Shown here: positions 1 through 64,000 of the stretch, in pieces
Numbering within the stretch: position 1 is the first letter of the stretch
Layout of the letters: every line of letters begins with the position of its first letter
Origin: Arachidicoccus soli
GTDB lineage: Bacteria; Bacteroidota; Bacteroidia; Chitinophagales; Chitinophagaceae
DNA: 64,000 bases
Reading direction: 5' to 3'
Assembly: GCF_003600625.1 (NCBI RefSeq)
Contig: NZ_CP032489.1
Span: 2,976,001-3,040,000 of the forward strand
Program-made: the position numbers and the translations under genes
Notes under the pieces: generated by a model
Told to the model about the DNA's origin: nothing
What the model saw: only the letters and a program-made list of their open reading frames with translations
The model's database searches: none

Positions 1-1625
1 TTTTGCAAAGTCGCTATCGCGGCCGCACTGATTGCCCGGACTGTGATGGGTTTCGTTTACGCCCTGAAGCATTATATGTAAAAATATCAGAGAAACATAT
101 TGGCGAGTTATGCCGTTTATCTGTTGAAAAGCTAAAGCTTTGGTTCGACCAATTAAAGTTAACCAAGCACGAATCGCAGATTGCAAAAAGACTACTCATA
201 GAAATTCATCAAAGACTACAAACATTGTTGGATGTGGGCTTGGGATATTTAAGCTTAGATAGATTGGCCAATACTTTAAGTGGTGGCGAAAGTCAGCGCA
301 TACAATTAACAAGGAGCTTGGGTAGCAATCTTACAAATTCATTATATATTTTAGACGAGCCTTCTATCGGGTTGCATTCCCGCGATACAGACCGATTGAT
401 AAAAGTTTTGCATCAGTTAAAAGCATTAGACAATACGGTTGTTGTTGTTGAACATGATGAGATGATGATGCGCGAAGCAGATCACATTATTGATATGGGA
501 CCGCTCGCCTCTCATCTTGGCGGCGAGGTAATTGCAGAAGGTAATTACAAAGAAATAATTGCCAACCCCAATAGCTTAACAGGAAAATATTTAACCAGAG
601 AATATACTATAGAGCCTCCAAAAACGACAAGGAAATTTACAAATAAAATATTTGTGAATGGAGCGCGTCAGAACAATTTAAAAAATATTGATGTAATGTT
701 TCCATTGAACGTAATGTGTGTAGTTACCGGTGTTTCGGGCAGTGGAAAAACGACACTGGTAAAACAAATTTTGTACCCGGGATTAATGAAAATGAAAACT
801 GGCACCTCGGATAAAGTGGGAGAACATAAAAGTATTACCGGCGATATTGACAGCATTCAACAAATAGAATTAGTTGACCAAAATCCAATCGGAAAATCTT
901 CGCGCAGCAACCCGGTTACTTATATAAAAGCATATGATGACATCAGGCTTTTATTTGCGAAGCAACATCTTTCAAAGATCCGTGGCTTTCAAGCCAAACA
1001 TTTCTCTTTTAATGTAGATGGGGGTCGCTGTGATGCTTGTAAAGGTGAAGGCGAGCAGACTATAGAAATGCAATTCCTGGCAGATGTCCATCTAATTTGC
1101 GATGTATGTAAAGGGCAACGATTTAAAGAAGAAGTGCTAGAAGTACATTATAAAAACAAAAGTATTTATGATGTACTGGAAATGAGTGTAGATGAAGCGA
1201 TTGAGTTTTTTAAAGAAGAAGCCAATTTAGCGAAAGCATTACAGCCTTTGCAAGATGTTGGTTTGGGATATATAAAACTTGGACAATCATCTAACACATT
1301 AAGCGGTGGTGAAGCGCAACGTGTAAAACTAGCCAGTTTCTTAGGGAAAGGAAAGGGTCATGGAAATATTTTATTTCTCTTCGACGAACCCACAACCGGG
1401 CTGCATTTTCACGATATAAAAAAACTGCTGACTTCTTTTAATGCATTAATTGAACAAGGTCATTCGCTAATAATCATCGAGCATAACACGGATGTAATCA
1501 AATCGGCCGATTGGGTGATAGATCTTGGTCCGGAAGCAGGTGAAGAGGGGGGCAATCTTGTATTTGAAGGGGTCCCAAAAGATCTGAAAAAAGAAAATAA
1601 AAGTTTTACCGGGAAGTTTTTGTAA
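1..1625 (+). CDS. uvrA: UvrA-family excinuclease ATPase, 5' truncated by window edge
   Basis: This is the C-terminal 540 or so residues of a UvrA-type DNA damage recognition ATPase; the N-terminal part with the first Walker A lies outside the window. Visible in order are the CPxCxGxRL block (local residues 11-20), an ABC signature LSGGESQR at 92-99, a Walker B ending ILDEP at 116-120, a second Walker A GVSGSGKTT near 245, a zinc module with two CxxC pairs (CDAC and CDVC) around 345-375, a second LSGGEAQR near 432 and a second Walker B LFDEP. UvrA works with UvrB and UvrC in nucleotide excision repair. Bacteroidota often carry a second UvrA-like paralogue, and from this fragment I cannot tell whether this is the housekeeping copy or the paralogue. 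The first TTG in frame is not the real start. Family assignment is near certain. Confidence 0.93.
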   Translation, partial: LQSRYRGRTDCPDCDGFRLRPEALYVKISEKHIGELCRLSVEKLKLWFDQLKLTKHESQIAKRLLIEIHQRLQTLLDVGLGYLSLDRLANTLSGGESQRIQLTRSLGSNLTNSLYILDEPSIGLHSRDTDRLIKVLHQLKALDNTVVVVEHDEMMMREADHIIDMGPLASHLGGEVIAEGNYKEIIANPNSLTGKYLTREYTIEPPKTTRKFTNKIFVNGARQNNLKNIDVMFPLNVMCVVTGVSGSGKTTLVKQILYPGLMKMKTGTSDKVGEHKSITGDIDSIQQIELVDQNPIGKSSRSNPVTYIKAYDDIRLLFAKQHLSKIRGFQAKHFSFNVDGGRCDACKGEGEQTIEMQFLADVHLICDVCKGQRFKEEVLEVHYKNKSIYDVLEMSVDEAIEFFKEEANLAKALQPLQDVGLGYIKLGQSSNTLSGGEAQRVKLASFLGKGKGHGNILFLFDEPTTGLHFHDIKKLLTSFNALIEQGHSLIIIEHNTDVIKSADWVIDLGPEAGEEGGNLVFEGVPKDLKKENKSFTGKFL

Positions 1626-1850
1626 TGTAATCTATATTAAAGACGGGGGGCTATCTTCGGAATAGATCCATCATTTTTCCAGCGCTTGCTTACTTGCTTT
1701 GGTGCAGGATAGTACAGGATAGTGTTTTAACTTCTATCCAATAACTTTATTCAGCTGATATTAAAATGATTTGATAACCTTCCTTGCAAAGAGAAAAATA
1801 ATTACTTATACACATATCCTGCGAATAATTATTCAAAAAGCGAAAATTAC

Positions 1851-3986
1851 ATGCTAAAGACTACTTTATTTTCATTCCTATTTCTTACAATATGTGGTGT
1901 TCTTCTTGCTCAGCGCAAAAGCTCCATCGATCGTCAAGAAGTTATAGCCAGACACGATATAACCATTCATAAAGCTGATACTTTGTCTTCCATTACTATG
2001 GGAAATGGTGGCTTCGCTTTTACTGTGGACATTACCGGTCTGCAAACATTTTATAAAGACTATGAAAACGGTGTTCCGTTGGGCACTGAGTCTGATTGGG
2101 GCTGGCATAGTTTCCCGAATATCCATCATTATAAAAGAAGTCAGAGTTATAAATATATTACACAAAATGGCAGGCAGGTTGCTTATAGTGTACAAATAAA
2201 ATCACCTGCTGAAGACAAAGCTGCTGTCGATTACTTCAGAATAAATCCTCATAGATTACAATTAGGCAATATTGGCCTTGTAATGCTTAAAAAGAACGGA
2301 CAAAGAGCCAAACTCAATGACCTCAAAAACATTCATCAACATCTAAATCTATGGAAGGGAGAACTGGTAAGCAAATTCATTTTAGAGGGAGAGCCTGTTA
2401 TTGTTTACACCTATGCCAATCAACAGAAAGATGGTATTTCATTTAAAATTCAATCTAAGCTCTTAAGAGAAGGCCGCTTGTTTATCCGTATTGCCTTTCC
2501 TTACCCTACCGGTGCATTTGCTGATAAAGGGACTTATTTTAAAGATACTTCTGCCCAAAAAAGCTATTTTAATTATATAGCCAATAAAAAAGGATACTTT
2601 GTTCATCAATTGGATACGACTATTTATTATTTAAATACCAATTGGAACAGTGACGTATCTATAGATTCTTCCCGTGCTAATTTTTTCCTTTTAAAGCCCA
2701 AAAACACAGATCAATTTGAGTTTAACGGCATATTCGCCCAAAAAAAGAATTTAGTAAAGAAAAATCTGGAGCAAATAAAAAATGATAACTTTTTAAGTTG
2801 GGAAAAATTCTGGAAAGAAGGCGGCGCCATTGATTTTGCCGGCAGTAAGGATAAGAGAGCATTTGAATTGGAAAGGCGAATTATCTTGTCAGAATATTTG
2901 ACGCGTGTTCAATGTGCAGGAAACGCCCCTCCACAAGAGACCGGCCTTACCTATAATAGTTGGTATGGCAAAGAACACCTGGAAATGTTTTGGTGGCACG
3001 CGGCACATTTTGCTTTATGGGGGCATCCCGAACTATTAGAGAAAGGTCTCAACTGGTACTTTACCATTGAGAATAAGGCGAAAGCCTTGGCTGAAAGGCA
3101 AGGTTATAAAGGAGTTCGTTGGCCTAAGATGGTTGATAATTCCGGGAACGAGTCCCCTTCCTCTGTAGGTGCGTTTTTAATCTGGGAGCAACCACATCTT
3201 ATCTATCTGGCAGAATTACTTTACAGAGATAAGAAACAAAAATCTATATTAGAAAAATATAAACGTCTCGTCTTCGAAACAGCAGACTTCATGGCATCCT
3301 TTGCTACTTATGATTCACTTACAGGGAAATACAATTTAGGTAAAGGCATCATCCCTGCACAAGAATGCTTTAATGCTGTCGAGACTTATAATCCTACTTA
3401 TGAGCTGAGTTATTGGTATTGGGCTTTAAACGTTGCACAAGAATGGCGCACAAGATTGGGCATGCAAAAAGATCAAAAATGGGCGCATATTTTAAAAAAT
3501 TTAGCTCCCTTACCTCAAAAGGATGGTCTATATCTAGCAACGCAAAGCACCCCTGACTGCTATGCTCCAGACAGCAAAGTTACTGTTGATCATCCTGCTG
3601 TATTAGCTGCGCTTGCGAGCTTTGGTCCTTCAGACGGCCTGGATACAGCAGTAATGAAAAGGACCTTTTTTAAAGTAAAGAAAGTTTGGCATTGGGAACA
3701 TACCTGGGGATGGGATTTTCCACTGGTAGCCATGAATGCCACAAGGTTACACCTGCCGGATGAAGCGGTGGATGCATTATTCAAGAAGGTAACGACCAAT
3801 ACTTACTTACCAGATGGCAATAATTATCAGGATAGTCGTTTAACAATCTATTTACCGGGAAATGGAGGACTCTTATCCGCTATCGCATTGATGTGTGCCG
3901 GATTTGATGGAAATACAACGCCAACCCCAGGGTTTAATAAAAAAGATTGGAAAGTAAAATGGGAAGGGTTATCACCACTTCCTTAA
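1851..3986 (+). CDS. Secreted six-hairpin glycosidase-like protein (GH65-related)
   Basis: A 711-residue secreted protein with a signal peptide (hydrophobic stretch, cleavage probably after the LLAQ near residue 21). The N-terminal third is beta-rich with a ESDWGWHSFPN motif. The C-terminal half is rich in Trp and aromatic helices (MFWWHAAHF, SYWYWALN, WHWEHTWGWDFP) as in (alpha/alpha)6-barrel glycosidases. The segment around VRWPKMVDNSGNESPS resembles the region of GH65-type enzymes that carries the general acid, so its Glu is a candidate catalytic residue. The next gene, 25 bases away, is L-rhamnose mutarotase, so a rhamnose-containing glycan is a reasonable substrate guess. The exact CAZy family and substrate are not resolved. 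No RBS is obvious; the start is chosen because it gives a full signal peptide. Confidence 0.65.
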   Translation: MLKTTLFSFLFLTICGVLLAQRKSSIDRQEVIARHDITIHKADTLSSITMGNGGFAFTVDITGLQTFYKDYENGVPLGTESDWGWHSFPNIHHYKRSQSYKYITQNGRQVAYSVQIKSPAEDKAAVDYFRINPHRLQLGNIGLVMLKKNGQRAKLNDLKNIHQHLNLWKGELVSKFILEGEPVIVYTYANQQKDGISFKIQSKLLREGRLFIRIAFPYPTGAFADKGTYFKDTSAQKSYFNYIANKKGYFVHQLDTTIYYLNTNWNSDVSIDSSRANFFLLKPKNTDQFEFNGIFAQKKNLVKKNLEQIKNDNFLSWEKFWKEGGAIDFAGSKDKRAFELERRIILSEYLTRVQCAGNAPPQETGLTYNSWYGKEHLEMFWWHAAHFALWGHPELLEKGLNWYFTIENKAKALAERQGYKGVRWPKMVDNSGNESPSSVGAFLIWEQPHLIYLAELLYRDKKQKSILEKYKRLVFETADFMASFATYDSLTGKYNLGKGIIPAQECFNAVETYNPTYELSYWYWALNVAQEWRTRLGMQKDQKWAHILKNLAPLPQKDGLYLATQSTPDCYAPDSKVTVDHPAVLAALASFGPSDGLDTAVMKRTFFKVKKVWHWEHTWGWDFPLVAMNATRLHLPDEAVDALFKKVTTNTYLPDGNNYQDSRLTIYLPGNGGLLSAIALMCAGFDGNTTPTPGFNKKDWKVKWEGLSPLP

Positions 3987-4011
3987 ATTGAATTAAATTT
4001 AAAAACACTCT

Positions 4012-4329
4012 ATGCAAAAAAGACTGGCTTTTAAAATGAAATTGTATGCAGGTAAGGCCGAGGAATATAAAATTCGACACGATGAGATCTGGCCGGAATT
4101 AGCAATATTATTGAAGCAATATGCGATAAGTGATTATTTCATTTTTCTAGATGAAGAAACCAATACGCTTTTTGCATCCTACCTTATAAACAATGAAGGA
4201 GGTTTAAAAGGCCTGTCAGAAGAACCTTTGATGAAGAAATGGTGGCATTACATGCAAGATATTATGGAAACAAATGAGGATGCCTCACCTATTTCTATTC
4301 CGCTTAAGCATTTATTTTACCTGGAATAA
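4012..4329 (+). CDS. rhaM: L-rhamnose mutarotase
   Basis: A 105-residue protein of the RhaM/YiiL (DUF718) family, which interconverts the alpha and beta anomers of L-rhamnose in the cytoplasm. Family hallmarks are visible: the N-terminal KRLAFKMKL strand, the HDEIWPEL block with its active-site His, a Tyr-rich strand (SDYFIFLDEE), the MKKWWHYMQDIM helix with the Trp pair, and the C-terminal HLFYLE. The length matches the family. It follows the secreted glycosidase by 25 bases on the same strand, so the two are probably co-transcribed. No other rhamnose catabolic gene (isomerase, kinase, aldolase) is in the window. Confidence 0.92.
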   Translation: MQKRLAFKMKLYAGKAEEYKIRHDEIWPELAILLKQYAISDYFIFLDEETNTLFASYLINNEGGLKGLSEEPLMKKWWHYMQDIMETNEDASPISIPLKHLFYLE

Positions 4330-4412
4330 AATAAATCAAGTCATTTTAGAATGGTGCGAATATTATATGACAATTCAACCCTTCAAAACAAAAAATAATT
4401 CATTTACCTAAC

Positions 4413-4450
4413 AATTGTTTTATTATCTTTAAAAAAGAAATAAAACAATT
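4413..4450 (+). promoter_or_regulatory. Perfect 12-bp inverted repeat around a -7-like element
   Basis: AATTGTTTTATT (4413-4424) and its exact complement AATAAAACAATT (4439-4450) flank 14 bases. TATCTTTA at 4424-4431 resembles the Bacteroidota -7 element TAnnTTTG, and the right arm ends two bases before the ATG of the beta-CASP gene. It could be an operator over the promoter. If transcription starts upstream of the left arm it could be a hairpin that hides the start codon. Base composition is AT-rich, so chance is not excluded. Confidence 0.45.
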
Positions 4451-4452
4451 AT

Positions 4453-5856
4453 ATGAATATCACCTTCCACGGCGCAGCGCGTACAGTTACGGGTTCTAAA
4501 CATTTAATCAAATTAAAAAACGGAAAGCAAATATTACTGGATTGCGGGCTTTTCCAGGGAATGGGTCGAGACACAGAAGACTTAAATGAGAACCTGGGTT
4601 TTGTGGCATCTGAAGTAACCTATATGTTTCTCTCACATGCACATATAGATCATACCGGATTAATTCCAAAATTAGTAAAAGAAGGTTTCGAGGGGAAAAT
4701 TTATTGCACAAAAGGGACCCAAGATCTAGCAGCCATTTTATTGGAGGATTCTGCAAGAATTCAGGTAGATGATGTAAAATATTTAAATAAAAGAAGGGCC
4801 AAACAACATCTCTCTCCAGTTGAACCATTATATGGTCCGGAAGATGCTGAAAATGCAATTCCCCGGCTCACGCCCGTTGCGTACAATAAATGGATTAAAG
4901 TCGATGAAGATATTGAAGTAATGTATGCGGATGCCGGACATATTATTGGTAGTGCAACCGTACATGTCCGTATTACAGAAGCGGGAAAAACGGAGCAGAT
5001 ATCTTTTAGTGGAGATGTAGGCCGCTATCGCGATATTATCTTAAAATCTCCGGAAACCTTTCCTCAGGCAGATTATATAATCATGGAAAGTACTTATGGA
5101 GATAGCTTGCATGATGATGTCTTTAACACCCCGGATCAGTTATTGGATTTTGTAATGAAGACTTGTGTAGAGAAAAAAGGCAAACTAATTATTCCGGCTT
5201 TCAGTGTGGGGCGCACACAGGAGTTATTATATTTTTTAAATGATTTAAGTAATGATGGAAGATTGCCTAAAATACCGGTTTATGTAGACAGCCCCTTAAG
5301 TAGGGAGGCTACACAAGTTACCAAAAGGCATCCGGAAGGCTTTAATAATCGTATTCAGAAACTTATGCAAGTAGATGATGACCCGTTTGATTTTCCCGGG
5401 ATGCATTTTATACAAAGTGTGGACGAAAGCAAGGCCTTGAATGATAATCCTAGTCCAATGATTATTATCTCTGCAAGTGGTATGGCCGATGCCGGACGCG
5501 TACAACATCATATTCTAAATAATATTTCTGACAAACGCAATACCATTTTGATTGTAGGTTATTGCGAACCGCACTCCTTGGGCGGCAGGCTGATGCGTGG
5601 TTCAAAAAACGTTAGAATTTACGGAGACGATTATGATGTCGTTGCAGAGGTTGGTGTAATGCGCAGCATGAGTGCTCACGGAGATTATGATGATCTTTGT
5701 CAGTTTTTATCATGTCAAGATCCAAAGGCAGTTAAAACTTTATTTATTGTACATGGAGAATATGATGTTCAGCAAGAGTTTCAGCGCAGGTTATTAAAAA
5801 AAGGCTTTACAGATGTTCAAATACCAGCTATGCATCAAACATTTAATTTGGGATAG
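4453..5856 (+). CDS. Metallo-beta-lactamase fold beta-CASP RNA-processing-type hydrolase
   Basis: A 467-residue protein combining a metallo-beta-lactamase core with a beta-CASP insertion, the architecture of CPSF73-like nucleases and bacterial RNA-maturation exonucleases. The metal site motif HAHIDHTG is at residues 62-69, with further ligands in the DAGHIIGSA segment and the FSGDVGR segment. The beta-CASP part contains the ESTYGD, IPAFSVGRTQELL and SASGMADAGR motifs; the C-terminal MSAHGDYDDL and FIVHGEYD supply the last conserved His residues. It has no KH or export signal and should be cytosolic. The stop codon lies 11 bases before the 3' end of a group II intron on the opposite strand, so its transcript would run antisense through the intron before reaching the terminator at 7865-7902. 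The RNA substrate is unknown. Confidence 0.88.
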   Translation: MNITFHGAARTVTGSKHLIKLKNGKQILLDCGLFQGMGRDTEDLNENLGFVASEVTYMFLSHAHIDHTGLIPKLVKEGFEGKIYCTKGTQDLAAILLEDSARIQVDDVKYLNKRRAKQHLSPVEPLYGPEDAENAIPRLTPVAYNKWIKVDEDIEVMYADAGHIIGSATVHVRITEAGKTEQISFSGDVGRYRDIILKSPETFPQADYIIMESTYGDSLHDDVFNTPDQLLDFVMKTCVEKKGKLIIPAFSVGRTQELLYFLNDLSNDGRLPKIPVYVDSPLSREATQVTKRHPEGFNNRIQKLMQVDDDPFDFPGMHFIQSVDESKALNDNPSPMIIISASGMADAGRVQHHILNNISDKRNTILIVGYCEPHSLGGRLMRGSKNVRIYGDDYDVVAEVGVMRSMSAHGDYDDLCQFLSCQDPKAVKTLFIVHGEYDVQQEFQRRLLKKGFTDVQIPAMHQTFNLG

Positions 5857-5867
5857 GGCTAATATAA

Positions 5868-5944
5868 ATAGGGGTAGGAAGGTAGCGATTATTTCGCTAC
5901 CTGACCTCCCACACCACCGTACGTACGGTTCCGTATACGGCGGT
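5868..5944 (-). ncRNA. Group II intron domains V and VI
   Basis: Read on the minus strand, ACCGCCGTA (5944-5936) pairs with TACGGTGGT (5921-5913). A two-base CG bulge and an inner TACG/CGTA stem closed by a GAAC loop complete a typical domain V. Domain VI follows: GGTAGCGA and TCGCTACC (5901-5881) form the upper stem. The lower stem pairs GGGAGG with CCTACCC, leaving A5875 unpaired as the branch point. Confidence 0.85.
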
Positions 5945-5955
5945 TCTATTAACTT

Positions 5956-7389
5956 TTACGTTGGAGAACTACTTTCCTGAGAAGCTGTGTAGACTTTATA
6001 GGCATCTACGAAGCTAAAAAGTCGTAGTTCATCAAAATATTTCTTAGGAAATGCGAGATTCATGTGTGAGGCACCGGAGTTGAACCACGGTCCACGCTGA
6101 TTAAAGGCAGAGCGAACTGCATGCTCCTCGGATAGCCCACCTTTACGGAGTTTCAAGAATCTTGTCCAATTGCGTTTCCATTGTCGCCAAAGAATGTTGC
6201 GTAAGCGGTGTCGAATCCATTCGTCCAAATCACGGGTGAGGGTTTTCATATCTGCAGGACGGTAGTAGTTAAACCAACCTCGTATAACGGGATTAAGATC
6301 GTTGTGGATAAATCCAGGTAAACTACGCCCACGGCCTTGATGGAATAGGTCTCTAAGTGTTTCCTTTAAACGAGTAACGCTTTTAGGAGCAACTCGAATA
6401 CCCATTTGTTTTCCCTTCTTATAATAGAAGGAGAAACCGAGAAACTTCCGTTTTACCGGTCTGTCGACCTTACTCTTTTCCTTGTTTACTTTCAGTTTCA
6501 TCTTTTTCTCGACAAAATTCTGAATGGAGGCGGCAGCCCTATCACCTGCTCTTTTCGTCTTCACATACACATTAACATCATCAGCATAACGGCAAAATCG
6601 ATGGCCGCGTTTTTCCAATTCTTTGTCTAGTTCATCGAGCACGATATTAGACAAGAGTGGACTCAGAGGCCCTCCCTGAGGTGTTCCTTTGAGGCGGGAT
6701 TCGAGTTTACCATCTTTTACCATTCCGGCAGTTAAATATCCATGGATGAGTTTGTGAATCTCTCGTTCTCCCGGCGTTTTTAGCATGATTTTGCTCATTA
6801 GTCTATCGTGAGGAATCTCATCGAAGAATTTTGAGAGGTCCATGTCGATAACAATCCGATATCCCTCTTCCTGATATCCTTTTGCTCGCTTTACCGCATC
6901 GATCGCTTTGCGACCCGGACGAAAGCCGAAGCTATTGTCCGAGAAGGTTGGCTCCCAGATTGGGGTAAGGACTTGCAATAGAGCTTGTTGCAGAAACCTG
7001 TCTAATACTGTAGGAATACCTAACATGCGCACACCACCGTCTGGCTTGGGTATCTCTACCTTCTTGACTGGCTGCGGTTTGTATTTCCCTTGTTTCAGCT
7101 GCTGCTCTATTGTCGGCCAATTTTTCCTTAGAAATAATTTTAGATCTCCTACTTCCATCCCATCTACTCCTGCGGCTCCTTTATTGTCTACGACTTTAAT
7201 GAAAGCTTCATTCAAGTTATCAATGTTTAGGAGTTTGTCAATTAAGCGGAGTTCAGGGGGATTACTTCCTTTCTCTATGCGGTCACCAGCAACGGCACCA
7301 TCGAGGGCCCTTGCCTCTTCCGGAGGTTTTACATCCCTTGATGATGAAGATTTTTCCACCTTCTTTTCTGCTTCTGACTGTTGATTCAT
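5956..7389 (-). CDS. ltrA: Group II intron reverse transcriptase/maturase
   Basis: A 477-residue intron-encoded protein that helps the intron splice and copies it into new sites. RT blocks are seen in order: KGAAGVDGM (70-78), IPKPDGGVRMLGIPTVLDR (113-131), FGFRPGR (154-160), the DMDLSKFFD strand with one catalytic Asp (182-190), KGTPQGGPLSPLLSN (234-248) and the catalytic YADD at 268-271. A GIIM-type maturase region with FIHNDLNPVIRGWFNYY follows, and the protein ends in a GPWFNSGASHMNLA segment with no HNH endonuclease. About 45 charged residues precede the conserved RT start, so the true start could be slightly downstream. The gene is intact. It lies inside the ribozyme, between the 5' domains and domain V, as usual. 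Confidence 0.95.
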   Translation of the reverse strand: MNQQSEAEKKVEKSSSSRDVKPPEEARALDGAVAGDRIEKGSNPPELRLIDKLLNIDNLNEAFIKVVDNKGAAGVDGMEVGDLKLFLRKNWPTIEQQLKQGKYKPQPVKKVEIPKPDGGVRMLGIPTVLDRFLQQALLQVLTPIWEPTFSDNSFGFRPGRKAIDAVKRAKGYQEEGYRIVIDMDLSKFFDEIPHDRLMSKIMLKTPGEREIHKLIHGYLTAGMVKDGKLESRLKGTPQGGPLSPLLSNIVLDELDKELEKRGHRFCRYADDVNVYVKTKRAGDRAAASIQNFVEKKMKLKVNKEKSKVDRPVKRKFLGFSFYYKKGKQMGIRVAPKSVTRLKETLRDLFHQGRGRSLPGFIHNDLNPVIRGWFNYYRPADMKTLTRDLDEWIRHRLRNILWRQWKRNWTRFLKLRKGGLSEEHAVRSAFNQRGPWFNSGASHMNLAFPKKYFDELRLFSFVDAYKVYTASQESSSPT

Positions 7390-7864
7390 AGTGATGATTT
7401 TAATCCGTTCGTTAATAGTTCGGCCCTTCGTCCTTTCCGTGAGTCTTCCTGCGTTTCCTTTTTCGTCGGTCGCATAGCTCGTCTCGGGCTTACTATGGCC
7501 TCTGCTGACTTCTGATATCTTAGCCTGATGTTGCCATCAGGGTTGTTCCGGTGTAGAATACCGCGTGCTCCTCCCGCAAACGGGGTATCAGATCTCCCCG
7601 GGTAAGATGCATTTCTGTCACGCTTATACATGCCGTATTTACTGCCTACCTTCCCGTGTAAGTATCGGACTTTAGAGATAATTGCCTCCTCATCCAGATA
7701 GACAGCCTCATACGATTTCTGTGCGTCATGTCAGCGCTTTGCCTGCGGCTTCCTTCAGATTCCCAGTCACCCGGGACACCTTTGCCGTTCGGCTAATTGT
7801 TCCCCTTACCGGGCCAATAGGGATCTTTCATCCCCTAGAAATGCACCATGCCGGGCGCACAACA

Positions 7865-7902
7865 AAAAAGCTAAGTGAATTTAAAAATACACTTAGCTTT
7901 TT
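7865..7902. terminator. Bidirectional terminator and intron 5' exon
   Basis: AAAAAGCTAAGTG (7865-7877) and CACTTAGCTTTTT (7890-7902) form a perfect 13-bp stem with U-runs in both directions. On the minus strand it ends the DUF1328 transcript, and the intron starts five bases after the hairpin. Before intron insertion it would have lain just downstream of the beta-CASP stop codon, serving both convergent genes. Confidence 0.88.
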
Positions 7903-7942
7903 CTTTGCCACTATAGGCAGTGATTACAGCGTAAAATCGTAC

Positions 7943-8104
7943 TTACAGTTTCTTTCTACCGAAGATCAAACTGAGTAAAAACAGAATGACAAATATAGTA
8001 AAAATAACTTTTGCGATTCCGGCCGCTGCTACCATAACGCCGGTAAAACCAAAAATTGCTGCAACTAGTGCAATCACTAGAAAAATAATCGTCCAACGTA
8101 ACAT
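7943..8104 (-). CDS. DUF1328 (YtjA-type) small membrane protein
   Basis: A 53-residue hydrophobic protein beginning MLRWTIIFLVIALVAAIFGF and ending IFGRKKL. It has two membrane helices separated by a short Gly/Ala-rich turn and a basic C-terminus. This is the standard size and sequence pattern of the DUF1328/YtjA family: the MLRWxxxFLxxAxxAxxxGF start and the AGIAKxxF motif. The function is unknown; members are small inner-membrane proteins. It lies 63 bases downstream of the beta-barrel gene on the same strand and is followed by the strong terminator at 7865-7902. The start is fixed by the conserved N-terminus. Confidence 0.9.
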   Translation of the reverse strand: MLRWTIIFLVIALVAAIFGFTGVMVAAAGIAKVIFTIFVILFLLSLIFGRKKL

Positions 8105-8167
8105 AAGATAAGGTTTTAAGTGAATAATAATTATAAAAAGTAATTGTAAAGTCGTTTAAGAATTTTA

Positions 8168-8809
8168 TCATTTTCTCTTTTTCAACAATTTATGAATATC
8201 CGGCTTGATACCAAAACATACAGGAACTGAATTAAATGGCCTCCCTTGTATTTTATTAAGACCATGCATAAAACTGGTTTCTATAAAGAGACAAACACTT
8301 CCCAAATTATATTCTGCCCCCACCCCGGCTTCTACTATCGGCATTGAAATACTTTTATTTTTTAAAGTAGCCGTGGCCTGGTTTTCTTCTACTTTAATAT
8401 GAGGGTTCAAGATCAACCCGCCACCGCCGCCTGCATAACCATACAAGCTCATTTTCTTTTGAATATTTTTTCGATATCCTACAGCCAGGTTTAATAAATA
8501 AGTAGTCGCTCTACTTTTATTGACTAAATAACTATTGCCGCTATCTGCAGGTATTTGTTGAAAAAATGAATAGGCATGAAAGTCTACCTGGGGATATAAG
8601 AAAAACCCTTTTTTACCTATATCAATATTAAGACCTAATGTTGTCGAGAATTTAGGCTTAAAATAATCGTTTGTTTTCCCCATTGGAAAGGAAAACCCTA
8701 TGCCGCTCATTGTATATAATTTACCCCCTACTTTTTGGCTCAATACTTTTGTATTACTCAAAAGTATCAATAAAATAAATACAATAATATGGGTAAGGTT
8801 TTTCTTCAT
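8168..8809 (-). CDS. Secreted outer-membrane beta-barrel-like protein
   Basis: About 213 residues from the chosen ATG (MKKNLTHIIVF), which gives a normal Sec signal peptide cut near KVLSQ; an ATG seven codons upstream would lengthen it needlessly. The mature part alternates hydrophobic and polar residues with Gly and aromatics (SGIGFSFPMGKTNDYF, TLGLNIDIGKKGFFLYPQVDFHAY, LNLAVGYRKN, AGVGAEYNLGS). This fits an eight-strand or so outer-membrane barrel of the general Bacteroidota OMP type. No catalytic motif is seen and no specific function can be given. It sits downstream of the NAD(P)HX repair gene with a 30-base gap and upstream of the DUF1328 gene. Confidence 0.65.
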   Translation of the reverse strand: MKKNLTHIIVFILLILLSNTKVLSQKVGGKLYTMSGIGFSFPMGKTNDYFKPKFSTTLGLNIDIGKKGFFLYPQVDFHAYSFFQQIPADSGNSYLVNKSRATTYLLNLAVGYRKNIQKKMSLYGYAGGGGGLILNPHIKVEENQATATLKNKSISMPIVEAGVGAEYNLGSVCLFIETSFMHGLNKIQGRPFNSVPVCFGIKPDIHKLLKKRK

Positions 8810-8839
8810 GGTAGCTTTTAATAAATGCAAATACTTTTC

Positions 8840-10345
8840 CTATTCTGGTGATATTCTCAAAAATGCCTGTCCTAAAAGATCAATTATATCACTCGCAATT
8901 AATGCCTCCTGAGCGTTTTTCTTTGCAGCAATATCTCCGGACAGGCCGTGCAAATAGACACCTAATAATGTGGCTTCTTTCGCCGAATAGCCTTGCGCCA
9001 GCAATCCGGTAATAATGCCCGTTAAAACATCTCCGCTACCAGCCGTTGCCATTCCGGCATTTCCGGAAAGATTAAAATAACATGCTCCTTCCGGTGTACA
9101 TATCTGCGTACGATGACCCTTTAAAATAATATATATTTTATGTTCTTTGGATTTTGCAATAGCCAATTCATTTCTTTCTAACGAATTATTTGTTCTTCCA
9201 AACAATCTTTCAAACTCTTTTGGATGCGGAGTGATGATAGAGCCTTCTGGAATAAGGGGCAATAATTTTTCTTTATTTTTTGCAATAATATTCAACCCGT
9301 CAGCATCTATTACAAAGGGTTCATGATTATTTCTCAGAAAAGATTCCAGTGCGATACGGGAAGCCGGTTCAGTTCCCAATCCTGGGCCAATGCCTCTCAC
9401 CACATCTTCCATTATATCAATTGAGTCAATAAAATTTTCTCCGGCTGCGATAAACATCGCTTCAGGAATAGAAGTTTGTGCGATCGTATATCCGCAATGT
9501 GGGGCTTGTATAAATACCTTACCGGCCCCGGCTCTCAATGCAGCCTTCGCACTCAATATAATGGCACCTATCTTCCCATAACTTCCACCCACTAAGACAG
9601 CTGTCCCATAAGTGCCTTTATGGCCAAAAGGATTACGAGGTTTATACAGTGACCTTGCAGTAACCTCGTCTAATGTAAAGAATGTGGTTTCATTAGATTC
9701 AGAAAAATCCTTACTTAACCCGATATCCAATACATTTATAACCCCTGTATATTTAGCAGCCTCAGGATAGAAAAAACTTCGTTTATAGGTTTGAAAAGAT
9801 AAAGTCCAATCTGATGAAAAGCAAGCATCATCCGCATTCGGCAGCTTGTCCGGAAATAATCCTGAAGGTATATCTATTGCTATTTTCTTATTAGGTAATA
9901 GATTTATTTTCTCTATTATTTCTTTTGCAAGTCCATTTAATGCGCGGTTCAGCCCTGTTCCAAATAATGCATCTATTACAATAGCATTTTTTGGAATATC
10001 AATTATACTTATTTCTTTTTCAATAATAAATAGACTTTCAGATGAAACTTTTCTTAATAGTACTACATTTTTTTGGGTATCTATCGTCAATTCCTTCTCT
10101 TGTAGTAAAAAAGCTTTTGCACAAAAGCCTTCTGCCAAAAGCAATCTTGTTAAAGCCAAACCATCTCCACCATTATTCCCTGTTCCACAAAAAATATAAA
10201 AATAATCTTCTCTAAGAAATCTTTTCTTCATCCATTCAAAACAAGTCCGGGCAGCCCTCTCCATTAATTCATGAGAACTAAGACCTTGCTCTTGGATGGT
10301 AAAAACATCCCATTCTCTTATTTGTGTAGAAGAAAATATTTTCAT
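8840..10345 (-). CDS. nnr: Bifunctional NAD(P)H-hydrate epimerase / ADP-dependent NAD(P)H-hydrate dehydratase
   Basis: A fused metabolite-repair enzyme of about 501 residues from MKIFSSTQIREWD, the conserved start of the family; an upstream ATG nine codons earlier is less likely. The N-terminal YjeF_N domain (first 210 residues or so) has the CGTGNNGGDGLALTRLL signature and epimerises (R)- to (S)-NAD(P)HX. The C-terminal ribokinase-like domain shows KGTYGTAVLVGGSYGKIGA, IDADGLNII, TPHPKEFERLFG, ILKGHRTQI and the NAGMATAGSGDVLTGII motif with the catalytic Asp. It uses ADP to dehydrate (S)-NAD(P)HX back to NAD(P)H. The protein is cytosolic and complete in both halves. Confidence 0.95.
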   Translation of the reverse strand: MKIFSSTQIREWDVFTIQEQGLSSHELMERAARTCFEWMKKRFLREDYFYIFCGTGNNGGDGLALTRLLLAEGFCAKAFLLQEKELTIDTQKNVVLLRKVSSESLFIIEKEISIIDIPKNAIVIDALFGTGLNRALNGLAKEIIEKINLLPNKKIAIDIPSGLFPDKLPNADDACFSSDWTLSFQTYKRSFFYPEAAKYTGVINVLDIGLSKDFSESNETTFFTLDEVTARSLYKPRNPFGHKGTYGTAVLVGGSYGKIGAIILSAKAALRAGAGKVFIQAPHCGYTIAQTSIPEAMFIAAGENFIDSIDIMEDVVRGIGPGLGTEPASRIALESFLRNNHEPFVIDADGLNIIAKNKEKLLPLIPEGSIITPHPKEFERLFGRTNNSLERNELAIAKSKEHKIYIILKGHRTQICTPEGACYFNLSGNAGMATAGSGDVLTGIITGLLAQGYSAKEATLLGVYLHGLSGDIAAKKNAQEALIASDIIDLLGQAFLRISPE

Positions 10346-10384
10346 AACATTTATTAAAGCAAGATTAAACAAGAATGCTGCCAG

Positions 10385-11179
10385 TTATAATGACTTCCCA
10401 AAAACCTCCTTTAAAAAATCCAGCATATATTGCCAGGAACGATCGTCAGCTTTTTTATTGTAGGCAGCGCCTTTGCTGTTATCGTTGCCGGCAGCGGGGT
10501 CTGTAAACGCATGTACTGCATTGCCAAAATACACCATTTGCCAATCCGCATTTCCATAGCGCATTTCTCTTTGAAAATTTTCGATGGATTTTTGAGATTG
10601 GAATGGATCGTCAGCTCCATGTAAAATCAACATTTTGGGAATAATATGGGGATTATTTTCACGCAAGGAATCCTTGTATAATCCTCCATGGAAAGAAACA
10701 ATTCCCTTTACAGGCATATTGGCTCGAGCCGCTTCGATAGCACCTGTTCCGCCAAAGCAATAACCTATGACGACAATATTATTCGGATCTGCACCTTGCT
10801 GAATGATTTCATTGATGGCCGTCTTAATACGAGATTGATAAATCTGATAATTCGTTTCGTAATAACTTGCTAATCTTCCCGCCTCTTTGGTATTTTTTGG
10901 CCGTACGCCCTCACCGTAGATATCGGCAGCGAGCGCATTATAGCCCAATTTACCTAACCGCTCTACAGTATTTTTTTCATGCGCTGTTATCCCCATCCAA
11001 GCATGGATCACAACAATACCGGGTGCATTTTTTGCGTGATTTTCCGGAGGTAAAAAATAGCCTTCTAACTTTGCATTCCCATCTTGATATTTCAGGTTAT
11101 GTATCTTGTTTTGACTACAAGCAGCTAAGGAAAAAAATAGAATAAATATTCCGGCAAGAAAGATATGTATCGTTTTCAT
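10385..11179 (-). CDS. Dienelactone hydrolase family lipoprotein
   Basis: A 264-residue alpha/beta hydrolase. The N-terminus is a lipoprotein-type signal (FSLAACSQ, lipobox Cys at about residue 21), so the enzyme is probably tethered in the periplasm or outer membrane. The core shows IVVIHAWMGITAHEKN (oxyanion region), AADIYGEG, the nucleophile elbow GYCFGG with Cys in place of Ser as in dienelactone hydrolases, LILHGADDPF with the acid Asp, and AVHAFTDP with the catalytic His. The Cys-His-Asp triad is therefore complete. The physiological substrate is not predictable. It lies between dnaE and the NAD(P)HX repair gene on the same strand with 39 bases to the latter. Confidence 0.88.
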   Translation of the reverse strand: MKTIHIFLAGIFILFFSLAACSQNKIHNLKYQDGNAKLEGYFLPPENHAKNAPGIVVIHAWMGITAHEKNTVERLGKLGYNALAADIYGEGVRPKNTKEAGRLASYYETNYQIYQSRIKTAINEIIQQGADPNNIVVIGYCFGGTGAIEAARANMPVKGIVSFHGGLYKDSLRENNPHIIPKMLILHGADDPFQSQKSIENFQREMRYGNADWQMVYFGNAVHAFTDPAAGNDNSKGAAYNKKADDRSWQYMLDFLKEVFGKSL

Positions 11180-11241
11180 AGTAATAATTTGTTACTACGA
11201 ATTTACAGTTAATTTCATTGACAAATCAATTTTCAAATCCA

Positions 11242-14200
11242 CTACCCTGTCAACCCAACCTGCACATGAATATCTTGATTTTTATTTAAAAATTCAATCA
11301 ACTCTTCATTCATAATAAATCCCTTATCCAGGGTGTATAAATTCACCAACATTTCTTCATCCACATCTACCACCTTAAATTTCAGTGTAGTCGAGCCCGG
11401 ATTTTTTTTCATATTATCCCGAAAAAAGTCTACGGCGTTTTCATTAATAGATTTCAAAGGCAATTCTAATTCCAAAGCCTTGGTATAAGAGGTCTTCAGG
11501 GTCTCTAACAAAAGAATAGAAGATACTTTAAAATCAAAAGTTTCGCCATTATAACGTTTGTCAAAAAAGCCATTTACCACAATCGATAACCCCTTATCGA
11601 TATAACTTTTAAACTTCACATAGTCATCACGCCATAAAGCAATTTCTGTTTTTCCGGTAAAATCCTCCATTGTTATAATCCCGAATTCTCTTCCTGTTTT
11701 TGTTAAACGATGCGCCGCTTCTGTCACCAATCCCGCAAGGCGATAATTAACGCCTGTATTAGGCGGTGTTTCTGTATTATCCTTTAATTCGTTAAAATTA
11801 CTCAGGGGCATTATACCGTAATGTTCTAATTCAAATTTGTAATGATCTAATGGATGCCCGCTGATATAAATGCCTGTAACTTCTTTTTCAAAATTCAACT
11901 TCTCTACCAACCCCCAAGTCTCAGAAGGCGCTATTTTAGGCGTTGCAACTTCAGGCATACCTAGGTCTCCAAAAAGGCTATTGGCAGTACTTTGGGCGCC
12001 GGTTTGATAAACATTACCAAACTTTATTATTCGTTCCAGATTGTTTACCGTTTCTCCGGGTTGCACAGCAAAAAACTGCGCACGGTGCATAGCATCAAAA
12101 CAATCAAATGCGCCGGCATAAACAAGGCTTTCTAATGATTTTTTATTTACTGTTCTCTGGTTTACCCTTTTAATAAAATCAAAAATATCTTTGAATATGC
12201 CATTCTTTTCTCTTTCTTCCAAAATACTGTCGATAGCCGCATCGCCAACACCTTTTACCCCGCCAAAACCAAAACGTATTTCTCCTTTTCTATTAGGCGC
12301 AAACCCTTTTTGTGATTCATTAATATCGCAGCCTAATACATTGATTCCCATACGTCTACATTCTTCCATGTAGAACGTAATCTTATCAATAGCACCCGCA
12401 TGATTCAAAACTGCAGCCATATATTCACTTGGGTAATGCGCTTTTAGATAGCCTGTTTGGTAGGCAACAAATGCATAACAAGTAGAATGCGACTTATTGA
12501 AGGCATATTGTGCAAAAGCTTCCCAGTCATTCCATATTTTATCCAGCTTATCCGCAGGGTGTCCTTTTTTTGTAGCACCTTCCACAAATTGCGTTTTCAT
12601 TTTATTTAGCACCGCAATTTGTTTCTTACCCATTGCCTTACGCAACACATCAGCATCTCCTTTGGAAAAGCCCGCTATTTTTTGAGAAAGCAACATCACC
12701 TGTTCCTGATAAACCGTAATCCCATAAGTATCTGCAAGATATTCTTCCATTTCCGGCAAATCATATTCGATAGGTTCTACACCATGTTTTCTTTTAATAA
12801 AAGTTGGTATGTATGCGATTGGTCCCGGTCGATACAAGGCATTCATCGCGATTAAATCTGCGAATACGTCAGGCTTTAAATCGCGCAGATGTTTTTGCAT
12901 TCCCGCACTTTCAAATTGGAAAGTGGCATTCGTTTCACCTCTTTGATACAATTGAAAAGTTGCTTCATCATCCAGGGGTAACTCATCCAAATTAATTTCG
13001 ATACCATGATTTAGTTTTATCAGTCCCAATGCAGTCTTAAGGATGGACAAATTTTTCAATCCTAAAAAGTCCATTTTAATAACACCCGCTTCTTCAATAC
13101 TTCCGCCTTCAATTTGTGTTACCCATAAATCAGAGTCTTTAGCGGTAGCCACCGGAATTAACTCGGTCAGATCTTTTGGTGCGATAATGATACCGGCAGC
13201 ATGTACACCTGTATTACGCACACTACCTTCCAGTTTTTCAGCTTCGTGCAAGACAGCTGCACGCATATCATCTCCCTCGTATATTTCACGAAGTTTTTTT
13301 ATATTTTCAATATCTTCAGGTTGGTATTGTTCCTTTTCTTCTAATGAGCTTTCACCGCCTTTCGATTCTTTATTTGTAATCGGTGCTTTCAATACACGCG
13401 CCAATTGTGTCCCCGGTTTATCAGGAACTAATTTAGTGAGCATATTAGATTCCGCAAGTGGCAAATCCATCACACGTGCTACATCCTTAATGGAAGATTT
13501 GGCAGCCATCGTGCCATAGGTAACGATTTGTGCCACTTGTTGTTTAGAGTATTTCTGCACTACATAATCAATAACTCTCTGCCTTCCTTCATCATCAAAA
13601 TCCGTATCGATATCCGGCATTGATTTTCTATCCGGATTTAAAAATCTTTCAAAAAGTAAATTATATTTTATCGGATCAATATTGGTAATACCTATGCAAT
13701 AAGCCACCACACTTCCTGCAGCGGAACCACGACCAGGACCAATGAAAACGCCCATATCGCGTCCTGCTTTAATAAAATCACTTACAATCAAAAAATATCC
13801 TGCGAATCCCATTGTTTTAATCGTAAACAATTCAAAGTCGATGCGTTCCGTAACTTCCGCTGTCATTTCTCCATAGCGTTTTCTAGCACCTTCATAGGTA
13901 AGATGATGAAGAAAATTCCATTGATTAACATTATCGTCAGCCGTTGTTTTAAATTCCTGTGGAATAGGAAATGCAGGCAATAAAATATCTTTCTTTAGAT
14001 TTAGAACCTCTACTTTGTCCACAATCATTTGTGTATTTTCCAGAGACTGCGGAATATCTTTAAACACCTGTTCCATTTCTTTGGTTGTCTTAAAATAGAA
14101 CTGGTCATTGGGAAACTTAAATCGACGGTTTTTTATTTGTATATCATCATTCACAAAGTCATCAAAACCCGGAGTAGCCTGTTTTTCCCCCGTATTTACA

Positions 14201-14919
14201 CAGAGTAAAATATCGTGCGCATTCGCATCTTCCTGATCCATATAATGACTATCATTGGTACAAATAATAGGCACATTATATTTTTTTGCCAAACGCAGAA
14301 GCACTTCATTCACTTTATCTTGTTCAGGCAAATTATGTCGCTGTAATTCTACATAATAATCATCGCCAAACAAATCAAGCCACCACTTAAATTCAGTTTC
14401 TGCCTCTTCCTCACCCTTCGTTAATATAGCCTGAGGTACAGAAGCCCCCAAACAACAAGTAGTTGCAATCAGGCCCTCATGATATTGCAAAATCAAAGCC
14501 TTATCTACACGTGGATATTTACCATACAACCCCTCAATATAACCAAGGGAGGTAAGTTTTATCAAGTTTCGATAGCCCGATTCATTTTTAGCCAGTAAAA
14601 TCTGATGATAGCGTTTGTCTTTTTTTTCTTTCGAGAAACTTCTTTGAAAGCGGTCTTCTACCACATATAATTCGCAACCAACAATTGGCTTTATCTTCGG
14701 CGCAAGGATATCTTTACCATTTGCATCTTTGCCTATTACTTTCGTATTTTTCCAAGCTTGTGCTACAAATTCAAAAGCACCAAACATATTACCGTGATCG
14801 GTAAGCGCTAATGATTGCATTCCATCACTTTCCGCCTTCTTATAAAGATTTTTAATGGAAGCTGCTCCGTCTAATAAGGAGTATTGGGAGTGAACGTGTA
14901 AATGCGAAAATTGAGGCAT
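11242..14919 (-). CDS. dnaE: DNA polymerase III alpha subunit
   Basis: The replicative polymerase, 1225 residues, a normal size for Bacteroidota DnaE. The N-terminal PHP domain starts with SHLHVHSQYSLLDGA and contains LALTDHGNMFG. The polymerase core shows IGPGRGSAAGS, then PDIDTDFDDEGR with the catalytic Asp pair, and later the NATFQFESAGMQ, MNALYRPGP and GITVYQEQVM blocks. A helix-hairpin-helix region (RMGINVLGCDINES, FGFGGVKGVGDAA) and an OB-fold near the C-terminus (VTEAAHRLTKTGREFGIITMEDFTG) complete the classical DnaE1 order. It is monocistronic or leads the two downstream minus-strand genes. No frameshift is seen. Confidence 0.97.
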   Translation of the reverse strand: MPQFSHLHVHSQYSLLDGAASIKNLYKKAESDGMQSLALTDHGNMFGAFEFVAQAWKNTKVIGKDANGKDILAPKIKPIVGCELYVVEDRFQRSFSKEKKDKRYHQILLAKNESGYRNLIKLTSLGYIEGLYGKYPRVDKALILQYHEGLIATTCCLGASVPQAILTKGEEEAETEFKWWLDLFGDDYYVELQRHNLPEQDKVNEVLLRLAKKYNVPIICTNDSHYMDQEDANAHDILLCVNTGEKQATPGFDDFVNDDIQIKNRRFKFPNDQFYFKTTKEMEQVFKDIPQSLENTQMIVDKVEVLNLKKDILLPAFPIPQEFKTTADDNVNQWNFLHHLTYEGARKRYGEMTAEVTERIDFELFTIKTMGFAGYFLIVSDFIKAGRDMGVFIGPGRGSAAGSVVAYCIGITNIDPIKYNLLFERFLNPDRKSMPDIDTDFDDEGRQRVIDYVVQKYSKQQVAQIVTYGTMAAKSSIKDVARVMDLPLAESNMLTKLVPDKPGTQLARVLKAPITNKESKGGESSLEEKEQYQPEDIENIKKLREIYEGDDMRAAVLHEAEKLEGSVRNTGVHAAGIIIAPKDLTELIPVATAKDSDLWVTQIEGGSIEEAGVIKMDFLGLKNLSILKTALGLIKLNHGIEINLDELPLDDEATFQLYQRGETNATFQFESAGMQKHLRDLKPDVFADLIAMNALYRPGPIAYIPTFIKRKHGVEPIEYDLPEMEEYLADTYGITVYQEQVMLLSQKIAGFSKGDADVLRKAMGKKQIAVLNKMKTQFVEGATKKGHPADKLDKIWNDWEAFAQYAFNKSHSTCYAFVAYQTGYLKAHYPSEYMAAVLNHAGAIDKITFYMEECRRMGINVLGCDINESQKGFAPNRKGEIRFGFGGVKGVGDAAIDSILEEREKNGIFKDIFDFIKRVNQRTVNKKSLESLVYAGAFDCFDAMHRAQFFAVQPGETVNNLERIIKFGNVYQTGAQSTANSLFGDLGMPEVATPKIAPSETWGLVEKLNFEKEVTGIYISGHPLDHYKFELEHYGIMPLSNFNELKDNTETPPNTGVNYRLAGLVTEAAHRLTKTGREFGIITMEDFTGKTEIALWRDDYVKFKSYIDKGLSIVVNGFFDKRYNGETFDFKVSSILLLETLKTSYTKALELELPLKSINENAVDFFRDNMKKNPGSTTLKFKVVDVDEEMLVNLYTLDKGFIMNEELIEFLNKNQDIHVQVGLTG

Positions 14920-15681
14920 ATCGAGAAGAATATTTTAAATAACAAAGAATACAAAATTCGTAAAAATTAGGGGTAATAAAAAGTGAAACTTATAAACATT
15001 CCTATACTTTATATGTTATCTTCCTCTCACATGTTTTAAGTAAAGTATAAGTTGTTTATCTAAACAATGTATTTTCTTATTCCTGAGATTAGATGCTCTC
15101 CCTTACTTTTTTACGGACGCATCCCATTTGGAGCAGTTGACGGGTAGGGATATGGTCGGGGTTTTCTCCCCACCTTGTATTCCTACGCAACAATGATTCT
15201 CCGTCTTGAAATTCTTTTATGATTGCAAGGGTTTGAAGCGGGTTTAATGGTAGGCTTAGGTGGATTTAATAAGGATATATTCCACTTTTTTAAGCTATAA
15301 TTGACAAGAAGGTCAATCATGGGAAAGACAGGAGGAAATTTTGTCTTTCTATAACCATAACCTTATGACTACATCCGAGGGTCCCGGAACTTTACAGACG
15401 AAAAAGGGGGTGCTCCTCCCGGGTTAATTTTATTGATAATCTGTCTTGTCCTGAAATATCGATACACAAAAAGTATCGTTATGATAAAAGAAGAATCAAA
15501 CGGCTATGCAAAGCGCACCCAAAAAAGATTATTCGATGTCTTTTAAATTTCAATTTGTTCAAGAACGAAACTTTGTCCAACCTTCCATTTAATTTTGACA
15601 ATACTTTTGTTTTCTTATGGCTAGATTTGTAAAGAAGATTAAATTTTTCCTTCTTGAAAAAATATTCAAAAATTAATAACC
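14920..15681. other. Gene-free stretch with several hairpins
   Basis: No convincing gene in about 760 bases between dnaE and the aldo/keto reductase. From 15110 to 15480 the composition is richer in G and C than the flanks and several inverted repeats follow one another. They are GGGG-TTTTCT-CCCC near 15160, ATTGAC/GTCAAT (15300-15317), GAAAGACA/TGTCTTTC (15323-15349), a GGGGG/CCTCCC hairpin (15406-15420) and CGATAC/GTATCG (15460-15479). A 58-codon frame open on the minus strand (15089-15265) has no ATG start at its head and matches no family I recognise. The region may be a structured RNA or the remnant of a decayed gene or element. Confidence 0.4.
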
Positions 15682-16704
15682 ATGAAATACAACTTGTTAG
15701 GAAGCACGGGTCTGCTCGTGTCGGAAATATGTTTTGGCACGATGACTTTTGGTGGGGACGGATATTGGGAAGCAATAGGCAGCTTGCAACAAAATGAAGC
15801 AAACGAATTGATAAGGCAATCGGTAGATGCGGGCATTAATTTTATAGATGCAGCCAATATGTATTCTTTTGGCCTCGCAGAAAAAATATTAGGCCAATCC
15901 CTAAAAGATTTAGGCATCAACCGCAACGAAATAGTTATCGCTACAAAAGTTTTAGGTAGAATGAACGACAAACCCAATAGTGCAGGACTTTCACGCTATC
16001 ATATTTTTAATTCGGTTGATGAAAGCTTACAAAGACTACAAATGAATCATATCGATTTATTGTATGTACATGGTGTAGACGCATTGACACCTGTTGAGGA
16101 AATAATGCATAGCCTCCACGATATTGTTTTGACCGGGAAAGTTCGTTATATAGCTGTATGTAACTGGCCAGCCTGGATGGTAATGAAAGCGCAAGGCATT
16201 TCCAATGCAAATGGCTGGAACAAATTTGCAGCGCTTCAGTATTACTATTCCTTAGCCAGCAGAGATATAGAACGTGAAATCATTCCAATGGCACTCGATC
16301 AGGGTTTAGCGATAATGCCTTGGAGTCCATTAGCAGGCGGTTTTCTTACGGGAAAATATAGGCGCGATAAGGAAAAATCCGGCAACGGCAGACGAGACGA
16401 ATTTGATTTCCCTCCAATAAACAAAGAAAAAGCTTATCATATAATTGATGTATTGGATGAAATAGCTGCGCAGAAAGAAGCATCCATTGCACAGATAGCA
16501 TTGGCTTGGGTGCGTTTGAAGTCCGGTATTACGAGTACCATCATTGGCGCTAAAAAAGCAGAACAGCTTCAACAAAATATTGCCTCCACTTCCCTAATAT
16601 TATCACCGGAAGATTTAAGCAAAATAGATAAAGTAAGCGCATTGACAAAAGAATATCCAGGATGGATGGTAGAGCGCCAAAGTACTTATAGAACCTTATC
16701 TTAA
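15682..16704 (+). CDS. Aldo/keto reductase
   Basis: A 340-residue NADPH-dependent oxidoreductase of the AKR superfamily with a TIM-barrel fold. The catalytic tetrad is visible: Asp56 and Tyr61 (FIDAANMYSFG), Lys89 (IATKV) and His130 (LLYVHGVD). The LGTSxLxVSxxxFG-like start (LGSTGLLVSEICFGTMTFGG) and the C-terminal cofactor segment SGITSTIIGAKKAEQLQQN are typical of the AKR5-to-12-type bacterial enzymes. The substrate is unknown. The next gene, an old yellow enzyme, begins 30 bases later on the same strand, so the two redox enzymes probably form an operon. Confidence 0.92.
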   Translation: MKYNLLGSTGLLVSEICFGTMTFGGDGYWEAIGSLQQNEANELIRQSVDAGINFIDAANMYSFGLAEKILGQSLKDLGINRNEIVIATKVLGRMNDKPNSAGLSRYHIFNSVDESLQRLQMNHIDLLYVHGVDALTPVEEIMHSLHDIVLTGKVRYIAVCNWPAWMVMKAQGISNANGWNKFAALQYYYSLASRDIEREIIPMALDQGLAIMPWSPLAGGFLTGKYRRDKEKSGNGRRDEFDFPPINKEKAYHIIDVLDEIAAQKEASIAQIALAWVRLKSGITSTIIGAKKAEQLQQNIASTSLILSPEDLSKIDKVSALTKEYPGWMVERQSTYRTLS

Positions 16705-16734
16705 ACAATTTTAATTCCTGATTAAATATAAATA

Positions 16735-17811
16735 ATGCGTAAACTTCTCTCACCCCTCTCCATAAGAAATACCACATTTAAAAATCGAATTGTAATTTCT
16801 CCCATGTGCCAATACGCCTCTGTTGATGGCTTTGCTAATAATTGGCATTTGGTACACCTGGGCAGTCGTGCAGTTGGTGGCGCAGCATTGATTATTCAGG
16901 AAGCAACTGCTATTTCACCAGAAGGAAGAATTTCTTATGCCGATATGGGCATTTGGAAAGACGAACATATTGTCAAACTACAAGAAATAGTTGATTTTAT
17001 ACACCAGCAAGATGCTTTAGCGGGTATTCAATTAGCACATGCAGGACGAAAAGCATCTTGCGAAGTACCCTGGAAAGGTGGAAAACAAATTCCATTACAT
17101 GAACCTAACAGCTGGCAAACAGTTTCTCCAAGCGCTTTGGCATTCACAGAAAACTACGAAACACCTATAGCGATGGATAAAGCAGCTATTGAGAAAGTAA
17201 TCAATGATTTTGTGGTTGCTACACAAAGAGCCAAACAGGTTGGTTATGATGTGGTAGAAATTCATGCGGCGCATGGTTATTTACTACATCAGTTTTATTC
17301 ACCATTAAGTAATAATAGAATGGATGAATATGGTGGTAGCTTTGAAAACCGTATACGATTATTATTAGAAGTTACAGAAGCCATAAAGAAAGAATGGGGC
17401 GAAGAAAAGCCTTTATTTGTTCGCCTTTCAGCCTCTGACTGGATAGATGGTGGCTGGGCAATCGACGATTCTGTCAGACTTTCAAAGATACTAAAAGATA
17501 AGGGTGTAGATTTATTGGATACCTCTTCTGGAGGGAATGTACCAAAAGCCAATATACCCAATATACCAGGCTATCAGGTCCCATTTGCGGCAGCTATCAA
17601 AAATCAAACCGGCATTCTTACTGGTGCTGTTGGGCTTATTACCACACCAGAACAAGCTAATGAAATTTTAATAAAAGAAGAAGCGGATTTAATTTTATTA
17701 GCTAGGGAAAGTCTGCGCGATCCTTACTTTCCATTGCATGCCGCAGTAGCCTTAGGAGATGACATTAAATTTCCACTTAGATATGAAAGAGCAGCACCTA
17801 AAAAAGTATAG
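16735..17811 (+). CDS. Old yellow enzyme family NADH:flavin oxidoreductase (YqjM-like)
   Basis: A 358-residue FMN-dependent ene-reductase. The start LLSPLSIRNTTFKNRIVISPMCQYAS carries the Cys25 typical of the YqjM/thermophilic-like OYE class, followed by the NNWHLVHLGSRAVGGAALII block. The substrate-binding His pair is HAAH at 177-180, then GYLLHQFYSPLSNNRMDEYGGSFENRIR, the family signature. The C-terminal part has the phosphate-binding GAVGLIT strand and LLARESLRDPYFP. Such enzymes reduce activated C=C bonds of enones and similar electrophiles using NAD(P)H. Co-transcription with the aldo/keto reductase suggests a joint role in carbonyl or electrophile detoxification; this is inference. Confidence 0.92.
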   Translation: MRKLLSPLSIRNTTFKNRIVISPMCQYASVDGFANNWHLVHLGSRAVGGAALIIQEATAISPEGRISYADMGIWKDEHIVKLQEIVDFIHQQDALAGIQLAHAGRKASCEVPWKGGKQIPLHEPNSWQTVSPSALAFTENYETPIAMDKAAIEKVINDFVVATQRAKQVGYDVVEIHAAHGYLLHQFYSPLSNNRMDEYGGSFENRIRLLLEVTEAIKKEWGEEKPLFVRLSASDWIDGGWAIDDSVRLSKILKDKGVDLLDTSSGGNVPKANIPNIPGYQVPFAAAIKNQTGILTGAVGLITTPEQANEILIKEEADLILLARESLRDPYFPLHAAVALGDDIKFPLRYERAAPKKV

Positions 17812-17867
17812 TTTTCACGCTGAAAAGCAACCCATAATAATCATGTAAGTAATCGTTTCATTAAGGC

Positions 17868-17904
17868 ATATTAGCCTGCGAAAGTAGTTTTCGAAGGCTA
17901 ATAT
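17868..17904. terminator. Hairpin between convergent genes
   Basis: ATATTAGCCTGCGAAA (17868-17883) pairs with TTTTCGAAGGCTAATAT (17888-17904) around a GTAG loop with one mismatch. It lies between the old yellow enzyme gene and the convergent end of the sialic acid locus. The U-tract is poor, so it may be a weak bidirectional terminator or mainly an mRNA 3'-end stabiliser. Confidence 0.6.
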
Positions 17905-18001
17905 CTCTTAAGATTTGAGAAATACACTTTAAGAAATGCCAAGATGTTCTTGCGTAGGAATCCATTTTAAAAACAATTATCGACACAATTTAGGATGTTC
18001 A

Positions 18002-20632
18002 TTATTCTGTAACGCTTGCACTAGTCTGCATATTTTTACTTCCTTTTTCTTGTTGCACAAAAACAGCTGTAAACATCCATTTATTTGGTGCATACCAAAT
18101 GTCGGAAGCAAATCTTCCAATTGGAGCCTTCACTAAGATTTTATTCCAACCCTTTTTTAAATGTACAATTGCGGGTTTTCGGAAATAATAGTTTTCATCC
18201 ACATAAGGAATTTCCGAATTGCCTTCTTGCCCGGCTCTTTGCCAATGTGGTGGCGCGATTATCCTATCATTTACCCATATTCTACTTTGCAGATTATTCC
18301 AAGTATTTTCCTTTGGAGTAGCTGTTGCAGTAGAGCGAGAAAAATCATAAAAACCAATCCACATAAGTGCCGTGGTATCAATATCGCTCCAATATTTTGA
18401 ATACGCATAATAGGTCGTATTTTTCTTCGGGTTGTCTAATATCCCTTTTACTGCCGGATCCCAGAAATGGCGCAAAATAATTGTCGCCCCGTTCACATCG
18501 ACAGAATTTTTTGTCTTTTCAAAATTAAAATCTCCTCTTTCAGGAGCAAAAGATTTAGACAAATCACCACCATTATCATAAGGCCCGATAAGCTGCCAAT
18601 GAATGTTTGACTGCTTTACATACGGGAAAGGTAACTGTGAGAAAAACTCCTTTTTAATATCTATTAAACGATTTTCAAAAGTAGAAAACGCTTTGTACTC
18701 CTGAGAATTTGTATCACTTAGAGAGACATTATTATCGGTATCATATCCGCCACCTTGCCAGGTTCTCTCCGCAAAAGCGAGCATGGCCGGGTATACCGGA
18801 TTTTGTGTAAGATTCTCTTCACCTGCATTCAATCTCCTATCGTTCCATAAACACAGCGTACCACCCAAATTATTTTTATCACCAGCTTTAGTATCGCAAA
18901 TTTCATGATTAAAAATAGAAACTACACTTTCTTCCGCATCCATGTGGTTGATGTATAGATTGCGTGAATCTATTTGCTGAAACCGACTATCATCAACCAT
19001 TTTACCGGTTCTGGCTTTCCATAACTGTCGTATGACAGAAGGTGTAAATTCTCCTCCGGGATCCCAACCTATTACTTTTTTCCCCTTACTTTCTATCAAA
19101 GCAATCATTTGTGGTAAAAAGCTTCTATTGAAAATCTTTACTTCATCCGCGCCAATATGAATATAGGGAATAGCGTATGTATCGCATATTTCGGTCAAGA
19201 TTTCCTTCATTGTATTTACACCAGAATCGCTTTGCATATCATATCCCATTGCTCTTTTAAATGCTGCGCTATGTCCCGGCATATCAATTTCCGGTACGAG
19301 TGTAATAAAACGCTTTTTACAATAATTGATTAATTCATTCAAATTATCTTCTGTATAAAACATTCCTTGATTGCGCGTCATATTTTTCGCTTCAGTCAAT
19401 TGTGGAAAACCTTTAATCTGCAAACGCCATGCGACATCTTCTGTCAAATGAAAATGAAAAATATTCAACTTCAACGAAGCCATTATATTTATCTGTTGCC
19501 TTAGCAAATCCATTGATTGATAGTTTCTACCCACATCCACCATATAACCGCGCCATGCAAATGCAGGCCAATCGTGAATTTCACAGCCTTCTACAATTGA
19601 CTTATCGCGCATTAATTGCCGCAAAGTTTGTACACCATTAAATAATCCGTGCAAGGTATTAGCGCTCAAAATAATTTTATTACTATCCACTACCAATTTA
19701 TAAGCTTCTTCAGGAAGCATCGCTGCATTTACTTTTTCTATCTTAAGAATAATAGCAAGAGCGCTATTATTTTTCTTTCCAATAGGAATGTTGTATCCAT
19801 TTATTGCGATTATCTTTTGCAAATCAACAGCGATTTTTTTCAAAGAATCATTTGCAATAATGATAGAGCCACATTTATACAAAGGGAAAAAATCATGATG
19901 CCAACTTAATTTTTGTGGCATTGGGAGTAAAGCGGGCTTCGTTTGCAAATCGTACACATAAGAGTAAATTTTGTGCTTCCAAATTTCATAAGCTTCTCCT
20001 TTCAAATGTAAGCCATCATTGGTAAGATGTACATTAAATTTGTCATCTTCAGTAGCTAATAAAGAATGAATATTGATGTAAGTGTATTGATACTTCTCAG
20101 CATTAACTTTCAACACGGTGTTAATCTCCTTTATGGCTTCACTATTGCCTGTGTGATCTCCAAATTTTTTGTAATAACTATTTACCGGCGTAATGCTTTG
20201 AATATAAAGTTGTGTCTTAGGTGTGTTCTTATGAATAATTCTTGCAATTAAGAAAATATTCTTTTCAATACTGTCAGGTTTGATACCTCTTGCCAAATCA
20301 TTGGTACCGATGAGTAAAAATATTTTCGAAGGCTTGCGATTGACTACTTCATCCAGGCGATTCAAAACACCTGCAGTAATATCGCCGCTGATACCGCGAT
20401 TAATAATGTCTGGATCATTATTAAAGAGCTCGTCCCACTCAGCCCCATCAGTAATGCTATTGCCGAGAAAAATGATTTGTCCCTGTTTCTTTGGGAGCGT
20501 CCGAAAATGTGTAACTCTTTGCTGGTAATAGATGGAAAACAGATAATCATTTAACCCCTTAGGAGCTTCCTGCCCAGCTGCATTTGTGAAAATTAATGAC
20601 AAACAAGAAATATATACTAATATTTTTTTCAT
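18002..20632 (-). CDS. SGNH esterase - GH20 beta-N-acetylhexosaminidase fusion
   Basis: An 876-residue secreted protein (signal peptide cut near TNAAGQ) that joins two enzymes. Residues about 45-225 form an SGNH/GDSL hydrolase: GNSIT with Ser59, NRGISGD (block II), GTND at 109-112, and DGLHL with Asp206 and His209. Residues about 235-350 are a GH20 N-terminal (GH20b) domain, and 355-650 the catalytic barrel, with AWRGYMVDVGRN, FHFHLTEDVAWRL, VPEIDMPGHS and HIGADEV, where Asp496-Glu497 are the expected catalytic pair. The last 180 residues look beta-rich and may bind sugar. GH20 removes terminal GlcNAc or GalNAc; the esterase could remove O-acetyl groups. It is the last gene of the sialic acid operon, 2 bases after nagA, so it probably trims the glycan exposed after desialylation. 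Confidence 0.88.
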   Translation of the reverse strand: MKKILVYISCLSLIFTNAAGQEAPKGLNDYLFSIYYQQRVTHFRTLPKKQGQIIFLGNSITDGAEWDELFNNDPDIINRGISGDITAGVLNRLDEVVNRKPSKIFLLIGTNDLARGIKPDSIEKNIFLIARIIHKNTPKTQLYIQSITPVNSYYKKFGDHTGNSEAIKEINTVLKVNAEKYQYTYINIHSLLATEDDKFNVHLTNDGLHLKGEAYEIWKHKIYSYVYDLQTKPALLPMPQKLSWHHDFFPLYKCGSIIIANDSLKKIAVDLQKIIAINGYNIPIGKKNNSALAIILKIEKVNAAMLPEEAYKLVVDSNKIILSANTLHGLFNGVQTLRQLMRDKSIVEGCEIHDWPAFAWRGYMVDVGRNYQSMDLLRQQINIMASLKLNIFHFHLTEDVAWRLQIKGFPQLTEAKNMTRNQGMFYTEDNLNELINYCKKRFITLVPEIDMPGHSAAFKRAMGYDMQSDSGVNTMKEILTEICDTYAIPYIHIGADEVKIFNRSFLPQMIALIESKGKKVIGWDPGGEFTPSVIRQLWKARTGKMVDDSRFQQIDSRNLYINHMDAEESVVSIFNHEICDTKAGDKNNLGGTLCLWNDRRLNAGEENLTQNPVYPAMLAFAERTWQGGGYDTDNNVSLSDTNSQEYKAFSTFENRLIDIKKEFFSQLPFPYVKQSNIHWQLIGPYDNGGDLSKSFAPERGDFNFEKTKNSVDVNGATIILRHFWDPAVKGILDNPKKNTTYYAYSKYWSDIDTTALMWIGFYDFSRSTATATPKENTWNNLQSRIWVNDRIIAPPHWQRAGQEGNSEIPYVDENYYFRKPAIVHLKKGWNKILVKAPIGRFASDIWYAPNKWMFTAVFVQQEKGSKNMQTSASVTE

Positions 20633-20634
20633 CT

Positions 20635-21759
20635 TTATAAAATAATTGTGGAATAGTTATTTAATTCATCATCAAAAACAAAAAACCTTGCGGGGTAACT
20701 CTCTTTAATAAAGCCTATTGAATTGTCTTCCTCAATTGCTTTCGCTACAATACTTGTAGCCATCTTAACAGCCTCCTCTAAAGAGATATTCAAATATTGT
20801 TTAGCATTCTTAACAGCTTCTACCATGGAGATTGCCGCACCTGCCAGATTGCCTTCTTTATTGCGGTACATATTATCTTTAAGTGTAGCATCAAAACTAT
20901 CCCACTCAAAATGTTCCTGTCTTCTTCCGAGGAAAGTACTGTCAGTAATTAAAAACAATTTCTCCTTTTTCAGTCGATATGCAAGTTGAGCTGCAGCATA
21001 ATGGCAATGATGCCCATCTAAAATAATGGACGTATATACATCATCATGCGCTAAAGTTGCGCCTACAAAACCCGGGGCACGATGCGTAAAAGCTGACATC
21101 GCATTGTACAAATGCGTCGCTAGGTGAATACCTTTGCTAAAATAATATTGTGCCTGTTCGTAACTCATATTTGAATGACCAGCGGAGAGCCGGATATTGT
21201 TTTCTTGCAGAAATCTTATCTGCTCATCATTAAAGACCTCTGGTGCAATCGTCATCACTTTTATAACACCTTTCCCATTCTTTACAATCTCCTCCAGTTC
21301 TTTGTCTGTTGGGCGTCGCACAAGGTCTTTATTGTGCGCTCCACGTTTTTCGGGGTTAAAAAATGGCCCCTCCAAGTGCATTCCTAAAGCGCCTGATTGC
21401 GGAAATTTTTCTTGAAAACCCCTTACAGCATCTATTGCTTTTAAAATATTCTCTTTTGTGGAAGAAATTAATGTTGGTAAAAAATAAAGCGTGCCAAAAT
21501 CATGACAAGCATCTGTAATATCTTCCAGTGAGGCTTCATTTATTTCTTTTGAAAAATAATAATGATAGCCGCCATTAATCTGAATATCTATTAATCCGGA
21601 GGAAATATGTTTTCCTTTCAGGTCAATCGCATCAACATTTATTGGAATATCATCCTGTATAGCAATAATCTTCTTGTTCTCCGTGACGATTACCTTATCG
21701 TACAATAATGCATCTCCGGTATGAATAATTCCGTTGATGATAGCTTTTTTATTTCCCAT
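20635..21759 (-). CDS. nagA: N-acetylglucosamine-6-phosphate deacetylase
   Basis: A 374-residue amidohydrolase that converts GlcNAc-6-phosphate to glucosamine-6-phosphate in the cytoplasm. The early SSGLIDIQINGG segment (QxN instead of HxH, as in NagA), the metal ligand Glu in MHLEGPFFN, His residues in SAGHSN and ATHLYNAMSAFTHR, HCHYAA, and the catalytic Asp in LITDST are all present. Neighbours are an EamA transporter 7 bases upstream and the SGNH-GH20 gene 2 bases downstream, so it is within the nan operon. It links the GlcNAc made by the epimerase, once phosphorylated by a kinase not in this window, to amino-sugar catabolism. Confidence 0.93.
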   Translation of the reverse strand: MGNKKAIINGIIHTGDALLYDKVIVTENKKIIAIQDDIPINVDAIDLKGKHISSGLIDIQINGGYHYYFSKEINEASLEDITDACHDFGTLYFLPTLISSTKENILKAIDAVRGFQEKFPQSGALGMHLEGPFFNPEKRGAHNKDLVRRPTDKELEEIVKNGKGVIKVMTIAPEVFNDEQIRFLQENNIRLSAGHSNMSYEQAQYYFSKGIHLATHLYNAMSAFTHRAPGFVGATLAHDDVYTSIILDGHHCHYAAAQLAYRLKKEKLFLITDSTFLGRRQEHFEWDSFDATLKDNMYRNKEGNLAGAAISMVEAVKNAKQYLNISLEEAVKMATSIVAKAIEEDNSIGFIKESYPARFFVFDDELNNYSTIIL

Positions 21760-21766
21760 GTTCCGT

Positions 21767-22696
21767 TTATTCGTTTATCGTTAATTCTTCCTGTATAATT
21801 TGCTGTTCGTTTTTATTCAGTTGCGAAATAACCAATGCAACGATTACGAGTATTACGCCAATTACAGTAAATAAAGAGATTATATCATGTAAGAAAACGG
21901 CCGCAATTCCAAACCCGAAAATAGGTGTAAGAAAGAGCCACATAGAGGCTTTCACTGCATCTTTCTTCAAAAGCCAAAGCCAACATTGTATCGCAAATAT
22001 GGATACAAAAACTGCCAGCCACAATACTGAACCAAAGAATTTCAAAGTAAAATGATTGGCCTTATTATGATAATACAACATGGCAAATGGAAGCAACATC
22101 AGCCCCCCAATCAAAGTTTGCCATCCATTAATGGTTAATATTTTTAAGTCACCCCAATCTTTTCGATTAAAGTAAACTGATGCAGCAGAATAAGACAGCA
22201 TACTTATCAGCATTATCAGCAAGCCTCCCCAAGACACGCTGGCATTCTGCAAAAGTGGATAAGAGGCCACTACAACACCTGCGATACCTAAAAAAAGCGC
22301 AGCCAGAATTACCGGCCTCAATCGTTCTTTTAAAAAGACAACCGAAAGAAATCCTATAAATAAAGGGTTCGTTGCAACGGCTAGTGCACCAATGCCCGCG
22401 GTTACTTTTTGCATTGCCAATACATACAAACCAAGATAAATGGTAATATTCAACAATCCATAAACCAGGAGCATAGTCCATTGTTTTCCTTTAGGTAGAT
22501 TATATTTCAAAATACCATGTGCCACAATTAATATAAGTAAAGAAGCAAAACCAAACCTTGTCAGGGCTATCACCAATGGTTCTGCTACTTCCAAACCGTA
22601 CTTTGTCGCTGTCGAGGCTGATGCCCAGAATAGTGTGAATAATAACCCGGTGGCTATCCAACGAAGAGAAGCGCCATTTTCTTTAAAATATTTCAA
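21767..22696 (-). CDS. EamA/DMT-family transporter
   Basis: A 309-residue inner-membrane protein with about ten hydrophobic helices in two EamA repeats (one up to about residue 150, the second from about 165). Typical DMT features are the ASASTATKYGLE turn after helix 1, LALTRFGFASLL-like helix 2 (here VIALTRFGFASLLILI), and GIGALAVATNPLFIGFLSVVFLKERLR at the end of the first repeat. Its place between the sialidase and nagA, 14 and 7 bases from them, points to transport of a sugar from the pathway such as GlcNAc, ManNAc or a breakdown product. The direction and substrate are inference. DMT carriers are uncommon in described sialic acid loci. Confidence 0.85.
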   Translation of the reverse strand: MKYFKENGASLRWIATGLLFTLFWASASTATKYGLEVAEPLVIALTRFGFASLLILIVAHGILKYNLPKGKQWTMLLVYGLLNITIYLGLYVLAMQKVTAGIGALAVATNPLFIGFLSVVFLKERLRPVILAALFLGIAGVVVASYPLLQNASVSWGGLLIMLISMLSYSAASVYFNRKDWGDLKILTINGWQTLIGGLMLLPFAMLYYHNKANHFTLKFFGSVLWLAVFVSIFAIQCWLWLLKKDAVKASMWLFLTPIFGFGIAAVFLHDIISLFTVIGVILVIVALVISQLNKNEQQIIQEELTINE

Positions 22697-22710
22697 TGAA
22701 ATTATTATAA

Positions 22711-23859
22711 TTAATAACGCACTGCTTTAAATTCAATTTTCCGATAACCATCTGCTTCGTACAAAATGCCTATTTCCTTTTTCCTCATTTTTACAATATC
22801 TGAATAGGCCGTATTTCTAGCATCTATCAAGAAAGATTTCTTCCATGTATTTCCGTCATCGTAACTGATACGTAAAGTTAAGCTATCCCGGCCTTTTATG
22901 CTTGCATCATTACAAAAAGCAAGTATATTTTGGTGTTTTTTATATCGTAAAGTAAGCAAAGAGCCTTGACACACCGGGTCCGGCAATTGCTTGTCAAAAT
23001 AAGCTGTATCCCAGGTAGCGCCCCCATCACTACTAATAGCCACTATTCTTTGCAAAACATTTCCTCTTTGGTTACGACTATTCATCATCACACGACCGCC
23101 GGAAAGCTCCGCTGCAGTAGACTCATTGGATCCTCGAAAAGGATTGTCCTCACTAATATGAAAAGTTTTTCCGTGATCATCGGTATAATAACCGTGTGCT
23201 ACATAATCTGTAAAATCACTTTTTGGTGCGCCTTCGGAATGATTTGCGGCAATATAAATCCTTCCTTTATAAGCACCATATTTTAATTGCATGGCATGCC
23301 CCGGAGTATTGGCATAACCACGCCAGTCTTCTTGATGATTCCAACTTGGGTTAATATCCGGCTGATCAATTTTACTTACTTGATTGGTAATATTGGTAGG
23401 ATCGCTCCAGGTCTTTCCATTGTCAATTGAGGTAATATACCATACCTCCCGATAGCCTTTTTTATTTCGAATTTCTCCTTCACTTTTATTCCCCGTATTG
23501 TAAAACAAAAATATCCTTCCCTGGGGATAATTTGGGTCGCTCAAATCCACTACAGGCGCAGCATTACCGGCTTGTAGCTTTTTGTTAGTCGCTACTATTT
23601 GTAAACTGCTCCAGGTTTTACCTTCATCTTTACTCTTTTTCATCACAATATTCACGTGCCCAAAATCGGCACCCCCATTTACACGACCTTCTGCAAAAGC
23701 CAATAAGTCTCCATTGGGCAAATCGATAATTGCAGGAATCCGAAAAGATTGATAACCTTCTTGACCCGATTGAAAAACCGTGACGCCTTCTGTTTTTTGA
23801 GCGAATAAACAAAAAGGGAATAAAAGAGTGAATGCCAGAATTATTTGTTTCAATTTCAT
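22711..23859 (-). CDS. nanH: Exo-alpha-sialidase (GH33)
   Basis: A 382-residue secreted sialidase (signal peptide cut near FCLFAQ). The FRIP motif is at 39-42 with the first arginine of the triad. The AEGRVNGGADFGHVN segment carries the probable acid/base Asp65. Asp-box repeats (SxDxGxTW type) appear as SKDEGKTW, SIDNGKTW, DDHGKTF, SSDGGATW and SYDDGNTW, marking a six-blade propeller. The late GILYEADGYRKI supplies the Glu/Tyr region of the nucleophile. Unlike many Bacteroides sialidases it has no extra N-terminal carbohydrate-binding domain, so it is a minimal catalytic form. It is 1 base from the epimerase gene and should release sialic acid in the periplasm or at the cell surface. Confidence 0.93.
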   Translation of the reverse strand: MKLKQIILAFTLLFPFCLFAQKTEGVTVFQSGQEGYQSFRIPAIIDLPNGDLLAFAEGRVNGGADFGHVNIVMKKSKDEGKTWSSLQIVATNKKLQAGNAAPVVDLSDPNYPQGRIFLFYNTGNKSEGEIRNKKGYREVWYITSIDNGKTWSDPTNITNQVSKIDQPDINPSWNHQEDWRGYANTPGHAMQLKYGAYKGRIYIAANHSEGAPKSDFTDYVAHGYYTDDHGKTFHISEDNPFRGSNESTAAELSGGRVMMNSRNQRGNVLQRIVAISSDGGATWDTAYFDKQLPDPVCQGSLLTLRYKKHQNILAFCNDASIKGRDSLTLRISYDDGNTWKKSFLIDARNTAYSDIVKMRKKEIGILYEADGYRKIEFKAVRY

Positions 23860-23860
23860 T

Positions 23861-25042
23861 TTAAAAATTTATTTCTTTTAATAATTGCATGCAATACCAT
23901 TCTTGTCGAGGCAGATGAAACGGCCCTTTGAATAAATTTCCCTTGGCAGTTTGTGCAATCGTTCCATCGCGATGCAAGTAACCAAACCATTCACCATTTT
24001 CTTTATCGTGAAAATATTTGTAAGCATAATCATGAATCTGTGAATGCCAAGATTTATACTTTTCATCACCCGTCATTGTGTAAGCCAACAATGTAGCAAT
24101 AATGGCTTCGTTTTGTGGCCACCAAAATTTCATGTCTTGCCAATATTCTTGTACGGGTTTATTATAGACATCTTTGAAATATAAGATACCCCCATACTCC
24201 TTATCCCATCCTCGTTCCCACATATAATCGAGCATTTTGCAGCCAAGTGAAATTAGGTGTTTATCATTGTTACGATACTTTGCTTCGTGCAAAATAAACC
24301 AAGCACCTTCAATGGCATGACCCGGATTTAAAGTTCTTCCGTCTATATGGTCGATAATACTTCCCTCGGGTGCTACTTGCTCCATTACACAACGAATATC
24401 ATCTTTCACAAAATAGGTTTCTATTTCTTTTATCCATGTTTCGATCCATTCGTCGCACCTTGGGTAGCCAATCGTTTCGCGCAATTGTTGTGCCGTGTTC
24501 ATCATAATCATGGGTACACCTATTCCTTTTGCGGGGCGTGTATCTTCAAACTTCGCTTGCAACTTTATTTCGCCGCTTGCATAAGCAATACATTTCCCAA
24601 AAATGCTACCTGCTTTTTCCGCAATTTCTTTATCTCCGCTAGCTTTTGCATAAGCCGCCAAAGCAATTACGGCAAAAGTTTCGGAGAAAAAGTATCGGCG
24701 TTTACGAATGGGTTTTCCCTCGCGTGTTACATGGAAAAACATCTGTCCGTCCGCATCAAAACAATGGTTCAATAAAAAATCGACACCAACTTTCGCACCT
24801 TCTAACCATTCTTTTTTTTGCTCAACCGTATTATACAAAGTTGCCAAAAGCCAAGTAGCGCGCCCTTGTATCCAGACCGCTTTGTCGTCATCGATCAAGG
24901 AGCCATCGGCATCGCGCATTAATAAATATCCACCATATTCGTCATCAATACTTCTTGGAAACCAAAATGGTATCGTGTCAGTCAACAATTGATTCTTATA
25001 AAAATCAAAATGCTGTTGTAAATAATTTCTATCTAAGTTCAT
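23861..25042 (-). CDS. nanE: AGE-family N-acylglucosamine 2-epimerase
   Basis: A 393-residue (alpha/alpha)6-barrel epimerase interconverting ManNAc and GlcNAc. Family features are WIQGRATWLLATLYN, FSETFAVIALAAYAKASGD, MIMMNTAQQLRE, LNPGHAIEGAWFILHEA with a conserved His, DYMWERGWDKEYGGILYF, KFWWPQNEAIIATLLAY and the end LFKGPFHLPRQEWYC. There is no signal peptide, so it acts in the cytoplasm on ManNAc made by NanA. Described Bacteroidota sialic acid pathways use this non-phosphorylated route followed by a ROK-family kinase, unlike the ManNAc kinase route of E. coli. It sits 10 bases after the esterase gene and 1 base before the sialidase. The symbol follows Bacteroides usage and is not homologous to E. 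coli nanE. Confidence 0.92.
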   Translation of the reverse strand: MNLDRNYLQQHFDFYKNQLLTDTIPFWFPRSIDDEYGGYLLMRDADGSLIDDDKAVWIQGRATWLLATLYNTVEQKKEWLEGAKVGVDFLLNHCFDADGQMFFHVTREGKPIRKRRYFFSETFAVIALAAYAKASGDKEIAEKAGSIFGKCIAYASGEIKLQAKFEDTRPAKGIGVPMIMMNTAQQLRETIGYPRCDEWIETWIKEIETYFVKDDIRCVMEQVAPEGSIIDHIDGRTLNPGHAIEGAWFILHEAKYRNNDKHLISLGCKMLDYMWERGWDKEYGGILYFKDVYNKPVQEYWQDMKFWWPQNEAIIATLLAYTMTGDEKYKSWHSQIHDYAYKYFHDKENGEWFGYLHRDGTIAQTAKGNLFKGPFHLPRQEWYCMQLLKEINF

Positions 25043-25052
25043 ATCAAAATAT

Positions 25053-27137
25053 TTATTTTACCTTCATCATAAAAGTACTTGCCGGCAAATCTGCGCTATT
25101 TACTAAATTCGCTCTGGTAAAGGGTTTCCAGCCGTATACTACTTTTTCTATTTTTTCATTTTTAGGAATAATAATAAAAATTTTATTGTCGTTAATAATT
25201 GCCTTCGCAGGCATAAAATACCCTTTGTCATTCAACAATTGAAATCCACGCACCTCTTTTTTATCGGAAGTTGTAAGTCCTTCACTTTGCGAAAAACTAA
25301 TTTCTATTTGATTATTTTTTTCTACAACAGATTTTACCAAAGGCCCGTTAGGTATAATTTTCATCGAATTATACGTATAATGCAAAGCCAAATCGGCGAG
25401 GCGCATTCCCACAGGTGTCTTGTTGGTATAATGTACATTCATTTTATCGCCAAGGTCGCTTGTAACGGCCATTCCGGAATTTGGGATCTGGCTTAGTAAT
25501 TCTCTTTGTGCATTTCTAAAATAGTTCCAAGATGGTCGTTCTATGCTAGAAAGCTGTACATAATAAAATGGAAAATTATCCTTCCATTGTTGTCGCCAAT
25601 CATTTACAAATACAGGAAATAATTTTTTATACAATTCCGGGTTATCTGCATCGCTTTCGCCCTGATACCATACAACACCTTTTATTGGAAATGGAATAAT
25701 GTTGGCAATGCCTGCTTCAAAATTAAAGCAAGGGTCGTAAGGGTGCCGTTGGTAAGGCGATGTAGCATTTTTTAAATTTGTATTTATACGCGCTCTACAC
25801 CAGTCCATCAAATAATCGGAATTACGCCAATTGTGTAAAGCTGGTTCAAACAAAGGATTACTTTCCAATGTTAATCTATCTAACCACGAAATCAAGGGTG
25901 ACCCGCCAACCGCTACTTCAATTAATCCAACAGGGACATTTTCTTCCTGCTGAATTTTCTTTCCAAAAATATAACCTACGGCAGAAAACTCTTTTGCAGC
26001 GTTTTCCTTATTTAATTTCCATTGTCCTGAAAAAAAATCCAGATTATCGGCTTTCGTCAAAGCGGCTGAATCCCAAGCCACATTATCGGTTTCAGCAAAA
26101 GGTTTGTATTTGTACAAACGAATATGCTCTTTTTCAATCGCGCGATCTGCGATGCTATCGCCACCTTTTGATTCAGCTAAAGAAAAATACATGTTGGATT
26201 GGCCAGAGCATAACCATACATCGCCCACCAAAATATTTTGAAAAACTAATTTCTTCCCTTCATTTTCTATGCTTAAAGAGTCTGGTTTTGTAGTTGCATT
26301 CATTTTGGGGAAAGTGATTTTCCACTTACCATTTGCTGTTACAATTGTTTCTTTTTCTTGATGATGAAAAGTAACTTCTACTGTTGTTCCGGCATTTGCA
26401 ACGCCCCAAACAATAATTGGTTTGTTGCGTTGCAACACCATATTATCGGTAAAGATATCAGGCATTTTTAATCCCCCAAAATCTCCTGTAATTCCTTTGT
26501 AAATTACATCACAAAGTTTTGCTGCACCTTGTACATTCGGATGTAAGGTAGGCGCATCGGTAAATAAATCAGGGCGATTGTGAAGTGCTTCGTATAAATC
26601 GATCAATCCAGTTTGATTGATTTTTGCTATCTGCTCAATACGTTCCTGCAAATTCCAATACCAATCAAAGGTACTCGACATAAAACGTGGATGACCTGTA
26701 AAAATGGGTGTCATTTTACAGATATAAATTTTCATTTTGGGATTGATTTTTCTAAGTGTATCAATCAACCGGTTATAATCGGGAATAAATTCATCACGAA
26801 AATTAGGAAAGTCGCGCGGATCGGTATCGTTTAATCCCAAATGAATAATGGCGATATCAGGACGCATCTGTAGTGCCTCTGAAAATTCTTTTGTTTTGTA
26901 ATAAGGATTATGGCCCTGTCTCAGCAAAGTGGCACCACTATGACCAAAATTGCCAACGATAAAATTATTGCCTAATTTCTTTTGTAATAGCGCCGGATAA
27001 GATTGAGTTGAGGGATTAGGAAGTGTATATCCATAAGTAACCGAATTACCGATACAAGCGATTTTTATTTTTTGTTTTTGTGCAAAAATATTTTGCGAAA
27101 AAAGAAATATTAAAAACAGTAGTGCTACCTTTTTCAT
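25053..27137 (-). CDS. nanS: Two-domain sialate O-acetylesterase
   Basis: A 694-residue secreted protein (signal peptide cut near NIFAQ). The first SGNH domain (about 22-215) has CIGNSVTYG with Ser32, GHSGAT, LGLND at 100-104 and the DxxH pair Asp194/His199. A beta-rich linker (about 225-300) leads into a second SGNH-type, sialate O-acetylesterase domain with WLCSGQSNM (Ser314), GYIFGKKI, IEVAVGGSPLISW and VVWYQGESDADN. Two-domain esterases of this kind are known from Tannerella and Bacteroides sialic acid loci. They remove O-acetyl groups from sialic acids so that sialidase can work. The gene lies between the MFS carrier (19 bases) and the epimerase (10 bases) in the operon. Confidence 0.9.
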   Translation of the reverse strand: MKKVALLFLIFLFSQNIFAQKQKIKIACIGNSVTYGYTLPNPSTQSYPALLQKKLGNNFIVGNFGHSGATLLRQGHNPYYKTKEFSEALQMRPDIAIIHLGLNDTDPRDFPNFRDEFIPDYNRLIDTLRKINPKMKIYICKMTPIFTGHPRFMSSTFDWYWNLQERIEQIAKINQTGLIDLYEALHNRPDLFTDAPTLHPNVQGAAKLCDVIYKGITGDFGGLKMPDIFTDNMVLQRNKPIIVWGVANAGTTVEVTFHHQEKETIVTANGKWKITFPKMNATTKPDSLSIENEGKKLVFQNILVGDVWLCSGQSNMYFSLAESKGGDSIADRAIEKEHIRLYKYKPFAETDNVAWDSAALTKADNLDFFSGQWKLNKENAAKEFSAVGYIFGKKIQQEENVPVGLIEVAVGGSPLISWLDRLTLESNPLFEPALHNWRNSDYLMDWCRARINTNLKNATSPYQRHPYDPCFNFEAGIANIIPFPIKGVVWYQGESDADNPELYKKLFPVFVNDWRQQWKDNFPFYYVQLSSIERPSWNYFRNAQRELLSQIPNSGMAVTSDLGDKMNVHYTNKTPVGMRLADLALHYTYNSMKIIPNGPLVKSVVEKNNQIEISFSQSEGLTTSDKKEVRGFQLLNDKGYFMPAKAIINDNKIFIIIPKNEKIEKVVYGWKPFTRANLVNSADLPASTFMMKVK

Positions 27138-27156
27138 TACTTATTTTATTGGAAAA

Positions 27157-28392
27157 TTAATCTGAGAAATCATTAACTTTTGGTCGGAGAAAATACAATT
27201 GGACAACCAAGACAATAAATACGACTATCGAAAGCATGGCAAAGCTTTTACCTAAGCTATGATTATCAGTAGCTTTTCCGAGTAGTTCCGTAATATAAGC
27301 TCCAAAAAATACACCTACCATATTCATAATACCGTAAGCTGTTCCTCTATGTTTTGAAGATACAAATTGACAAAGAATGGGCATGTTATTCGCATCAAAT
27401 AATCCGTATCCAAAACCAAAACAGACACCCGCAGCTATGATATGATATACATTTGTTCCAAAGCCCAACAATAATAATGAAGGTATGGTAAGCGCAAGGC
27501 CTATAGCGCTTGTATAGACTCTGCCACGTACATTTTTTTGCACCCATCTGTCAGAAAATATACCTCCGAAAATCACACCGATTAAGGAGGCAACCGAAAT
27601 AGTAATCGTAGCCATGGGTCCTGCCTGAGACATAGGTATATGCAGGCTTTTGGCAAATAAGGTAGGCAGCCAGTTCTTCGTGGCCCACCCGGGTAGACTA
27701 AGTGTGGCAAAGAATAATAATATAATCCAAAAAGAAGGGTTGCGTAGTATCAGTTTTAAATCATGTAATGGGTTTTTGTTTTTTGAATTTGAAATAGTGT
27801 TGCCAGTAACTTCTTCATCCGGGTTTTTTCCCTTTAAGAAAAGAAGGCAAAGAATTGCGTAACCGATACCCATCAATCCAAAAGAATGAAAGGTTATATG
27901 CCAAGTATAAGCCGCAGCAACAGTAGCGCCGAAGCCCCCTAATGCTGAACCGATGTATAGGCCGGTCATATGAATACCAATGGCCAAAGATCTCGTTTTG
28001 TCCCTGTGAAAGTCCGCTATTAATGCTAAGGCGGTAGGGATGTACAATGCCTCACTCACGCCCATTATCGCTCGCAACCAATACAATTGATTGAAGGTAG
28101 TAGCATAGCCCATGCCATAAGTAACACCGGACCATACAAATAAGCTACCTACTATCAACCATTTTTTATTGATTCTATCCGCGATAATTCCGGCTACCGG
28201 GCTCATAAAACCATAAATCCATAAAAAAATACCCATCAATATACCAAAGTTGGTAGCTGATTTTAACTCTGCAATATCTATTTGCATGGCTGGCCGCATG
28301 GTGGCAAGCATCTGCCGATCCATATAATTTAATAACCCTACACCCCACAATAGCGCTACCAATACCCAAGGATATATTTTTTTATATTTCAT
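27157..28392 (-). CDS. nanT: MFS transporter, probable sialic acid permease
   Basis: A 411-residue inner-membrane carrier with about twelve hydrophobic helices. The first helix ends in LLNYMDRQMLATMRP, the N-D-R motif common in ACS-family symporters. The loop between helices 2 and 3 has AGIIADRINKKW, the MFS motif A, and a second copy GGIFSDRW lies in the C-terminal half. A central cytoplasmic loop (KGKNPDEEVTGNTISNSKNK) divides the halves. Position between the nanM and nanS genes makes free N-acetylneuraminate the likely cargo, as for Bacteroidota NanT. The 186-base gap to nanM is the longest gap among the genes downstream of nanA. Confidence 0.85.
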   Translation of the reverse strand: MKYKKIYPWVLVALLWGVGLLNYMDRQMLATMRPAMQIDIAELKSATNFGILMGIFLWIYGFMSPVAGIIADRINKKWLIVGSLFVWSGVTYGMGYATTFNQLYWLRAIMGVSEALYIPTALALIADFHRDKTRSLAIGIHMTGLYIGSALGGFGATVAAAYTWHITFHSFGLMGIGYAILCLLFLKGKNPDEEVTGNTISNSKNKNPLHDLKLILRNPSFWIILLFFATLSLPGWATKNWLPTLFAKSLHIPMSQAGPMATITISVASLIGVIFGGIFSDRWVQKNVRGRVYTSAIGLALTIPSLLLLGFGTNVYHIIAAGVCFGFGYGLFDANNMPILCQFVSSKHRGTAYGIMNMVGVFFGAYITELLGKATDNHSLGKSFAMLSIVVFIVLVVQLYFLRPKVNDFSD

Positions 28393-28429
28393 TCTTTAAT
28401 TTTTTAAGACGCTGTTTAAGTTCTCTGTA

Positions 28430-28490
28430 TTTCCCCTCTAACCCAGAGAACCGAGTTTTTACACGGAGAGCGGAGTTTATCTCTATTTCT
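28430..28490 (-). repeat. Possible intergenic repeat of CTCTG/CTCCG type
   Basis: Inside the nanM-nanT gap the minus strand reads as pyrimidine-rich blocks (CTCCGCTCTCCGTG, then CTCGGTTCTCTGGG, then GAGGGGAAA). Their style resembles dispersed CTCTGCG/CTCCGTG intergenic repeats seen in many bacterial genomes. It looks unlike the surrounding sequence. Whether it is repeated in this genome cannot be seen from one copy. Confidence 0.3.
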
Positions 28491-28578
28491 TCTGTGCATT
28501 TATTTGCCGCCATGCTAAAAATCTTTTATAATGAAATTGTTATTATTGACTTAAACGGGCACTAAGATTAAACTATTT

Positions 28579-29751
28579 TTATTGGCTTTTGATGGCACCA
28601 ATAATAATGTCTGCCGAACGCACGCCGGCTCTAATTTCACCACAAGGAATAACCACCTCATTTCCCCATAACAATGCCGTAGTCGTTACTTGTCCTACAA
28701 ACGGAATGGAGTCAATGGCTTTCCATGTATCGCTAACCGTATTATATGCCAAAACTTCATGCGAAAAGCCCGGATGATTTTCTTGTAATTTATTCTTTTC
28801 TGCAATTAATAGCTGTTTAGCAGTCGCATTTTTTTCTTTTGAAATTTGCATTAGCAAATCTTCTGTTTTATGAAAAGTTTTCCCTTGATCGCCGCTAAAA
28901 ACCAACAAGGTATTCTCACCAAAAGCCAGGCCGGTATGAGCAGAGAGTGCATACGGCAAAGATGCTTTCTGGGACCATTGATTTGTTTTTAAATTAAATT
29001 GATAAACATCATTATATAAATCACTGGTAGAATCTATATTCATTTTTCTACCACCAACTAAATATAGGCATTTATCTTTCCCGTTTGATTGAACATACAA
29101 AACAGAATAGGCAACAGGCTTTTTTAATGAAGGTAAAACTTGCCAACCTTTACTTGTATCTTCCAGATTGAGCTTGTACAATTGGTTGGAAGCTCCATTT
29201 GCATTTTGCCCGCCTGCAAAATAAATAGTATTTCCGTCTACCGCAACTGCCCCAGCCGAAAGGCTTTGAGGCAAATCAGGCAAGGTACCAATTTCGATAT
29301 TTTGCGAAGCCTCATTCCAATTCAGTAATAAAACTTTATCAGTCGTTCCATTTTCGTTCTCCCCACCAGCAACTACAATTCCTTTGCCAGTTGTGCAATT
29401 AGCACTGTAAGCAAGCGTGTAGGGCAATATCAAACCCCGTTTTACGAGGACGAGCCTATCTCCTTCTCTTTTAAATGCAAAAACCTCTTTATAAAACTGT
29501 TTTTTCCCTCCTTCCCAAGGAAGTTTACCGGAGAAATTTGAACCGCCGCCCACTAAAAAGATATCATTGCTAATACCCACAACTGCACCAGCCAGGCCAG
29601 CAGAAGGTGAGCCATCAAGGTTCTTAGGTAAATGGCCGGCCATCTTCCATTCAAATTGAAGCATTACTTTTTTATTGTGAATAGAAGATTCTAAACAGGA
29701 TGGTACCATGGTAGAAAATAATATAGCTGTAGAAAATAGTAAAGATTTCAT
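28579..29751 (-). CDS. nanM: Kelch-type N-acetylneuraminate epimerase / mutarotase
   Basis: A 390-residue secreted protein of the cyclically permuted mutarotase (NanM) family. The N-terminus MKSLLFSTAILFSTMVPSCL looks like a lipoprotein signal with Cys at about residue 19. The rest is a six-bladed kelch propeller: repeated GG doublets in SNDIFLVGGGSNF, GIVVAGGENENG, NTIYFAGGQNANG and LYLVGGRKMN, each followed by a Tyr/Leu strand. NanM converts the alpha anomer of N-acetylneuraminate released by sialidase to the beta anomer taken up by cells. It is 16 bases after nanA and is followed by the transporter gene, which fits an extracytoplasmic role before uptake. Confidence 0.9.
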   Translation of the reverse strand: MKSLLFSTAILFSTMVPSCLESSIHNKKVMLQFEWKMAGHLPKNLDGSPSAGLAGAVVGISNDIFLVGGGSNFSGKLPWEGGKKQFYKEVFAFKREGDRLVLVKRGLILPYTLAYSANCTTGKGIVVAGGENENGTTDKVLLLNWNEASQNIEIGTLPDLPQSLSAGAVAVDGNTIYFAGGQNANGASNQLYKLNLEDTSKGWQVLPSLKKPVAYSVLYVQSNGKDKCLYLVGGRKMNIDSTSDLYNDVYQFNLKTNQWSQKASLPYALSAHTGLAFGENTLLVFSGDQGKTFHKTEDLLMQISKEKNATAKQLLIAEKNKLQENHPGFSHEVLAYNTVSDTWKAIDSIPFVGQVTTTALLWGNEVVIPCGEIRAGVRSADIIIGAIKSQ

Positions 29752-29767
29752 AAATGAGTTTTATTTA

Positions 29768-30685
29768 TTACACTGATTTGAAACTTTGAAACCCTACGCC
29801 GTCAACGTCACTTTTAAATAACTCAAATCGCTCTTTCGTCATATTTTTTACCGGCAACCGAAATTCACCGCAATCCAATCCTATCAATTTCATAAAGGCT
29901 TTACCTGTAGCAATACCACCATATTTTCCCAAAAGGCGAATCATATCAATAGATTGTTGTTGTAGCTTTCTGGCTAATTCAAAATCATTGTTTTCATAGG
30001 CGGCAATTAAATTATTATACAAAGGTGCTGCATAGTTGTAAGTGCTGCCTACTGCGCCTTTTGAGCCGAGTATCAATGCAGATAACATATTCTCATCTCT
30101 ACCCCAAAGCATATCATATTTTCCATTTTCCAAGCTTAAACAAGAAAGAAAATCCATAAAATCTTCGTGTGTATATTTTACACCGGCAAAGTTTTCAATC
30201 TTACCATCTATCGCATTCAACAAATCATACATCGCTACATTTACACCGGTAAGCACCGGTATATGATAGTAATAAAATGGCATACCCGGAATAGCATCCG
30301 CAACAATTTTGCATACTTCCGCTAAAGCATTTACATTGGGTTTAAAATAAAAAGGTGCAGTAAAAGCGGTTGCATAAAGCCCTTGAGCTTGCGCATGTGT
30401 AGCTAAATCAATACAATCGGCAAGGCAAGTTCCACCTACTAATGTAATTACTTTAAATTCATCATCATCTTTGGTTGCAGCAGCCCATGCTTCTGCATGT
30501 AATTTTTTCTCATCTAATGTAAGAGAAACGCCTTCGCCTGTAGAACCATTTATGAATGCGCCTTTTATATCATTGCGTTTTAAGAAAGCATAATAGTCCT
30601 TAACCAAAGATAAGTTAAGTTTTCCCTCTACATCCATTGCTGTAAAAGGAGCGGCAATAAGCCCTTGTATTTTTTGTATTTTCAT
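29768..30685 (-). CDS. nanA: N-acetylneuraminate lyase
   Basis: A 305-residue class I aldolase of the DapA/NanA superfamily that splits N-acetylneuraminate into ManNAc and pyruvate in the cytoplasm. The sequence shows GLIAAPFTAMD at the N-terminus, the pyruvate-binding INGSTGEG at 46-52, YYYHIP at 138-143 with the catalytic Tyr, and GVKYTHED with the Schiff-base Lys170. YYYHIP and the Lys context are typical of lyases rather than dihydrodipicolinate synthase, and the neighbours settle it. It is the first enzyme gene after susCD, separated from susD by a 143-base gap holding a hairpin. Confidence 0.94.
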   Translation of the reverse strand: MKIQKIQGLIAAPFTAMDVEGKLNLSLVKDYYAFLKRNDIKGAFINGSTGEGVSLTLDEKKLHAEAWAAATKDDDEFKVITLVGGTCLADCIDLATHAQAQGLYATAFTAPFYFKPNVNALAEVCKIVADAIPGMPFYYYHIPVLTGVNVAMYDLLNAIDGKIENFAGVKYTHEDFMDFLSCLSLENGKYDMLWGRDENMLSALILGSKGAVGSTYNYAAPLYNNLIAAYENNDFELARKLQQQSIDMIRLLGKYGGIATGKAFMKLIGLDCGEFRLPVKNMTKERFELFKSDVDGVGFQSFKSV

Positions 30686-30788
30686 TTAAATTAAATAATT
30701 TTCCCAAAGTTGGGTGGTGCTTTAAATATAGATATTTTTCAATAAAGAATCATTGAAAAAACTATTAATATTAGGCTTAAAGAATAAA

Positions 30789-30815
30789 GGATGCTGCCTA
30801 AATCAAACAGCATCC
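30789..30815 (-). terminator. Intercistronic hairpin between susD and nanA
   Basis: GGATGCTG (30789-30796) and CAGCATCC (30808-30815) form a perfect 8-bp stem with an 11-base loop, followed on the minus strand by TTTATTCTTT. It may partly end transcription after susCD or protect the susCD mRNA 3' end, so that the outer-membrane pair is made in excess over the enzymes. A second dyad, TTTTCAAT/ATTGAAAA (30736-30759), lies between it and nanA. Confidence 0.6.
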
Positions 30816-30828
30816 TTTTAAAAAATAA

Positions 30829-32373
30829 TTAATACCCATGTGTTTGCGTTAATAATGGATAGCTGTTGAGCATGGAAACCGTAATAGGCAATTCCAATGT
30901 TGGGCCATGACCGGAATTAACGGTAGTTGCAGACAAATATTGAGGATTAATATAATGATAGACCCATTTATCACCGGCTCTTCTCAAAGCCCACCAACGC
31001 TGACCTTCACCAATAAATTCCCTTAACTCTTCTTCCAATACTGCTTGCATATTGTCATCGACACTTCCACTTACAAAAGGTATAAAAGAATTGCCGTATG
31101 CCCGCAGTCTAATCAAATTTATTTCAGCCGAAGGATCCTCACCTAACTTCGCTTTAGCCTCAGCCATCAATAATAATACATCGGCATAACGATAAATGGG
31201 AAAATCATTATTATAAACCTGCGTTGTTCCAGAAGTTGAACCAATCCATTTGGTAAGCATTACACCACGAACATTATAGGGAGCACTTGTAGAATACATT
31301 ACTTTAAATGAATTTGCAATTCGCTGATCAGCCGGTCCACTTGTCAACTTGGTAATCATGGCTTGATTCATTCCAACCCTGTTTGCGCCACCAACATAAG
31401 GATATACAGATGAAACTGTAGGAGATTCAGCCTGAGCAAAGGATAACGTAGTCGCTTGAATACTATTAACAGTAAACTCAGAGAAGGTTCCTTGCGTAGC
31501 CTGACTAAGTTCGTAGCTCAAAGCAAATATTATCTCTGGGTTATTCGCTTTTTTATTTGGGTCGAAAATATCTGCATAATTAGTATCTAAATTTAAAGTA
31601 CTTCCTTGCAAATTTTCGACTTCTTGTAAAGCATTTTTTGCCGTCGTTAAATCAGCATTTCCGCCCCCCATTAATGTTCCTGACCAAAGATAAACATCTC
31701 CTTTTAAAGTAAGGGTAGCTAACCTATTCCAATAGACACGATTCCCGGAAGGGAAAGAATTATCATTGTTAAACAAGGTAAGAGATTGCTCAATATCGCT
31801 TTTAATTTGCATCATTACAGAATCTGCAGAAGCTCTTGGCTTATATGTTTCAGCAGCATTAGCAATATGTTGAATTGGTTCAGTAACGAGTGGAACAGCA
31901 CCCCAAGTTTTCAGCATCGTATAATAAACATAGGCTCTTAAACCATACATTTCTGCCAATTCTTTTGTTCTTTGTGCAACGGGTAATGGTGTTTTCGGGA
32001 AAATATTAATTACATTATTTATTTGGTAAATCAATGCGTAAAAACCTGCCCAATTCCCATAAGGTGCATTTAATGCACTTATATTTTGATCATACAATTG
32101 CTGATAACCGCCGTCCCCAGATTCTGTGTAAAGCCCATCAGTCCATATCTCTGAGCGCATTTCACCCAGAGCAAAGAAAGTATTGTTGTATGCTCTGAAT
32201 CTGGCATATACGCCGGTATATAATGTTTGTGCCGCATTGGGGTCTGTAAGCGCTAGGGATGTACTTATCTGATCTTGTGGAAGCACTTCATTTAATTGCT
32301 TTTGACAAGAGTTGAAAGCAAAAAGAAAAGCAGGTCCAAGCAAGAGATAAATATATGATTTATACTTTTTCAT
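30829..32373 (-). CDS. SusD/RagB-family sialoglycan-binding lipoprotein
   Basis: A 514-residue surface lipoprotein: signal ending FAFNSCQKQL with lipobox Cys at about residue 23, then the SusD start LNEVLPQDQIS. Typical SusD features are the N-terminal TPR-like helices (AQTLYTGVYARFRAYNN, KELAEMYGLRAYVYYTMLKTWGAVPLV) and the C-terminal block with PIYRYADVLLLMAEAKAKLG, AEINLIRLRAYG, and EELREFIGEGQRWWALRRAGDKW. It forms a complex with the SusC channel encoded immediately upstream, with 41 bases between the genes, and binds the glycan at the surface. Its ligand is inferred from the operon to be sialic acid or sialylated oligosaccharide (the NanU role). Confidence 0.92.
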   Translation of the reverse strand: MKKYKSYIYLLLGPAFLFAFNSCQKQLNEVLPQDQISTSLALTDPNAAQTLYTGVYARFRAYNNTFFALGEMRSEIWTDGLYTESGDGGYQQLYDQNISALNAPYGNWAGFYALIYQINNVINIFPKTPLPVAQRTKELAEMYGLRAYVYYTMLKTWGAVPLVTEPIQHIANAAETYKPRASADSVMMQIKSDIEQSLTLFNNDNSFPSGNRVYWNRLATLTLKGDVYLWSGTLMGGGNADLTTAKNALQEVENLQGSTLNLDTNYADIFDPNKKANNPEIIFALSYELSQATQGTFSEFTVNSIQATTLSFAQAESPTVSSVYPYVGGANRVGMNQAMITKLTSGPADQRIANSFKVMYSTSAPYNVRGVMLTKWIGSTSGTTQVYNNDFPIYRYADVLLLMAEAKAKLGEDPSAEINLIRLRAYGNSFIPFVSGSVDDNMQAVLEEELREFIGEGQRWWALRRAGDKWVYHYINPQYLSATTVNSGHGPTLELPITVSMLNSYPLLTQTHGY

Positions 32374-32414
32374 CTTAAAGAATATTTTATTTAAAACAAA
32401 TGATTTTAATTTTT

Positions 32415-35400
32415 CTATAATGATACTGTAGCTCCAAAAGTCAATCTACGTGGAAGTGGATACTTACCATTGTCAATGCCCCCTGTTTCAGGGAAATTAC
32501 CGCTATAAGGTGTGAAATACGCAAGGTTTCCACCGGATACATAAACTCTAAGTGCCTTTACCTTATTTACAAATACTCTTTTTAATAGATTTTGAGTCAT
32601 GTCATAACTAAGTGTCAATTCTCTTAGTGCTACATAATCTCCCTTTTCCCACATATTTGCCGGAGGATTGTTTCCAGATGCGTCTGTAGCAAAGTTTCGT
32701 CCTTGATTAGCCCAATAAAATCTTGGCAAAGTACCATTAGGATTTGTAGGAGACCAGGTATTTAATGCGTCAACTGTAGAATTTTGAGAGCCCTGTACTT
32801 GGCTGAGTCCTCTTAATTTTTCATTATTCAATATTACAAAGCCTAAAGCATAGTCAAAGGCAGCATACAAACTAAATCCTTTGTATGAAATATTGGTGGA
32901 GAAACTTCCACTTACGGTAGGTGTGGTTCTGCCCACATAAACAAATTGCCTTGAATCAATTGTATCATTTTTATAAACCTGATGCCATTTTGCGTCACCT
33001 AATTGTTTTAATGTTTTGTTTTTATATGGCAGGAAGGCATTGTAAACATTGGCATCAGCATTTATCATGTCTTGAGAAGTGTAAATACCGTCCCATTTTG
33101 GAGCCCATACTTCATCCAAACCTACCCTTTGTCCTTCTATCAATCCGCCCACTTGCATTAACTGCCCTGGATGATTTGGATCCCAAACTTGCATCGTACT
33201 TTGTCTATTACCTGGTAAACCATTGAATGGAAGTTTGATAGCATAATTTTTCACTGTATAAAAATTAGCATTAAAATCAATACCCAATCCATCTGGTTGT
33301 ATTGGTTGGATTATTCTAGCATTCAAGCTTAGCTCCAATCCTCTATTTTGTAATTCCCCCAAATTGGTCGTATAACTAGAGAATCCACTTGTTGGATCAA
33401 TTCCTAATGAAGCAATTTTATCATATACATTTCTAATAAAATAATCTCCAATTAAAGTGATCCGATCATTCCATAAACCTATATCAGCACCAAAGTTGGT
33501 GGAGGCCGATTTTTCCCATTTCAAATCAGTATTTATGTATGAACCCACGTAAGTGCCACCATTCCCATTATAGATACCGGCATTGTTATAAACCTGCGCA
33601 GTTGGAAAATATATCTGGTTACCTTTCGCATCTTTAAAAGATTGGATGCTCCCGTTTTCACCCCAGCTTACACGTGGTCTGAATGTACTTACAATTTTAC
33701 TGATATTACTATTCTTAAAGAAGTCTTCTTTTTGCATATTCCAACCTAATGAAACTCCAGGGAAGAAGCCATAATGATTTTGAGAAGAGAGCCTGCTAGA
33801 TCCATCGTAACGAAAATTAGCGGTCAAGAAATACAAATCCTTATAAGAATAATTTATTCTACCAATGGCAGAAGACAACCGCTCCCAGGCACTAAAATCT
33901 GAGGAAGCACCTGCCGGGTTTTGAATTCCACCATTTACGACACTTGGCACAGTAGATGCCGTAAGCCATGGAATAAGGTCTGTGGGAGCTCCTTGTGCGT
34001 AACCCGTATTATAATAATACTTATAATCATAAAATTCAGCACCAGCCATTGCTGAAAGATGATGAACGCCATTCAATGTTTTGTTGTACTCAAAAAAAGC
34101 ATTGTAGGTATATTGCTGATCATGCGAATTGCTGAAGGATGCTTTCCTATTATTGTTGTAAGCTCCTCCACTTCCCATTTGGTAGGATTTGGTAAAATAA
34201 TTATTATAATCGTAACGCATATAACCTGAACCAGAAGCTTTAAAATGCAAATAAGGTAAAATTGTCCAATCGAGGTTTACCCCTCCCATAAACCTTTGTT
34301 CAGTTGAAGAATTATTATAAATTGTACTCCAATACGCCGGATTCCCTAAAGTTGGATCATTAGGACCAGGGAGCGCAACGCCTGAAGTATCATTAGAATA
34401 TCTCACTGTAGGTGCTACACCAATAAAACGTTGAAGTAAACCACCCGTACCACCGCCTCCTGAGGGGTCATTATAAGGGACTGAAGTATTTACTGTATAA
34501 GCAGAAGTATTCATAGAAACCTTCAGGTTCTTTCCAATATTCAAACCACCATTAAAATTCATGTTTAATCGCTTCAAACCGGAGCCTATAATGATACCAT
34601 TATCTTTGACTAAACCCAATCCTAGTGCAAAGTTACCTTGCTCATTTGCTCCTGAGAAATCAAGATGATGTTCAGTAGTATTGGTCTGTTGAAAGATCAT
34701 GTTTTCACGATCTGCAACAGTTTGTTCACGATATAAAATACTATCCATCTGTCCTGCGACAAAAGGATTAGGATCTACCAACAATTTCCATCCAGGAGTA
34801 TTCAATAATTGTCTATTATCATTACCAAGTAACTGAGTTGTATATAAACCAACAGGTGATTTAAAGCCATTATTCAGGGCCCATCCCCAGGAACCTTGCA
34901 ATTGTCCTTTATCCGTATTAGCCGCATTGGTGTTACCATCAGCTAAATCTGCAGCATACCTTGCACCAATACCCTCTCTATTAAGGCTTATATACTGTGC
35001 AGCCGTTAAATAATCAGAAGGGTTTTTACGCGTAAAGTTTGTCGTTTGCCTAACTGTATAAGTGATTTGAGAATGCCCATTTTTACCTTTTTTTGTAGTA
35101 ATTAGCAATACTCCATTAGACGCCCTTGCACCATATATTGCTGTTGATGCCGCATCTTTTAATAAGTCAATGGATTGTACATCGTCCATATCTATTCCAT
35201 AAACCGATGGAACGACAATTCCATCTAAAACGACTAATGGACCACCACTTCCACCCCAATCATTTCCTCCTCGAAAAACAATATTGGGCGTACTACCCGG
35301 TTGGCCTGTGGACTGCGAAACACTTAACCCCGGAACTGTACCTTGCAATACAGTACCAATATTACTTGTAGGAGAAGATTTGAAAGCGCGAGGATTTACA

Positions 35401-35783
35401 GTTGCAACAGCACCCGATAGATCATGTCTACTTTGTGTACCATAACCTACAACCACAACTTCGTCGAGATTACTTTGAACCTCCTTTAAACTAATTAATA
35501 GTGAATCATGGCCATTAATAGTAATTGTCTGAGCGACATAGCCGGTATAGCTAATGTTTAATTTGTCGCCTATTTTAGCTTCTACAGAAAAAGTTCCATC
35601 AGGTCTGGCAAAGGTGCCTTTGTGTGTGGATACAACAGAAATACTTGCACCACCTAGAGGTGTGCGATCTTTTTCAGAGAATATCCGACCTTCTATCAAA
35701 CTGGTTTGTGCAAGCAAAACAGAAGTGCAGAAGAAAAAACATAGCGCAAATGCCCATCTTAGAGCAATAGTCTTCCTTTTCAT
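32415..35783 (-). CDS. SusC/RagA-family TonB-dependent outer-membrane transporter
   Basis: A 1122-residue outer-membrane channel. After the signal peptide (cut near LLAQTS) comes a carboxypeptidase-like CarboxypepD_reg domain (IEGRIFSEKDRTPLGGASISV), then the SusC TonB-box-like VVVVGYGTQSRHDLSGAVATV. The plug domain follows with NIVFRGGNDWGGSGGPLVVLDGI and DVQSIDLLKDAASTAIYGARASNGVLLITTKKG, and a long 22-strand barrel ends TFGATVSL. It heads the minus-strand operon and would import sialic acid or sialyl sugars with the SusD partner (the NanO role). The upstream region holds the palindromic array that probably binds the divergent regulator. Confidence 0.95.
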   Translation of the reverse strand: MKRKTIALRWAFALCFFFCTSVLLAQTSLIEGRIFSEKDRTPLGGASISVVSTHKGTFARPDGTFSVEAKIGDKLNISYTGYVAQTITINGHDSLLISLKEVQSNLDEVVVVGYGTQSRHDLSGAVATVNPRAFKSSPTSNIGTVLQGTVPGLSVSQSTGQPGSTPNIVFRGGNDWGGSGGPLVVLDGIVVPSVYGIDMDDVQSIDLLKDAASTAIYGARASNGVLLITTKKGKNGHSQITYTVRQTTNFTRKNPSDYLTAAQYISLNREGIGARYAADLADGNTNAANTDKGQLQGSWGWALNNGFKSPVGLYTTQLLGNDNRQLLNTPGWKLLVDPNPFVAGQMDSILYREQTVADRENMIFQQTNTTEHHLDFSGANEQGNFALGLGLVKDNGIIIGSGLKRLNMNFNGGLNIGKNLKVSMNTSAYTVNTSVPYNDPSGGGGTGGLLQRFIGVAPTVRYSNDTSGVALPGPNDPTLGNPAYWSTIYNNSSTEQRFMGGVNLDWTILPYLHFKASGSGYMRYDYNNYFTKSYQMGSGGAYNNNRKASFSNSHDQQYTYNAFFEYNKTLNGVHHLSAMAGAEFYDYKYYYNTGYAQGAPTDLIPWLTASTVPSVVNGGIQNPAGASSDFSAWERLSSAIGRINYSYKDLYFLTANFRYDGSSRLSSQNHYGFFPGVSLGWNMQKEDFFKNSNISKIVSTFRPRVSWGENGSIQSFKDAKGNQIYFPTAQVYNNAGIYNGNGGTYVGSYINTDLKWEKSASTNFGADIGLWNDRITLIGDYFIRNVYDKIASLGIDPTSGFSSYTTNLGELQNRGLELSLNARIIQPIQPDGLGIDFNANFYTVKNYAIKLPFNGLPGNRQSTMQVWDPNHPGQLMQVGGLIEGQRVGLDEVWAPKWDGIYTSQDMINADANVYNAFLPYKNKTLKQLGDAKWHQVYKNDTIDSRQFVYVGRTTPTVSGSFSTNISYKGFSLYAAFDYALGFVILNNEKLRGLSQVQGSQNSTVDALNTWSPTNPNGTLPRFYWANQGRNFATDASGNNPPANMWEKGDYVALRELTLSYDMTQNLLKRVFVNKVKALRVYVSGGNLAYFTPYSGNFPETGGIDNGKYPLPRRLTFGATVSL

Positions 35784-35941
35784 CGATTTAGTTTTTACTT
35801 TTTTTAATATTTAAAAATGAACCTTATCACTTCTTTTTAAAAAACTCTATTAATATTATTTTCTTTCAATCACATCAGGTACATATATGTTCTTGATATC
35901 AAATTGTTGTTAATAATAATTAAGAAAGTGTTTTAAATTTT

Positions 35942-35979
35942 TTATGTAATTATGTATTACATAATGCAGAATTACATAA
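35942..35979. promoter_or_regulatory. Palindromic operator array, probable NanR site
   Basis: Three half-sites are seen: TTATGTAAT (35942-35950) and two copies of ATTACATAA (35956-35964 and 35971-35979, start to start 15 bases). The first two form a 9-bp inverted repeat, and its centre TATGT-ATT-ACATA (35951-35963) is itself palindromic and close to the GntR-superfamily pattern yGTMnKACy. The array lies between susC and the divergent FadR-type regulator gene, 31 bases upstream of that gene's -7 element, so it could control both directions. Confidence 0.65.
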
Positions 35980-36009
35980 AAAATAACTAATAAAAAATTT
36001 TTTATTAAT

Positions 36010-36017
36010 TATTTTTG
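36010..36017 (+). promoter_or_regulatory. -7 element of the regulator gene
   Basis: TATTTTTG fits the Bacteroidota -7 consensus TAnnTTTG exactly and stands 31 bases before the ATG of the FadR-type regulator. No clear -33 TTG is seen at the expected distance. Confidence 0.5.
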
Positions 36018-36048
36018 CACCACTTTATATAAATCATCACAAAAGGTT

Positions 36049-36768
36049 ATGAAAAACACAAACAATCAAGCGTCAGACTTAAGTACTATGTTAGACATTG
36101 TCGACACTTCAAGCCTAGCAGATAAAGTTGAAATAATTCTCATTAAGTTCTTTCTTGATAATAACCTAAAACCGGGTGATGCAATCCCCAAGGAAATTAA
36201 TTTAGCAGAGTCATTGGGCGTAAGCAGAACTGTGATAAGAGAAGCATTGTTGAGATTAAGAATGACCGGATTGATTGAATCGAAAAAGAAAAGAGGTGCA
36301 GTTCTTGCGAATCCAGACCTGATTTCTTTACTCCAGAAAACACTTTATCCTACCATGATGGATGAGAACACTTTGAGAGATATGTTCGAAATGAGGTTGG
36401 TCATGGAAATAGGTATGGCTGACTTAATTTTTCTACGTATAACACCAGAAGACATAAAAGAGCTAACAGAAATAGTAAAAGTAGAACCTGCAAAAGCAGA
36501 TACTTTTCTATTTGACATAGAGCAAGAAATTAAATTTCATGGAAAATTGTATGAAATCACCGGCAATAATACATTGAAAAGGTTTCAACAAATGCTATTA
36601 CCTGTATTCAAATATGTTCATGAAAGTGGCATATTGGCAAAAAAGATAAAAGGCAAAAGATTTGTTTCGCACAAAGGAATTGTGGACATCATAAAAAAAG
36701 GAACACCTGACGATTTACGCAACGCCATGAGAAGTCATTTTGAAAATCATTTTCAACGATTGTTTTAA
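36049..36768 (+). CDS. nanR: FadR-type (GntR/FCD) regulator of the sialic acid locus
   Basis: A 239-residue regulator. Residues about 20-90 form a GntR winged helix (LADKVEIILIKFFLDNNLKPGDAIPKE, LAESLGVSRTVIREALLRLRMTGLIESKKKRGAVL). Residues 95-235 form an all-helical FCD effector domain with the conserved pattern LRDMFEMRLVMEIGMADL, FHGKLYEITGN and H in MRSHFENHFQRLF, which holds metal-binding His and Asp residues in this family. It is transcribed divergently from susC with 265 bases between, and GntR/FCD proteins are the known regulators of several bacterial nan operons. Regulation of the neighbouring locus is inferred. The name nanR is by role; the effector is unknown. Confidence 0.85.
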   Translation: MKNTNNQASDLSTMLDIVDTSSLADKVEIILIKFFLDNNLKPGDAIPKEINLAESLGVSRTVIREALLRLRMTGLIESKKKRGAVLANPDLISLLQKTLYPTMMDENTLRDMFEMRLVMEIGMADLIFLRITPEDIKELTEIVKVEPAKADTFLFDIEQEIKFHGKLYEITGNNTLKRFQQMLLPVFKYVHESGILAKKIKGKRFVSHKGIVDIIKKGTPDDLRNAMRSHFENHFQRLF

Positions 36769-36815
36769 TGCGAAAATAATCCTGATGTATAGCCTTCAAC
36801 AATCTGGATACTGCA

Positions 36816-37973
36816 CTATGAACATTCTACCAAACGTGGAATATCCATAGGCAAACGAGTTAACAGTTCATAATTTAATTGATTAGATAATTCACCAAAA
36901 GAAGCAACAGAAATTTCGTGTTCTCCTTTTTCACCGATTAAAATCACCTCATCTCCTACTTTTGCTTCGGGAGCGTTACTCAAATCTATTGCAAGTGAAT
37001 TCATATTTACATTTCCAAAAACCGCAGTGCGAATATCATTAATTAATACACGCCCAATATTACTCAAAACCCTGCTATAGCCATTAGCATATCCTACCGG
37101 TATAATACCGATCCGTTTGTTTTCTGAGGTCTGGTAATTATTCCCATAACCAATAAACTCCCCCATCTTCACATCCTTAATGGACATTAATTCACTTTTC
37201 CAGGTAAGTACGCGCTTCAAATTAAATGCCTGCAATTTTTTCCTTCGCAAATATTCAATTTTTATTTCCGGGCTTGGCCATAGACCATATTGCAAAATAC
37301 CGATGCGCACCATATTAAAACGCATCTTTGGCAAACGAATCGTGGCAGCGCTGCAACAAGTATGTGTGTATTCAGGTTCAAAACCCGCCTTTAAAACAGC
37401 ATTGCGGAGTTTAAGAAAAACCTTTTTCTGCTCTTCAATTCTTAAATAATTCGAGATACTTTCTGCTCCGGCAAAATGCGTGCAAATACCTTTAAAAACA
37501 AAAGATGTAGTGTTTTCCTTTAGAAAGGGAAAAACCTCTTTCTTTAAGGTTGCATAATCGAAACCTGTACGATTCATACCGGTTTCTAATTCCAGATGAA
37601 ACAAGGCTTTTTTCCCAAGAAGCTTGGCATGATGAATAGCGTGCCTTAACCTTTTAAAATCAAAAATAAAAAATTCCACCTCATTCTCAATTGCCCATTC
37701 CAGCTGGGCTTCGGAAAGAAACCCCATAATCATTATAGGAATATCTCCTTTTAAACATCCCTTTACTTTAATGGCCTCTTCGGCACTAAAAACAGAGAAA
37801 TGCCTTATACCACTCGCTTCTGCCAGCGGCACATAAGTCTCTATACCATGCCCATAAGCATTCCCTTTTACAACTGAAGAAATAAGTACATCTTCCCCCA
37901 TTTCTTTCCTTAAAAAATCTATATTATATGCCAATGCTTTTTTATCCAAATAAATATTACTCGTATTTTCCAT
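36816..37973 (-). CDS. alr: Alanine racemase
   Basis: A 385-residue PLP enzyme making D-alanine for peptidoglycan. The Schiff-base lysine is Lys36 in SVVKGNAYGHG. Further family marks are FELETGMNRTGF-like FHLELETGMNRTGFD, FKGICTHFAGAES, MVRIGILQYGLWPS, and the C-terminal domain with GEFIGYGNNYQTSENKRIGIIPVGYANGYSR carrying the catalytic Tyr region, followed by VFGNVNMNSLAIDLS. The C-terminal active-site MCMDM-type segment is here VNMNSLAIDL. It starts 1 base after the stop of the M20 hydrolase, so the two are co-transcribed. The neighbouring nanR converges on it. Confidence 0.93.
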   Translation of the reverse strand: MENTSNIYLDKKALAYNIDFLRKEMGEDVLISSVVKGNAYGHGIETYVPLAEASGIRHFSVFSAEEAIKVKGCLKGDIPIMIMGFLSEAQLEWAIENEVEFFIFDFKRLRHAIHHAKLLGKKALFHLELETGMNRTGFDYATLKKEVFPFLKENTTSFVFKGICTHFAGAESISNYLRIEEQKKVFLKLRNAVLKAGFEPEYTHTCCSAATIRLPKMRFNMVRIGILQYGLWPSPEIKIEYLRRKKLQAFNLKRVLTWKSELMSIKDVKMGEFIGYGNNYQTSENKRIGIIPVGYANGYSRVLSNIGRVLINDIRTAVFGNVNMNSLAIDLSNAPEAKVGDEVILIGEKGEHEISVASFGELSNQLNYELLTRLPMDIPRLVECS

Positions 37974-37974
37974 G

Positions 37975-39108
37975 CTAACTATTTAAATATTCTCGAACTA
38001 TTTTCTCGAAAATTAAACTGCCGGTTTCGATTAATTCATCGGGAAAATCAAAATCCGGATTGTGTAAGGCAGCTTGATTTTCACCGGATCCCAAGCCAAA
38101 CATGGCGCCTTCATAAAGTTCAGTAAATAAGCCAAAGTCTTCTCCCCATTTCATAGGAGTCTCTCGCTCTATTATCTGTAACCCTAGACTCTTTGCCGCT
38201 TTTCGAATATCATTTACAACTTCATCTTTGTTCTCATTTGCCTTAAATTCCTGCAGCCATTCTATTTCAATTTCCAAATGATTCTCTTCACCGATTTTTC
38301 TTGCAAGCGATTCCAATATTCGAGACTTTTCCAGCAGAAGGTTGTTTCTCCAAGAACGAACAGTCAAATGCACTTCACCATATCCTGCGGAAACACCATA
38401 GGATTTCTCCCCCATACAAGTATAGACAGGTGTAACCAAAAAGAATTCATCTTGATGAATATTATTATTTGAAATAGTTAAAGCCTCCTTCAAAAAATCA
38501 GCCATCGCCCATCCTGGATTATACCCATTTTCAGGTTCTGCAGCATGACTGGTTTTGCCTGTAAATTTTACAATAATAGAACGCACAGCCGGTGTAAAAG
38601 AACCATTTCTTAGAATAATACTTTTGATTGGGTAACCGGGGATATTATGTAAAGCAACCACGCGATCTATATGTATTTCCCGAAATTTTTCCGAAGCAAA
38701 AACTTCTTTAGCACCCATGCCGTTTTCCTCTGACGGCTGAAACAATAAATAAGCGGTTCCTTTTATTAATTTTTGCTGAGACAGTAAAAATGCCAACCTG
38801 GCCAGAATTGTCAGATGCCCATCATGACCACATTTGTGGCTGATATTTTCTATAATAGATTTATAAGGCAGTTCATTTATTTCCTGAATAGGTAAGGCAT
38901 CTAACTCTGCACGGATCATAATAGATTTACCGGGTAATTCACCTTTAAAAGCAAATAATAAACCCGTTTTACCTACCTCTATTATTTCATCGGGGTTAAA
39001 CATTTGAATAAAACGAGCAACACGTTTCTTAGTTTCATATTCCTCTCCCGACAATTCCGGATGCTGATGTACTTCATGCCGAAAATCTATAAAGTCTTGT
39101 AATTCCAT
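37975..39108 (-). CDS. M20-family amidohydrolase/peptidase
   Basis: About 377 residues from MELQDFIDFRHEVHQHPELSGEE, the conserved start of M20D hydrolases; 13 extra codons upstream lack family support. Metal-site motifs are present: IRAELDALP (Asp), NISHKCGHDGHL with the Cys-Gly-His-Asp ligand motif, LLFQPSEENGMGA with the catalytic Glu, VVALHNIPGYP, and the C-terminal FGLGSGENQAALHNPDFDFPDE His. The dimerisation insert begins FTGKTSHAAEPENG. Such enzymes hydrolyse N-acyl amino acids or hippurate-like amides, and the linkage with alr suggests a role in amino-acid or cell-wall peptide turnover. There is no export signal. Confidence 0.88.
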   Translation of the reverse strand: MELQDFIDFRHEVHQHPELSGEEYETKKRVARFIQMFNPDEIIEVGKTGLLFAFKGELPGKSIMIRAELDALPIQEINELPYKSIIENISHKCGHDGHLTILARLAFLLSQQKLIKGTAYLLFQPSEENGMGAKEVFASEKFREIHIDRVVALHNIPGYPIKSIILRNGSFTPAVRSIIVKFTGKTSHAAEPENGYNPGWAMADFLKEALTISNNNIHQDEFFLVTPVYTCMGEKSYGVSAGYGEVHLTVRSWRNNLLLEKSRILESLARKIGEENHLEIEIEWLQEFKANENKDEVVNDIRKAAKSLGLQIIERETPMKWGEDFGLFTELYEGAMFGLGSGENQAALHNPDFDFPDELIETGSLIFEKIVREYLNS

Positions 39109-39236
39109 GTGTAAATATTTTGTATTAACTCTGTTGCGTAAAATCATAAATTTTCACGCTCAAATCATATAATTGAAATATACAAAATATTTAAAGCTTT
39201 TTCAAAATCCATTTATCTTTTAAGAAAAATATATCA

Positions 39237-39785
39237 TTACAATTTACTCAATTTTAAATAGCCAATATGCAATTCATCTTCTTCAATTGAGATAGCAGGA
39301 CTGATCTGCAGACTATATTTTTCCTTTATTTGTTTTGGTAAGATTTCTTCAACATCATAAATATCATCCACGTCTACCCCATATTTATCGTCGATATGTG
39401 GAGAATTTGTATGCCTATAAAAAACAGTTTCTTTCGCTTGTAAAATGGCTAAAGATTTATCTTCATTCACTGTCAGAATCTTATAATGATATTCTTCAAA
39501 TTCATTAGGTTTATATCCTCCGAGGTTCAGAAAAAAAAGTTTATTCTTCATCACGGTTTGCGCTTCACGCTTCGGGATAATTTTTATCTCAAAATTATTT
39601 ACATGCGAAATCTCTCTCCAGGAATCAATGTGCATTACACCACTTGCTTCCGGCCAGAATGCAAGCATATCGGGGATGATAGATTTCAATGAAGTACCAA
39701 CTGTAAAGAAAATATCGTGTTGTTCTGTATGGCGGCCATTTGGCTTACAACCTAACAAAAGCATGTATAATTTTAGTTCTTCCAT
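39237..39785 (-). CDS. DUF1543 domain protein
   Basis: A 182-residue cytosolic protein of the DUF1543 family. The N-terminal domain has the family pattern LYMLLLGCKPNGRHTEQHDIFFTVG, SLKSIIPDMLAFWPEASGVMHIDSWREI. A second, related segment follows from about residue 80 (LFFLNLGGYKPNEFEEYHYKI), so the protein looks like two divergent copies of a similar fold. The molecular function of the family is not established. It is divergent from the uracil-DNA-glycosylase-like gene with 59 bases between start codons, and its 3' end faces the M20-alr pair on the same strand. Confidence 0.8.
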   Translation of the reverse strand: MEELKLYMLLLGCKPNGRHTEQHDIFFTVGTSLKSIIPDMLAFWPEASGVMHIDSWREISHVNNFEIKIIPKREAQTVMKNKLFFLNLGGYKPNEFEEYHYKILTVNEDKSLAILQAKETVFYRHTNSPHIDDKYGVDVDDIYDVEEILPKQIKEKYSLQISPAISIEEDELHIGYLKLSKL

Positions 39786-39844
39786 ATTGGAATAAAGATA
39801 AGGAGTTAAATATTTATGCAGAATATTTTCTATTTTGTGCCATC

Positions 39845-40339
39845 ATGGAAATAGAAACGCATCCACATAAACCATTTGTCCCCCCGAATTTACAAATACT
39901 TATCATAGGTAGTTTTCCCGGTAAAGATCAAGCCCTGCAGGGCAAATGGTTTTATAGTGCGCCGCGCAATCAGTTTTGGAAAATAATAGAAGCTGTATAT
40001 CGGAAAGAATTGACAACAACAATTGAAAAACAAGAACTGTTTTCAGCGTTGGGAATCGGGATGGCAGATATTATTTTAAAAGCAAAACGAAAAGCCAATA
40101 ATAACCTCGATCAAAATCTGGATATCATAGCGTTTAATGATAAGGCCTTAACGAAAATATTAAGGCAGCATCCAAATTTAAAAATATTATTTACCAGCCG
40201 CTTTGTGGAAAAGCATTTTAAAAAATTATTCCCCTTAATTCAAAATATTGAATGCCTTCCTTCCCCTTCACCAAGGTTTGCGACCATGTCACTCGCAGAT
40301 AAAATTTCTCGATATAGAGAATTATTGCCAACAATGTGA
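39845..40339 (+). CDS. Uracil-DNA-glycosylase-fold protein (hypoxanthine/deoxyinosine glycosylase type)
   Basis: A 164-residue protein of the UDG superfamily, family 6 (DNA-deoxyinosine glycosylase) type. The start MEIETHPHKPFVPPNLQILIIGSFPG was chosen because the upstream 35 codons of the frame match nothing in the family. The active-site loop is IGSFPGKDQALQGKWFYSAPRNQFWKII, followed by LGIGMADIILKAKRKANNNLD and the C-terminal LPSPSPRFATMSLADKI, the Ser-Pro-Ser-Pro segment corresponding to motif II. It should remove deaminated bases from DNA. Specificity for hypoxanthine over uracil is from family membership only. Confidence 0.85.
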   Translation: MEIETHPHKPFVPPNLQILIIGSFPGKDQALQGKWFYSAPRNQFWKIIEAVYRKELTTTIEKQELFSALGIGMADIILKAKRKANNNLDQNLDIIAFNDKALTKILRQHPNLKILFTSRFVEKHFKKLFPLIQNIECLPSPSPRFATMSLADKISRYRELLPTM

Positions 40340-40443
40340 AACTATCCGTCAATATATATTATCACAAGGGTAAAAACCTTTGTGCCTTACAACCCATCCA
40401 CGCAGGCGATGAATGGGTTTTACAGCACGTTTTATAAAAACAA

Positions 40444-40471
40444 AAAGTTGCTCCCCGAAAAGAGCAACTTT
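40444..40471. terminator. Bidirectional terminator
   Basis: AAAGTTGCTC (40444-40453) and GAGCAACTTT (40462-40471) form a 10-bp stem with an 8-base loop. On the minus strand the stem is followed by TTTTTG, ending the OmpA transcript. A second dyad, AACCCAT/ATGGGTT, lies 40 bases nearer the glycosylase gene. Confidence 0.75.
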
Positions 40472-40493
40472 CACTATTTATTGAAATATATAA

Positions 40494-41900
40494 TTAATAC
40501 AAAGTAAACTCTACCCTTCTGTTCTGTTGACGGCCTTCCGGCGTATCATTTGTGGCAATCGGCTGCGTATCACCATAACCTACAGCTTCTATCCGGGAAG
40601 GGTTTGCACCCTTAGAAACCAAATAAGATTTTACAGATTCAGCACGATCTTTAGATAAACGCATATTCAAACTATTGCTTCCGGTATTATCGGTATGACC
40701 GGCTAATTTCAGGCTAAAGTTTTTATTGACCAACAATTCTGCCACTCGGTCAAGGCTTTCGTAAGAGTTTGGTCGAATAGTAGCTTTCCCTAAATCAAAC
40801 TCCAAATTTTTAATCGCCTCATCAACCACTTTTCTATCTTCCTGGGTAACGACAACTTTTTCTTGCTTGATAATTTGCTTAGGTTGCGGTAATGGACAAC
40901 CTGCACCATCTACACGCATACCAGGTTCAGTATTTGGACATTTATCATGCGCATCAGGAACACCATCTCCATCGCTATCTTTTTGCAAATTTTGCAAATC
41001 CACTATTTGTTGTTGTACACCTTGCAATTCTTCTTCATTCTTTTCAGAGCTAGCTTTTAGTTCTTCTTTTAAAGCTTCATTTCTATCCCATAAATCCATT
41101 GCCAGTTGTGCTGCAGGATTTACAACGGCTAACTGTGGTTTTTGTTTGTTACCTAAAGCGAATTCAATACCTAAATTCAAGGAAGAAAACTTATCGTCTC
41201 TACCCGTTCCATAAACTCCATCAAATTTTTTATCATTCACAAAATACAGATGATAGCCTAAGTCAATATTTACACCTGTAGCCACATTAAAACGCGCACC
41301 TAAACCTACTGGGATAAAAAATGATTTCGAAGCTGAAGGTTTTGAAGAACTTAGATTTCCATTTTCATCCACATAGCTATATCCTCCATTTCCTGTAACC
41401 TGCGTATGATAAGCCATATATCCACCACCGGCAGAAATATAAGGTAATACTGTTGCTTGTTTATTCAGCCAATTAATCGTACCTAAAGTAAATACCCCAC
41501 TTAGAGATGCTGACCAATGAATAGCAGTCTTAAATTTATCCACACCACCCGCTAGGCCATTTAAAGGATAAGGTGTTTGATTGGCTTTCTGTGTACCCAT
41601 CACCTGCCCCCGCATAAAATCTGCTTGCAGCCCAAAACCATGATAAATTTGTTTTTTAATATAAGCGCCATAGACAACGCCTGCATTTTTAAAGTCAATA
41701 TCATTAAAGTCATTAGGTGCACTAAATGGAGTTGAAACACTAGACCCGCCACCGTTAAAACCTATAGACCAGGTACGGTAATCTTTTACGCCCGAAAAGG
41801 GTGTTACCCGAGGGATACTGTCCATATGCTGAGCCAAGACAGTCCCTGCCGGCAATAAAATTGCGGCCAATAAATAAATTTTAATAAATTTCATTTTCAT
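40494..41900 (-). CDS. OmpA-family outer-membrane protein with TSP3 repeat
   Basis: A 468-residue outer-membrane protein with a signal peptide (cut near AGTVLAQ). Residues about 35-260 form an N-terminal beta-barrel (GFNGGGSSVSTPF, GLQADFMRGQVMG, SAGGGYMAYHTQV, FIPVGLGARFNVATGVNIDLGYHLYFVN). A short coiled coil follows (LWDRNEALKEELKASSEKNEEELQGVQQQIVDLQNLQ), then a calcium-binding TSP3 repeat (DSDGDGVPDAHDKCPNTEPG). The C-terminal 115 residues are a peptidoglycan-binding OmpA domain with LAGHTDNTGSNSLNMRLSKDRAESVKSYL and VGYGDTQPIATNDTPEGRQQNRRVEF. It anchors the outer membrane to the cell wall. Confidence 0.93.
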   Translation of the reverse strand: MKMKFIKIYLLAAILLPAGTVLAQHMDSIPRVTPFSGVKDYRTWSIGFNGGGSSVSTPFSAPNDFNDIDFKNAGVVYGAYIKKQIYHGFGLQADFMRGQVMGTQKANQTPYPLNGLAGGVDKFKTAIHWSASLSGVFTLGTINWLNKQATVLPYISAGGGYMAYHTQVTGNGGYSYVDENGNLSSSKPSASKSFFIPVGLGARFNVATGVNIDLGYHLYFVNDKKFDGVYGTGRDDKFSSLNLGIEFALGNKQKPQLAVVNPAAQLAMDLWDRNEALKEELKASSEKNEEELQGVQQQIVDLQNLQKDSDGDGVPDAHDKCPNTEPGMRVDGAGCPLPQPKQIIKQEKVVVTQEDRKVVDEAIKNLEFDLGKATIRPNSYESLDRVAELLVNKNFSLKLAGHTDNTGSNSLNMRLSKDRAESVKSYLVSKGANPSRIEAVGYGDTQPIATNDTPEGRQQNRRVEFTLY

Positions 41901-42019
41901 ATCAATAATTTAATGTAAAATAATTGTGCTTTCACTATTTGTTAAGACAAACACTATGCCATTACAACATATGCCTCTTCTGAAGGATCTTAGAAGGCGA
42001 AAGAAGATATTTTTTTGAT

Positions 42020-43114
42020 TTATACGATTATATCAGAAATCCATTCAACTTCTAACTTCTCAGCAAGAATCTGTAAATCTTCTACCACTGGTTCTAATAA
42101 AGAAATACCTTCTTTGATATATATATGCTCCATGGCTCTTTCCGGATCTCCGGGAATTATAACGGGTTGTTTCTCATCAATCGGCTTAGCATCTCTAAAG
42201 CGTTTAATCCAGTTATCCATGTGTGAAAGAAATTCCTCTTTCGGTCTAAAAGCATCTACACGCATGGCTCCTAAGAAATGCCCCAAACCTTCACCCGGCA
42301 TATTCTGGGGCATAGGAATATATGCAGGGAAAGGTGGCACCCAAGGCCCATAAGAGGCGCCACTTAAGACAGCCGAAAAAATATCTACAATACTGCCTAA
42401 AGCATAACCTTTATGACTCCCATGTTCACGATCTCCTCCCAACGGAAGTAATGCACCACCGTCCTTTACGACAGATGCCTCTGTGCGCAGATTCCCCTCT
42501 TTATCTTGGGCCCAACCTTGTGGAATATTTTGCTTTTTTCTTTGCGCCACCTCCAATTTTCCATTCGCTACAGTTGTAGTTGCAAAATCTGCAACAAAAG
42601 CGGGTTCCGACTTTGCAGGGATAGCTACCGCAATGGGATTGGTCCCCAACATCCTTTCTAAAGAAAATGTGGGTGCCACCAATGCACTCGCATTCGTCAT
42701 CGCCATGCCAATCATATCATGCTCTAAAGCCATCATTGCATGATAACCGGCAATACCAAAATGATTGCTGTTTTTCACAGCAACCCAACCCGTACCTACA
42801 TTCTCCGCTTTTTGCATGGCCAATTCCATAGCATGGTGAGCAACAACGAGACCCAAACCTCTGTCACCATCCATAACAGCGGTAGAAGGTGTTTCGTGTA
42901 CAATTTTTATCTGGGGCTTTGCATTTACCCGGCCAATTTCCCAAAGTCTAATATATCCACTAAGCCTCGCTAGGCCATGACTATCGATTCCTCTAAAATC
43001 AGCACTCAGCAAAACTTTGGAAGCAATCGCCGCATCATCTTCGGAACAACCAATCTTTTTAAACACTGCGGAGGTAAATTTATATAAAGAAGCGTAACTG
43101 TACTTTTGATTCAT
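42020..43114 (-). CDS. Malate/L-lactate/ureidoglycolate dehydrogenase family oxidoreductase
   Basis: A 364-residue NAD(P)-dependent 2-hydroxyacid dehydrogenase of the Ldh_2 family, which has its own fold distinct from classical lactate dehydrogenases. The hallmarks are LSADFRGIDSHGLARLSGYI with the conserved His, GLGLVVAHHAMELAMQKAENVGTGWVAVKNSNHFGIAGYHAMMA with the catalytic His, MLGTNPIAVAIPA, VADFATTTVANGKLEVAQRKKQNIPQGWAQDKEG, and GSHKGYALGSIVDIFSAVLSGA. Which 2-hydroxyacid it oxidises cannot be read from the sequence. It is a single-gene unit. A TATTTTTG -7-like element occurs on its strand at 43159-43166. Confidence 0.9.
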   Translation of the reverse strand: MNQKYSYASLYKFTSAVFKKIGCSEDDAAIASKVLLSADFRGIDSHGLARLSGYIRLWEIGRVNAKPQIKIVHETPSTAVMDGDRGLGLVVAHHAMELAMQKAENVGTGWVAVKNSNHFGIAGYHAMMALEHDMIGMAMTNASALVAPTFSLERMLGTNPIAVAIPAKSEPAFVADFATTTVANGKLEVAQRKKQNIPQGWAQDKEGNLRTEASVVKDGGALLPLGGDREHGSHKGYALGSIVDIFSAVLSGASYGPWVPPFPAYIPMPQNMPGEGLGHFLGAMRVDAFRPKEEFLSHMDNWIKRFRDAKPIDEKQPVIIPGDPERAMEHIYIKEGISLLEPVVEDLQILAEKLEVEWISDIIV

Positions 43115-43266
43115 GTAAAAGAATATTAGCTTAAAGTAAATATCCTTTGCAAATTAATCAAAAATAAGAAGCTCATTAGGAATATTTAAATGCGAAAAAA
43201 CAAATCATCTTATTTACTTTTGAGATAAAATAAATACATACGTTCTAATTTCTTATCTTCCCGCAG

Positions 43267-44586
43267 ATGACTATTTTTCAAAAAATCATTTTAAATTGTT
43301 CAATAATTTTCTTTTGTATAAGCGCTGCAAAAGCGCAAGATAGTTTAATACAATACGATATTAAAACAATACAATCACCCTTTGCCTTACAAGCCAGACG
43401 AGATGCATTTAAAAATTATTTACTAAATAAAACCATTAAAGACACTTTTCTCGGGCCGCTAAACCAGAATACCGAATATCGGTTTGAAGATGCCTGGCTA
43501 TCAGCAATACAATTTATGATTCGCAACCAATATACGGATAGGGGGATGGAGAAAATGTTTGAGTTGCGTTATCTTATCGACCAGTCCGGAAGAGAAACTA
43601 TGTTATTGGCCTTATATGCATTGTATCCTAAAATGTATCAGGAAAAAGTATTGGAGTTACTAAAACAGGAAACGAATGCCAAGCTGTTCGCAATGGAAGC
43701 ATTGTATTGCTTTAGAAACGATTCATCAAAAGATTTTATTAAAGATATTTTTCTTCAGATAAGAAACAAATTTGCAAACAGTGAGACGATACCCGTTCTG
43801 GTTGAATTGAAGAAATATTTAATTAATTATTCTAAAGATATCAATACAGGCACACCACCTTTAAAGGAATTATTTAATTACCAACAGTTATGGAAGCAAA
43901 AAACTATATATAGTTTCCAACGTTGGGATAGAGATTTCACAGGCATCTGTATCATTCAATATGCTGATGGAAGCTTTGCAAAAGATAGTTCAGGAAAACT
44001 CCTTACCTTTAGACAATTAGCAAGATCCGGTAGTGGTATGCCTTACTTTATCACAAATGGTAACACACCACAAGGTGTTTATCGGATTGCGGGAATTGGC
44101 AGTTCCATAGATCATTTGATAGGGCCAACGCCCAATTTACAAACAGTTATTCCCTTTCAAAATGATCAGGTATTTTACAGGAACCTCCCATATGATTCCA
44201 ATACGAATCCATTAGATAATTACAAAATCCTACTGCCTCCCTCCTGGCAAAGCTATCTACCCATTCAAGAGAGTTTTTTTGCAGGTAAAATTGGCAGACG
44301 ATATATTATTATCCACGGCAGTACATTAGATCCGGAGTTCTTTAAAGAAAAAGATTTTTATCCGCTCACCCCCACCGACGGTTGTTTGATGGCTGGTGAA
44401 AGATGGGATGGCACTTCGGGCAAACTCCAAGAAAGTACACAATTAAATTTGGTCAATACATTTTTGCGAACACCAGGCACCATGGGTCTTTTAGTAGTGG
44501 TTAATATCGACAATCAACAGAAAGACATCTCGGCTGAAGAGATTCAAACACTGGTAAAAAATTATGAAGACAACCGGAAGAGATAG
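43267..44586 (+). CDS. Secreted L,D-transpeptidase-like (YkuD-type) protein with helical N-domain
   Basis: A 439-residue protein with a signal peptide (cut near SAAKAQ). Residues about 25-210 are helical with TPR/HEAT-like spacing and no recognised motif. Residues about 230-410 contain features of the YkuD L,D-transpeptidase fold: TPQGVYRIAGIGSS, and the catalytic pair IIHGS with His350 and PTDGCLMAG with Cys373. The match is to HG(S/T) followed by (S/T)xGC, except that the Arg usually after GC(I/V/L) is missing. Such enzymes make 3-3 crosslinks or attach proteins to peptidoglycan. The sequence is distant from typical members, so activity is inferred from the two motifs. Confidence 0.6.
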   Translation: MTIFQKIILNCSIIFFCISAAKAQDSLIQYDIKTIQSPFALQARRDAFKNYLLNKTIKDTFLGPLNQNTEYRFEDAWLSAIQFMIRNQYTDRGMEKMFELRYLIDQSGRETMLLALYALYPKMYQEKVLELLKQETNAKLFAMEALYCFRNDSSKDFIKDIFLQIRNKFANSETIPVLVELKKYLINYSKDINTGTPPLKELFNYQQLWKQKTIYSFQRWDRDFTGICIIQYADGSFAKDSSGKLLTFRQLARSGSGMPYFITNGNTPQGVYRIAGIGSSIDHLIGPTPNLQTVIPFQNDQVFYRNLPYDSNTNPLDNYKILLPPSWQSYLPIQESFFAGKIGRRYIIIHGSTLDPEFFKEKDFYPLTPTDGCLMAGERWDGTSGKLQESTQLNLVNTFLRTPGTMGLLVVVNIDNQQKDISAEEIQTLVKNYEDNRKR

Positions 44587-44589
44587 ACT

Positions 44590-44625
44590 AAAAATGGCAG
44601 AAGACGAAACTCTTCTGCCATTTTT
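44590..44625. terminator. Strong bidirectional terminator
   Basis: A perfect 15-bp stem AAAAATGGCAGAAGA / TCTTCTGCCATTTTT around CGAAAC, with U-runs both ways, lies between the convergent L,D-transpeptidase-like gene and ssb. It serves both. Confidence 0.92.
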
Positions 44626-44645
44626 AACATCAATAAACTTCAAGA

Positions 44646-45077
44646 TCAAAAAGGTAAGTCGTCTGCACCTTCGTCAGTCGAGCTACTATGTGTCTGTGTA
44701 TTCATAGAAGCATCATTGTTGCCGGTTGAGTTACCATCGCCAGCGTTCTCCGCATTATTTCTAGATCCTAATAATTGTACATTTTGAATACGTAAAGTAA
44801 GCGATGTTTTATTATTACCATCTTGTGTTTGATAAGTTCGCGTATCCGGATTTCCTTCTGCATAAACTAAACTTCCTTTTTTCAAGTAAGGGGCAATAGC
44901 TGTTTTATCTGTCCAATAAGCGCATTCCACCCAAGTTGTTCTTGGTTTCATTTCACCGGTAGTAGAATCTCTGTATCGCTCAGTATGTGCCACGCTAAAA
45001 TTAATTACCGTACGGCCATTTACATTATTCACGGTACAATCCCGGCCCAAATTCCCAATCACTTGTAGTTTGATCAT
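44646..45077 (-). CDS. ssb: Single-stranded DNA-binding protein
   Basis: A 143-residue SSB. The OB-fold occupies residues 1-105 (KLQVIGNLGRDCTVNNVNGRTVINFSVAHTERY, TTWVECAYWTDKTAIAPYLKKGSLVYAEG, TLRIQNVQLLG). A disordered Asn/Ser/Gly-rich tail ends in the acidic tip DDLPF, the site that recruits repair and replication proteins. There is no operon partner: the gene is flanked by terminators on both sides. Many Bacteroidota have more than one ssb, and this short form could be the main one or an extra copy. Confidence 0.93.
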   Translation of the reverse strand: MIKLQVIGNLGRDCTVNNVNGRTVINFSVAHTERYRDSTTGEMKPRTTWVECAYWTDKTAIAPYLKKGSLVYAEGNPDTRTYQTQDGNNKTSLTLRIQNVQLLGSRNNAENAGDGNSTGNNDASMNTQTHSSSTDEGADDLPF

Positions 45078-45140
45078 AAAATTAAAGTTTAAGAGTTACT
45101 CGTAATGTCTTAGCAATTTACATTTATTTTATAAAAAAAA

Positions 45141-45164
45141 CACGATAAATATTATTTTATCGTG
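45141..45164 (-). terminator. Rho-independent terminator
   Basis: On the minus strand CACGATAAA and TTTATCGTG pair in a 9-bp stem, followed by eight or nine U residues. It ends the upstream beta-barrel gene and separates it from ssb. Confidence 0.88.
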
Positions 45165-45193
45165 CTTTATATCTTAAATCTTAAACATTAGAA

Positions 45194-45835
45194 TTACAAC
45201 TGAGAAGGATCGTTTACAGCACTCCTGACTCTAGAAGAAGGTAAAAATACTTGAACACCAAAATTTAAACCAAGTGCATGTTGATAAGTAGTATTACCGC
45301 CACCCACTAATCCATTATATTTCACTAAGCCTTCTAAAGCTACATTCGGTGTAATAAAATATGAATAGCCAGGTCCAAATCCAAAGGCAAAACCATTTGT
45401 GGTATTGCCTCCGGTAACATTTACACCTGCAATACCCGCATTTGCTTCAGCAAAGAAACGCCCATGTTTTAATAAATTATCTACTCCCTGTTCGCCGGGG
45501 CTTAAATAATAGCGACCTAATGCTTGCACACCATATACAGTCGTTTTAGGTGCAATGCCGTTAACTTTTGGAGCCTTGGTAAACCCAAAATCGACAATAC
45601 CTCCAATTAATAAATTGTCTTTTATAAAATAGCCGATTTTAGGGCTTAAGCCAAAACTGAACCCCGAATTTTTATTCAGATTAAAATTCATTCCAAACAA
45701 ACTGTTACTTCCCGGGGAAGCAATACCACTTCCTAAATCAGTGCCAATCATTAAATTGCCTTTTTCAATTTGAGCATTTGCAACGCCAACCGATGCAAAT
45801 ATTACTACTCCAAATAAGCATAAGATTTTTTTCAT
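45194..45835 (-). CDS. Outer-membrane beta-barrel protein
   Basis: A 213-residue exported protein with a clear signal peptide (MKKILCLFGVVIFASVGVANAQ). The mature chain has regular amphipathic beta strands with Gly and aromatic ends: GTDLGSGIAS, GFSFGLSPKIGYFIKDNLLIGGIVDFGF, YGVQALGRYYLSPG, GRFFAEANAGIAGV, GFAFGFGPGYSYFITPNVALEGLVKYNG, HALGLNFGVQVFLPS. This is the common OMP_b-brl pattern of Bacteroidota. The function is unknown. It forms a single transcription unit between its own terminator and the divergent mnmA. Confidence 0.8.
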   Translation of the reverse strand: MKKILCLFGVVIFASVGVANAQIEKGNLMIGTDLGSGIASPGSNSLFGMNFNLNKNSGFSFGLSPKIGYFIKDNLLIGGIVDFGFTKAPKVNGIAPKTTVYGVQALGRYYLSPGEQGVDNLLKHGRFFAEANAGIAGVNVTGGNTTNGFAFGFGPGYSYFITPNVALEGLVKYNGLVGGGNTTYQHALGLNFGVQVFLPSSRVRSAVNDPSQL

Positions 45836-46096
45836 TGTATATAATTTTGATTTTTTGCCAATATAAATGTCATTATTCCTTAGCTACGTTGCGTAAAAAT
45901 CGTGCCAATTTCATGCTCTGAGAAAAAAATAACTAATCACAAGTAATTATTTATCAGGTAATTAACCTTTCTGACTCGCCGTTTTCATTTCATTTATTGC
46001 TTTATTTGAAAAGAATGTGTATCCTGAAAACCCATCTTTACAAATCTTTACAAGTTTATGACAATGACTACTGGCCTGTTCTCTATTTCAATTTTG

Positions 46097-46104
46097 TATC
46101 TTTG
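46097..46104 (+). promoter_or_regulatory. -7 element of mnmA with very short leader
   Basis: TATCTTTG matches the Bacteroidota -7 consensus. Only 12 bases separate it from the mnmA ATG, so the mRNA leader should be about 5-8 bases, too short for a Shine-Dalgarno site. Confidence 0.6.
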
Positions 46105-46116
46105 CAAAAATTTTTT

Positions 46117-47217
46117 ATGAGCAGCAAAGGAAAAGTATTAGTGGCCATGAGTGGCGGTATTGACAGTACCGTAGTAGCGCTGATGTTGCACAAACAAGGG
46201 TATGAGGTTATTGGCATCACCATGAAAACCTGGGATTATGCCAGTAGCGGCAGTAGCTCCAAAGAAACAGGTTGCTGTAATATTGACAGTTTCAATGATG
46301 CAAGACAGGCGGCTGTACAACATGGTTTCCCTCATTTTATTTTAGATATAAGAGACGAATTTGGTGATTTTGTAATTGATAATTTTGTAGAAGAATATTT
46401 GGCAGGTCGTACACCTAATCCTTGTGTAATGTGCAACACCCATATCAAGTGGCGTGCCTTATTAAAGCGCGCAGATGCTTTGGGCTGTGATTTTATCGCT
46501 ACCGGCCATTATGCCAATATCCATCAAGGAGAAAACGGTCGTTATTACTTAAGCAAAGGATTAGATGAAACCAAAGACCAGAGTTATGTACTTTGGGGCT
46601 TGCAACAAGATTTATTGAGCAGAACACTATTGCCTTTAGGCAATTACCGTAAGTCTGAAATACGGCAGATGGCTGCAGATTATGGTTATCCAGAACTAGC
46701 AAAGAAGAGTGAGAGTTACGAAATATGTTTTGTACCCGATAATGACTACAGAGGATTCTTAAAACGGCGCGTAGACGGCCTTGAAGAAAAAGTAGCCGGA
46801 GGTTGGTTTGTAGATAAAGAAGGTAAAAAACTTGGCCAACACAATGGTTATCCTTTTTATACGATTGGCCAAAGAAAGGGATTGATCGCGATGGGACATC
46901 CTGTTTATGTAACTTCTATTGATCCGGAAACAAATACCGTTGTTCTGGGAGAAGAAGAAGATTTAGCTAAAGCAGAATTAACCGTTGGGAAAATCAACTG
47001 GCAGAAATATGAAACAGTAGAAGACGGCATTGAAGTTCTTACTAAGATAAGATACAAAGACAAAGGTACATTGGGGAAACTTCATAAAGAAAACGGGAAG
47101 ATAAAAGTAACCTTGTACGATAATGCGTCTGGAATAGCACCTGGTCAAAGTGCCGTGTTTTATGAAGGAGATGAAGTAATCGGTGGTGGCATTATTCAAA
47201 GAGAAATGGCTTTCTAA
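46117..47217 (+). CDS. mnmA: tRNA-specific 2-thiouridylase
   Basis: A 366-residue enzyme that places sulfur on uridine 34 of Lys, Glu and Gln tRNAs. The chosen start MSSKGKVLVAMSGGIDS puts the PP-loop SGGIDSTVVALML at the N-terminus and agrees with the promoter 12 bases upstream; 40 upstream codons in frame are not coding. Catalytic cysteines lie in TPNPCVMCNTHIKW and YEICFVPDNDYRGFL. ATGHYA, DETKDQSYVLWGL, LGNYRKSEIRQMA and GQRKGL are all family motifs. The C-terminal beta-barrel ends VFYEGDEVIGGGII. The gene stands alone upstream of the asd leader region. Confidence 0.96.
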   Translation: MSSKGKVLVAMSGGIDSTVVALMLHKQGYEVIGITMKTWDYASSGSSSKETGCCNIDSFNDARQAAVQHGFPHFILDIRDEFGDFVIDNFVEEYLAGRTPNPCVMCNTHIKWRALLKRADALGCDFIATGHYANIHQGENGRYYLSKGLDETKDQSYVLWGLQQDLLSRTLLPLGNYRKSEIRQMAADYGYPELAKKSESYEICFVPDNDYRGFLKRRVDGLEEKVAGGWFVDKEGKKLGQHNGYPFYTIGQRKGLIAMGHPVYVTSIDPETNTVVLGEEEDLAKAELTVGKINWQKYETVEDGIEVLTKIRYKDKGTLGKLHKENGKIKVTLYDNASGIAPGQSAVFYEGDEVIGGGIIQREMAF

Positions 47218-47340
47218 TTTTACATGAATGCTTATTCCAGAAAGAATCTATTTCTTGCTGTTGAAAACAAATAATACAAGCGCTGCAGGCGTATTAAAAA
47301 AAATATTATTACCCGAATGTTCATTATTAATTTATTTATA

Positions 47341-47348
47341 TACATTTG
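47341..47348 (+). promoter_or_regulatory. -7 element of the asd leader transcript
   Basis: TACATTTG fits TAnnTTTG. The leader-peptide ATG is 7 bases downstream, so transcription should start at or within a few bases of it. No similar element is found between the attenuator and asd. Confidence 0.6.
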
Positions 47349-47355
47349 CACTTCG

Positions 47356-47412
47356 ATGAACAACAATAAGAAATATACTAAGAAGATTAAACCGTTTCAA
47401 CAGGAAGGGTAA
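47356..47412 (+). CDS. Putative asd leader peptide, 18 residues
   Basis: A tiny frame of 19 codons encoding MNNNKKYTKKIKPFQQEG and a TAA stop. Five of 18 residues are Lys and three are Asn, clustered in codons 2-12. It starts at the expected transcription start of the upstream promoter and ends 28 bases before the terminator stem. Its last codons contain AACAGGAAGG, an exact copy of sequence in the terminator's right arm. The arrangement is that of a ribosome-sensing leader peptide controlling asd, whose product lies on the path to Lys, Thr and Met. Translation is inferred; Lys and Asn codons are also favoured by AT-rich DNA. Confidence 0.55.
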   Translation: MNNNKKYTKKIKPFQQEG

Positions 47413-47472
47413 ACTTTGTATATGATTTATATAAAATTTTAAAACCTTCCCTAAAACAGGAAGGTTTTTTTT
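47399..47472 (+). promoter_or_regulatory. Putative transcription attenuator of asd
   Basis: The terminator stem is AAAACCTTCC (47441-47450) with GGAAGGTTTT (47459-47468), loop CTAAAACA, and a run of eight U (47465-47472). GGAAGG at 47403-47408, inside the last codons of the leader peptide, can pair with the same CCTTCC (47445-47450), which would block the terminator. AACAGGAAGG occurs at 47399-47408 and again at 47455-47464. A ribosome at the leader stop codon would cover the upstream copy, letting the terminator form. A ribosome stalled at the Lys codons would leave it free and favour read-through into asd. The mechanism is inferred from sequence. Confidence 0.65.
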
Positions 47473-47523
47473 ATGTGGTTCTTCTCAAATAAAAACGATT
47501 TCATTCATCTAAAAAAAAACAAA

Positions 47524-48513
47524 ATGAAAGTAGCCGTAGTGGGCGCCACCGGGCTGGTTGGAACTAAAATGATGCAAGTATTGGCAGAAAGAAATTTCCC
47601 TGTAACAGAATTGTTACCTGTCGCTTCGGAAAAAAGTGTCGGCAAGGAAGTGACTTTTAAAGGAAAAACATACAAGGTAATTGGCATGCAGGATGCTATC
47701 GATGCCAAGCCAAATGTGGCTATCTTTTCTGCGGGTGGCAATACATCATTAGAATGGGCGCCAAAATTTGCAGCTGCCGGTATTACAGTAATCGATAACT
47801 CCTCAGCTTGGAGAATGGATGCCACCAAAAAATTGGTAGTACCAGAGATTAATGCCCATATCTTAACTACAGAAGATAAGATTATTGCCAATCCTAATTG
47901 CTCTACCATCCAAATGGTGGTGGCCTTAAACCCATTACATAGCAAATATAAAATCAAGAGGTTGGTCATCAGCACCTATCAAAGCGTTACGGGAACTGGG
48001 AAAAAAGCTGTTGATCAATTGTTTAACGAAAGAAATAAGACAGAAGGGGAAAAAGCATACCCCTACCCAATCGATTTGAATGTAATTCCTCAAATTGATG
48101 TGTTCTTAGATAATGGCTACACTAAAGAGGAAATGAAAATGGTAAATGAGACGAAGAAAATTTTACAGGACGATTCCATTCGTGTAACGGCAACGGCTGT
48201 ACGTATTCCGGTAATGGGGGGTCATAGCGAAAGTGTAAATGTTGAATTTGAAAAGGATTTCGAATTAGAGGAGGTGAAAGAAATTTTATCGAATAGTGAT
48301 GGTATTATTCTACAAGACAATCTTAAAGACCTAGTTTATCCAATGCCTCTGTGGGCGCATGAAAAAGATGAAGTTTTTGTGGGTCGCCTTCGCAGGGATG
48401 AGACGCAGGCAAACACACTAAACATGTGGATTGTAAGCGACAACCTTCGCAAAGGAGCGGCAACCAATGCAGTGCAAATTGCAGAATACTTGGCATCTAA
48501 AAACATGTTGTAA
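47524..48513 (+). CDS. asd: Aspartate-semialdehyde dehydrogenase
   Basis: A 329-residue NADPH enzyme that reduces aspartyl phosphate to aspartate semialdehyde, the shared step to lysine/diaminopimelate, threonine and methionine. The start MKVAVVGATGLVG begins directly with the Rossmann GxxGxxG loop. The catalytic Cys is in ANPNCSTIQMV, followed by LVISTYQSVTGTGKKAVDQL, VRIPVMGGHSESVNVEFE with the active-site His, and DNLRKGAATNAVQIAEYL at the end. An in-frame ATG 17 codons upstream lies just after the attenuator U-tract and lacks family support. No promoter is visible after the terminator, so expression should depend on read-through from 47341. Confidence 0.95.
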   Translation: MKVAVVGATGLVGTKMMQVLAERNFPVTELLPVASEKSVGKEVTFKGKTYKVIGMQDAIDAKPNVAIFSAGGNTSLEWAPKFAAAGITVIDNSSAWRMDATKKLVVPEINAHILTTEDKIIANPNCSTIQMVVALNPLHSKYKIKRLVISTYQSVTGTGKKAVDQLFNERNKTEGEKAYPYPIDLNVIPQIDVFLDNGYTKEEMKMVNETKKILQDDSIRVTATAVRIPVMGGHSESVNVEFEKDFELEEVKEILSNSDGIILQDNLKDLVYPMPLWAHEKDEVFVGRLRRDETQANTLNMWIVSDNLRKGAATNAVQIAEYLASKNML

Positions 48514-48533
48514 TATATAATTTGATATTATTC

Positions 48534-48569
48534 AAAAAGGCAATTGAATCAATCTTCAATTGCCTTTTT
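48534..48569 (+). terminator. Rho-independent terminator of asd
   Basis: AAAAAGGCAATTGAA (48534-48548) pairs perfectly with TTCAATTGCCTTTTT (48555-48569), loop TCAATC. The symmetric stem also serves the convergent antiporter gene. Confidence 0.9.
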
Positions 48570-48597
48570 TGATGTTTGAGACTACCTAAAAAATGTT

Positions 48598-49809
48598 TTA
48601 CATTTTCAATATTTCATGGGAACTGCCGGAGGTTTTTTTCTTATAAAAGAGTAACCCAATCATCATAATTAAAGAAGTAACCAATATTATATAAAATAAA
48701 ATACCATTGTTGAATGTTGATAATTTAAAGGCATCAGGTATTTGATAGAAAATAACGATGGTTACCAATCCACGCGGAATAAAGATAACTTCTGGATACA
48801 CACTTCCTCTAATTAAATATTTCAGATATAAGAAACGTGCCAACCACAATACACCGATTATAATGGACCCGATCAATATTACTTCCGATTGTGCAATTAC
48901 ATGAATGTCTATTGAAAATCCAAATATCAAAAAGAAAAATGTTTTCACCAGAAAAGAGGTTTCCATCGTGATGGATTGCAGGTATTTATTTGTTTCATCC
49001 ACTTCTTTTAGCGGGAATAATTTATTGATTACAGGTATATTCAACAAATCCCAATTCTTCATCAACAACCCAAAAATTAATATAATAAACAGAGAAGGTA
49101 AACCTAACATTTTGCCGCCTTCATATAATAAAATTAGTAAGGCAAAAACCAGAAAAAATTTGATGGTTACAGGAGAGCGGGCTAAGATCAGAAACAGGAG
49201 TATGGAAAAAAGCAAAGACAAGATTAGAGCAAAAGCAATATTTAAAAAGAAACCGCCAATAGCATGGAAAGTTACAATTTCGGAGCCTAGACAGTAATTG
49301 AAAAATACTATGCCGATAATATCTGAGAAAGATGCCTCATAAACCAAGAATTCTTTTTTGGCTTCACTCAGGCTTTGTAAACTAGGTATCACAATAGAGC
49401 TACTCATAATAGAGAGTGGTATGGCGTAAATAATGCATTTTATAGGCGTTTCGTGCAACCAAAACAATAGCACACTACTTATGCCTGCAACAGATAAAAG
49501 AAAAACAAACATCGCAGCGAAAAAAGAATTTCGGATCAGGGATACTTTATTTTTAGCCAAACGCAAATCAAGTCCGGCCTCAAACACAATCATTACCAAG
49601 CCAACCGCTCCTAGAAGCTCTACTACTTTCTCCGGAATTACAACACCCCATCCTTGCTGGTCTGAAACATATCTGGCAGCCACGCCTGTCAGCAACAGTA
49701 ATAAAACTGAAGGCACTTTAATATAATTAGACAATATCGAGAACAAGTAGGAGACAATAACTATTGTACTTAAAATTATAATGATAAATCCCGCTGATAA
49801 ACTTCCCAT
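48598..49809 (-). CDS. Cation:proton antiporter (CPA family)
   Basis: About 403 residues with some twelve membrane helices, no cytoplasmic TrkA domain and a short basic tail (YKKKTSGSSHEILKM). Family features are VPSVLLLLLTGVAARYVSD near helix 2, GLVMIVFEAGLDLRL (the acidic FExGLDL loop of CPA antiporters), AIPLSIMSSSIVIPSLQSL, and the paired acidic region YEASFSDIIGIVFFNY where the ion-binding Asp lies. The C-terminal half has FIPRGLVTIVIFYQIP. It exchanges Na+ or K+ for protons. MGSLSAGFIIII is chosen as start because a TTG seven codons earlier adds nothing conserved. It begins 35 bases after the LOG-family gene and shares its promoter. Confidence 0.85.
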   Translation of the reverse strand: MGSLSAGFIIIILSTIVIVSYLFSILSNYIKVPSVLLLLLTGVAARYVSDQQGWGVVIPEKVVELLGAVGLVMIVFEAGLDLRLAKNKVSLIRNSFFAAMFVFLLSVAGISSVLLFWLHETPIKCIIYAIPLSIMSSSIVIPSLQSLSEAKKEFLVYEASFSDIIGIVFFNYCLGSEIVTFHAIGGFFLNIAFALILSLLFSILLFLILARSPVTIKFFLVFALLILLYEGGKMLGLPSLFIILIFGLLMKNWDLLNIPVINKLFPLKEVDETNKYLQSITMETSFLVKTFFFLIFGFSIDIHVIAQSEVILIGSIIIGVLWLARFLYLKYLIRGSVYPEVIFIPRGLVTIVIFYQIPDAFKLSTFNNGILFYIILVTSLIMMIGLLFYKKKTSGSSHEILKM

Positions 49810-49844
49810 AAGAATCAATTTAATATACAATTACACTCATCAAT

Positions 49845-50570
49845 TTATTTCTTTTCAAGCCACCGCCATCTGGGTCTATGCTTTACAATATTGTATGTTT
49901 TATGTATAAATGTTTGAATATATTTCATAGCATCATCCACGCTATCGGTTACAAAAATCAAATCCATATCTGCAGGAGAGATAGTTCCATTTTTAGCCAT
50001 TACCTGCATCTCTTCAAAGATACTTTTATAAAATACAGATCCGAATAATACCACGGGATATCTATCTACCATTCTAGTTTGTATCAAGGTAATAATCTCA
50101 AACCCTTCGTCCATTGTACCAAATCCGCCCGGCATGATAATAAAAGCAAAAGAGTGTTTTACCAACATTACTTTTCGGGTAAAAAAATGTTCAAAAACAA
50201 TAGATGTTGTGAGGTAAGGGTTTTCGTGCTGCTCATGAGGCAATAAAATATTCATCCCTACAGAAATACCTCCGGCTTCAAAAGCACCGCGATTCGCCGC
50301 CTCCATTATACCGGGGCCGCCACCTGTAATCGTCGTAAAACTCATGGCTGCTATGCGCTTTCCAAATTCTCTAGCGGCTTGATAATAGGCATCCTCTTCC
50401 TTGAGCCTTGCAGAACCAAATACTGTAATACCGGGGCCAATATTGTGTAATAATCGCGCATTATACATAAATTGCCAAGCCACCCTTAATGCAAAACCAA
50501 ATTCCCAAATACCGGATTTCGGACTATCGAGATACAGCATTTTTTTGGCACGTATTTTCTTTCCTTTCAT
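49845..50570 (-). CDS. LOG-family (TIGR00730) Rossmann-fold protein
   Basis: A 241-residue protein of the LOG/lysine-decarboxylase-like family. Signature motifs are ITVFGSARLKEED, ITGGGPGIMEAANRGAFEAGGISVG (the GGGxGxMxxxxxxA nucleotide site), and MPGGFGTMDEGFEIITLIQT (the PGGxGTxxE catalytic motif). Characterised members are cytokinin-type nucleoside 5'-monophosphate phosphoribohydrolases, releasing the base from AMP-like substrates. Many bacterial ones act as AMP or purine nucleotide nucleosidases. A lysine decarboxylase role is not expected. It is first in a two-gene unit with the antiporter. Confidence 0.88.
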   Translation of the reverse strand: MKGKKIRAKKMLYLDSPKSGIWEFGFALRVAWQFMYNARLLHNIGPGITVFGSARLKEEDAYYQAAREFGKRIAAMSFTTITGGGPGIMEAANRGAFEAGGISVGMNILLPHEQHENPYLTTSIVFEHFFTRKVMLVKHSFAFIIMPGGFGTMDEGFEIITLIQTRMVDRYPVVLFGSVFYKSIFEEMQVMAKNGTISPADMDLIFVTDSVDDAMKYIQTFIHKTYNIVKHRPRWRWLEKK

Positions 50571-50597
50571 CTATTTGAATTTATAAAAGCAATTTTT

Positions 50598-50631
50598 CAA
50601 AAATATTTTCCTGCAAAATATCTTGAACAAA
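50598..50631 (-). promoter_or_regulatory. Promoter of the LOG-antiporter unit
   Basis: On the minus strand TTTG (50631-50628) and TATTTTTG (50605-50598) are separated by 22 bases, close to the Bacteroidota -33/-7 pattern. The ATG follows 27 bases after the -7 element. Confidence 0.55.
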
Positions 50632-51119
50632 GTTTTGTTATTCATGCTTTATCGCAAATTGAAAGATATAAAATTTCATGGAGTTATTCTATCTTCAAAC
50701 GAAAAATAATAATTCCTTTCTTTTTGAGCAGAAGTAAATCTTTTAAAGGAGAATCACTTATCTTCAAACAATCAACATCGGATAGCAGTTTTAGCATCAA
50801 CAATCCGTTAAAAGAAAATGCTATTCTTTTCTTTTTTAACATTCAAAGAAAAAATATTTGCTTTCAAAACGCCTATAAACAGTAATGTACATAACAATTA
50901 TACGGAAGAATATTAAAATCGAATATTTCAAACATTTTGTTAATTAGTAATTTGTATGGCTTTCTAAAATCAACTCTGCTGTAAATTTATAACTGTTATA
51001 TACAAAAACCGAAATGCAGAAGTTCTTTTCCTACATAACTCAGTTATCTATCAATCGGCGAGAAGTCTGATTTCAGTTTCGGTTTATTTATTTATATTCT
51101 AAAATAAAAAACAAAAGCA
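50632..51119. other. Intergenic region without a gene
   Basis: Nothing convincing is coded here; the longest small frames are about 20 codons. It holds TATCTTCAAAC twice about 70 bases apart. Before the protease gene there is an inverted repeat AAACCGAAA (51006-51014) / TTTCGGTTT (51077-51085) enclosing a TAACT-C-AGTTA palindrome (51035-51045). The dyad could be part of the stress control of the htrA-type gene. Confidence 0.4.
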
Positions 51120-52676
51120 ATGAAATTGAAAAATTTACTATTGGTTATTATTATTAGTGCCACCACCGCTGTCGGTAGTGTATGGGGTTTTTCAAAATAC
51201 CAAGAGACGAATTTGGCCGGCACACAAGAGTCAGACAAACTACCTTTGAACTATGCAAGCTTCTATGACAAATCAACTGCGCCACAAGGTCCTTTAGACT
51301 TTACTGCGGCTTGTGCTTCTGCAACACCTGCAGTTGTGCACATTCGGATTAAAACAAAAGCTAGAACAATTACCAATAATAATGCGCCCAGCCAAAATCC
51401 TTTTGGAGACTTATTTGGCGATGGCAGCCCATTTGGAAATCTATTCGGAGGACCGGGTGGCCAACAAACAATTCCCAGTCAGCGCGCGAGTGGAAGTGGT
51501 GTGATCATTAGCCAAGATGGCTATATTATCACCAATAATCACGTTGTACAAGATGCGGCTGAAATTACTGTCACCACAAGTGATAAAAAAACATACAAAG
51601 CAAGAGTAATCGGAACGGATCCTAATTACGATTTAGCTGTGGTAAAAATTGATGCTAAAAATTTACCTTATTTAGTTTACGGAAATAGTGATAATGTAAA
51701 ATTAGGCCAGTGGGTATTGGCAATTGGCTATCCATTTACGCTGGATGTTACCGTAACAGCAGGTATCGTAAGTGCCAAAGCAAGAGATATAGGTCTTGGT
51801 CGTCAGGATAATGGCGGTGCTTCTTCTATAGTACAATCTTATATTCAAACAGATGCAGCTGTTAATCCCGGAAATAGTGGCGGGGCACTTATTAATACGG
51901 ACGGGCAGCTTATCGGAATAAATAGTGCTATTGCATCAGAAACCGGCTCTTATAGTGGTTATTCCTTCGCCATCCCCGTTAACATAGTAAAAAAAGTTAC
52001 CAATGATTTAATTAAATATGGAGCTGTGCAACGTGGATATCTAGGTGTGGAATATGGTGACATCTCTTCTATGCCTGAAGAAGCAAAAGATAAATTAAAT
52101 ATCAAAAATTACAACACCGGTATTTATGTAAGCAGCATCACAAAAGATGGTGCAGCTGAGGCAGCCGGCCTAAAAAAAGGTGATGTAATTACGAAAATAG
52201 ATAATATACCGGTAGATAATTCAGGTGAGTTAGCGGCTGTTATCGGAGATAAAAAGCCTGGCGATAAAATAGTGATAGATTTCATGAGAGATGGGAAAGA
52301 GCACACTACCAATGCCACATTAAAAAATAATATCGGTGATGTCGTTGCAACTGCTAATAAAGATAATATATCTACATCTGCATTGGGCGCAAGTTTAAAT
52401 ACGCTCAGCGCTGAACAGCTATCTAAATATGGCATCAGTGGTGGCGTACAAGTGAAAGATTTGTCAGATGGCGCATTGAAAAAAGCCGGAGTAGAAAACA
52501 ACTTTATTATTTTTAGCATAAATGGCACAAGAATAAAAACGGCTGAGCAAGCTTTAAAAATTATCAAATCAACGACAGGAGATGTTGTGATGCGTGGGTT
52601 CTATCCCGGAAGCACTTATATATATGGATATAGATTTAACTTAGGAGATTCTGATAATAATGATAGTGGTTATTAG
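51120..52676 (+). CDS. HtrA/DegP-family periplasmic serine protease
   Basis: A 518-residue envelope protease and chaperone. The N-terminus (MKLKNLLLVIIISATTAVGS) is an uncleaved anchor or signal. The trypsin-like domain has the full triad: His141 in ITNNHVV, Asp171 in NYDLAVVKI, and Ser253 in NPGNSGGALIN. A Gly/Phe/Asn-rich LA-type loop (NPFGDLFGDGSPFGNLFGG) precedes the His. Two PDZ domains follow, about 300-390 (GYLGVEYGDI, GIYVSSITKDGAAEAAGLKKGDVITKIDN) and about 410-500 (LGASLNTLSAEQLSKYGISGGVQV). It degrades or refolds misfolded periplasmic proteins. It is a single-gene unit with its own terminator. Confidence 0.93.
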   Translation: MKLKNLLLVIIISATTAVGSVWGFSKYQETNLAGTQESDKLPLNYASFYDKSTAPQGPLDFTAACASATPAVVHIRIKTKARTITNNNAPSQNPFGDLFGDGSPFGNLFGGPGGQQTIPSQRASGSGVIISQDGYIITNNHVVQDAAEITVTTSDKKTYKARVIGTDPNYDLAVVKIDAKNLPYLVYGNSDNVKLGQWVLAIGYPFTLDVTVTAGIVSAKARDIGLGRQDNGGASSIVQSYIQTDAAVNPGNSGGALINTDGQLIGINSAIASETGSYSGYSFAIPVNIVKKVTNDLIKYGAVQRGYLGVEYGDISSMPEEAKDKLNIKNYNTGIYVSSITKDGAAEAAGLKKGDVITKIDNIPVDNSGELAAVIGDKKPGDKIVIDFMRDGKEHTTNATLKNNIGDVVATANKDNISTSALGASLNTLSAEQLSKYGISGGVQVKDLSDGALKKAGVENNFIIFSINGTRIKTAEQALKIIKSTTGDVVMRGFYPGSTYIYGYRFNLGDSDNNDSGY

Positions 52677-52693
52677 TCATTAATTCCGACAAT

Positions 52694-52727
52694 AAAAAAA
52701 GGTGGTTCTTTCGAATCACCTTTTTTT
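52694..52727 (+). terminator. Rho-independent terminator
   Basis: GGTGGTTC (52701-52708) pairs with GAATCACC (52713-52720) with one G-U, extended by a run of A before and T after. It ends the protease transcript. Confidence 0.88.
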
Positions 52728-52811
52728 TACCACTTATCCAGTAAAAATGGTATTTATCAAAAAAAATAAACAATCCAGGCATGTTTAAATAAATTAAGTC
52801 AGGAAGTTAAT

Positions 52812-52819
52812 TAAATTTG
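52812..52819 (+). promoter_or_regulatory. -7 element of the ABC exporter genes
   Basis: TAAATTTG fits TAnnTTTG and lies 17 bases before the ATG of the ATPase gene, giving a leader of about 10 bases. Confidence 0.45.
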
Positions 52820-52836
52820 AAAATAAATAAAAACTC

Positions 52837-53769
52837 ATGGCTATACTCGAATTGCAACATCTGAAAAAATATTATGCCACACAAAAAGCTGTAGACGATA
52901 TAAGTTTCAAATTAGAAGAAGGGAAAATTTTTGGATTGCTCGGCCCCAATGGTGCAGGGAAAACCACTTTACTCAGAATGATTACCGGTATTTTCTTCCC
53001 TGATGAAGGTGAAATTTTATTCAATGGGAAAAAATTTGATCCGCTTAACGATATTCAGCAAATAGGCTATATGCCAGAAGAAAGAGGTTTATATAAAAAA
53101 ATGAAAATTGGAGAGCAAGCGCTGTACTTGGCTCAGTTAAAAGGCCTGAGTAAGTCGGATGCTATGCAAAAGATAAAATATTGGTTTGAGCGATTGGATA
53201 TGCAAAGTTGGTGGAATAAAAAAGTAGAAGACTTAAGTAAAGGCATGGGACAAAAACTACAATTTGTTACTACAGTTTTGCATGCACCCAAACTCATTAT
53301 TTTAGACGAGCCCTTTAGCGGATTGGATCCTGTAAATGCGAACCTGATAAAAGACGAAATTTTTAATTTGTCGAAAAACGGCAGTACTATTATTTTCTCT
53401 ACTCATCGCATGGAACAAGTAGAAGAAATATGTGATAATATAGCATTAATAAATTTAGGCAAAAAAATTCTGGATGGTTCTGTTGAAAATATAAAACAAG
53501 ATTACAAGGAACATCTTTATGAATTAAAAGCGACAGGAGATTTAAGTAATTTAGGCAATTCGGATGTATTTGCTATTCATTCCGAAAAAGATAATGGTAT
53601 TACACTAAAAATTAAAGAGGGTCATACGGGTAACGAAGTATTACAATACTTCATTGAAAAGAATGTCGAAATCGCTCATTTCAGTGAGATACTCCCCTCT
53701 CTTAATGAGATATTTATAAGATTAGTAAACCATAAAGATGCCACTACACGTAGCTTTCAGAATAATTAA
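52837..53769 (+). CDS. ABC transporter ATP-binding protein (ABC-2/NatA type)
   Basis: A 310-residue ATPase of an ABC-2 type exporter. It has Walker A GPNGAGKTT at about 35-43, a Q-loop in IGYMPEERGLYKK, the signature LSKGMGQKLQ (variant of LSGGQ, typical of NatA-like ATPases), Walker B LIILDEPFSGLDP, and the switch His in IFSTHRME. About 85 further residues after the ATPase core form the C-terminal domain seen in this group. The permease gene follows 11 bases later. NatA homologues are linked to sodium export, but the substrate here is not determined by sequence. Confidence 0.9.
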   Translation: MAILELQHLKKYYATQKAVDDISFKLEEGKIFGLLGPNGAGKTTLLRMITGIFFPDEGEILFNGKKFDPLNDIQQIGYMPEERGLYKKMKIGEQALYLAQLKGLSKSDAMQKIKYWFERLDMQSWWNKKVEDLSKGMGQKLQFVTTVLHAPKLIILDEPFSGLDPVNANLIKDEIFNLSKNGSTIIFSTHRMEQVEEICDNIALINLGKKILDGSVENIKQDYKEHLYELKATGDLSNLGNSDVFAIHSEKDNGITLKIKEGHTGNEVLQYFIEKNVEIAHFSEILPSLNEIFIRLVNHKDATTRSFQNN

Positions 53770-53780
53770 ATTGCCAAAAA

Positions 53781-55079
53781 ATGAATAAAATAATTTTAGT
53801 TTTAAAAAGAGAATTTCTTAGCCGCGTACAAAAGAAAACATTTCTACTAGTAACTATTGGTTTGCCTATTTTAATTTGTGCCATCTATGCAGCCATTATT
53901 TATTTTAGCATCAACAATACAAGTCAGACAAAAATTCTGGTAGTAGACAATGCCAATATTTTCAAGGATTCTCTGCCTTCAAACGGAGATATATCTTTTT
54001 ACTTTTCAAAAGACGAACCTGTAAATACGCTAAAAGAAAAGGCGGAGAAAAAGTCGCTGGATGGCTACATATATATTGCTGCAGGCGCTTCACTCTCTGA
54101 TAGTATCCAAATCGTAACAGGAAAGAAAATCGGGCTTATTACTCGTCAAAAGATTCAAGACGAAATCAACGACCGGGTTAAAGAATTGAAATTAGCGTCT
54201 TTACCAATTAATCAGGATTCACTTAAACTCGCACAAAAAGGAAGTAATATCTCTTTCGAAAATATCAATGATAAAAATGACTCTGATATCAAGGCGGGTA
54301 TTAGTTATGGGGTAGGCTTTGGAAGCGGCTTTCTTATTTATTTAATTTTACTCTTGTACGGGACAGCTGTGATGCGTGGGGTTATGGAAGAAAAAACAAA
54401 TCGTATTGCAGAAATAATTGTAAGCAGCGTAAAACCTTTTCAATTGATGATGGGGAAAATATTAGGAATAGGTGCGGTAGGACTGCTGCAATTTATCATC
54501 TGGATTGTCCTGGGTGTTGGCTTAAGGCTAATATTAATTCCGCTGTTATTTCCCGGAGCCGGTCATAGTATAAGCAGTCAAGTAGAGGCAAGTGGCAGTA
54601 CAGCGCAGGTACAACAGATACTCCATGCGATAAGTGGCATCAATTTTACGATGATACTCTCAATGTTTGTCGTTTATTTCATCGGCGGCTATTTAGTATA
54701 TGCCTCTCTATTCGCTGCGATTGGATGTACAGTAAGCGATGGGCAACAGGATGCACAAGGGCTTCAATTACCCATTACATTACCGATCATTTTTGGATTC
54801 GTCATCATGATGCAGGCCATCAACAACCCCACAAGCGGATTATCTGTTTTTGGAAGCTTGTTCCCCCTCACTTCACCGGTCGTTATGATGGCAAGAGTTG
54901 CACAGGGTGTACCGGATGCGGTTTCCTATTGGCAGCTGGGATTAAGTATTCTCATACTTTTCGCTACATTCTTACTGACTACCTGGTTTGCCGGGAAGAT
55001 TTACCGGACAGGCATCTTAATGTATGGCAAAAAACCAACCTGGAAGGAATTGATAAAATGGGCTTTTCGGAAGAACTAA
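53781..55079 (+). CDS. ABC-2 family transporter permease (NatB-like)
   Basis: A 432-residue inner-membrane protein, partner of the preceding ATPase. One N-terminal helix (TFLLVTIGLPILICAIYAAIIYFSI) is followed by a periplasmic domain of about 130 residues. Then come five or six membrane helices from about residue 170 (GVGFGSGFLIYLILLLYGTAVMRGVMEEKTNRIAEIIVSSVKPFQLMMGKILGIG). That last segment, with EEKTNRIxEIIxSS and KPxQLMxGKIxG, is the classic NatB/ABC2_membrane_3 motif. The topology fits an exporter half. Two copies or a dimer with the ATPase would make the working pump. Confidence 0.9.
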   Translation: MNKIILVLKREFLSRVQKKTFLLVTIGLPILICAIYAAIIYFSINNTSQTKILVVDNANIFKDSLPSNGDISFYFSKDEPVNTLKEKAEKKSLDGYIYIAAGASLSDSIQIVTGKKIGLITRQKIQDEINDRVKELKLASLPINQDSLKLAQKGSNISFENINDKNDSDIKAGISYGVGFGSGFLIYLILLLYGTAVMRGVMEEKTNRIAEIIVSSVKPFQLMMGKILGIGAVGLLQFIIWIVLGVGLRLILIPLLFPGAGHSISSQVEASGSTAQVQQILHAISGINFTMILSMFVVYFIGGYLVYASLFAAIGCTVSDGQQDAQGLQLPITLPIIFGFVIMMQAINNPTSGLSVFGSLFPLTSPVVMMARVAQGVPDAVSYWQLGLSILILFATFLLTTWFAGKIYRTGILMYGKKPTWKELIKWAFRKN

Positions 55080-55162
55080 GCACCCTCAGTTGAAGTATTA
55101 AGAAAGTATTTGAGTGCATTATAAAGAGCAGCATCTGCCTGATAAATTCCTTCGCGTTTTAC

Positions 55163-55213
55163 ACAATCACTGAGTTATTACCTAGATATTAATAACTCAG
55201 TTTAACTGATTGT
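55163..55213. repeat. Long imperfect dyad
   Basis: ACTGAGTTATTA (55169-55180) is exactly complementary to TAATAACTCAGT (55190-55201). The outer ACAATCA (55163-55169) pairs with TGATTGT (55207-55213) past a short bulge. There is no U-tract, so it is a poor terminator for the ABC genes. An operator, or a stable RNA hairpin 130 bases before arsC, is possible. Confidence 0.5.
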
Positions 55214-55344
55214 CTCCCACCATAAATTTCAGAAACCATTTAACTTAGGCACATACAGCAAAGCGCCGAAGTCAAAATAATTTTGGCAAATGATCGATTC
55301 ATCGTAATATTGCAATTATACAATAACAAAATAGTGCGCAATAA

Positions 55345-55974
55345 ATGACCCCTTGTTTAAATTTATTTCAGACAATTGAAAGATTAAAGGAGGAATTCAA
55401 CATTCAGGATATTCCAAAGCAACGCAAAGCAGCTCTACAACCATTAATTGATTTCATTCAAGCAAAGGCTGCTAACAAACAGGAAATTCGCCTTAATTTT
55501 ATTTGTACACATAATTCCAGAAGGAGCCATTTTGCACAAATATGGGCACAGACTTTCGCCTATTATTTCGGTATTAAAAATATTACATGTTATTCAGGCG
55601 GCACCGAAGTCACTGCTTTATTCCCGATGGTGGCTGAGACTTTAAGAAAACAAGGATTTAAAGTCCATACAATCTCCGAAGGCAGTAATCCAATTTACAG
55701 CTTTAAGTTTTCTGACAATGCGACTCCTATTATTGCATTTTCAAAAAAAATTGATGATGATTTTAATCCAAAATCTGAGTTTGCAGCGATTATGACCTGT
55801 GCACAAGCTGATGAAAATTGCCCATTTATTGCAGGGGCAGAAAAAAGAATTTCAATCAGTTTTGAAGACCCTAAAATCTTTGACAATACGCCGCAACAAT
55901 CTGAGAAATATAAGGAAAGAAGCAGACAGATCGCAACAGAATTATTTTACGTCTTTTCTCAAATAAGTCTTTAA
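55345..55974 (+). CDS. arsC: Arsenate reductase, thioredoxin-coupled LMW-PTP type
   Basis: A 209-residue protein whose residues about 48-205 form a low-molecular-weight tyrosine phosphatase fold. The P-loop is ICTHNSRRS with nucleophile Cys54 and Arg60. Two more cysteines, Cys152 and Cys159 in [10 protein letters not shown], have the same spacing as the Cys82/Cys89 pair of the thioredoxin-coupled ArsC of plasmid pI258, so the three-cysteine relay for arsenate reduction is complete. An extra N-terminal 45 residues are helical. It ends 2 bases before the arsenite exporter gene, which supports arsenic detoxification. No ArsR repressor gene is present in the window. Confidence 0.85.
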
Positions 55975-55976
55975 AC

Positions 55977-57023
55977 ATGACCACAAAAAGATTAAGTTTT
56001 CTGGACAGAAATCTGACTCTCTGGATATTTGCAGCGATGATTCTAGGTGTTGGGATTGGGTATTGTATCCCTTCATTTTCCGGGATTATCAATACATTTA
56101 GTACGGGTACTACGAATATTCCCATTGCCCTTGGCTTAATATTAATGATGTATCCTCCCCTGGCAAAAGTGAAATATTCTTTATTGCCAAAAATTTTCAA
56201 GAACATTAAGTTACTCTCCATTTCCCTCGTTTTAAACTGGCTCATTGGACCCCTATTGATGTTTGTTCTAGCCATCACATTTTTGAGAAATCATCCGGAT
56301 TATATGGTCGGCCTTATCTTGATTGGATTAGCGAGGTGTATTGCCATGGTTTTGGTCTGGAACGATCTTGCAGAAGGCAATAGCGAATATGGCGCAGGGC
56401 TAGTTGCATTAAACAGTATTTTTCAAATTTTCGTATATAGTTTTTATGCTTGGGTTTTTATAACGATTCTCCCTCCATATTTTGGCTATAAAGGGGCTGT
56501 AGTAAATATATCTATTTTAACGATTTCAAAATCTGTTGCTATTTATCTGGGAATCCCTTTTATACTTGGTTTTTTAAGCAGGTTAATTTTAGTAAAAATA
56601 AAAGGTGAAGAATGGTATACTAAAAGATTCATTCCATTCATTTCTCCTGTTTCCTTGATTGCTCTTTTATTTACAATTGTTATAATGTTCTCTCTAAAAG
56701 GTGCAATGATTGTAAAAGTTCCTATGGAAGTTTTAGTCATAGCTATTCCGCTCATTATTTATTTTGCCATCATGTTTGTCATTGGTTTTTTTGTCACTAA
56801 AGCAATGGGAGTTCAATATGACAAAACTGTTTCAGTTGCTTTTACAGCCGCAGGAAATAATTTCGAATTGGCGATTGCAGTTGCTATTGCAGTTTTCGGA
56901 TTAAACTCTGGGCAAGCATTTACGGGGGTGGTGGGGCCATTGGTGGAAGTTCCTGTTTTAATTTTATTGGTCCGGCTTTCTTTTTGGTTAAAAGGTAAAT
57001 ATTTCAAACAAGCAGCCCCCTAA
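55977..57023 (+). CDS. acr3: ACR3-family arsenite efflux transporter
   Basis: A 348-residue inner-membrane carrier with about ten helices (BASS/ACR3 superfamily). The first helix [17 protein letters not shown], the [19 protein letters not shown] segment, [12 protein letters not shown], and the key [17 protein letters not shown] with Cys121 are standard ACR3 motifs; this cysteine is needed for arsenite transport in studied members. [16 protein letters not shown] near the C-terminus is also conserved. It extrudes arsenite made by the ArsC encoded 2 bases upstream. The operon here is arsC-acr3 only. Confidence 0.94.
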
Positions 57024-57417
57024 ACTTACTTAACACATTCATATAAAGTGGCTTTTTTAACCAAGTAGGTTTTTGTAATTATATCACCCATCTCATAAAG
57101 CATATATTGAAGAATCACAGCCCTTCTCACGATGTATTCATGGCCGATTATAGAACAAAACCTTAGCATTGGATCAATTATTTTAAAAATACAATACTTT
57201 AAGAAGCAACCTTAAATCATTTATCCTATTTCGTCTGGCGCAACATACATCCGTCGCAAGATAAATATTTAGGGCTTCCTTATTTCCCGAATAGCTGATG
57301 TGGTTTCTTATCAGCCACAATAGAAATGGCTTATTATTTATTCAAAATAGAAATTTAGAAACCATTTATTTTTTTGTAAATTGCCCTTCCAATCAATCCC
57401 TCAATAAAGTTATTTCG
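57024..57417. other. Intergenic region with a possible 47-codon gene
   Basis: Between acr3 and the copper regulator no certain gene is seen. On the minus strand 57026-57169 is open for 47 codons from an ATG, with a protein-like composition (IIGHEYIVRRAVILQYMLYE, then MGDIITKTYLVKKATLYECVK), and it stays open a further 17 codons upstream. It overlaps nothing and ends 3 bases from the acr3 stop. I recognise no family. It may be a short protein or the remnant of a longer gene. Confidence 0.25.
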
Positions 57418-57981
57418 ATGACCACATTATATATAAAGAACATGGTCTGTAACCGATGTATAATGGTCGTACAGAACGAATTGGAAAAACTCGGTTTAGA
57501 TGTAAAAAGTATTAGGCTAGGGGAAGTAATCTTAGAAGAGGACTTATCTGGAGAGAAAAAGATGGCCTTGGACAAGACACTGACTTCTCTTGGTTTTGAA
57601 AGGATTGACGATAAAAAAAGCAGAACGATAGAACAGATAAAAAATATTATAATTAACTTGATACACTATCAGGATAATGATTCAAGGAAAAACTTGTCTG
57701 ATCTATTAAGTGATAAATTACATCAAGACTATCATTATTTGTCGAACCTTTTTTCAGAGGTAGAGGGGGTCACCATCGAAAAGTATTTTATAGCGCAAAA
57801 AATTGAAAAAGTAAAAGAGCTCTTGGTATACGATGAGTTATCCCTGAGTGAAATAGCCTTTCGCCTCAACTATTCTAGTGTAGCCTATCTTAGCAACCAG
57901 TTCAAAAAAGTAACAGGGCTTACACCAACGCACTTTAAACTAATCAAGGAAGATAAAAGAAAGCCTTTGGATCAAGTCTAA
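57418..57981 (+). CDS. HMA-like/AraC-type regulator of the copper genes
   Basis: A 187-residue regulator fusing a metal-binding-like domain to DNA-binding helices. Residues 1-65 resemble a heavy-metal-associated (HMA) fold with MVCNRC (Cys11, Cys14) in the metal loop position. Residues about 95-185 are an AraC-type double HTH (FIAQKIEKVKELLVYDELSLSEIAFRLNYSSVAYLSNQFKKVTGLTP in outline). There is no sugar-binding domain. The start MTTLYIKNMVC was chosen over an ATG 40 codons upstream because it opens the HMA fold. It stands before CopA on the same strand, so copper or a related thiophilic metal is the likely signal. The effector is inferred. Confidence 0.82.
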   Translation: MTTLYIKNMVCNRCIMVVQNELEKLGLDVKSIRLGEVILEEDLSGEKKMALDKTLTSLGFERIDDKKSRTIEQIKNIIINLIHYQDNDSRKNLSDLLSDKLHQDYHYLSNLFSEVEGVTIEKYFIAQKIEKVKELLVYDELSLSEIAFRLNYSSVAYLSNQFKKVTGLTPTHFKLIKEDKRKPLDQV

Positions 57982-58067
57982 AAGTTACAAATCAATTCTA
58001 TAAATCTACAATAGCCTCTTCTCATTATATTGTCAATTTTGTATCGTAAAAATAAATGATACAAGAT

Positions 58068-60299
58068 ATGGCAACTTCTATTGAAAATAATAATGCAATA
58101 AACGCTTCTTTCCCGGTATTAAATATGACCTGCGCTTCTTGTGCTATAAGTGTAGAAAGTATTGTAAAAACGGTAAACGGCGTACTAAATGCTTCTGTAA
58201 ATTTTGCAACGGCCAGACTTAAAGTAACGTATCTACCCGGCAAAACCCATCCACCGGCATTGCAAAAAGCTGTTCAATCCATTGGTTACGATCTATTGAT
58301 GGAAGAGGAGGCCCTAGAAGAGGAAAAACTCCAAGCAATTCATGAAAAGGCATTTCGCACTCTCAAACGTAAAACCATCTACGCCATTATTCTTTCTCTT
58401 CCGGTAGTGGTCATAAGTATGCTTTTCATGGATATACCTTATGCCAAAGAAATAATTTGGTTGTTGGCCACTTTGGTTGTCTTTTGGCTGGGCAAGGACT
58501 TTTATAGCAATGCATGGAAGCAAGCCAGACATCGTACTGCCAATATGGATACCTTAGTCGCATTAAGCACAGGTATTGCCTATATTTTTAGCGTGTTCAA
58601 TATGTTATTTCCCGATTTCTGGCTAGAAAGAGGATTAGATCCCCATGTATATTTCGAAGCAGCTACAGTCATTATTTCATTTATTCTTTTAGGTAAATTG
58701 ATGGAGGAAAATGCAAAAGGGAATACTTCATCTGCCATAAAAAAACTAATGGGCTTACAGCCTAAGAAGGTAACTATATTACATGAAGATAGGTCAGAAC
58801 ATCAAATTCCTATAGAAGAAGTAATTATAGGGGATACTATATTGGTGAAACCTGGTGAAAAAATCGCTGTGGATGGTATCGTAACAATGGGTAGCTCTTA
58901 TGTAGATGAGAGTATGTTAAGTGGTGAACCAATACCGGTTCTGAAAACAGAGAATGAAAAGGTATTTGCCGGAACAATCAATCAGAAAGGCAGCTTAGAA
59001 TTTAAGGTTATAAAAGTTGGCAAAGAGACAATGCTTGCCCAAATCATCCAGATGGTGCAAGATGCACAAGGCAGTAAAGCGCCTGTGCAAAACCTAGTCG
59101 ATAAGATTGCCGGCATTTTTGTTCCGGTAGTCATCATGATATCCATAATTGCATTTACCTTATGGTTAATATTAGGAGCCGAAAATGGTTTCGTACACGG
59201 GCTTTTGGCTGCGATCACAGTTTTGATAATCGCTTGCCCATGTGCATTGGGCTTGGCAACACCTACTGCCATTATGGTAGGCATAGGTAAGGGCGCAGAA
59301 AATGGAATTTTAATAAAAGATGCAGAAAGTCTACAGTTAGCCAAAAAAGTAAATGCCATTGTATTGGACAAAACAGGCACCATAACGGAAGGTAAGCCAG
59401 AAGTTACGGATAGCAAATGGTTAAATGAAATTGAATATAAAAAAGCAAAACAAATCTTATACAGCATAGAAAGGCAATCAGAGCATCCCTTGGCAGAAGC
59501 GGTAGTAAAATATTTACAGCATAGGAAAAGCATTTCTTTATCTTCCTTTGAAAGCCTTACTGGTAAAGGTGCAAAAGCAGTTCACAATCAAGAAGCCTAC
59601 TTCGTTGGGAATAAGGGACTTTTACTGGAAAACAATATTTTCATTGCAGAGGAATTATTATTACAGGCGGATATATGGAGCAAACAATCCAAAACCATCA
59701 TATGGTTTGCAGATAAAACAAAAGCCTTATCCGTATTGGCAATTTCAGATAGAATAAAAGAATCATCCATTACAGCGATTAAGCAATTGCAGGACATGGG
59801 CTTCGAGCTGTACATGCTTACGGGTGACAACGAGGTTACAGCCAAAGCTATTGCAAGAGAAACCGGCATACAGCGCTATAAAGCAGAAGTGTTACCACAA
59901 TATAAATCTGAATTCGTGAAAGATTTACAAAACCAAGGTAAAATAGTAGCAATGGTTGGTGACGGCATTAATGACAGTAGCGCATTAGCATCTGCTGATG
60001 TAAGTATTGCCATGGGCAAGGGTAGTGATATCGCAATGGATGTAGCCAAAATAACCATTATCTCTTCAGATCTTACAAAAATATTGCAGGCCATAAAACT
60101 GTCGAAACAAACCCTTACAACCATTAAGCAAAACCTATTTTGGGCTTTTATATATAATCTTATAGGCATCCCGATTGCAGCAGGAATCCTCTACCCTATT
60201 AATGGCTTTTTACTGAACCCCATGATAGCAGGAGCGGCCATGGCATTGAGCAGCGTAAGTGTGGTAAGCAATAGCCTGCGATTGAAATGGCAAAAATAA
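58068..60299 (+). CDS. copA: Copper-translocating P-type ATPase
   Basis: A 743-residue P1B-type ATPase. One N-terminal HMA domain has MTCASC (Cys22, Cys25). The intramembrane metal site is CPC in IIACPCALGLATP, marking a Cu(I) type. The phosphorylated Asp is in VLDKTGTITEG, the actuator loop is DESMLSGEPIPV, the His-Pro dipeptide is SEHPLAEAV, and TGDN and VGDGINDSSALASADVSIAMG complete the catalytic core. It exports excess copper from the cytoplasm. Another ATG lies four codons upstream. The HMA-AraC regulator precedes it by 86 bases and a CopZ-like chaperone gene follows by 105 bases. Confidence 0.95.
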   Translation: MATSIENNNAINASFPVLNMTCASCAISVESIVKTVNGVLNASVNFATARLKVTYLPGKTHPPALQKAVQSIGYDLLMEEEALEEEKLQAIHEKAFRTLKRKTIYAIILSLPVVVISMLFMDIPYAKEIIWLLATLVVFWLGKDFYSNAWKQARHRTANMDTLVALSTGIAYIFSVFNMLFPDFWLERGLDPHVYFEAATVIISFILLGKLMEENAKGNTSSAIKKLMGLQPKKVTILHEDRSEHQIPIEEVIIGDTILVKPGEKIAVDGIVTMGSSYVDESMLSGEPIPVLKTENEKVFAGTINQKGSLEFKVIKVGKETMLAQIIQMVQDAQGSKAPVQNLVDKIAGIFVPVVIMISIIAFTLWLILGAENGFVHGLLAAITVLIIACPCALGLATPTAIMVGIGKGAENGILIKDAESLQLAKKVNAIVLDKTGTITEGKPEVTDSKWLNEIEYKKAKQILYSIERQSEHPLAEAVVKYLQHRKSISLSSFESLTGKGAKAVHNQEAYFVGNKGLLLENNIFIAEELLLQADIWSKQSKTIIWFADKTKALSVLAISDRIKESSITAIKQLQDMGFELYMLTGDNEVTAKAIARETGIQRYKAEVLPQYKSEFVKDLQNQGKIVAMVGDGINDSSALASADVSIAMGKGSDIAMDVAKITIISSDLTKILQAIKLSKQTLTTIKQNLFWAFIYNLIGIPIAAGILYPINGFLLNPMIAGAAMALSSVSVVSNSLRLKWQK

Positions 60300-60404
60300 T
60301 ATCAGTAAAAATTACAAATCAAATACATAAAATCGCAACAAGAAATGGCTTTTTATGTAGGAGCTTTGTAGCATTCATTAACAAATAAAATAAAATACAA
60401 TAAA

Positions 60405-60632
60405 ATGGACAATAATAATCCAAGCTTTCAATTCAAGACAAACATCAATTGTGAAGGTTGTGTAGCTGCAGTAAAACCTGCTTTAGACAAGATTGCAGGC
60501 ACTAATCATTGGGAAGTAAACACTTCTAACAAAGACAAAATACTTACGGTAGATTCGAACGGAGTTACAGCAAAACAAATTATTACAACAGTACAAAATG
60601 CGGGTTATAAAATTGAAAGTATTTCCCCATAA
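60405..60632 (+). CDS. CopZ-like heavy-metal-associated protein
   Basis: A 75-residue single-domain HMA protein. The metal loop is NCEGCVAAVKPALDKI with the CxxC at residues 16-19. The beta-alpha-beta-beta-alpha-beta order of the fold can be followed to the end GYKIESISP. It lacks a signal peptide, so it should carry Cu(I) in the cytoplasm and hand it to the ATPase. The loop NCEGC differs from the usual MxCxxC (no Met before the motif), which is common in Bacteroidota chaperones of this kind. It is the last gene of the copper module, before a terminator. Confidence 0.85.
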   Translation: MDNNNPSFQFKTNINCEGCVAAVKPALDKIAGTNHWEVNTSNKDKILTVDSNGVTAKQIITTVQNAGYKIESISP

Positions 60633-60701
60633 ATTGCGCTAGCATTTTTATATTTAAAGCAAATTCCCTCTTAAGGAATATCCCATTAAGGTTTTTAAGT
60701 T

Positions 60702-60733
60702 AAGCCTATCAGGCTTTATTATGATAGGCTTTT
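60702..60733. terminator. Bidirectional terminator
   Basis: AAGCCTATCA (60702-60711) pairs with TGATAGGCTT (60722-60731), followed by a short U-run. It separates the copper module from the convergent glucosidase gene. Confidence 0.8.
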
Positions 60734-60736
60734 AAA

Positions 60737-63400
60737 TTAAATTTTTGAATGAATTTCATTCATCAATTCGGCTACAAGGGCTGTCCAGCCGGTTTGATGA
60801 CTAGCACCAAGTCCCCTACCTGTATCGCCGTTAAAATATTCATAGAACAAAACAAGATGGCTATTTTCCTCTTTTTGATAGAACCAATCGTAATCCCCCC
60901 CGTTCAATTTTCTATTTCCGTCTTCATCTTTCAGGAACAAGCTTATTACACGTTTGGTTATCTCGGTAGCAATTTCCGTTAGCGTAAGCTCGATACCTGA
61001 ACCTGTCGGATATTCTATTCTTAAGCTCTCTCCATAAAAACGACCATATTTGATAATACTCTGTATAAGTAAATAGTTAATAGGGATCCAAATAGGTCCC
61101 CGCCAATTACTATTGCCTCCGAAGAAGTCAGAAGTGGCATCACCCGGATCATATTGAATACCATAATCCACACCATCAATGGTTACTTTATAAGGATGCT
61201 CTTCATGGTATTTTGAAAGGCCCCTGATCCCACCCTCACTTAAAAACTCTGTTTCATTTAAAACACGTTGCAACAAATACACCAAACGTTCCTTAGGAAT
61301 TAAAGACAACAATATCCGGTCGCTGCCATGTTTTTCTTCGTTAGGCCAGAATTTATTATTCTCTTTCCGGTAATTCTCAAACCAGGAGATCCGTTTTGTA
61401 AAATCCTGTAGATGATGCAGTGCCTGCTTCTTAATCACCGAAACGGCAAACATGGTCGTTAAGCCCACAATACTCTGTATGCGCAAATGAAGCGGCTTGG
61501 CATTCTTCATTGCCAAAGTATCGTAATAAAACTTATCTTCTTCATTCCACATACCGAGCTCATTTAGGGCCTCAGCAATTAATACAAAATGTTCAAAAAA
61601 CTTGGTAGCAGTGTCTTCAAAAGAAATATCATACAAGGATATTTCCAACGCCATATCCATCATATTCAATGCATACATGCCCATCCAACTGGTCCCATCT
61701 GCCTGTTCCAGGGCCATTTCACTATGCAAAGGCATATTTCTATTAAATACACCGATATTGTCGAGGCCTAAGAAACCACCTTCAAATATATTATTACCGT
61801 TCGGATCTTTTCGATTAATCCACCATGTGAAATTGATTAATAATTTTTGAAAGATTTTTTTTAAAAAGAGAATATCTCCTTTACCTTTTTGCCGTTTTTC
61901 AATATGATAAATTTCCATCGCTGCCCAGGCTTGTAATGGCGGATTAACATCACTAAAGCTCCATTCGTATGCCGGTAATTGACCATCAGGTTTCATATAC
62001 CATTCGCGCATCATTAATGCCAGCTGGTGCTTGGCAAAAACTACATCAATTCTTGCAATTGCAATACAATGAAAAGCCAAGTCCCAGGCAGCATACCAGG
62101 GATACTCCCATTTGTCGGGCATTAAAATAATATCTTGATTCTTTAAATGCTGCCAATCCCAATTACGGCCTTTTCTTCGAGCGTCATTATTTTGAACGAT
62201 GCCGTCTGGTTGTGACAGCCATTTTTCTATATCGAAATGATAATATTGCTTATTCCAAAGTAAGCCAGCAAAAGCCTGACGCTGAATATTTTTGATATCC
62301 TCTGATAAATGTTGAGGGATGATGGATTTGTAAAATTCATCAGCTTCCTTTTTTCTCAATTGAAAAATATATTCTGAGCCCTTCTCAAAAGGATCTTCCA
62401 TTTTTTCATTCGCCAAACGCAAATAAATAGTTTTTGTTTCTCCAGCCTTTAGGTTCAAATGATATACTGGTGAAAATTTTGTTCCTTCAATTTTTTCTTT
62501 TAAAGCTTTTACATTTTCCTTATACACCACAGCCCGCTCTATTGCATCTTTGGTAAAAGAAACTTTATTCTCCAACCCGAATAACTTCTTATAATTTGTT
62601 TCATTCTCTGTAAAATAACTCGTATCTGTCGAGGGGAAATAGAAATAATAATCACCTAAACGTGCATGTTCGGCACGTACTGCTTTGTCTCCCGCTTTTA
62701 CTATTTTAGGCAGTGGAATGGTGTTATCCGATTGCCAACGATTATAAAACCATAAAGTGGGTAAAACAGATAAGGATGCATTGTTCGAACCACGATTTGT
62801 GATTTCAATTTTTATTCCGATATCATTTTTTGCATACTTCGCATAAATTATTGACACATCAAAATAAGCGTCTTTGTCAAATACACCGCTGTCGAGAATT
62901 TCATACTCCGGTTCTAAGGCAGACCGATTTTTATTTTTTTCTATTAACTGTTCATAGGGGAATTTTTGCTGTGGATATTTATACAAATAATGCATATAAT
63001 AGTGGGAAGGAAGATTATCTAAATAATAATATAATTCCTTCACATCTTCTCCATGATTGCCGTCATAATTACCTAAGCCAAAAAGCCGCTCCTTTAAAAT
63101 ATCATCCTTTCCATTCCATAGTCCGACACAAAAACATAGGTTTTGAAACATATCTGAAATACCAGCAAGCCCGTCTTCTCCCCACCGATAGGCTCTGCTC
63201 GAGGCATGGGAGAAAGGAAAATAATTCCAGGCATCTCCATTTTCACTATAATCTTCCCTTACTGTACCCCATTGTCTTTCTGAAAGGTATGGACCCCATT
63301 TTTCAAGAGGGATTTCTGTTTTGGCGTTTGCTAATAATCTTTGGTGTTCCGCAGTCATATTCTGAATACGTTTTCTTATAAGTTGAGGATGAAGGTACAT
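60737..63400 (-). CDS. GH63-type glucosidase (MGH-like)
   Basis: A large 887-residue cytosolic enzyme related to GH63 glucosidases and mannosylglycerate/glucosylglycerate hydrolases. The N-terminal domain has the family opening WGPYLSERQWGTVREDYSENGDAW, then FPFSHASSRAYRWGEDGLAGISD. The (alpha/alpha)6 barrel has DKWEYPWYAAWDLAFHCIAIARID, where the Asp is the likely acid, then GQLPAYEWSFSDVNPPLQAWA, GGFLGLDNIGVFNR, EQADGTSWMGMYALNMM and the late NWRGPIWIPINYLLIQSI and GYDWFYQKEENSHLVLFYEYF-like end. No signal peptide is seen. An alternative ATG 14 codons in (MTAEHQRLL) is equally possible. Substrates in the family include glucosylated compatible solutes and alpha-glucosides. Confidence 0.85.
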   Translation of the reverse strand: MYLHPQLIRKRIQNMTAEHQRLLANAKTEIPLEKWGPYLSERQWGTVREDYSENGDAWNYFPFSHASSRAYRWGEDGLAGISDMFQNLCFCVGLWNGKDDILKERLFGLGNYDGNHGEDVKELYYYLDNLPSHYYMHYLYKYPQQKFPYEQLIEKNKNRSALEPEYEILDSGVFDKDAYFDVSIIYAKYAKNDIGIKIEITNRGSNNASLSVLPTLWFYNRWQSDNTIPLPKIVKAGDKAVRAEHARLGDYYFYFPSTDTSYFTENETNYKKLFGLENKVSFTKDAIERAVVYKENVKALKEKIEGTKFSPVYHLNLKAGETKTIYLRLANEKMEDPFEKGSEYIFQLRKKEADEFYKSIIPQHLSEDIKNIQRQAFAGLLWNKQYYHFDIEKWLSQPDGIVQNNDARRKGRNWDWQHLKNQDIILMPDKWEYPWYAAWDLAFHCIAIARIDVVFAKHQLALMMREWYMKPDGQLPAYEWSFSDVNPPLQAWAAMEIYHIEKRQKGKGDILFLKKIFQKLLINFTWWINRKDPNGNNIFEGGFLGLDNIGVFNRNMPLHSEMALEQADGTSWMGMYALNMMDMALEISLYDISFEDTATKFFEHFVLIAEALNELGMWNEEDKFYYDTLAMKNAKPLHLRIQSIVGLTTMFAVSVIKKQALHHLQDFTKRISWFENYRKENNKFWPNEEKHGSDRILLSLIPKERLVYLLQRVLNETEFLSEGGIRGLSKYHEEHPYKVTIDGVDYGIQYDPGDATSDFFGGNSNWRGPIWIPINYLLIQSIIKYGRFYGESLRIEYPTGSGIELTLTEIATEITKRVISLFLKDEDGNRKLNGGDYDWFYQKEENSHLVLFYEYFNGDTGRGLGASHQTGWTALVAELMNEIHSKI

Positions 63401-63497
63401 AAATTAGACCTTACGTAGTGCATCTATTTTAATAGAGTTTTACAATTGCGTTTGCTGACAATTTTTGAATAAATACGCTATCTTAGAAAAAATTTTG

Positions 63498-64000
63498 ATG
63501 AGGACATTTTTTTACAATAAAAAGAATATTGCATTAATCTGCTTAGGCATTTTATGCATAAGCATTCACTTATTCTCTACCAATAAGGAATTTGTAGAAC
63601 AATATTATTCTAATGGTCTGTATTCTTTTATCGGAAAGGGACTGCGTAGCTTGACCGGCCGTCTACTTATAAGTATCGGAGATATTTTATATACCCTATT
63701 TGCTTTGTTTTTAATATTCCGGCTATATAAATTTTTTAAGAAAATATTTAAAAAGAATTTTACAAAACAATATGCTATAGCTTCTATTTATACCGTTTTA
63801 TTTTGTGTTTTTATTGTTTATTTTTTGTTTAATATTTTGTGGGGACTAAATTATAACCGGCTTGGTATTTCTTCTCAATTGGATTTAAAACCCTCAGACA
63901 ACTATTCTACACAAGCATTAGACTCTTTAACGAAGTCACTAATTGATAAAACAAATAAAAACAGGTTAGCCCTCGGAAAAGAAATAAATTACCCAAACAG
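63498..64000 (+). CDS. DUF3810 membrane protein, 3' truncated by window edge
   Basis: The first 167 codons of a protein that continues past the window. It begins MRTFFYNKKNIALICLGIL, with a first membrane helix up to about residue 24. Two more helices follow (LLISIGDILYTLFALFLIFRLY and YAIASIYTVLFCVFIVYFLFNILWGLNYNR). The FNxLWGLNYxR motif and the helix spacing are characteristic of DUF3810, a Bacteroidota family whose C-terminal part looks like a metallopeptidase-type domain, not visible here. It is divergent from the glucosidase gene with 97 bases between. A TATCTTAG -7-like element lies about 20 bases upstream. Confidence 0.85.
   Translation, partial: MRTFFYNKKNIALICLGILCISIHLFSTNKEFVEQYYSNGLYSFIGKGLRSLTGRLLISIGDILYTLFALFLIFRLYKFFKKIFKKNFTKQYAIASIYTVLFCVFIVYFLFNILWGLNYNRLGISSQLDLKPSDNYSTQALDSLTKSLIDKTNKNRLALGKEINYPN

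What the first reader, a model, noticed from the sequence alone, without database searches (positions are those of the whole stretch)
18002..20632. SGNH esterase fused to GH20 hexosaminidase at the end of a sialic acid operon
Both halves keep their catalytic residues (Ser59/Asp206/His209 and Asp496/Glu497). A deacylase joined to an exo-hexosaminidase suggests stepwise trimming of O-acetylated GlcNAc/GalNAc or of glycans still carrying acetyl groups after desialylation. The locus already has a two-domain sialate O-acetylesterase, so this third SGNH domain may have another target.
Basis: partly seen in the sequence, partly recalled or inferred. Interest (0 to 1): 0.5.

Follow-up and report, generated by a model that had tools for sequence, protein, structure and literature searches.

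The report
Sialic-acid deacetylase fused to a hexosaminidase
A bacterium that eats sialic acid carries one protein that joins an enzyme of the kind that strips acetyl 'locks' from sialic acid to an enzyme that cuts off N-acetyl-sugars; the pairing recurs widely in related bacteria and probably lets one protein unlock and then help dismantle sugar chains.

Summary
Window 18002-20632, minus strand, is one intact 876-aa ORF: probable signal peptide, SGNH esterase, GH20b, divergent GH20 catalytic domain, and a C-terminal beta-sandwich with no Pfam match. It is the last gene of a sialic-acid (nan) operon. Ser59/Asp206/His209 and Asp496/Glu497 are conserved in 34 of 34 aligned fusions.

It is of the EstA/PvSAE type, whose characterised members remove 9-O-acetyl groups from mucin sialic acids: 48% identical to P. 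vulgatus PvSAE, best fold match Z 29.8. The SGNH domain of the operon's other esterase is hardly related in sequence. In three Bacteroidales the same GH20 and an EstA gene lie side by side as separate genes; one EstA is 89% identical to PvSAE.

The fusion is not unique: 23 of 195 genomes of the bacterial family have it, and all 23 have the nan epimerase, against 11 of 172 without it.

Most likely it is a periplasmic enzyme with two activities. GH20 specificity is open; its -1 site has an almost invariant N562-H563/D598-R599 signature. No activity was measured.

The parts
18002..20632 (-). whole fusion gene, 876 aa plus stop
   Evidence: 22 other full-length orthologues in the family
20558..20632 (-). 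residues 1-25, probable type I signal peptide (periplasmic)
   Evidence: read from the sequence: Lys-Lys, hydrophobic stretch, small residues before QEAP; no signal-peptide program was available; no clear lipobox seen
19946..20542 (-). SGNH esterase domain, residues 31-229, EstA/PvSAE type; S59 codon 20456-20458, D206 20015-20017, H209 20006-20008
19568..19936 (-). GH20b domain, residues 233-355
18644..19561 (-). GH20 catalytic domain with trailing helix, residues 358-663; D496 19145-19147, E497 19142-19144; N562 18947-18949, H563 18944-18946, D598 18839-18841, R599 18836-18838
   Evidence: only the first third matches the Pfam model, the rest by alignment to the genome's own GH20s and by fold
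18047..18631 (-). C-terminal beta-sandwich domain, residues 668-862, no Pfam match
   Evidence: best fold match is the N-terminal jelly roll of GH2 enzymes, Z 8.5, so weak
20635..21759 (-). NagA, N-acetylglucosamine-6-phosphate deacetylase, directly upstream
   Evidence: TIGR00221 317.9 bits, cut-off 225.65
21767..22696 (-). EamA-family transporter
22711..23859 (-). sialidase (BNR_2)
23861..25042 (-). AGE epimerase (N-acylglucosamine 2-epimerase, NanE-II type)
25053..27137 (-). other esterase of the operon: SGNH plus SASA domains, NanS-like
27157..28392 (-). MFS transporter
28579..29751 (-). NanM-like mutarotase
29768..30685 (-). NanA-like lyase (DHDPS family)
30829..35783 (-). SusD (30829-32373) and SusC (32415-35783), NanU/NanO-like position
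36049..36768 (+). divergent GntR/FCD regulator

Best explanation
The gene encodes a secreted, probably periplasmic enzyme with two activities. The N-terminal EstA-type SGNH domain removes O-acetyl groups (9-O by homology) from sialic acids on sialoglycans that the SusCD pair has brought in, so that the operon's sialidase can release them. The GH20 half then removes terminal beta-N-acetylhexosamine (GlcNAc or GalNAc) exposed on, or next to, the desialylated chain. Neu5Ac, and probably the hexosamine, enter the cell and meet in the NanA, AGE and NagA route. The likely advantage of the fusion is co-secretion, fixed 1:1 amounts and possibly work on one antenna in cis; SGNH dimerisation (interface residues kept) would make it a four-active-site dimer. 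Shown here: architecture, intact catalytic residues, homology, linkage to nan genes, separate side-by-side genes elsewhere. Inferred: substrates, order of action, location, dimer.
For: SGNH half: best PDB sequence hits are PvSAE 7pzg and 6njc (E about 4e-52); 48% identity; best fold match 7pzg, Z 29.8, rmsd 1.5, 198 residues, against Z 24.6 and 23.6 for the next SGNH enzymes. Triad, N111 and GNS motif shared; G83 33 of 34; interface Q38 34, R39 33, E65 34, E68 31, R79 31 of 34. Tree: 27 standalone SGNHs from other loci form one side of a 100/98 branch, all fused ones and PvSAE the other. G63, beside the catalytic Ser block, is in 34 of 34 fused, 7 of 7 nan-linked standalone (PvSAE and the split L117 included) and 5 of 27 others. 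Separate neighbours: GH20 gene then EstA gene, 1-12 bp apart, in L144 Odoribacter, L151 Bacteroides caecigallinarum, L152 Phocaeicola faecalis; the L152 EstA is 88.8% identical to PvSAE. Linkage: AGE in 23 of 23 fusion genomes against 11 of 172 others. GH20 half: R369, W402, H454, D496, E497, W523, W538, Y560 in 109 of 109 homologues; best GH20 fold match 3sur Z 28.3.
Against: No activity was measured. Nan-unlinked standalone SGNHs are almost as similar to PvSAE (34-48%), so identity alone does not fix specificity. 15 of 36 named fusions have no nan gene within the fetched flank (some contigs short); some sit beside GH123 and GH27 or GH2 genes, so a broader glycan role is possible, although the 13 of those 15 whose genomes are held have an AGE homologue and a sialidase match elsewhere (one of them, G197, only a 39% AGE). 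Many GH20 orthologues have no SGNH half (44 of 80 GH20 ORFs). One SGNH domain (L050) falls outside the main fused group.
Confidence: 0.7

Rival explanations
1. The SGNH half deacetylates the hexosamine or another sugar, so that the GH20 half can cut it: in-cis removal of O-acetyl groups from GlcNAc/GalNAc.
For: The deacylase is fused to a hexosaminidase, not to a sialidase; 15 of 36 named fusions lie outside nan clusters within the flank, some beside GH123/GH27/GH2 genes; SGNH enzymes as a class are versatile (recalled).
Against: Closest in sequence, fold and tree to sialate 9-O-acetylesterase; every fusion genome tested has sialic-acid genes; stand-alone EstA sits beside the same GH20 in Bacteroidales.
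Confidence: 0.15
2. The fusion is only a convenience of expression: two independent enzymes share a signal peptide, with no gain from being joined. (Compatible with the same two activities as the best explanation.)
For: The joined and unjoined states alternate on the GH20 tree (9 changes, 8 forced), so the link is dispensable; other nan enzymes are fused in other pairings (L099, L103, L141, L143, L151).
Against: The joined form is held across several bacterial families at about 50% sequence identity with both sites intact in 34 of 34.
Confidence: 0.35
3. One half is catalytically dead and serves as a binding module.
For: The GH20 catalytic domain is divergent: Pfam's model matches only its first third and the -1 site has N562 and D598 where most of this genome's other GH20s have D and E.
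Against: Complete SGNH triad and GH20 D-E pair, conserved without exception in 34 of 34 fusions and D-E in 109 of 109 GH20 homologues.
Confidence: 0.07

Closest known systems
EstA of Bacteroides fragilis / PvSAE of Phocaeicola vulgatus (sialate 9-O-acetylesterases; PMC5512079, PMC9063846)
   Same: SGNH domain with Ser-His-Asp triad, GNS motif, oxyanion residues, dimer-interface residues; 48% identity to PvSAE over the domain; sialic-acid locus
   Different: PvSAE is a single-domain protein (EstA, 81% identical to it by PMC9063846, is taken to be one too); here the domain is the N-terminal part of a GH20 protein
GH20 exo-beta-N-acetylhexosaminidases, nearest fold Paenibacillus TS12 Hex1 (3sur, 3gh4)
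   Same: GH20b plus barrel, D-E catalytic pair, subsite -1 Arg, Trp and Tyr residues
   Different: N562 and D598 in place of the D and E seen in 3gh4 and in most of this genome's other GH20s; extra SGNH and C-terminal domains
Two-domain NanS-type sialate O-acetylesterases (SGNH plus SASA), as in this operon
   Same: same pathway, SGNH superfamily
   Different: its SGNH domain is only distantly related (BLASTP E 0.016)
SiaBb3 of Bifidobacterium bifidum, GH33 sialidase joined to GH123 beta-GalNAcase (PMC12856340, abstract read)
   Same: one polypeptide that combines a sialic-acid step with a beta-HexNAc step
   Different: different domains: sialidase and GH123 there, sialate esterase and GH20 here

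Membership tests
EstA/PvSAE sialate 9-O-acetylesterases | SGNH fold closest to PvSAE | tested here: met
   7pzg Z 29.8, rmsd 1.5, 198 residues, 47%; sequence E 3.7e-52
EstA/PvSAE sialate 9-O-acetylesterases | Ser-His-Asp triad, Gly/Asn oxyanion hole, GNS block I | tested here: met
   S59, H209, D206, N111 34 of 34; G83 33 of 34; GNS read
EstA/PvSAE sialate 9-O-acetylesterases | dimer-interface residues Gln31, Arg32, Glu58, Glu61, Arg71 | tested here: met
   Q38 34, R39 33, E65 34, E68 31, R79 31 of 34
EstA/PvSAE sialate 9-O-acetylesterases | same side of the tree as nan-linked EstA, apart from other SGNHs | tested here: met
   branch 100/98 separates 27 others; where the root lies is not known
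EstA/PvSAE sialate 9-O-acetylesterases | releases 9-O-acetyl from bound sialic acid | not testable with these tools
   needs an assay
GH20 | GH20b plus catalytic barrel with D-E pair and -1 site aromatic residues | tested here: met
GH20 | beta-N-acetylhexosaminidase activity | not testable with these tools
   needs an assay
GH20 6-sulfo-GlcNAcases of the HexA-alpha/Bt4394 type | Asn then Arg after the catalytic Tyr (YLNR, YYINR; PMC11659886) | tested here: inconclusive
   Asn met in 109 of 109, the next residue is His in 108 of 109, not Arg
Lacto-N-biosidase (LnbB type GH20) | Gln190 in place of Arg and Asp467 after the Trp | tested here: not met
   R369 kept in 109 of 109, although D598 resembles Asp467 (residues from PMC8004761 and PMC4449183)
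Bacteroidetes sialic-acid utilisation operon | lyase, AGE epimerase, transporter, sialidase, SusCD, NagA | tested here: met
   kinase RokA and NagB not looked for

The most novel reading that the evidence does not exclude
The GH20 half defines a separate clade whose -1 site (Y560-x-N562-H563 and W596-x-D598-R599, almost invariant) is tuned to hexosamines bearing or next to an acidic group, such as 6-sulfo-GlcNAc or beta-GalNAc beside a sialic acid (Sda/GM2-like antennae). The fusion would then be a single-polypeptide unlocker of O-acetylated acidic antennae: esterase in cis, sialidase from the same operon, then GH20.
Probability: 0.12. Interest if true: 0.6.

Novelty: new variant of a known kind. 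Interest (0 to 1): 0.38.

Why it matters
Acetyl groups on sialic acids shield mucin-type glycans from sialidases. A protein that joins the unlocking esterase to a downstream glycosidase would show that bacteria of several families package this step with the next one. It also gives a ready bifunctional reagent for glycan analysis, and a testable case of whether fusion of pathway enzymes speeds up work on one antenna. The uncharacterised GH20 clade with its own -1 site signature is a second target for assay.

Tried and rejected
Compensation between the two esterases: among named loci with a SASA ORF, 6 of 17 fused loci keep the SGNH N-domain on the SASA enzyme against 21 of 26 loci without any EstA (Fisher p 0.004; 5 more loci with separate EstA not in this test, 4 of 5 keep it). 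On the GH20 tree only 4 independent pairs exist and they show nothing, so this is not claimed.

Loss or gain: on the GH20 tree the joined state changes 9 times, at least 8 by starred branches (SH-aLRT only; partial rows L118, L121, L125, L126 left out), while fused SGNH domains cluster. One early fusion with repeated loss of the SGNH half fits, but transfer is not excluded. Of 14 genomes with the GH20 alone, 5 have no SGNH homologue at E 1e-20; in the other 9 the best is 37-45% identical.

Short loop 2 with a remote element (PMC4449183): considered, dropped, because the alignment to 3gh4 shows a loop of nearly the same length.

C-terminal domain: no Pfam family in the window copy; 1 of 33 members matched OST_P2 at E 0.089; Foldseek gave nothing at E 0.001 or better; VIA-align Z at most 8.5. 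Function left open. No coordinates of the models are given out, so contact between the domains could not be examined.

Signature not unique: the print of 4pys (B. fragilis GH20) also shows Asn and Asp near these two positions, though the alignment there is weak; one of this genome's own GH20s (L068) has YFNR.

Literature: open-access papers only; (sialate O-acetylesterase, hexosaminidase, fusion, GH20) found 0 papers, and no listing described an SGNH-GH20 protein. This is not proof that it is undescribed. PMC4449183 holds none of the words lipase, GDSL, SGNH; PMC5512079 none of hexosaminidase, fused, fusion.

Full report
What is there. The gene at 18002-20632 is on the minus strand, 876 aa, one ORF. 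Pfam finds Lipase_GDSL_2, Glyco_hydro_20b and Glyco_hydro_20; the last model matches only its first 111 of 348 positions, because the rest of the catalytic domain is divergent and lacks several loops that the genome's own GH20s have. AlphaFold2 on an alignment of 34 fusions gives pLDDT 87.9 and pTM 0.88. Residues 668-862 form a C-terminal beta-sandwich without a Pfam family, weakly like the N-terminal jelly roll of GH2 enzymes (Z 8.5).

Surroundings. On the minus strand the order is SusC, SusD, NanA-like lyase, NanM, MFS transporter, SGNH-SASA esterase, AGE epimerase, sialidase, EamA transporter, NagA, fusion, with gaps of a few bases near the end; a GntR/FCD regulator is divergent. This is the Bacteroidetes route in which NanE-II epimerises ManNAc directly to GlcNAc (PMC10017367, passages read).

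The SGNH half. The best PDB sequence hits are the P. vulgatus sialic acid esterase entries 7pzg and 6njc, and the best fold match is 7pzg, Z 29.8, rmsd 1.5 over 198 residues, clearly above the next SGNH enzymes at Z 24.6 and 23.6. Identity to PvSAE is 48%. Triad, oxyanion and interface residues named in PMC9063846 (outline and passages read) are kept. B. [quoted passage not shown] Against this, nan-unlinked standalone SGNHs in the same bacterial family are 34-48% identical to PvSAE. A tree of 69 rows separates 27 of these on one side of a 100/98 branch from all 34 fused and 7 nan-linked standalone domains, PvSAE included; its outgroup is far away, so the root is unsure. G63 and D120 are shared by fused (34 and 33 of 34) and nan-linked (7 of 7) rows but by only 5 of 27 others each; a third such column, 224, holds Pro in 29 of 34 and 7 of 7 rows but Ser in the window; the two control comparisons gave one column each. 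The operon's other esterase has an SGNH domain with BLASTP E 0.016 to the fusion, so the two are not recent copies. In this genome no other SGNH comes close.

Side by side elsewhere. A scan of named genomes kept the best 80 of at least 588 loci. In these, 36 ORFs are fused, 44 are GH20 without SGNH, and 6 separate EstA-type ORFs lie in the same loci. In L144 (Odoribacter), L151 (Bacteroides caecigallinarum) and L152 (Phocaeicola faecalis) the GH20 gene is followed directly by the EstA gene; the L152 EstA is 88.8% identical to PvSAE. L117 (Adhaeribacter) has the two halves as overlapping ORFs, which could be a split or a frameshift.

Linkage to sialic acid. Of 195 genomes in the family, 23 have the full fusion (own included), 6 a GH20-only orthologue at 45-51% identity, and one (G190) a 36% homologue counted here as none. 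The AGE epimerase at E 1e-150 or better is in 34 of 195: 23 of 23, 6 of 6 and 5 of the remaining 166; Fisher p 6e-22 for the fusion, not corrected for kinship. Of 36 named fusions the numbers are 18, 3 and 15; some contigs are short, and the two sets share a few genomes. Of those 15, 13 genomes are held, and all 13 have an AGE homologue (12 of them at 77% identity or more; G197 39%) and a sialidase match. Four of the loci without nan genes sit by GH123 with GH27 or GH2 genes, or by GH92 (L087, L088, L096, L081); L076 sits by another GH2 gene, while the neighbours tested in L092 and L116 are not glycosidases (10 neighbours from 7 of the 15 loci were scanned). Across 395 genomes of the phylum, 10 match at E 1e-140: 4 with the full fusion, all in this family, and 6 GH20 only. 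The named scan nevertheless holds fusions from Sphingobacteriaceae, Hymenobacteraceae, Flavobacteriaceae, Saprospiraceae and Chitinophagaceae.

The GH20 half. In 109 homologues D496, E497, R369, H454, W523, W538, Y560 and N562 are invariant; H563 is in 108, D598 in 108, R599 in 106. The six other GH20s of this genome have D, P, N, D, D, D at the N562 position and E, E, E, E, E, D at D598. Human HexA alpha (YLNR) and Bt4394 (YYINR) use Asn and Arg here to hold a 6-sulfate (PMC11659886, passages; PMC8162980, passage), so an acidic neighbour is thinkable; His in place of Arg makes this uncertain. It is not an LnbB-type lacto-N-biosidase by its Arg (PMC8004761 and PMC4449183, passages). An actual specificity cannot be read from this.

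How it most likely works. Shown: architecture, intact sites, homology, linkage, side-by-side genes. Inferred: export to the periplasm, 9-O-deacetylation of sialoglycans before the operon's sialidase acts, then removal of a beta-HexNAc. Removal of GlcNAc from a LacNAc arm would also need a beta-galactosidase, and none was seen among the operon's genes, so beta-GalNAc next to sialic acid or core GlcNAc are simpler targets. The bifunctional SiaBb3 (GH33 plus GH123, PMC12856340 abstract) is a precedent for joining a sialic-acid step and a HexNAc step.

Verdict. The finding is real and well conserved, but it is a joining of two known enzyme types in a known pathway.

Noticed in passing
L099:7399-11388: Triple fusion SASA + SGNH + GH20, 1329 aa, in a MAG, in a nan cluster.
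   Followed up: partly
L141:8932-13551; L143; L151: Other fusions among nan enzymes: GH20 + SASA + NanM (1539 aa, Parabacteroides acidifaciens) and SASA + NanM (1072 and 1025 aa). Periplasmic sialic-acid enzymes seem to be joined in many combinations.
   Followed up: partly
L103:5070-8987: SASA esterase fused to a different GH20 (1305 aa) in Sediminibacterium salmoneum, next to the SGNH-GH20 fusion.
   Followed up: no
L087, L088, L096: In Pontibacter, Rufibacter and Flavobacterium the fusion sits beside GH123 and GH27 or GH2 genes, not nan genes.
   Followed up: partly
window 18047-18631: C-terminal beta-sandwich domain of the fusion has no Pfam family and many invariant residues (30 invariant columns in 33 rows).
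   Followed up: partly
L068 (own genome, C1:4013720-4014787): Another GH20 of this genome carries YFNR after the catalytic Tyr, the HexA-alpha/Bt4394-like Asn-Arg pair linked to 6-sulfate binding.
   Followed up: no
window 5956-7389: Reverse transcriptase with group II intron maturase domain.
   Followed up: no
window 21767-22696: EamA-family transporter inside the nan operon, kept next to AGE, NagA or the fusion in several relatives (L035, L038, L039, L041, L042); substrate unknown.
   Followed up: no
L154, L158, L163, L164: Tandem arrays of PvSAE-like SGNH genes outside nan clusters in genomes of the same family; role unknown.
   Followed up: no
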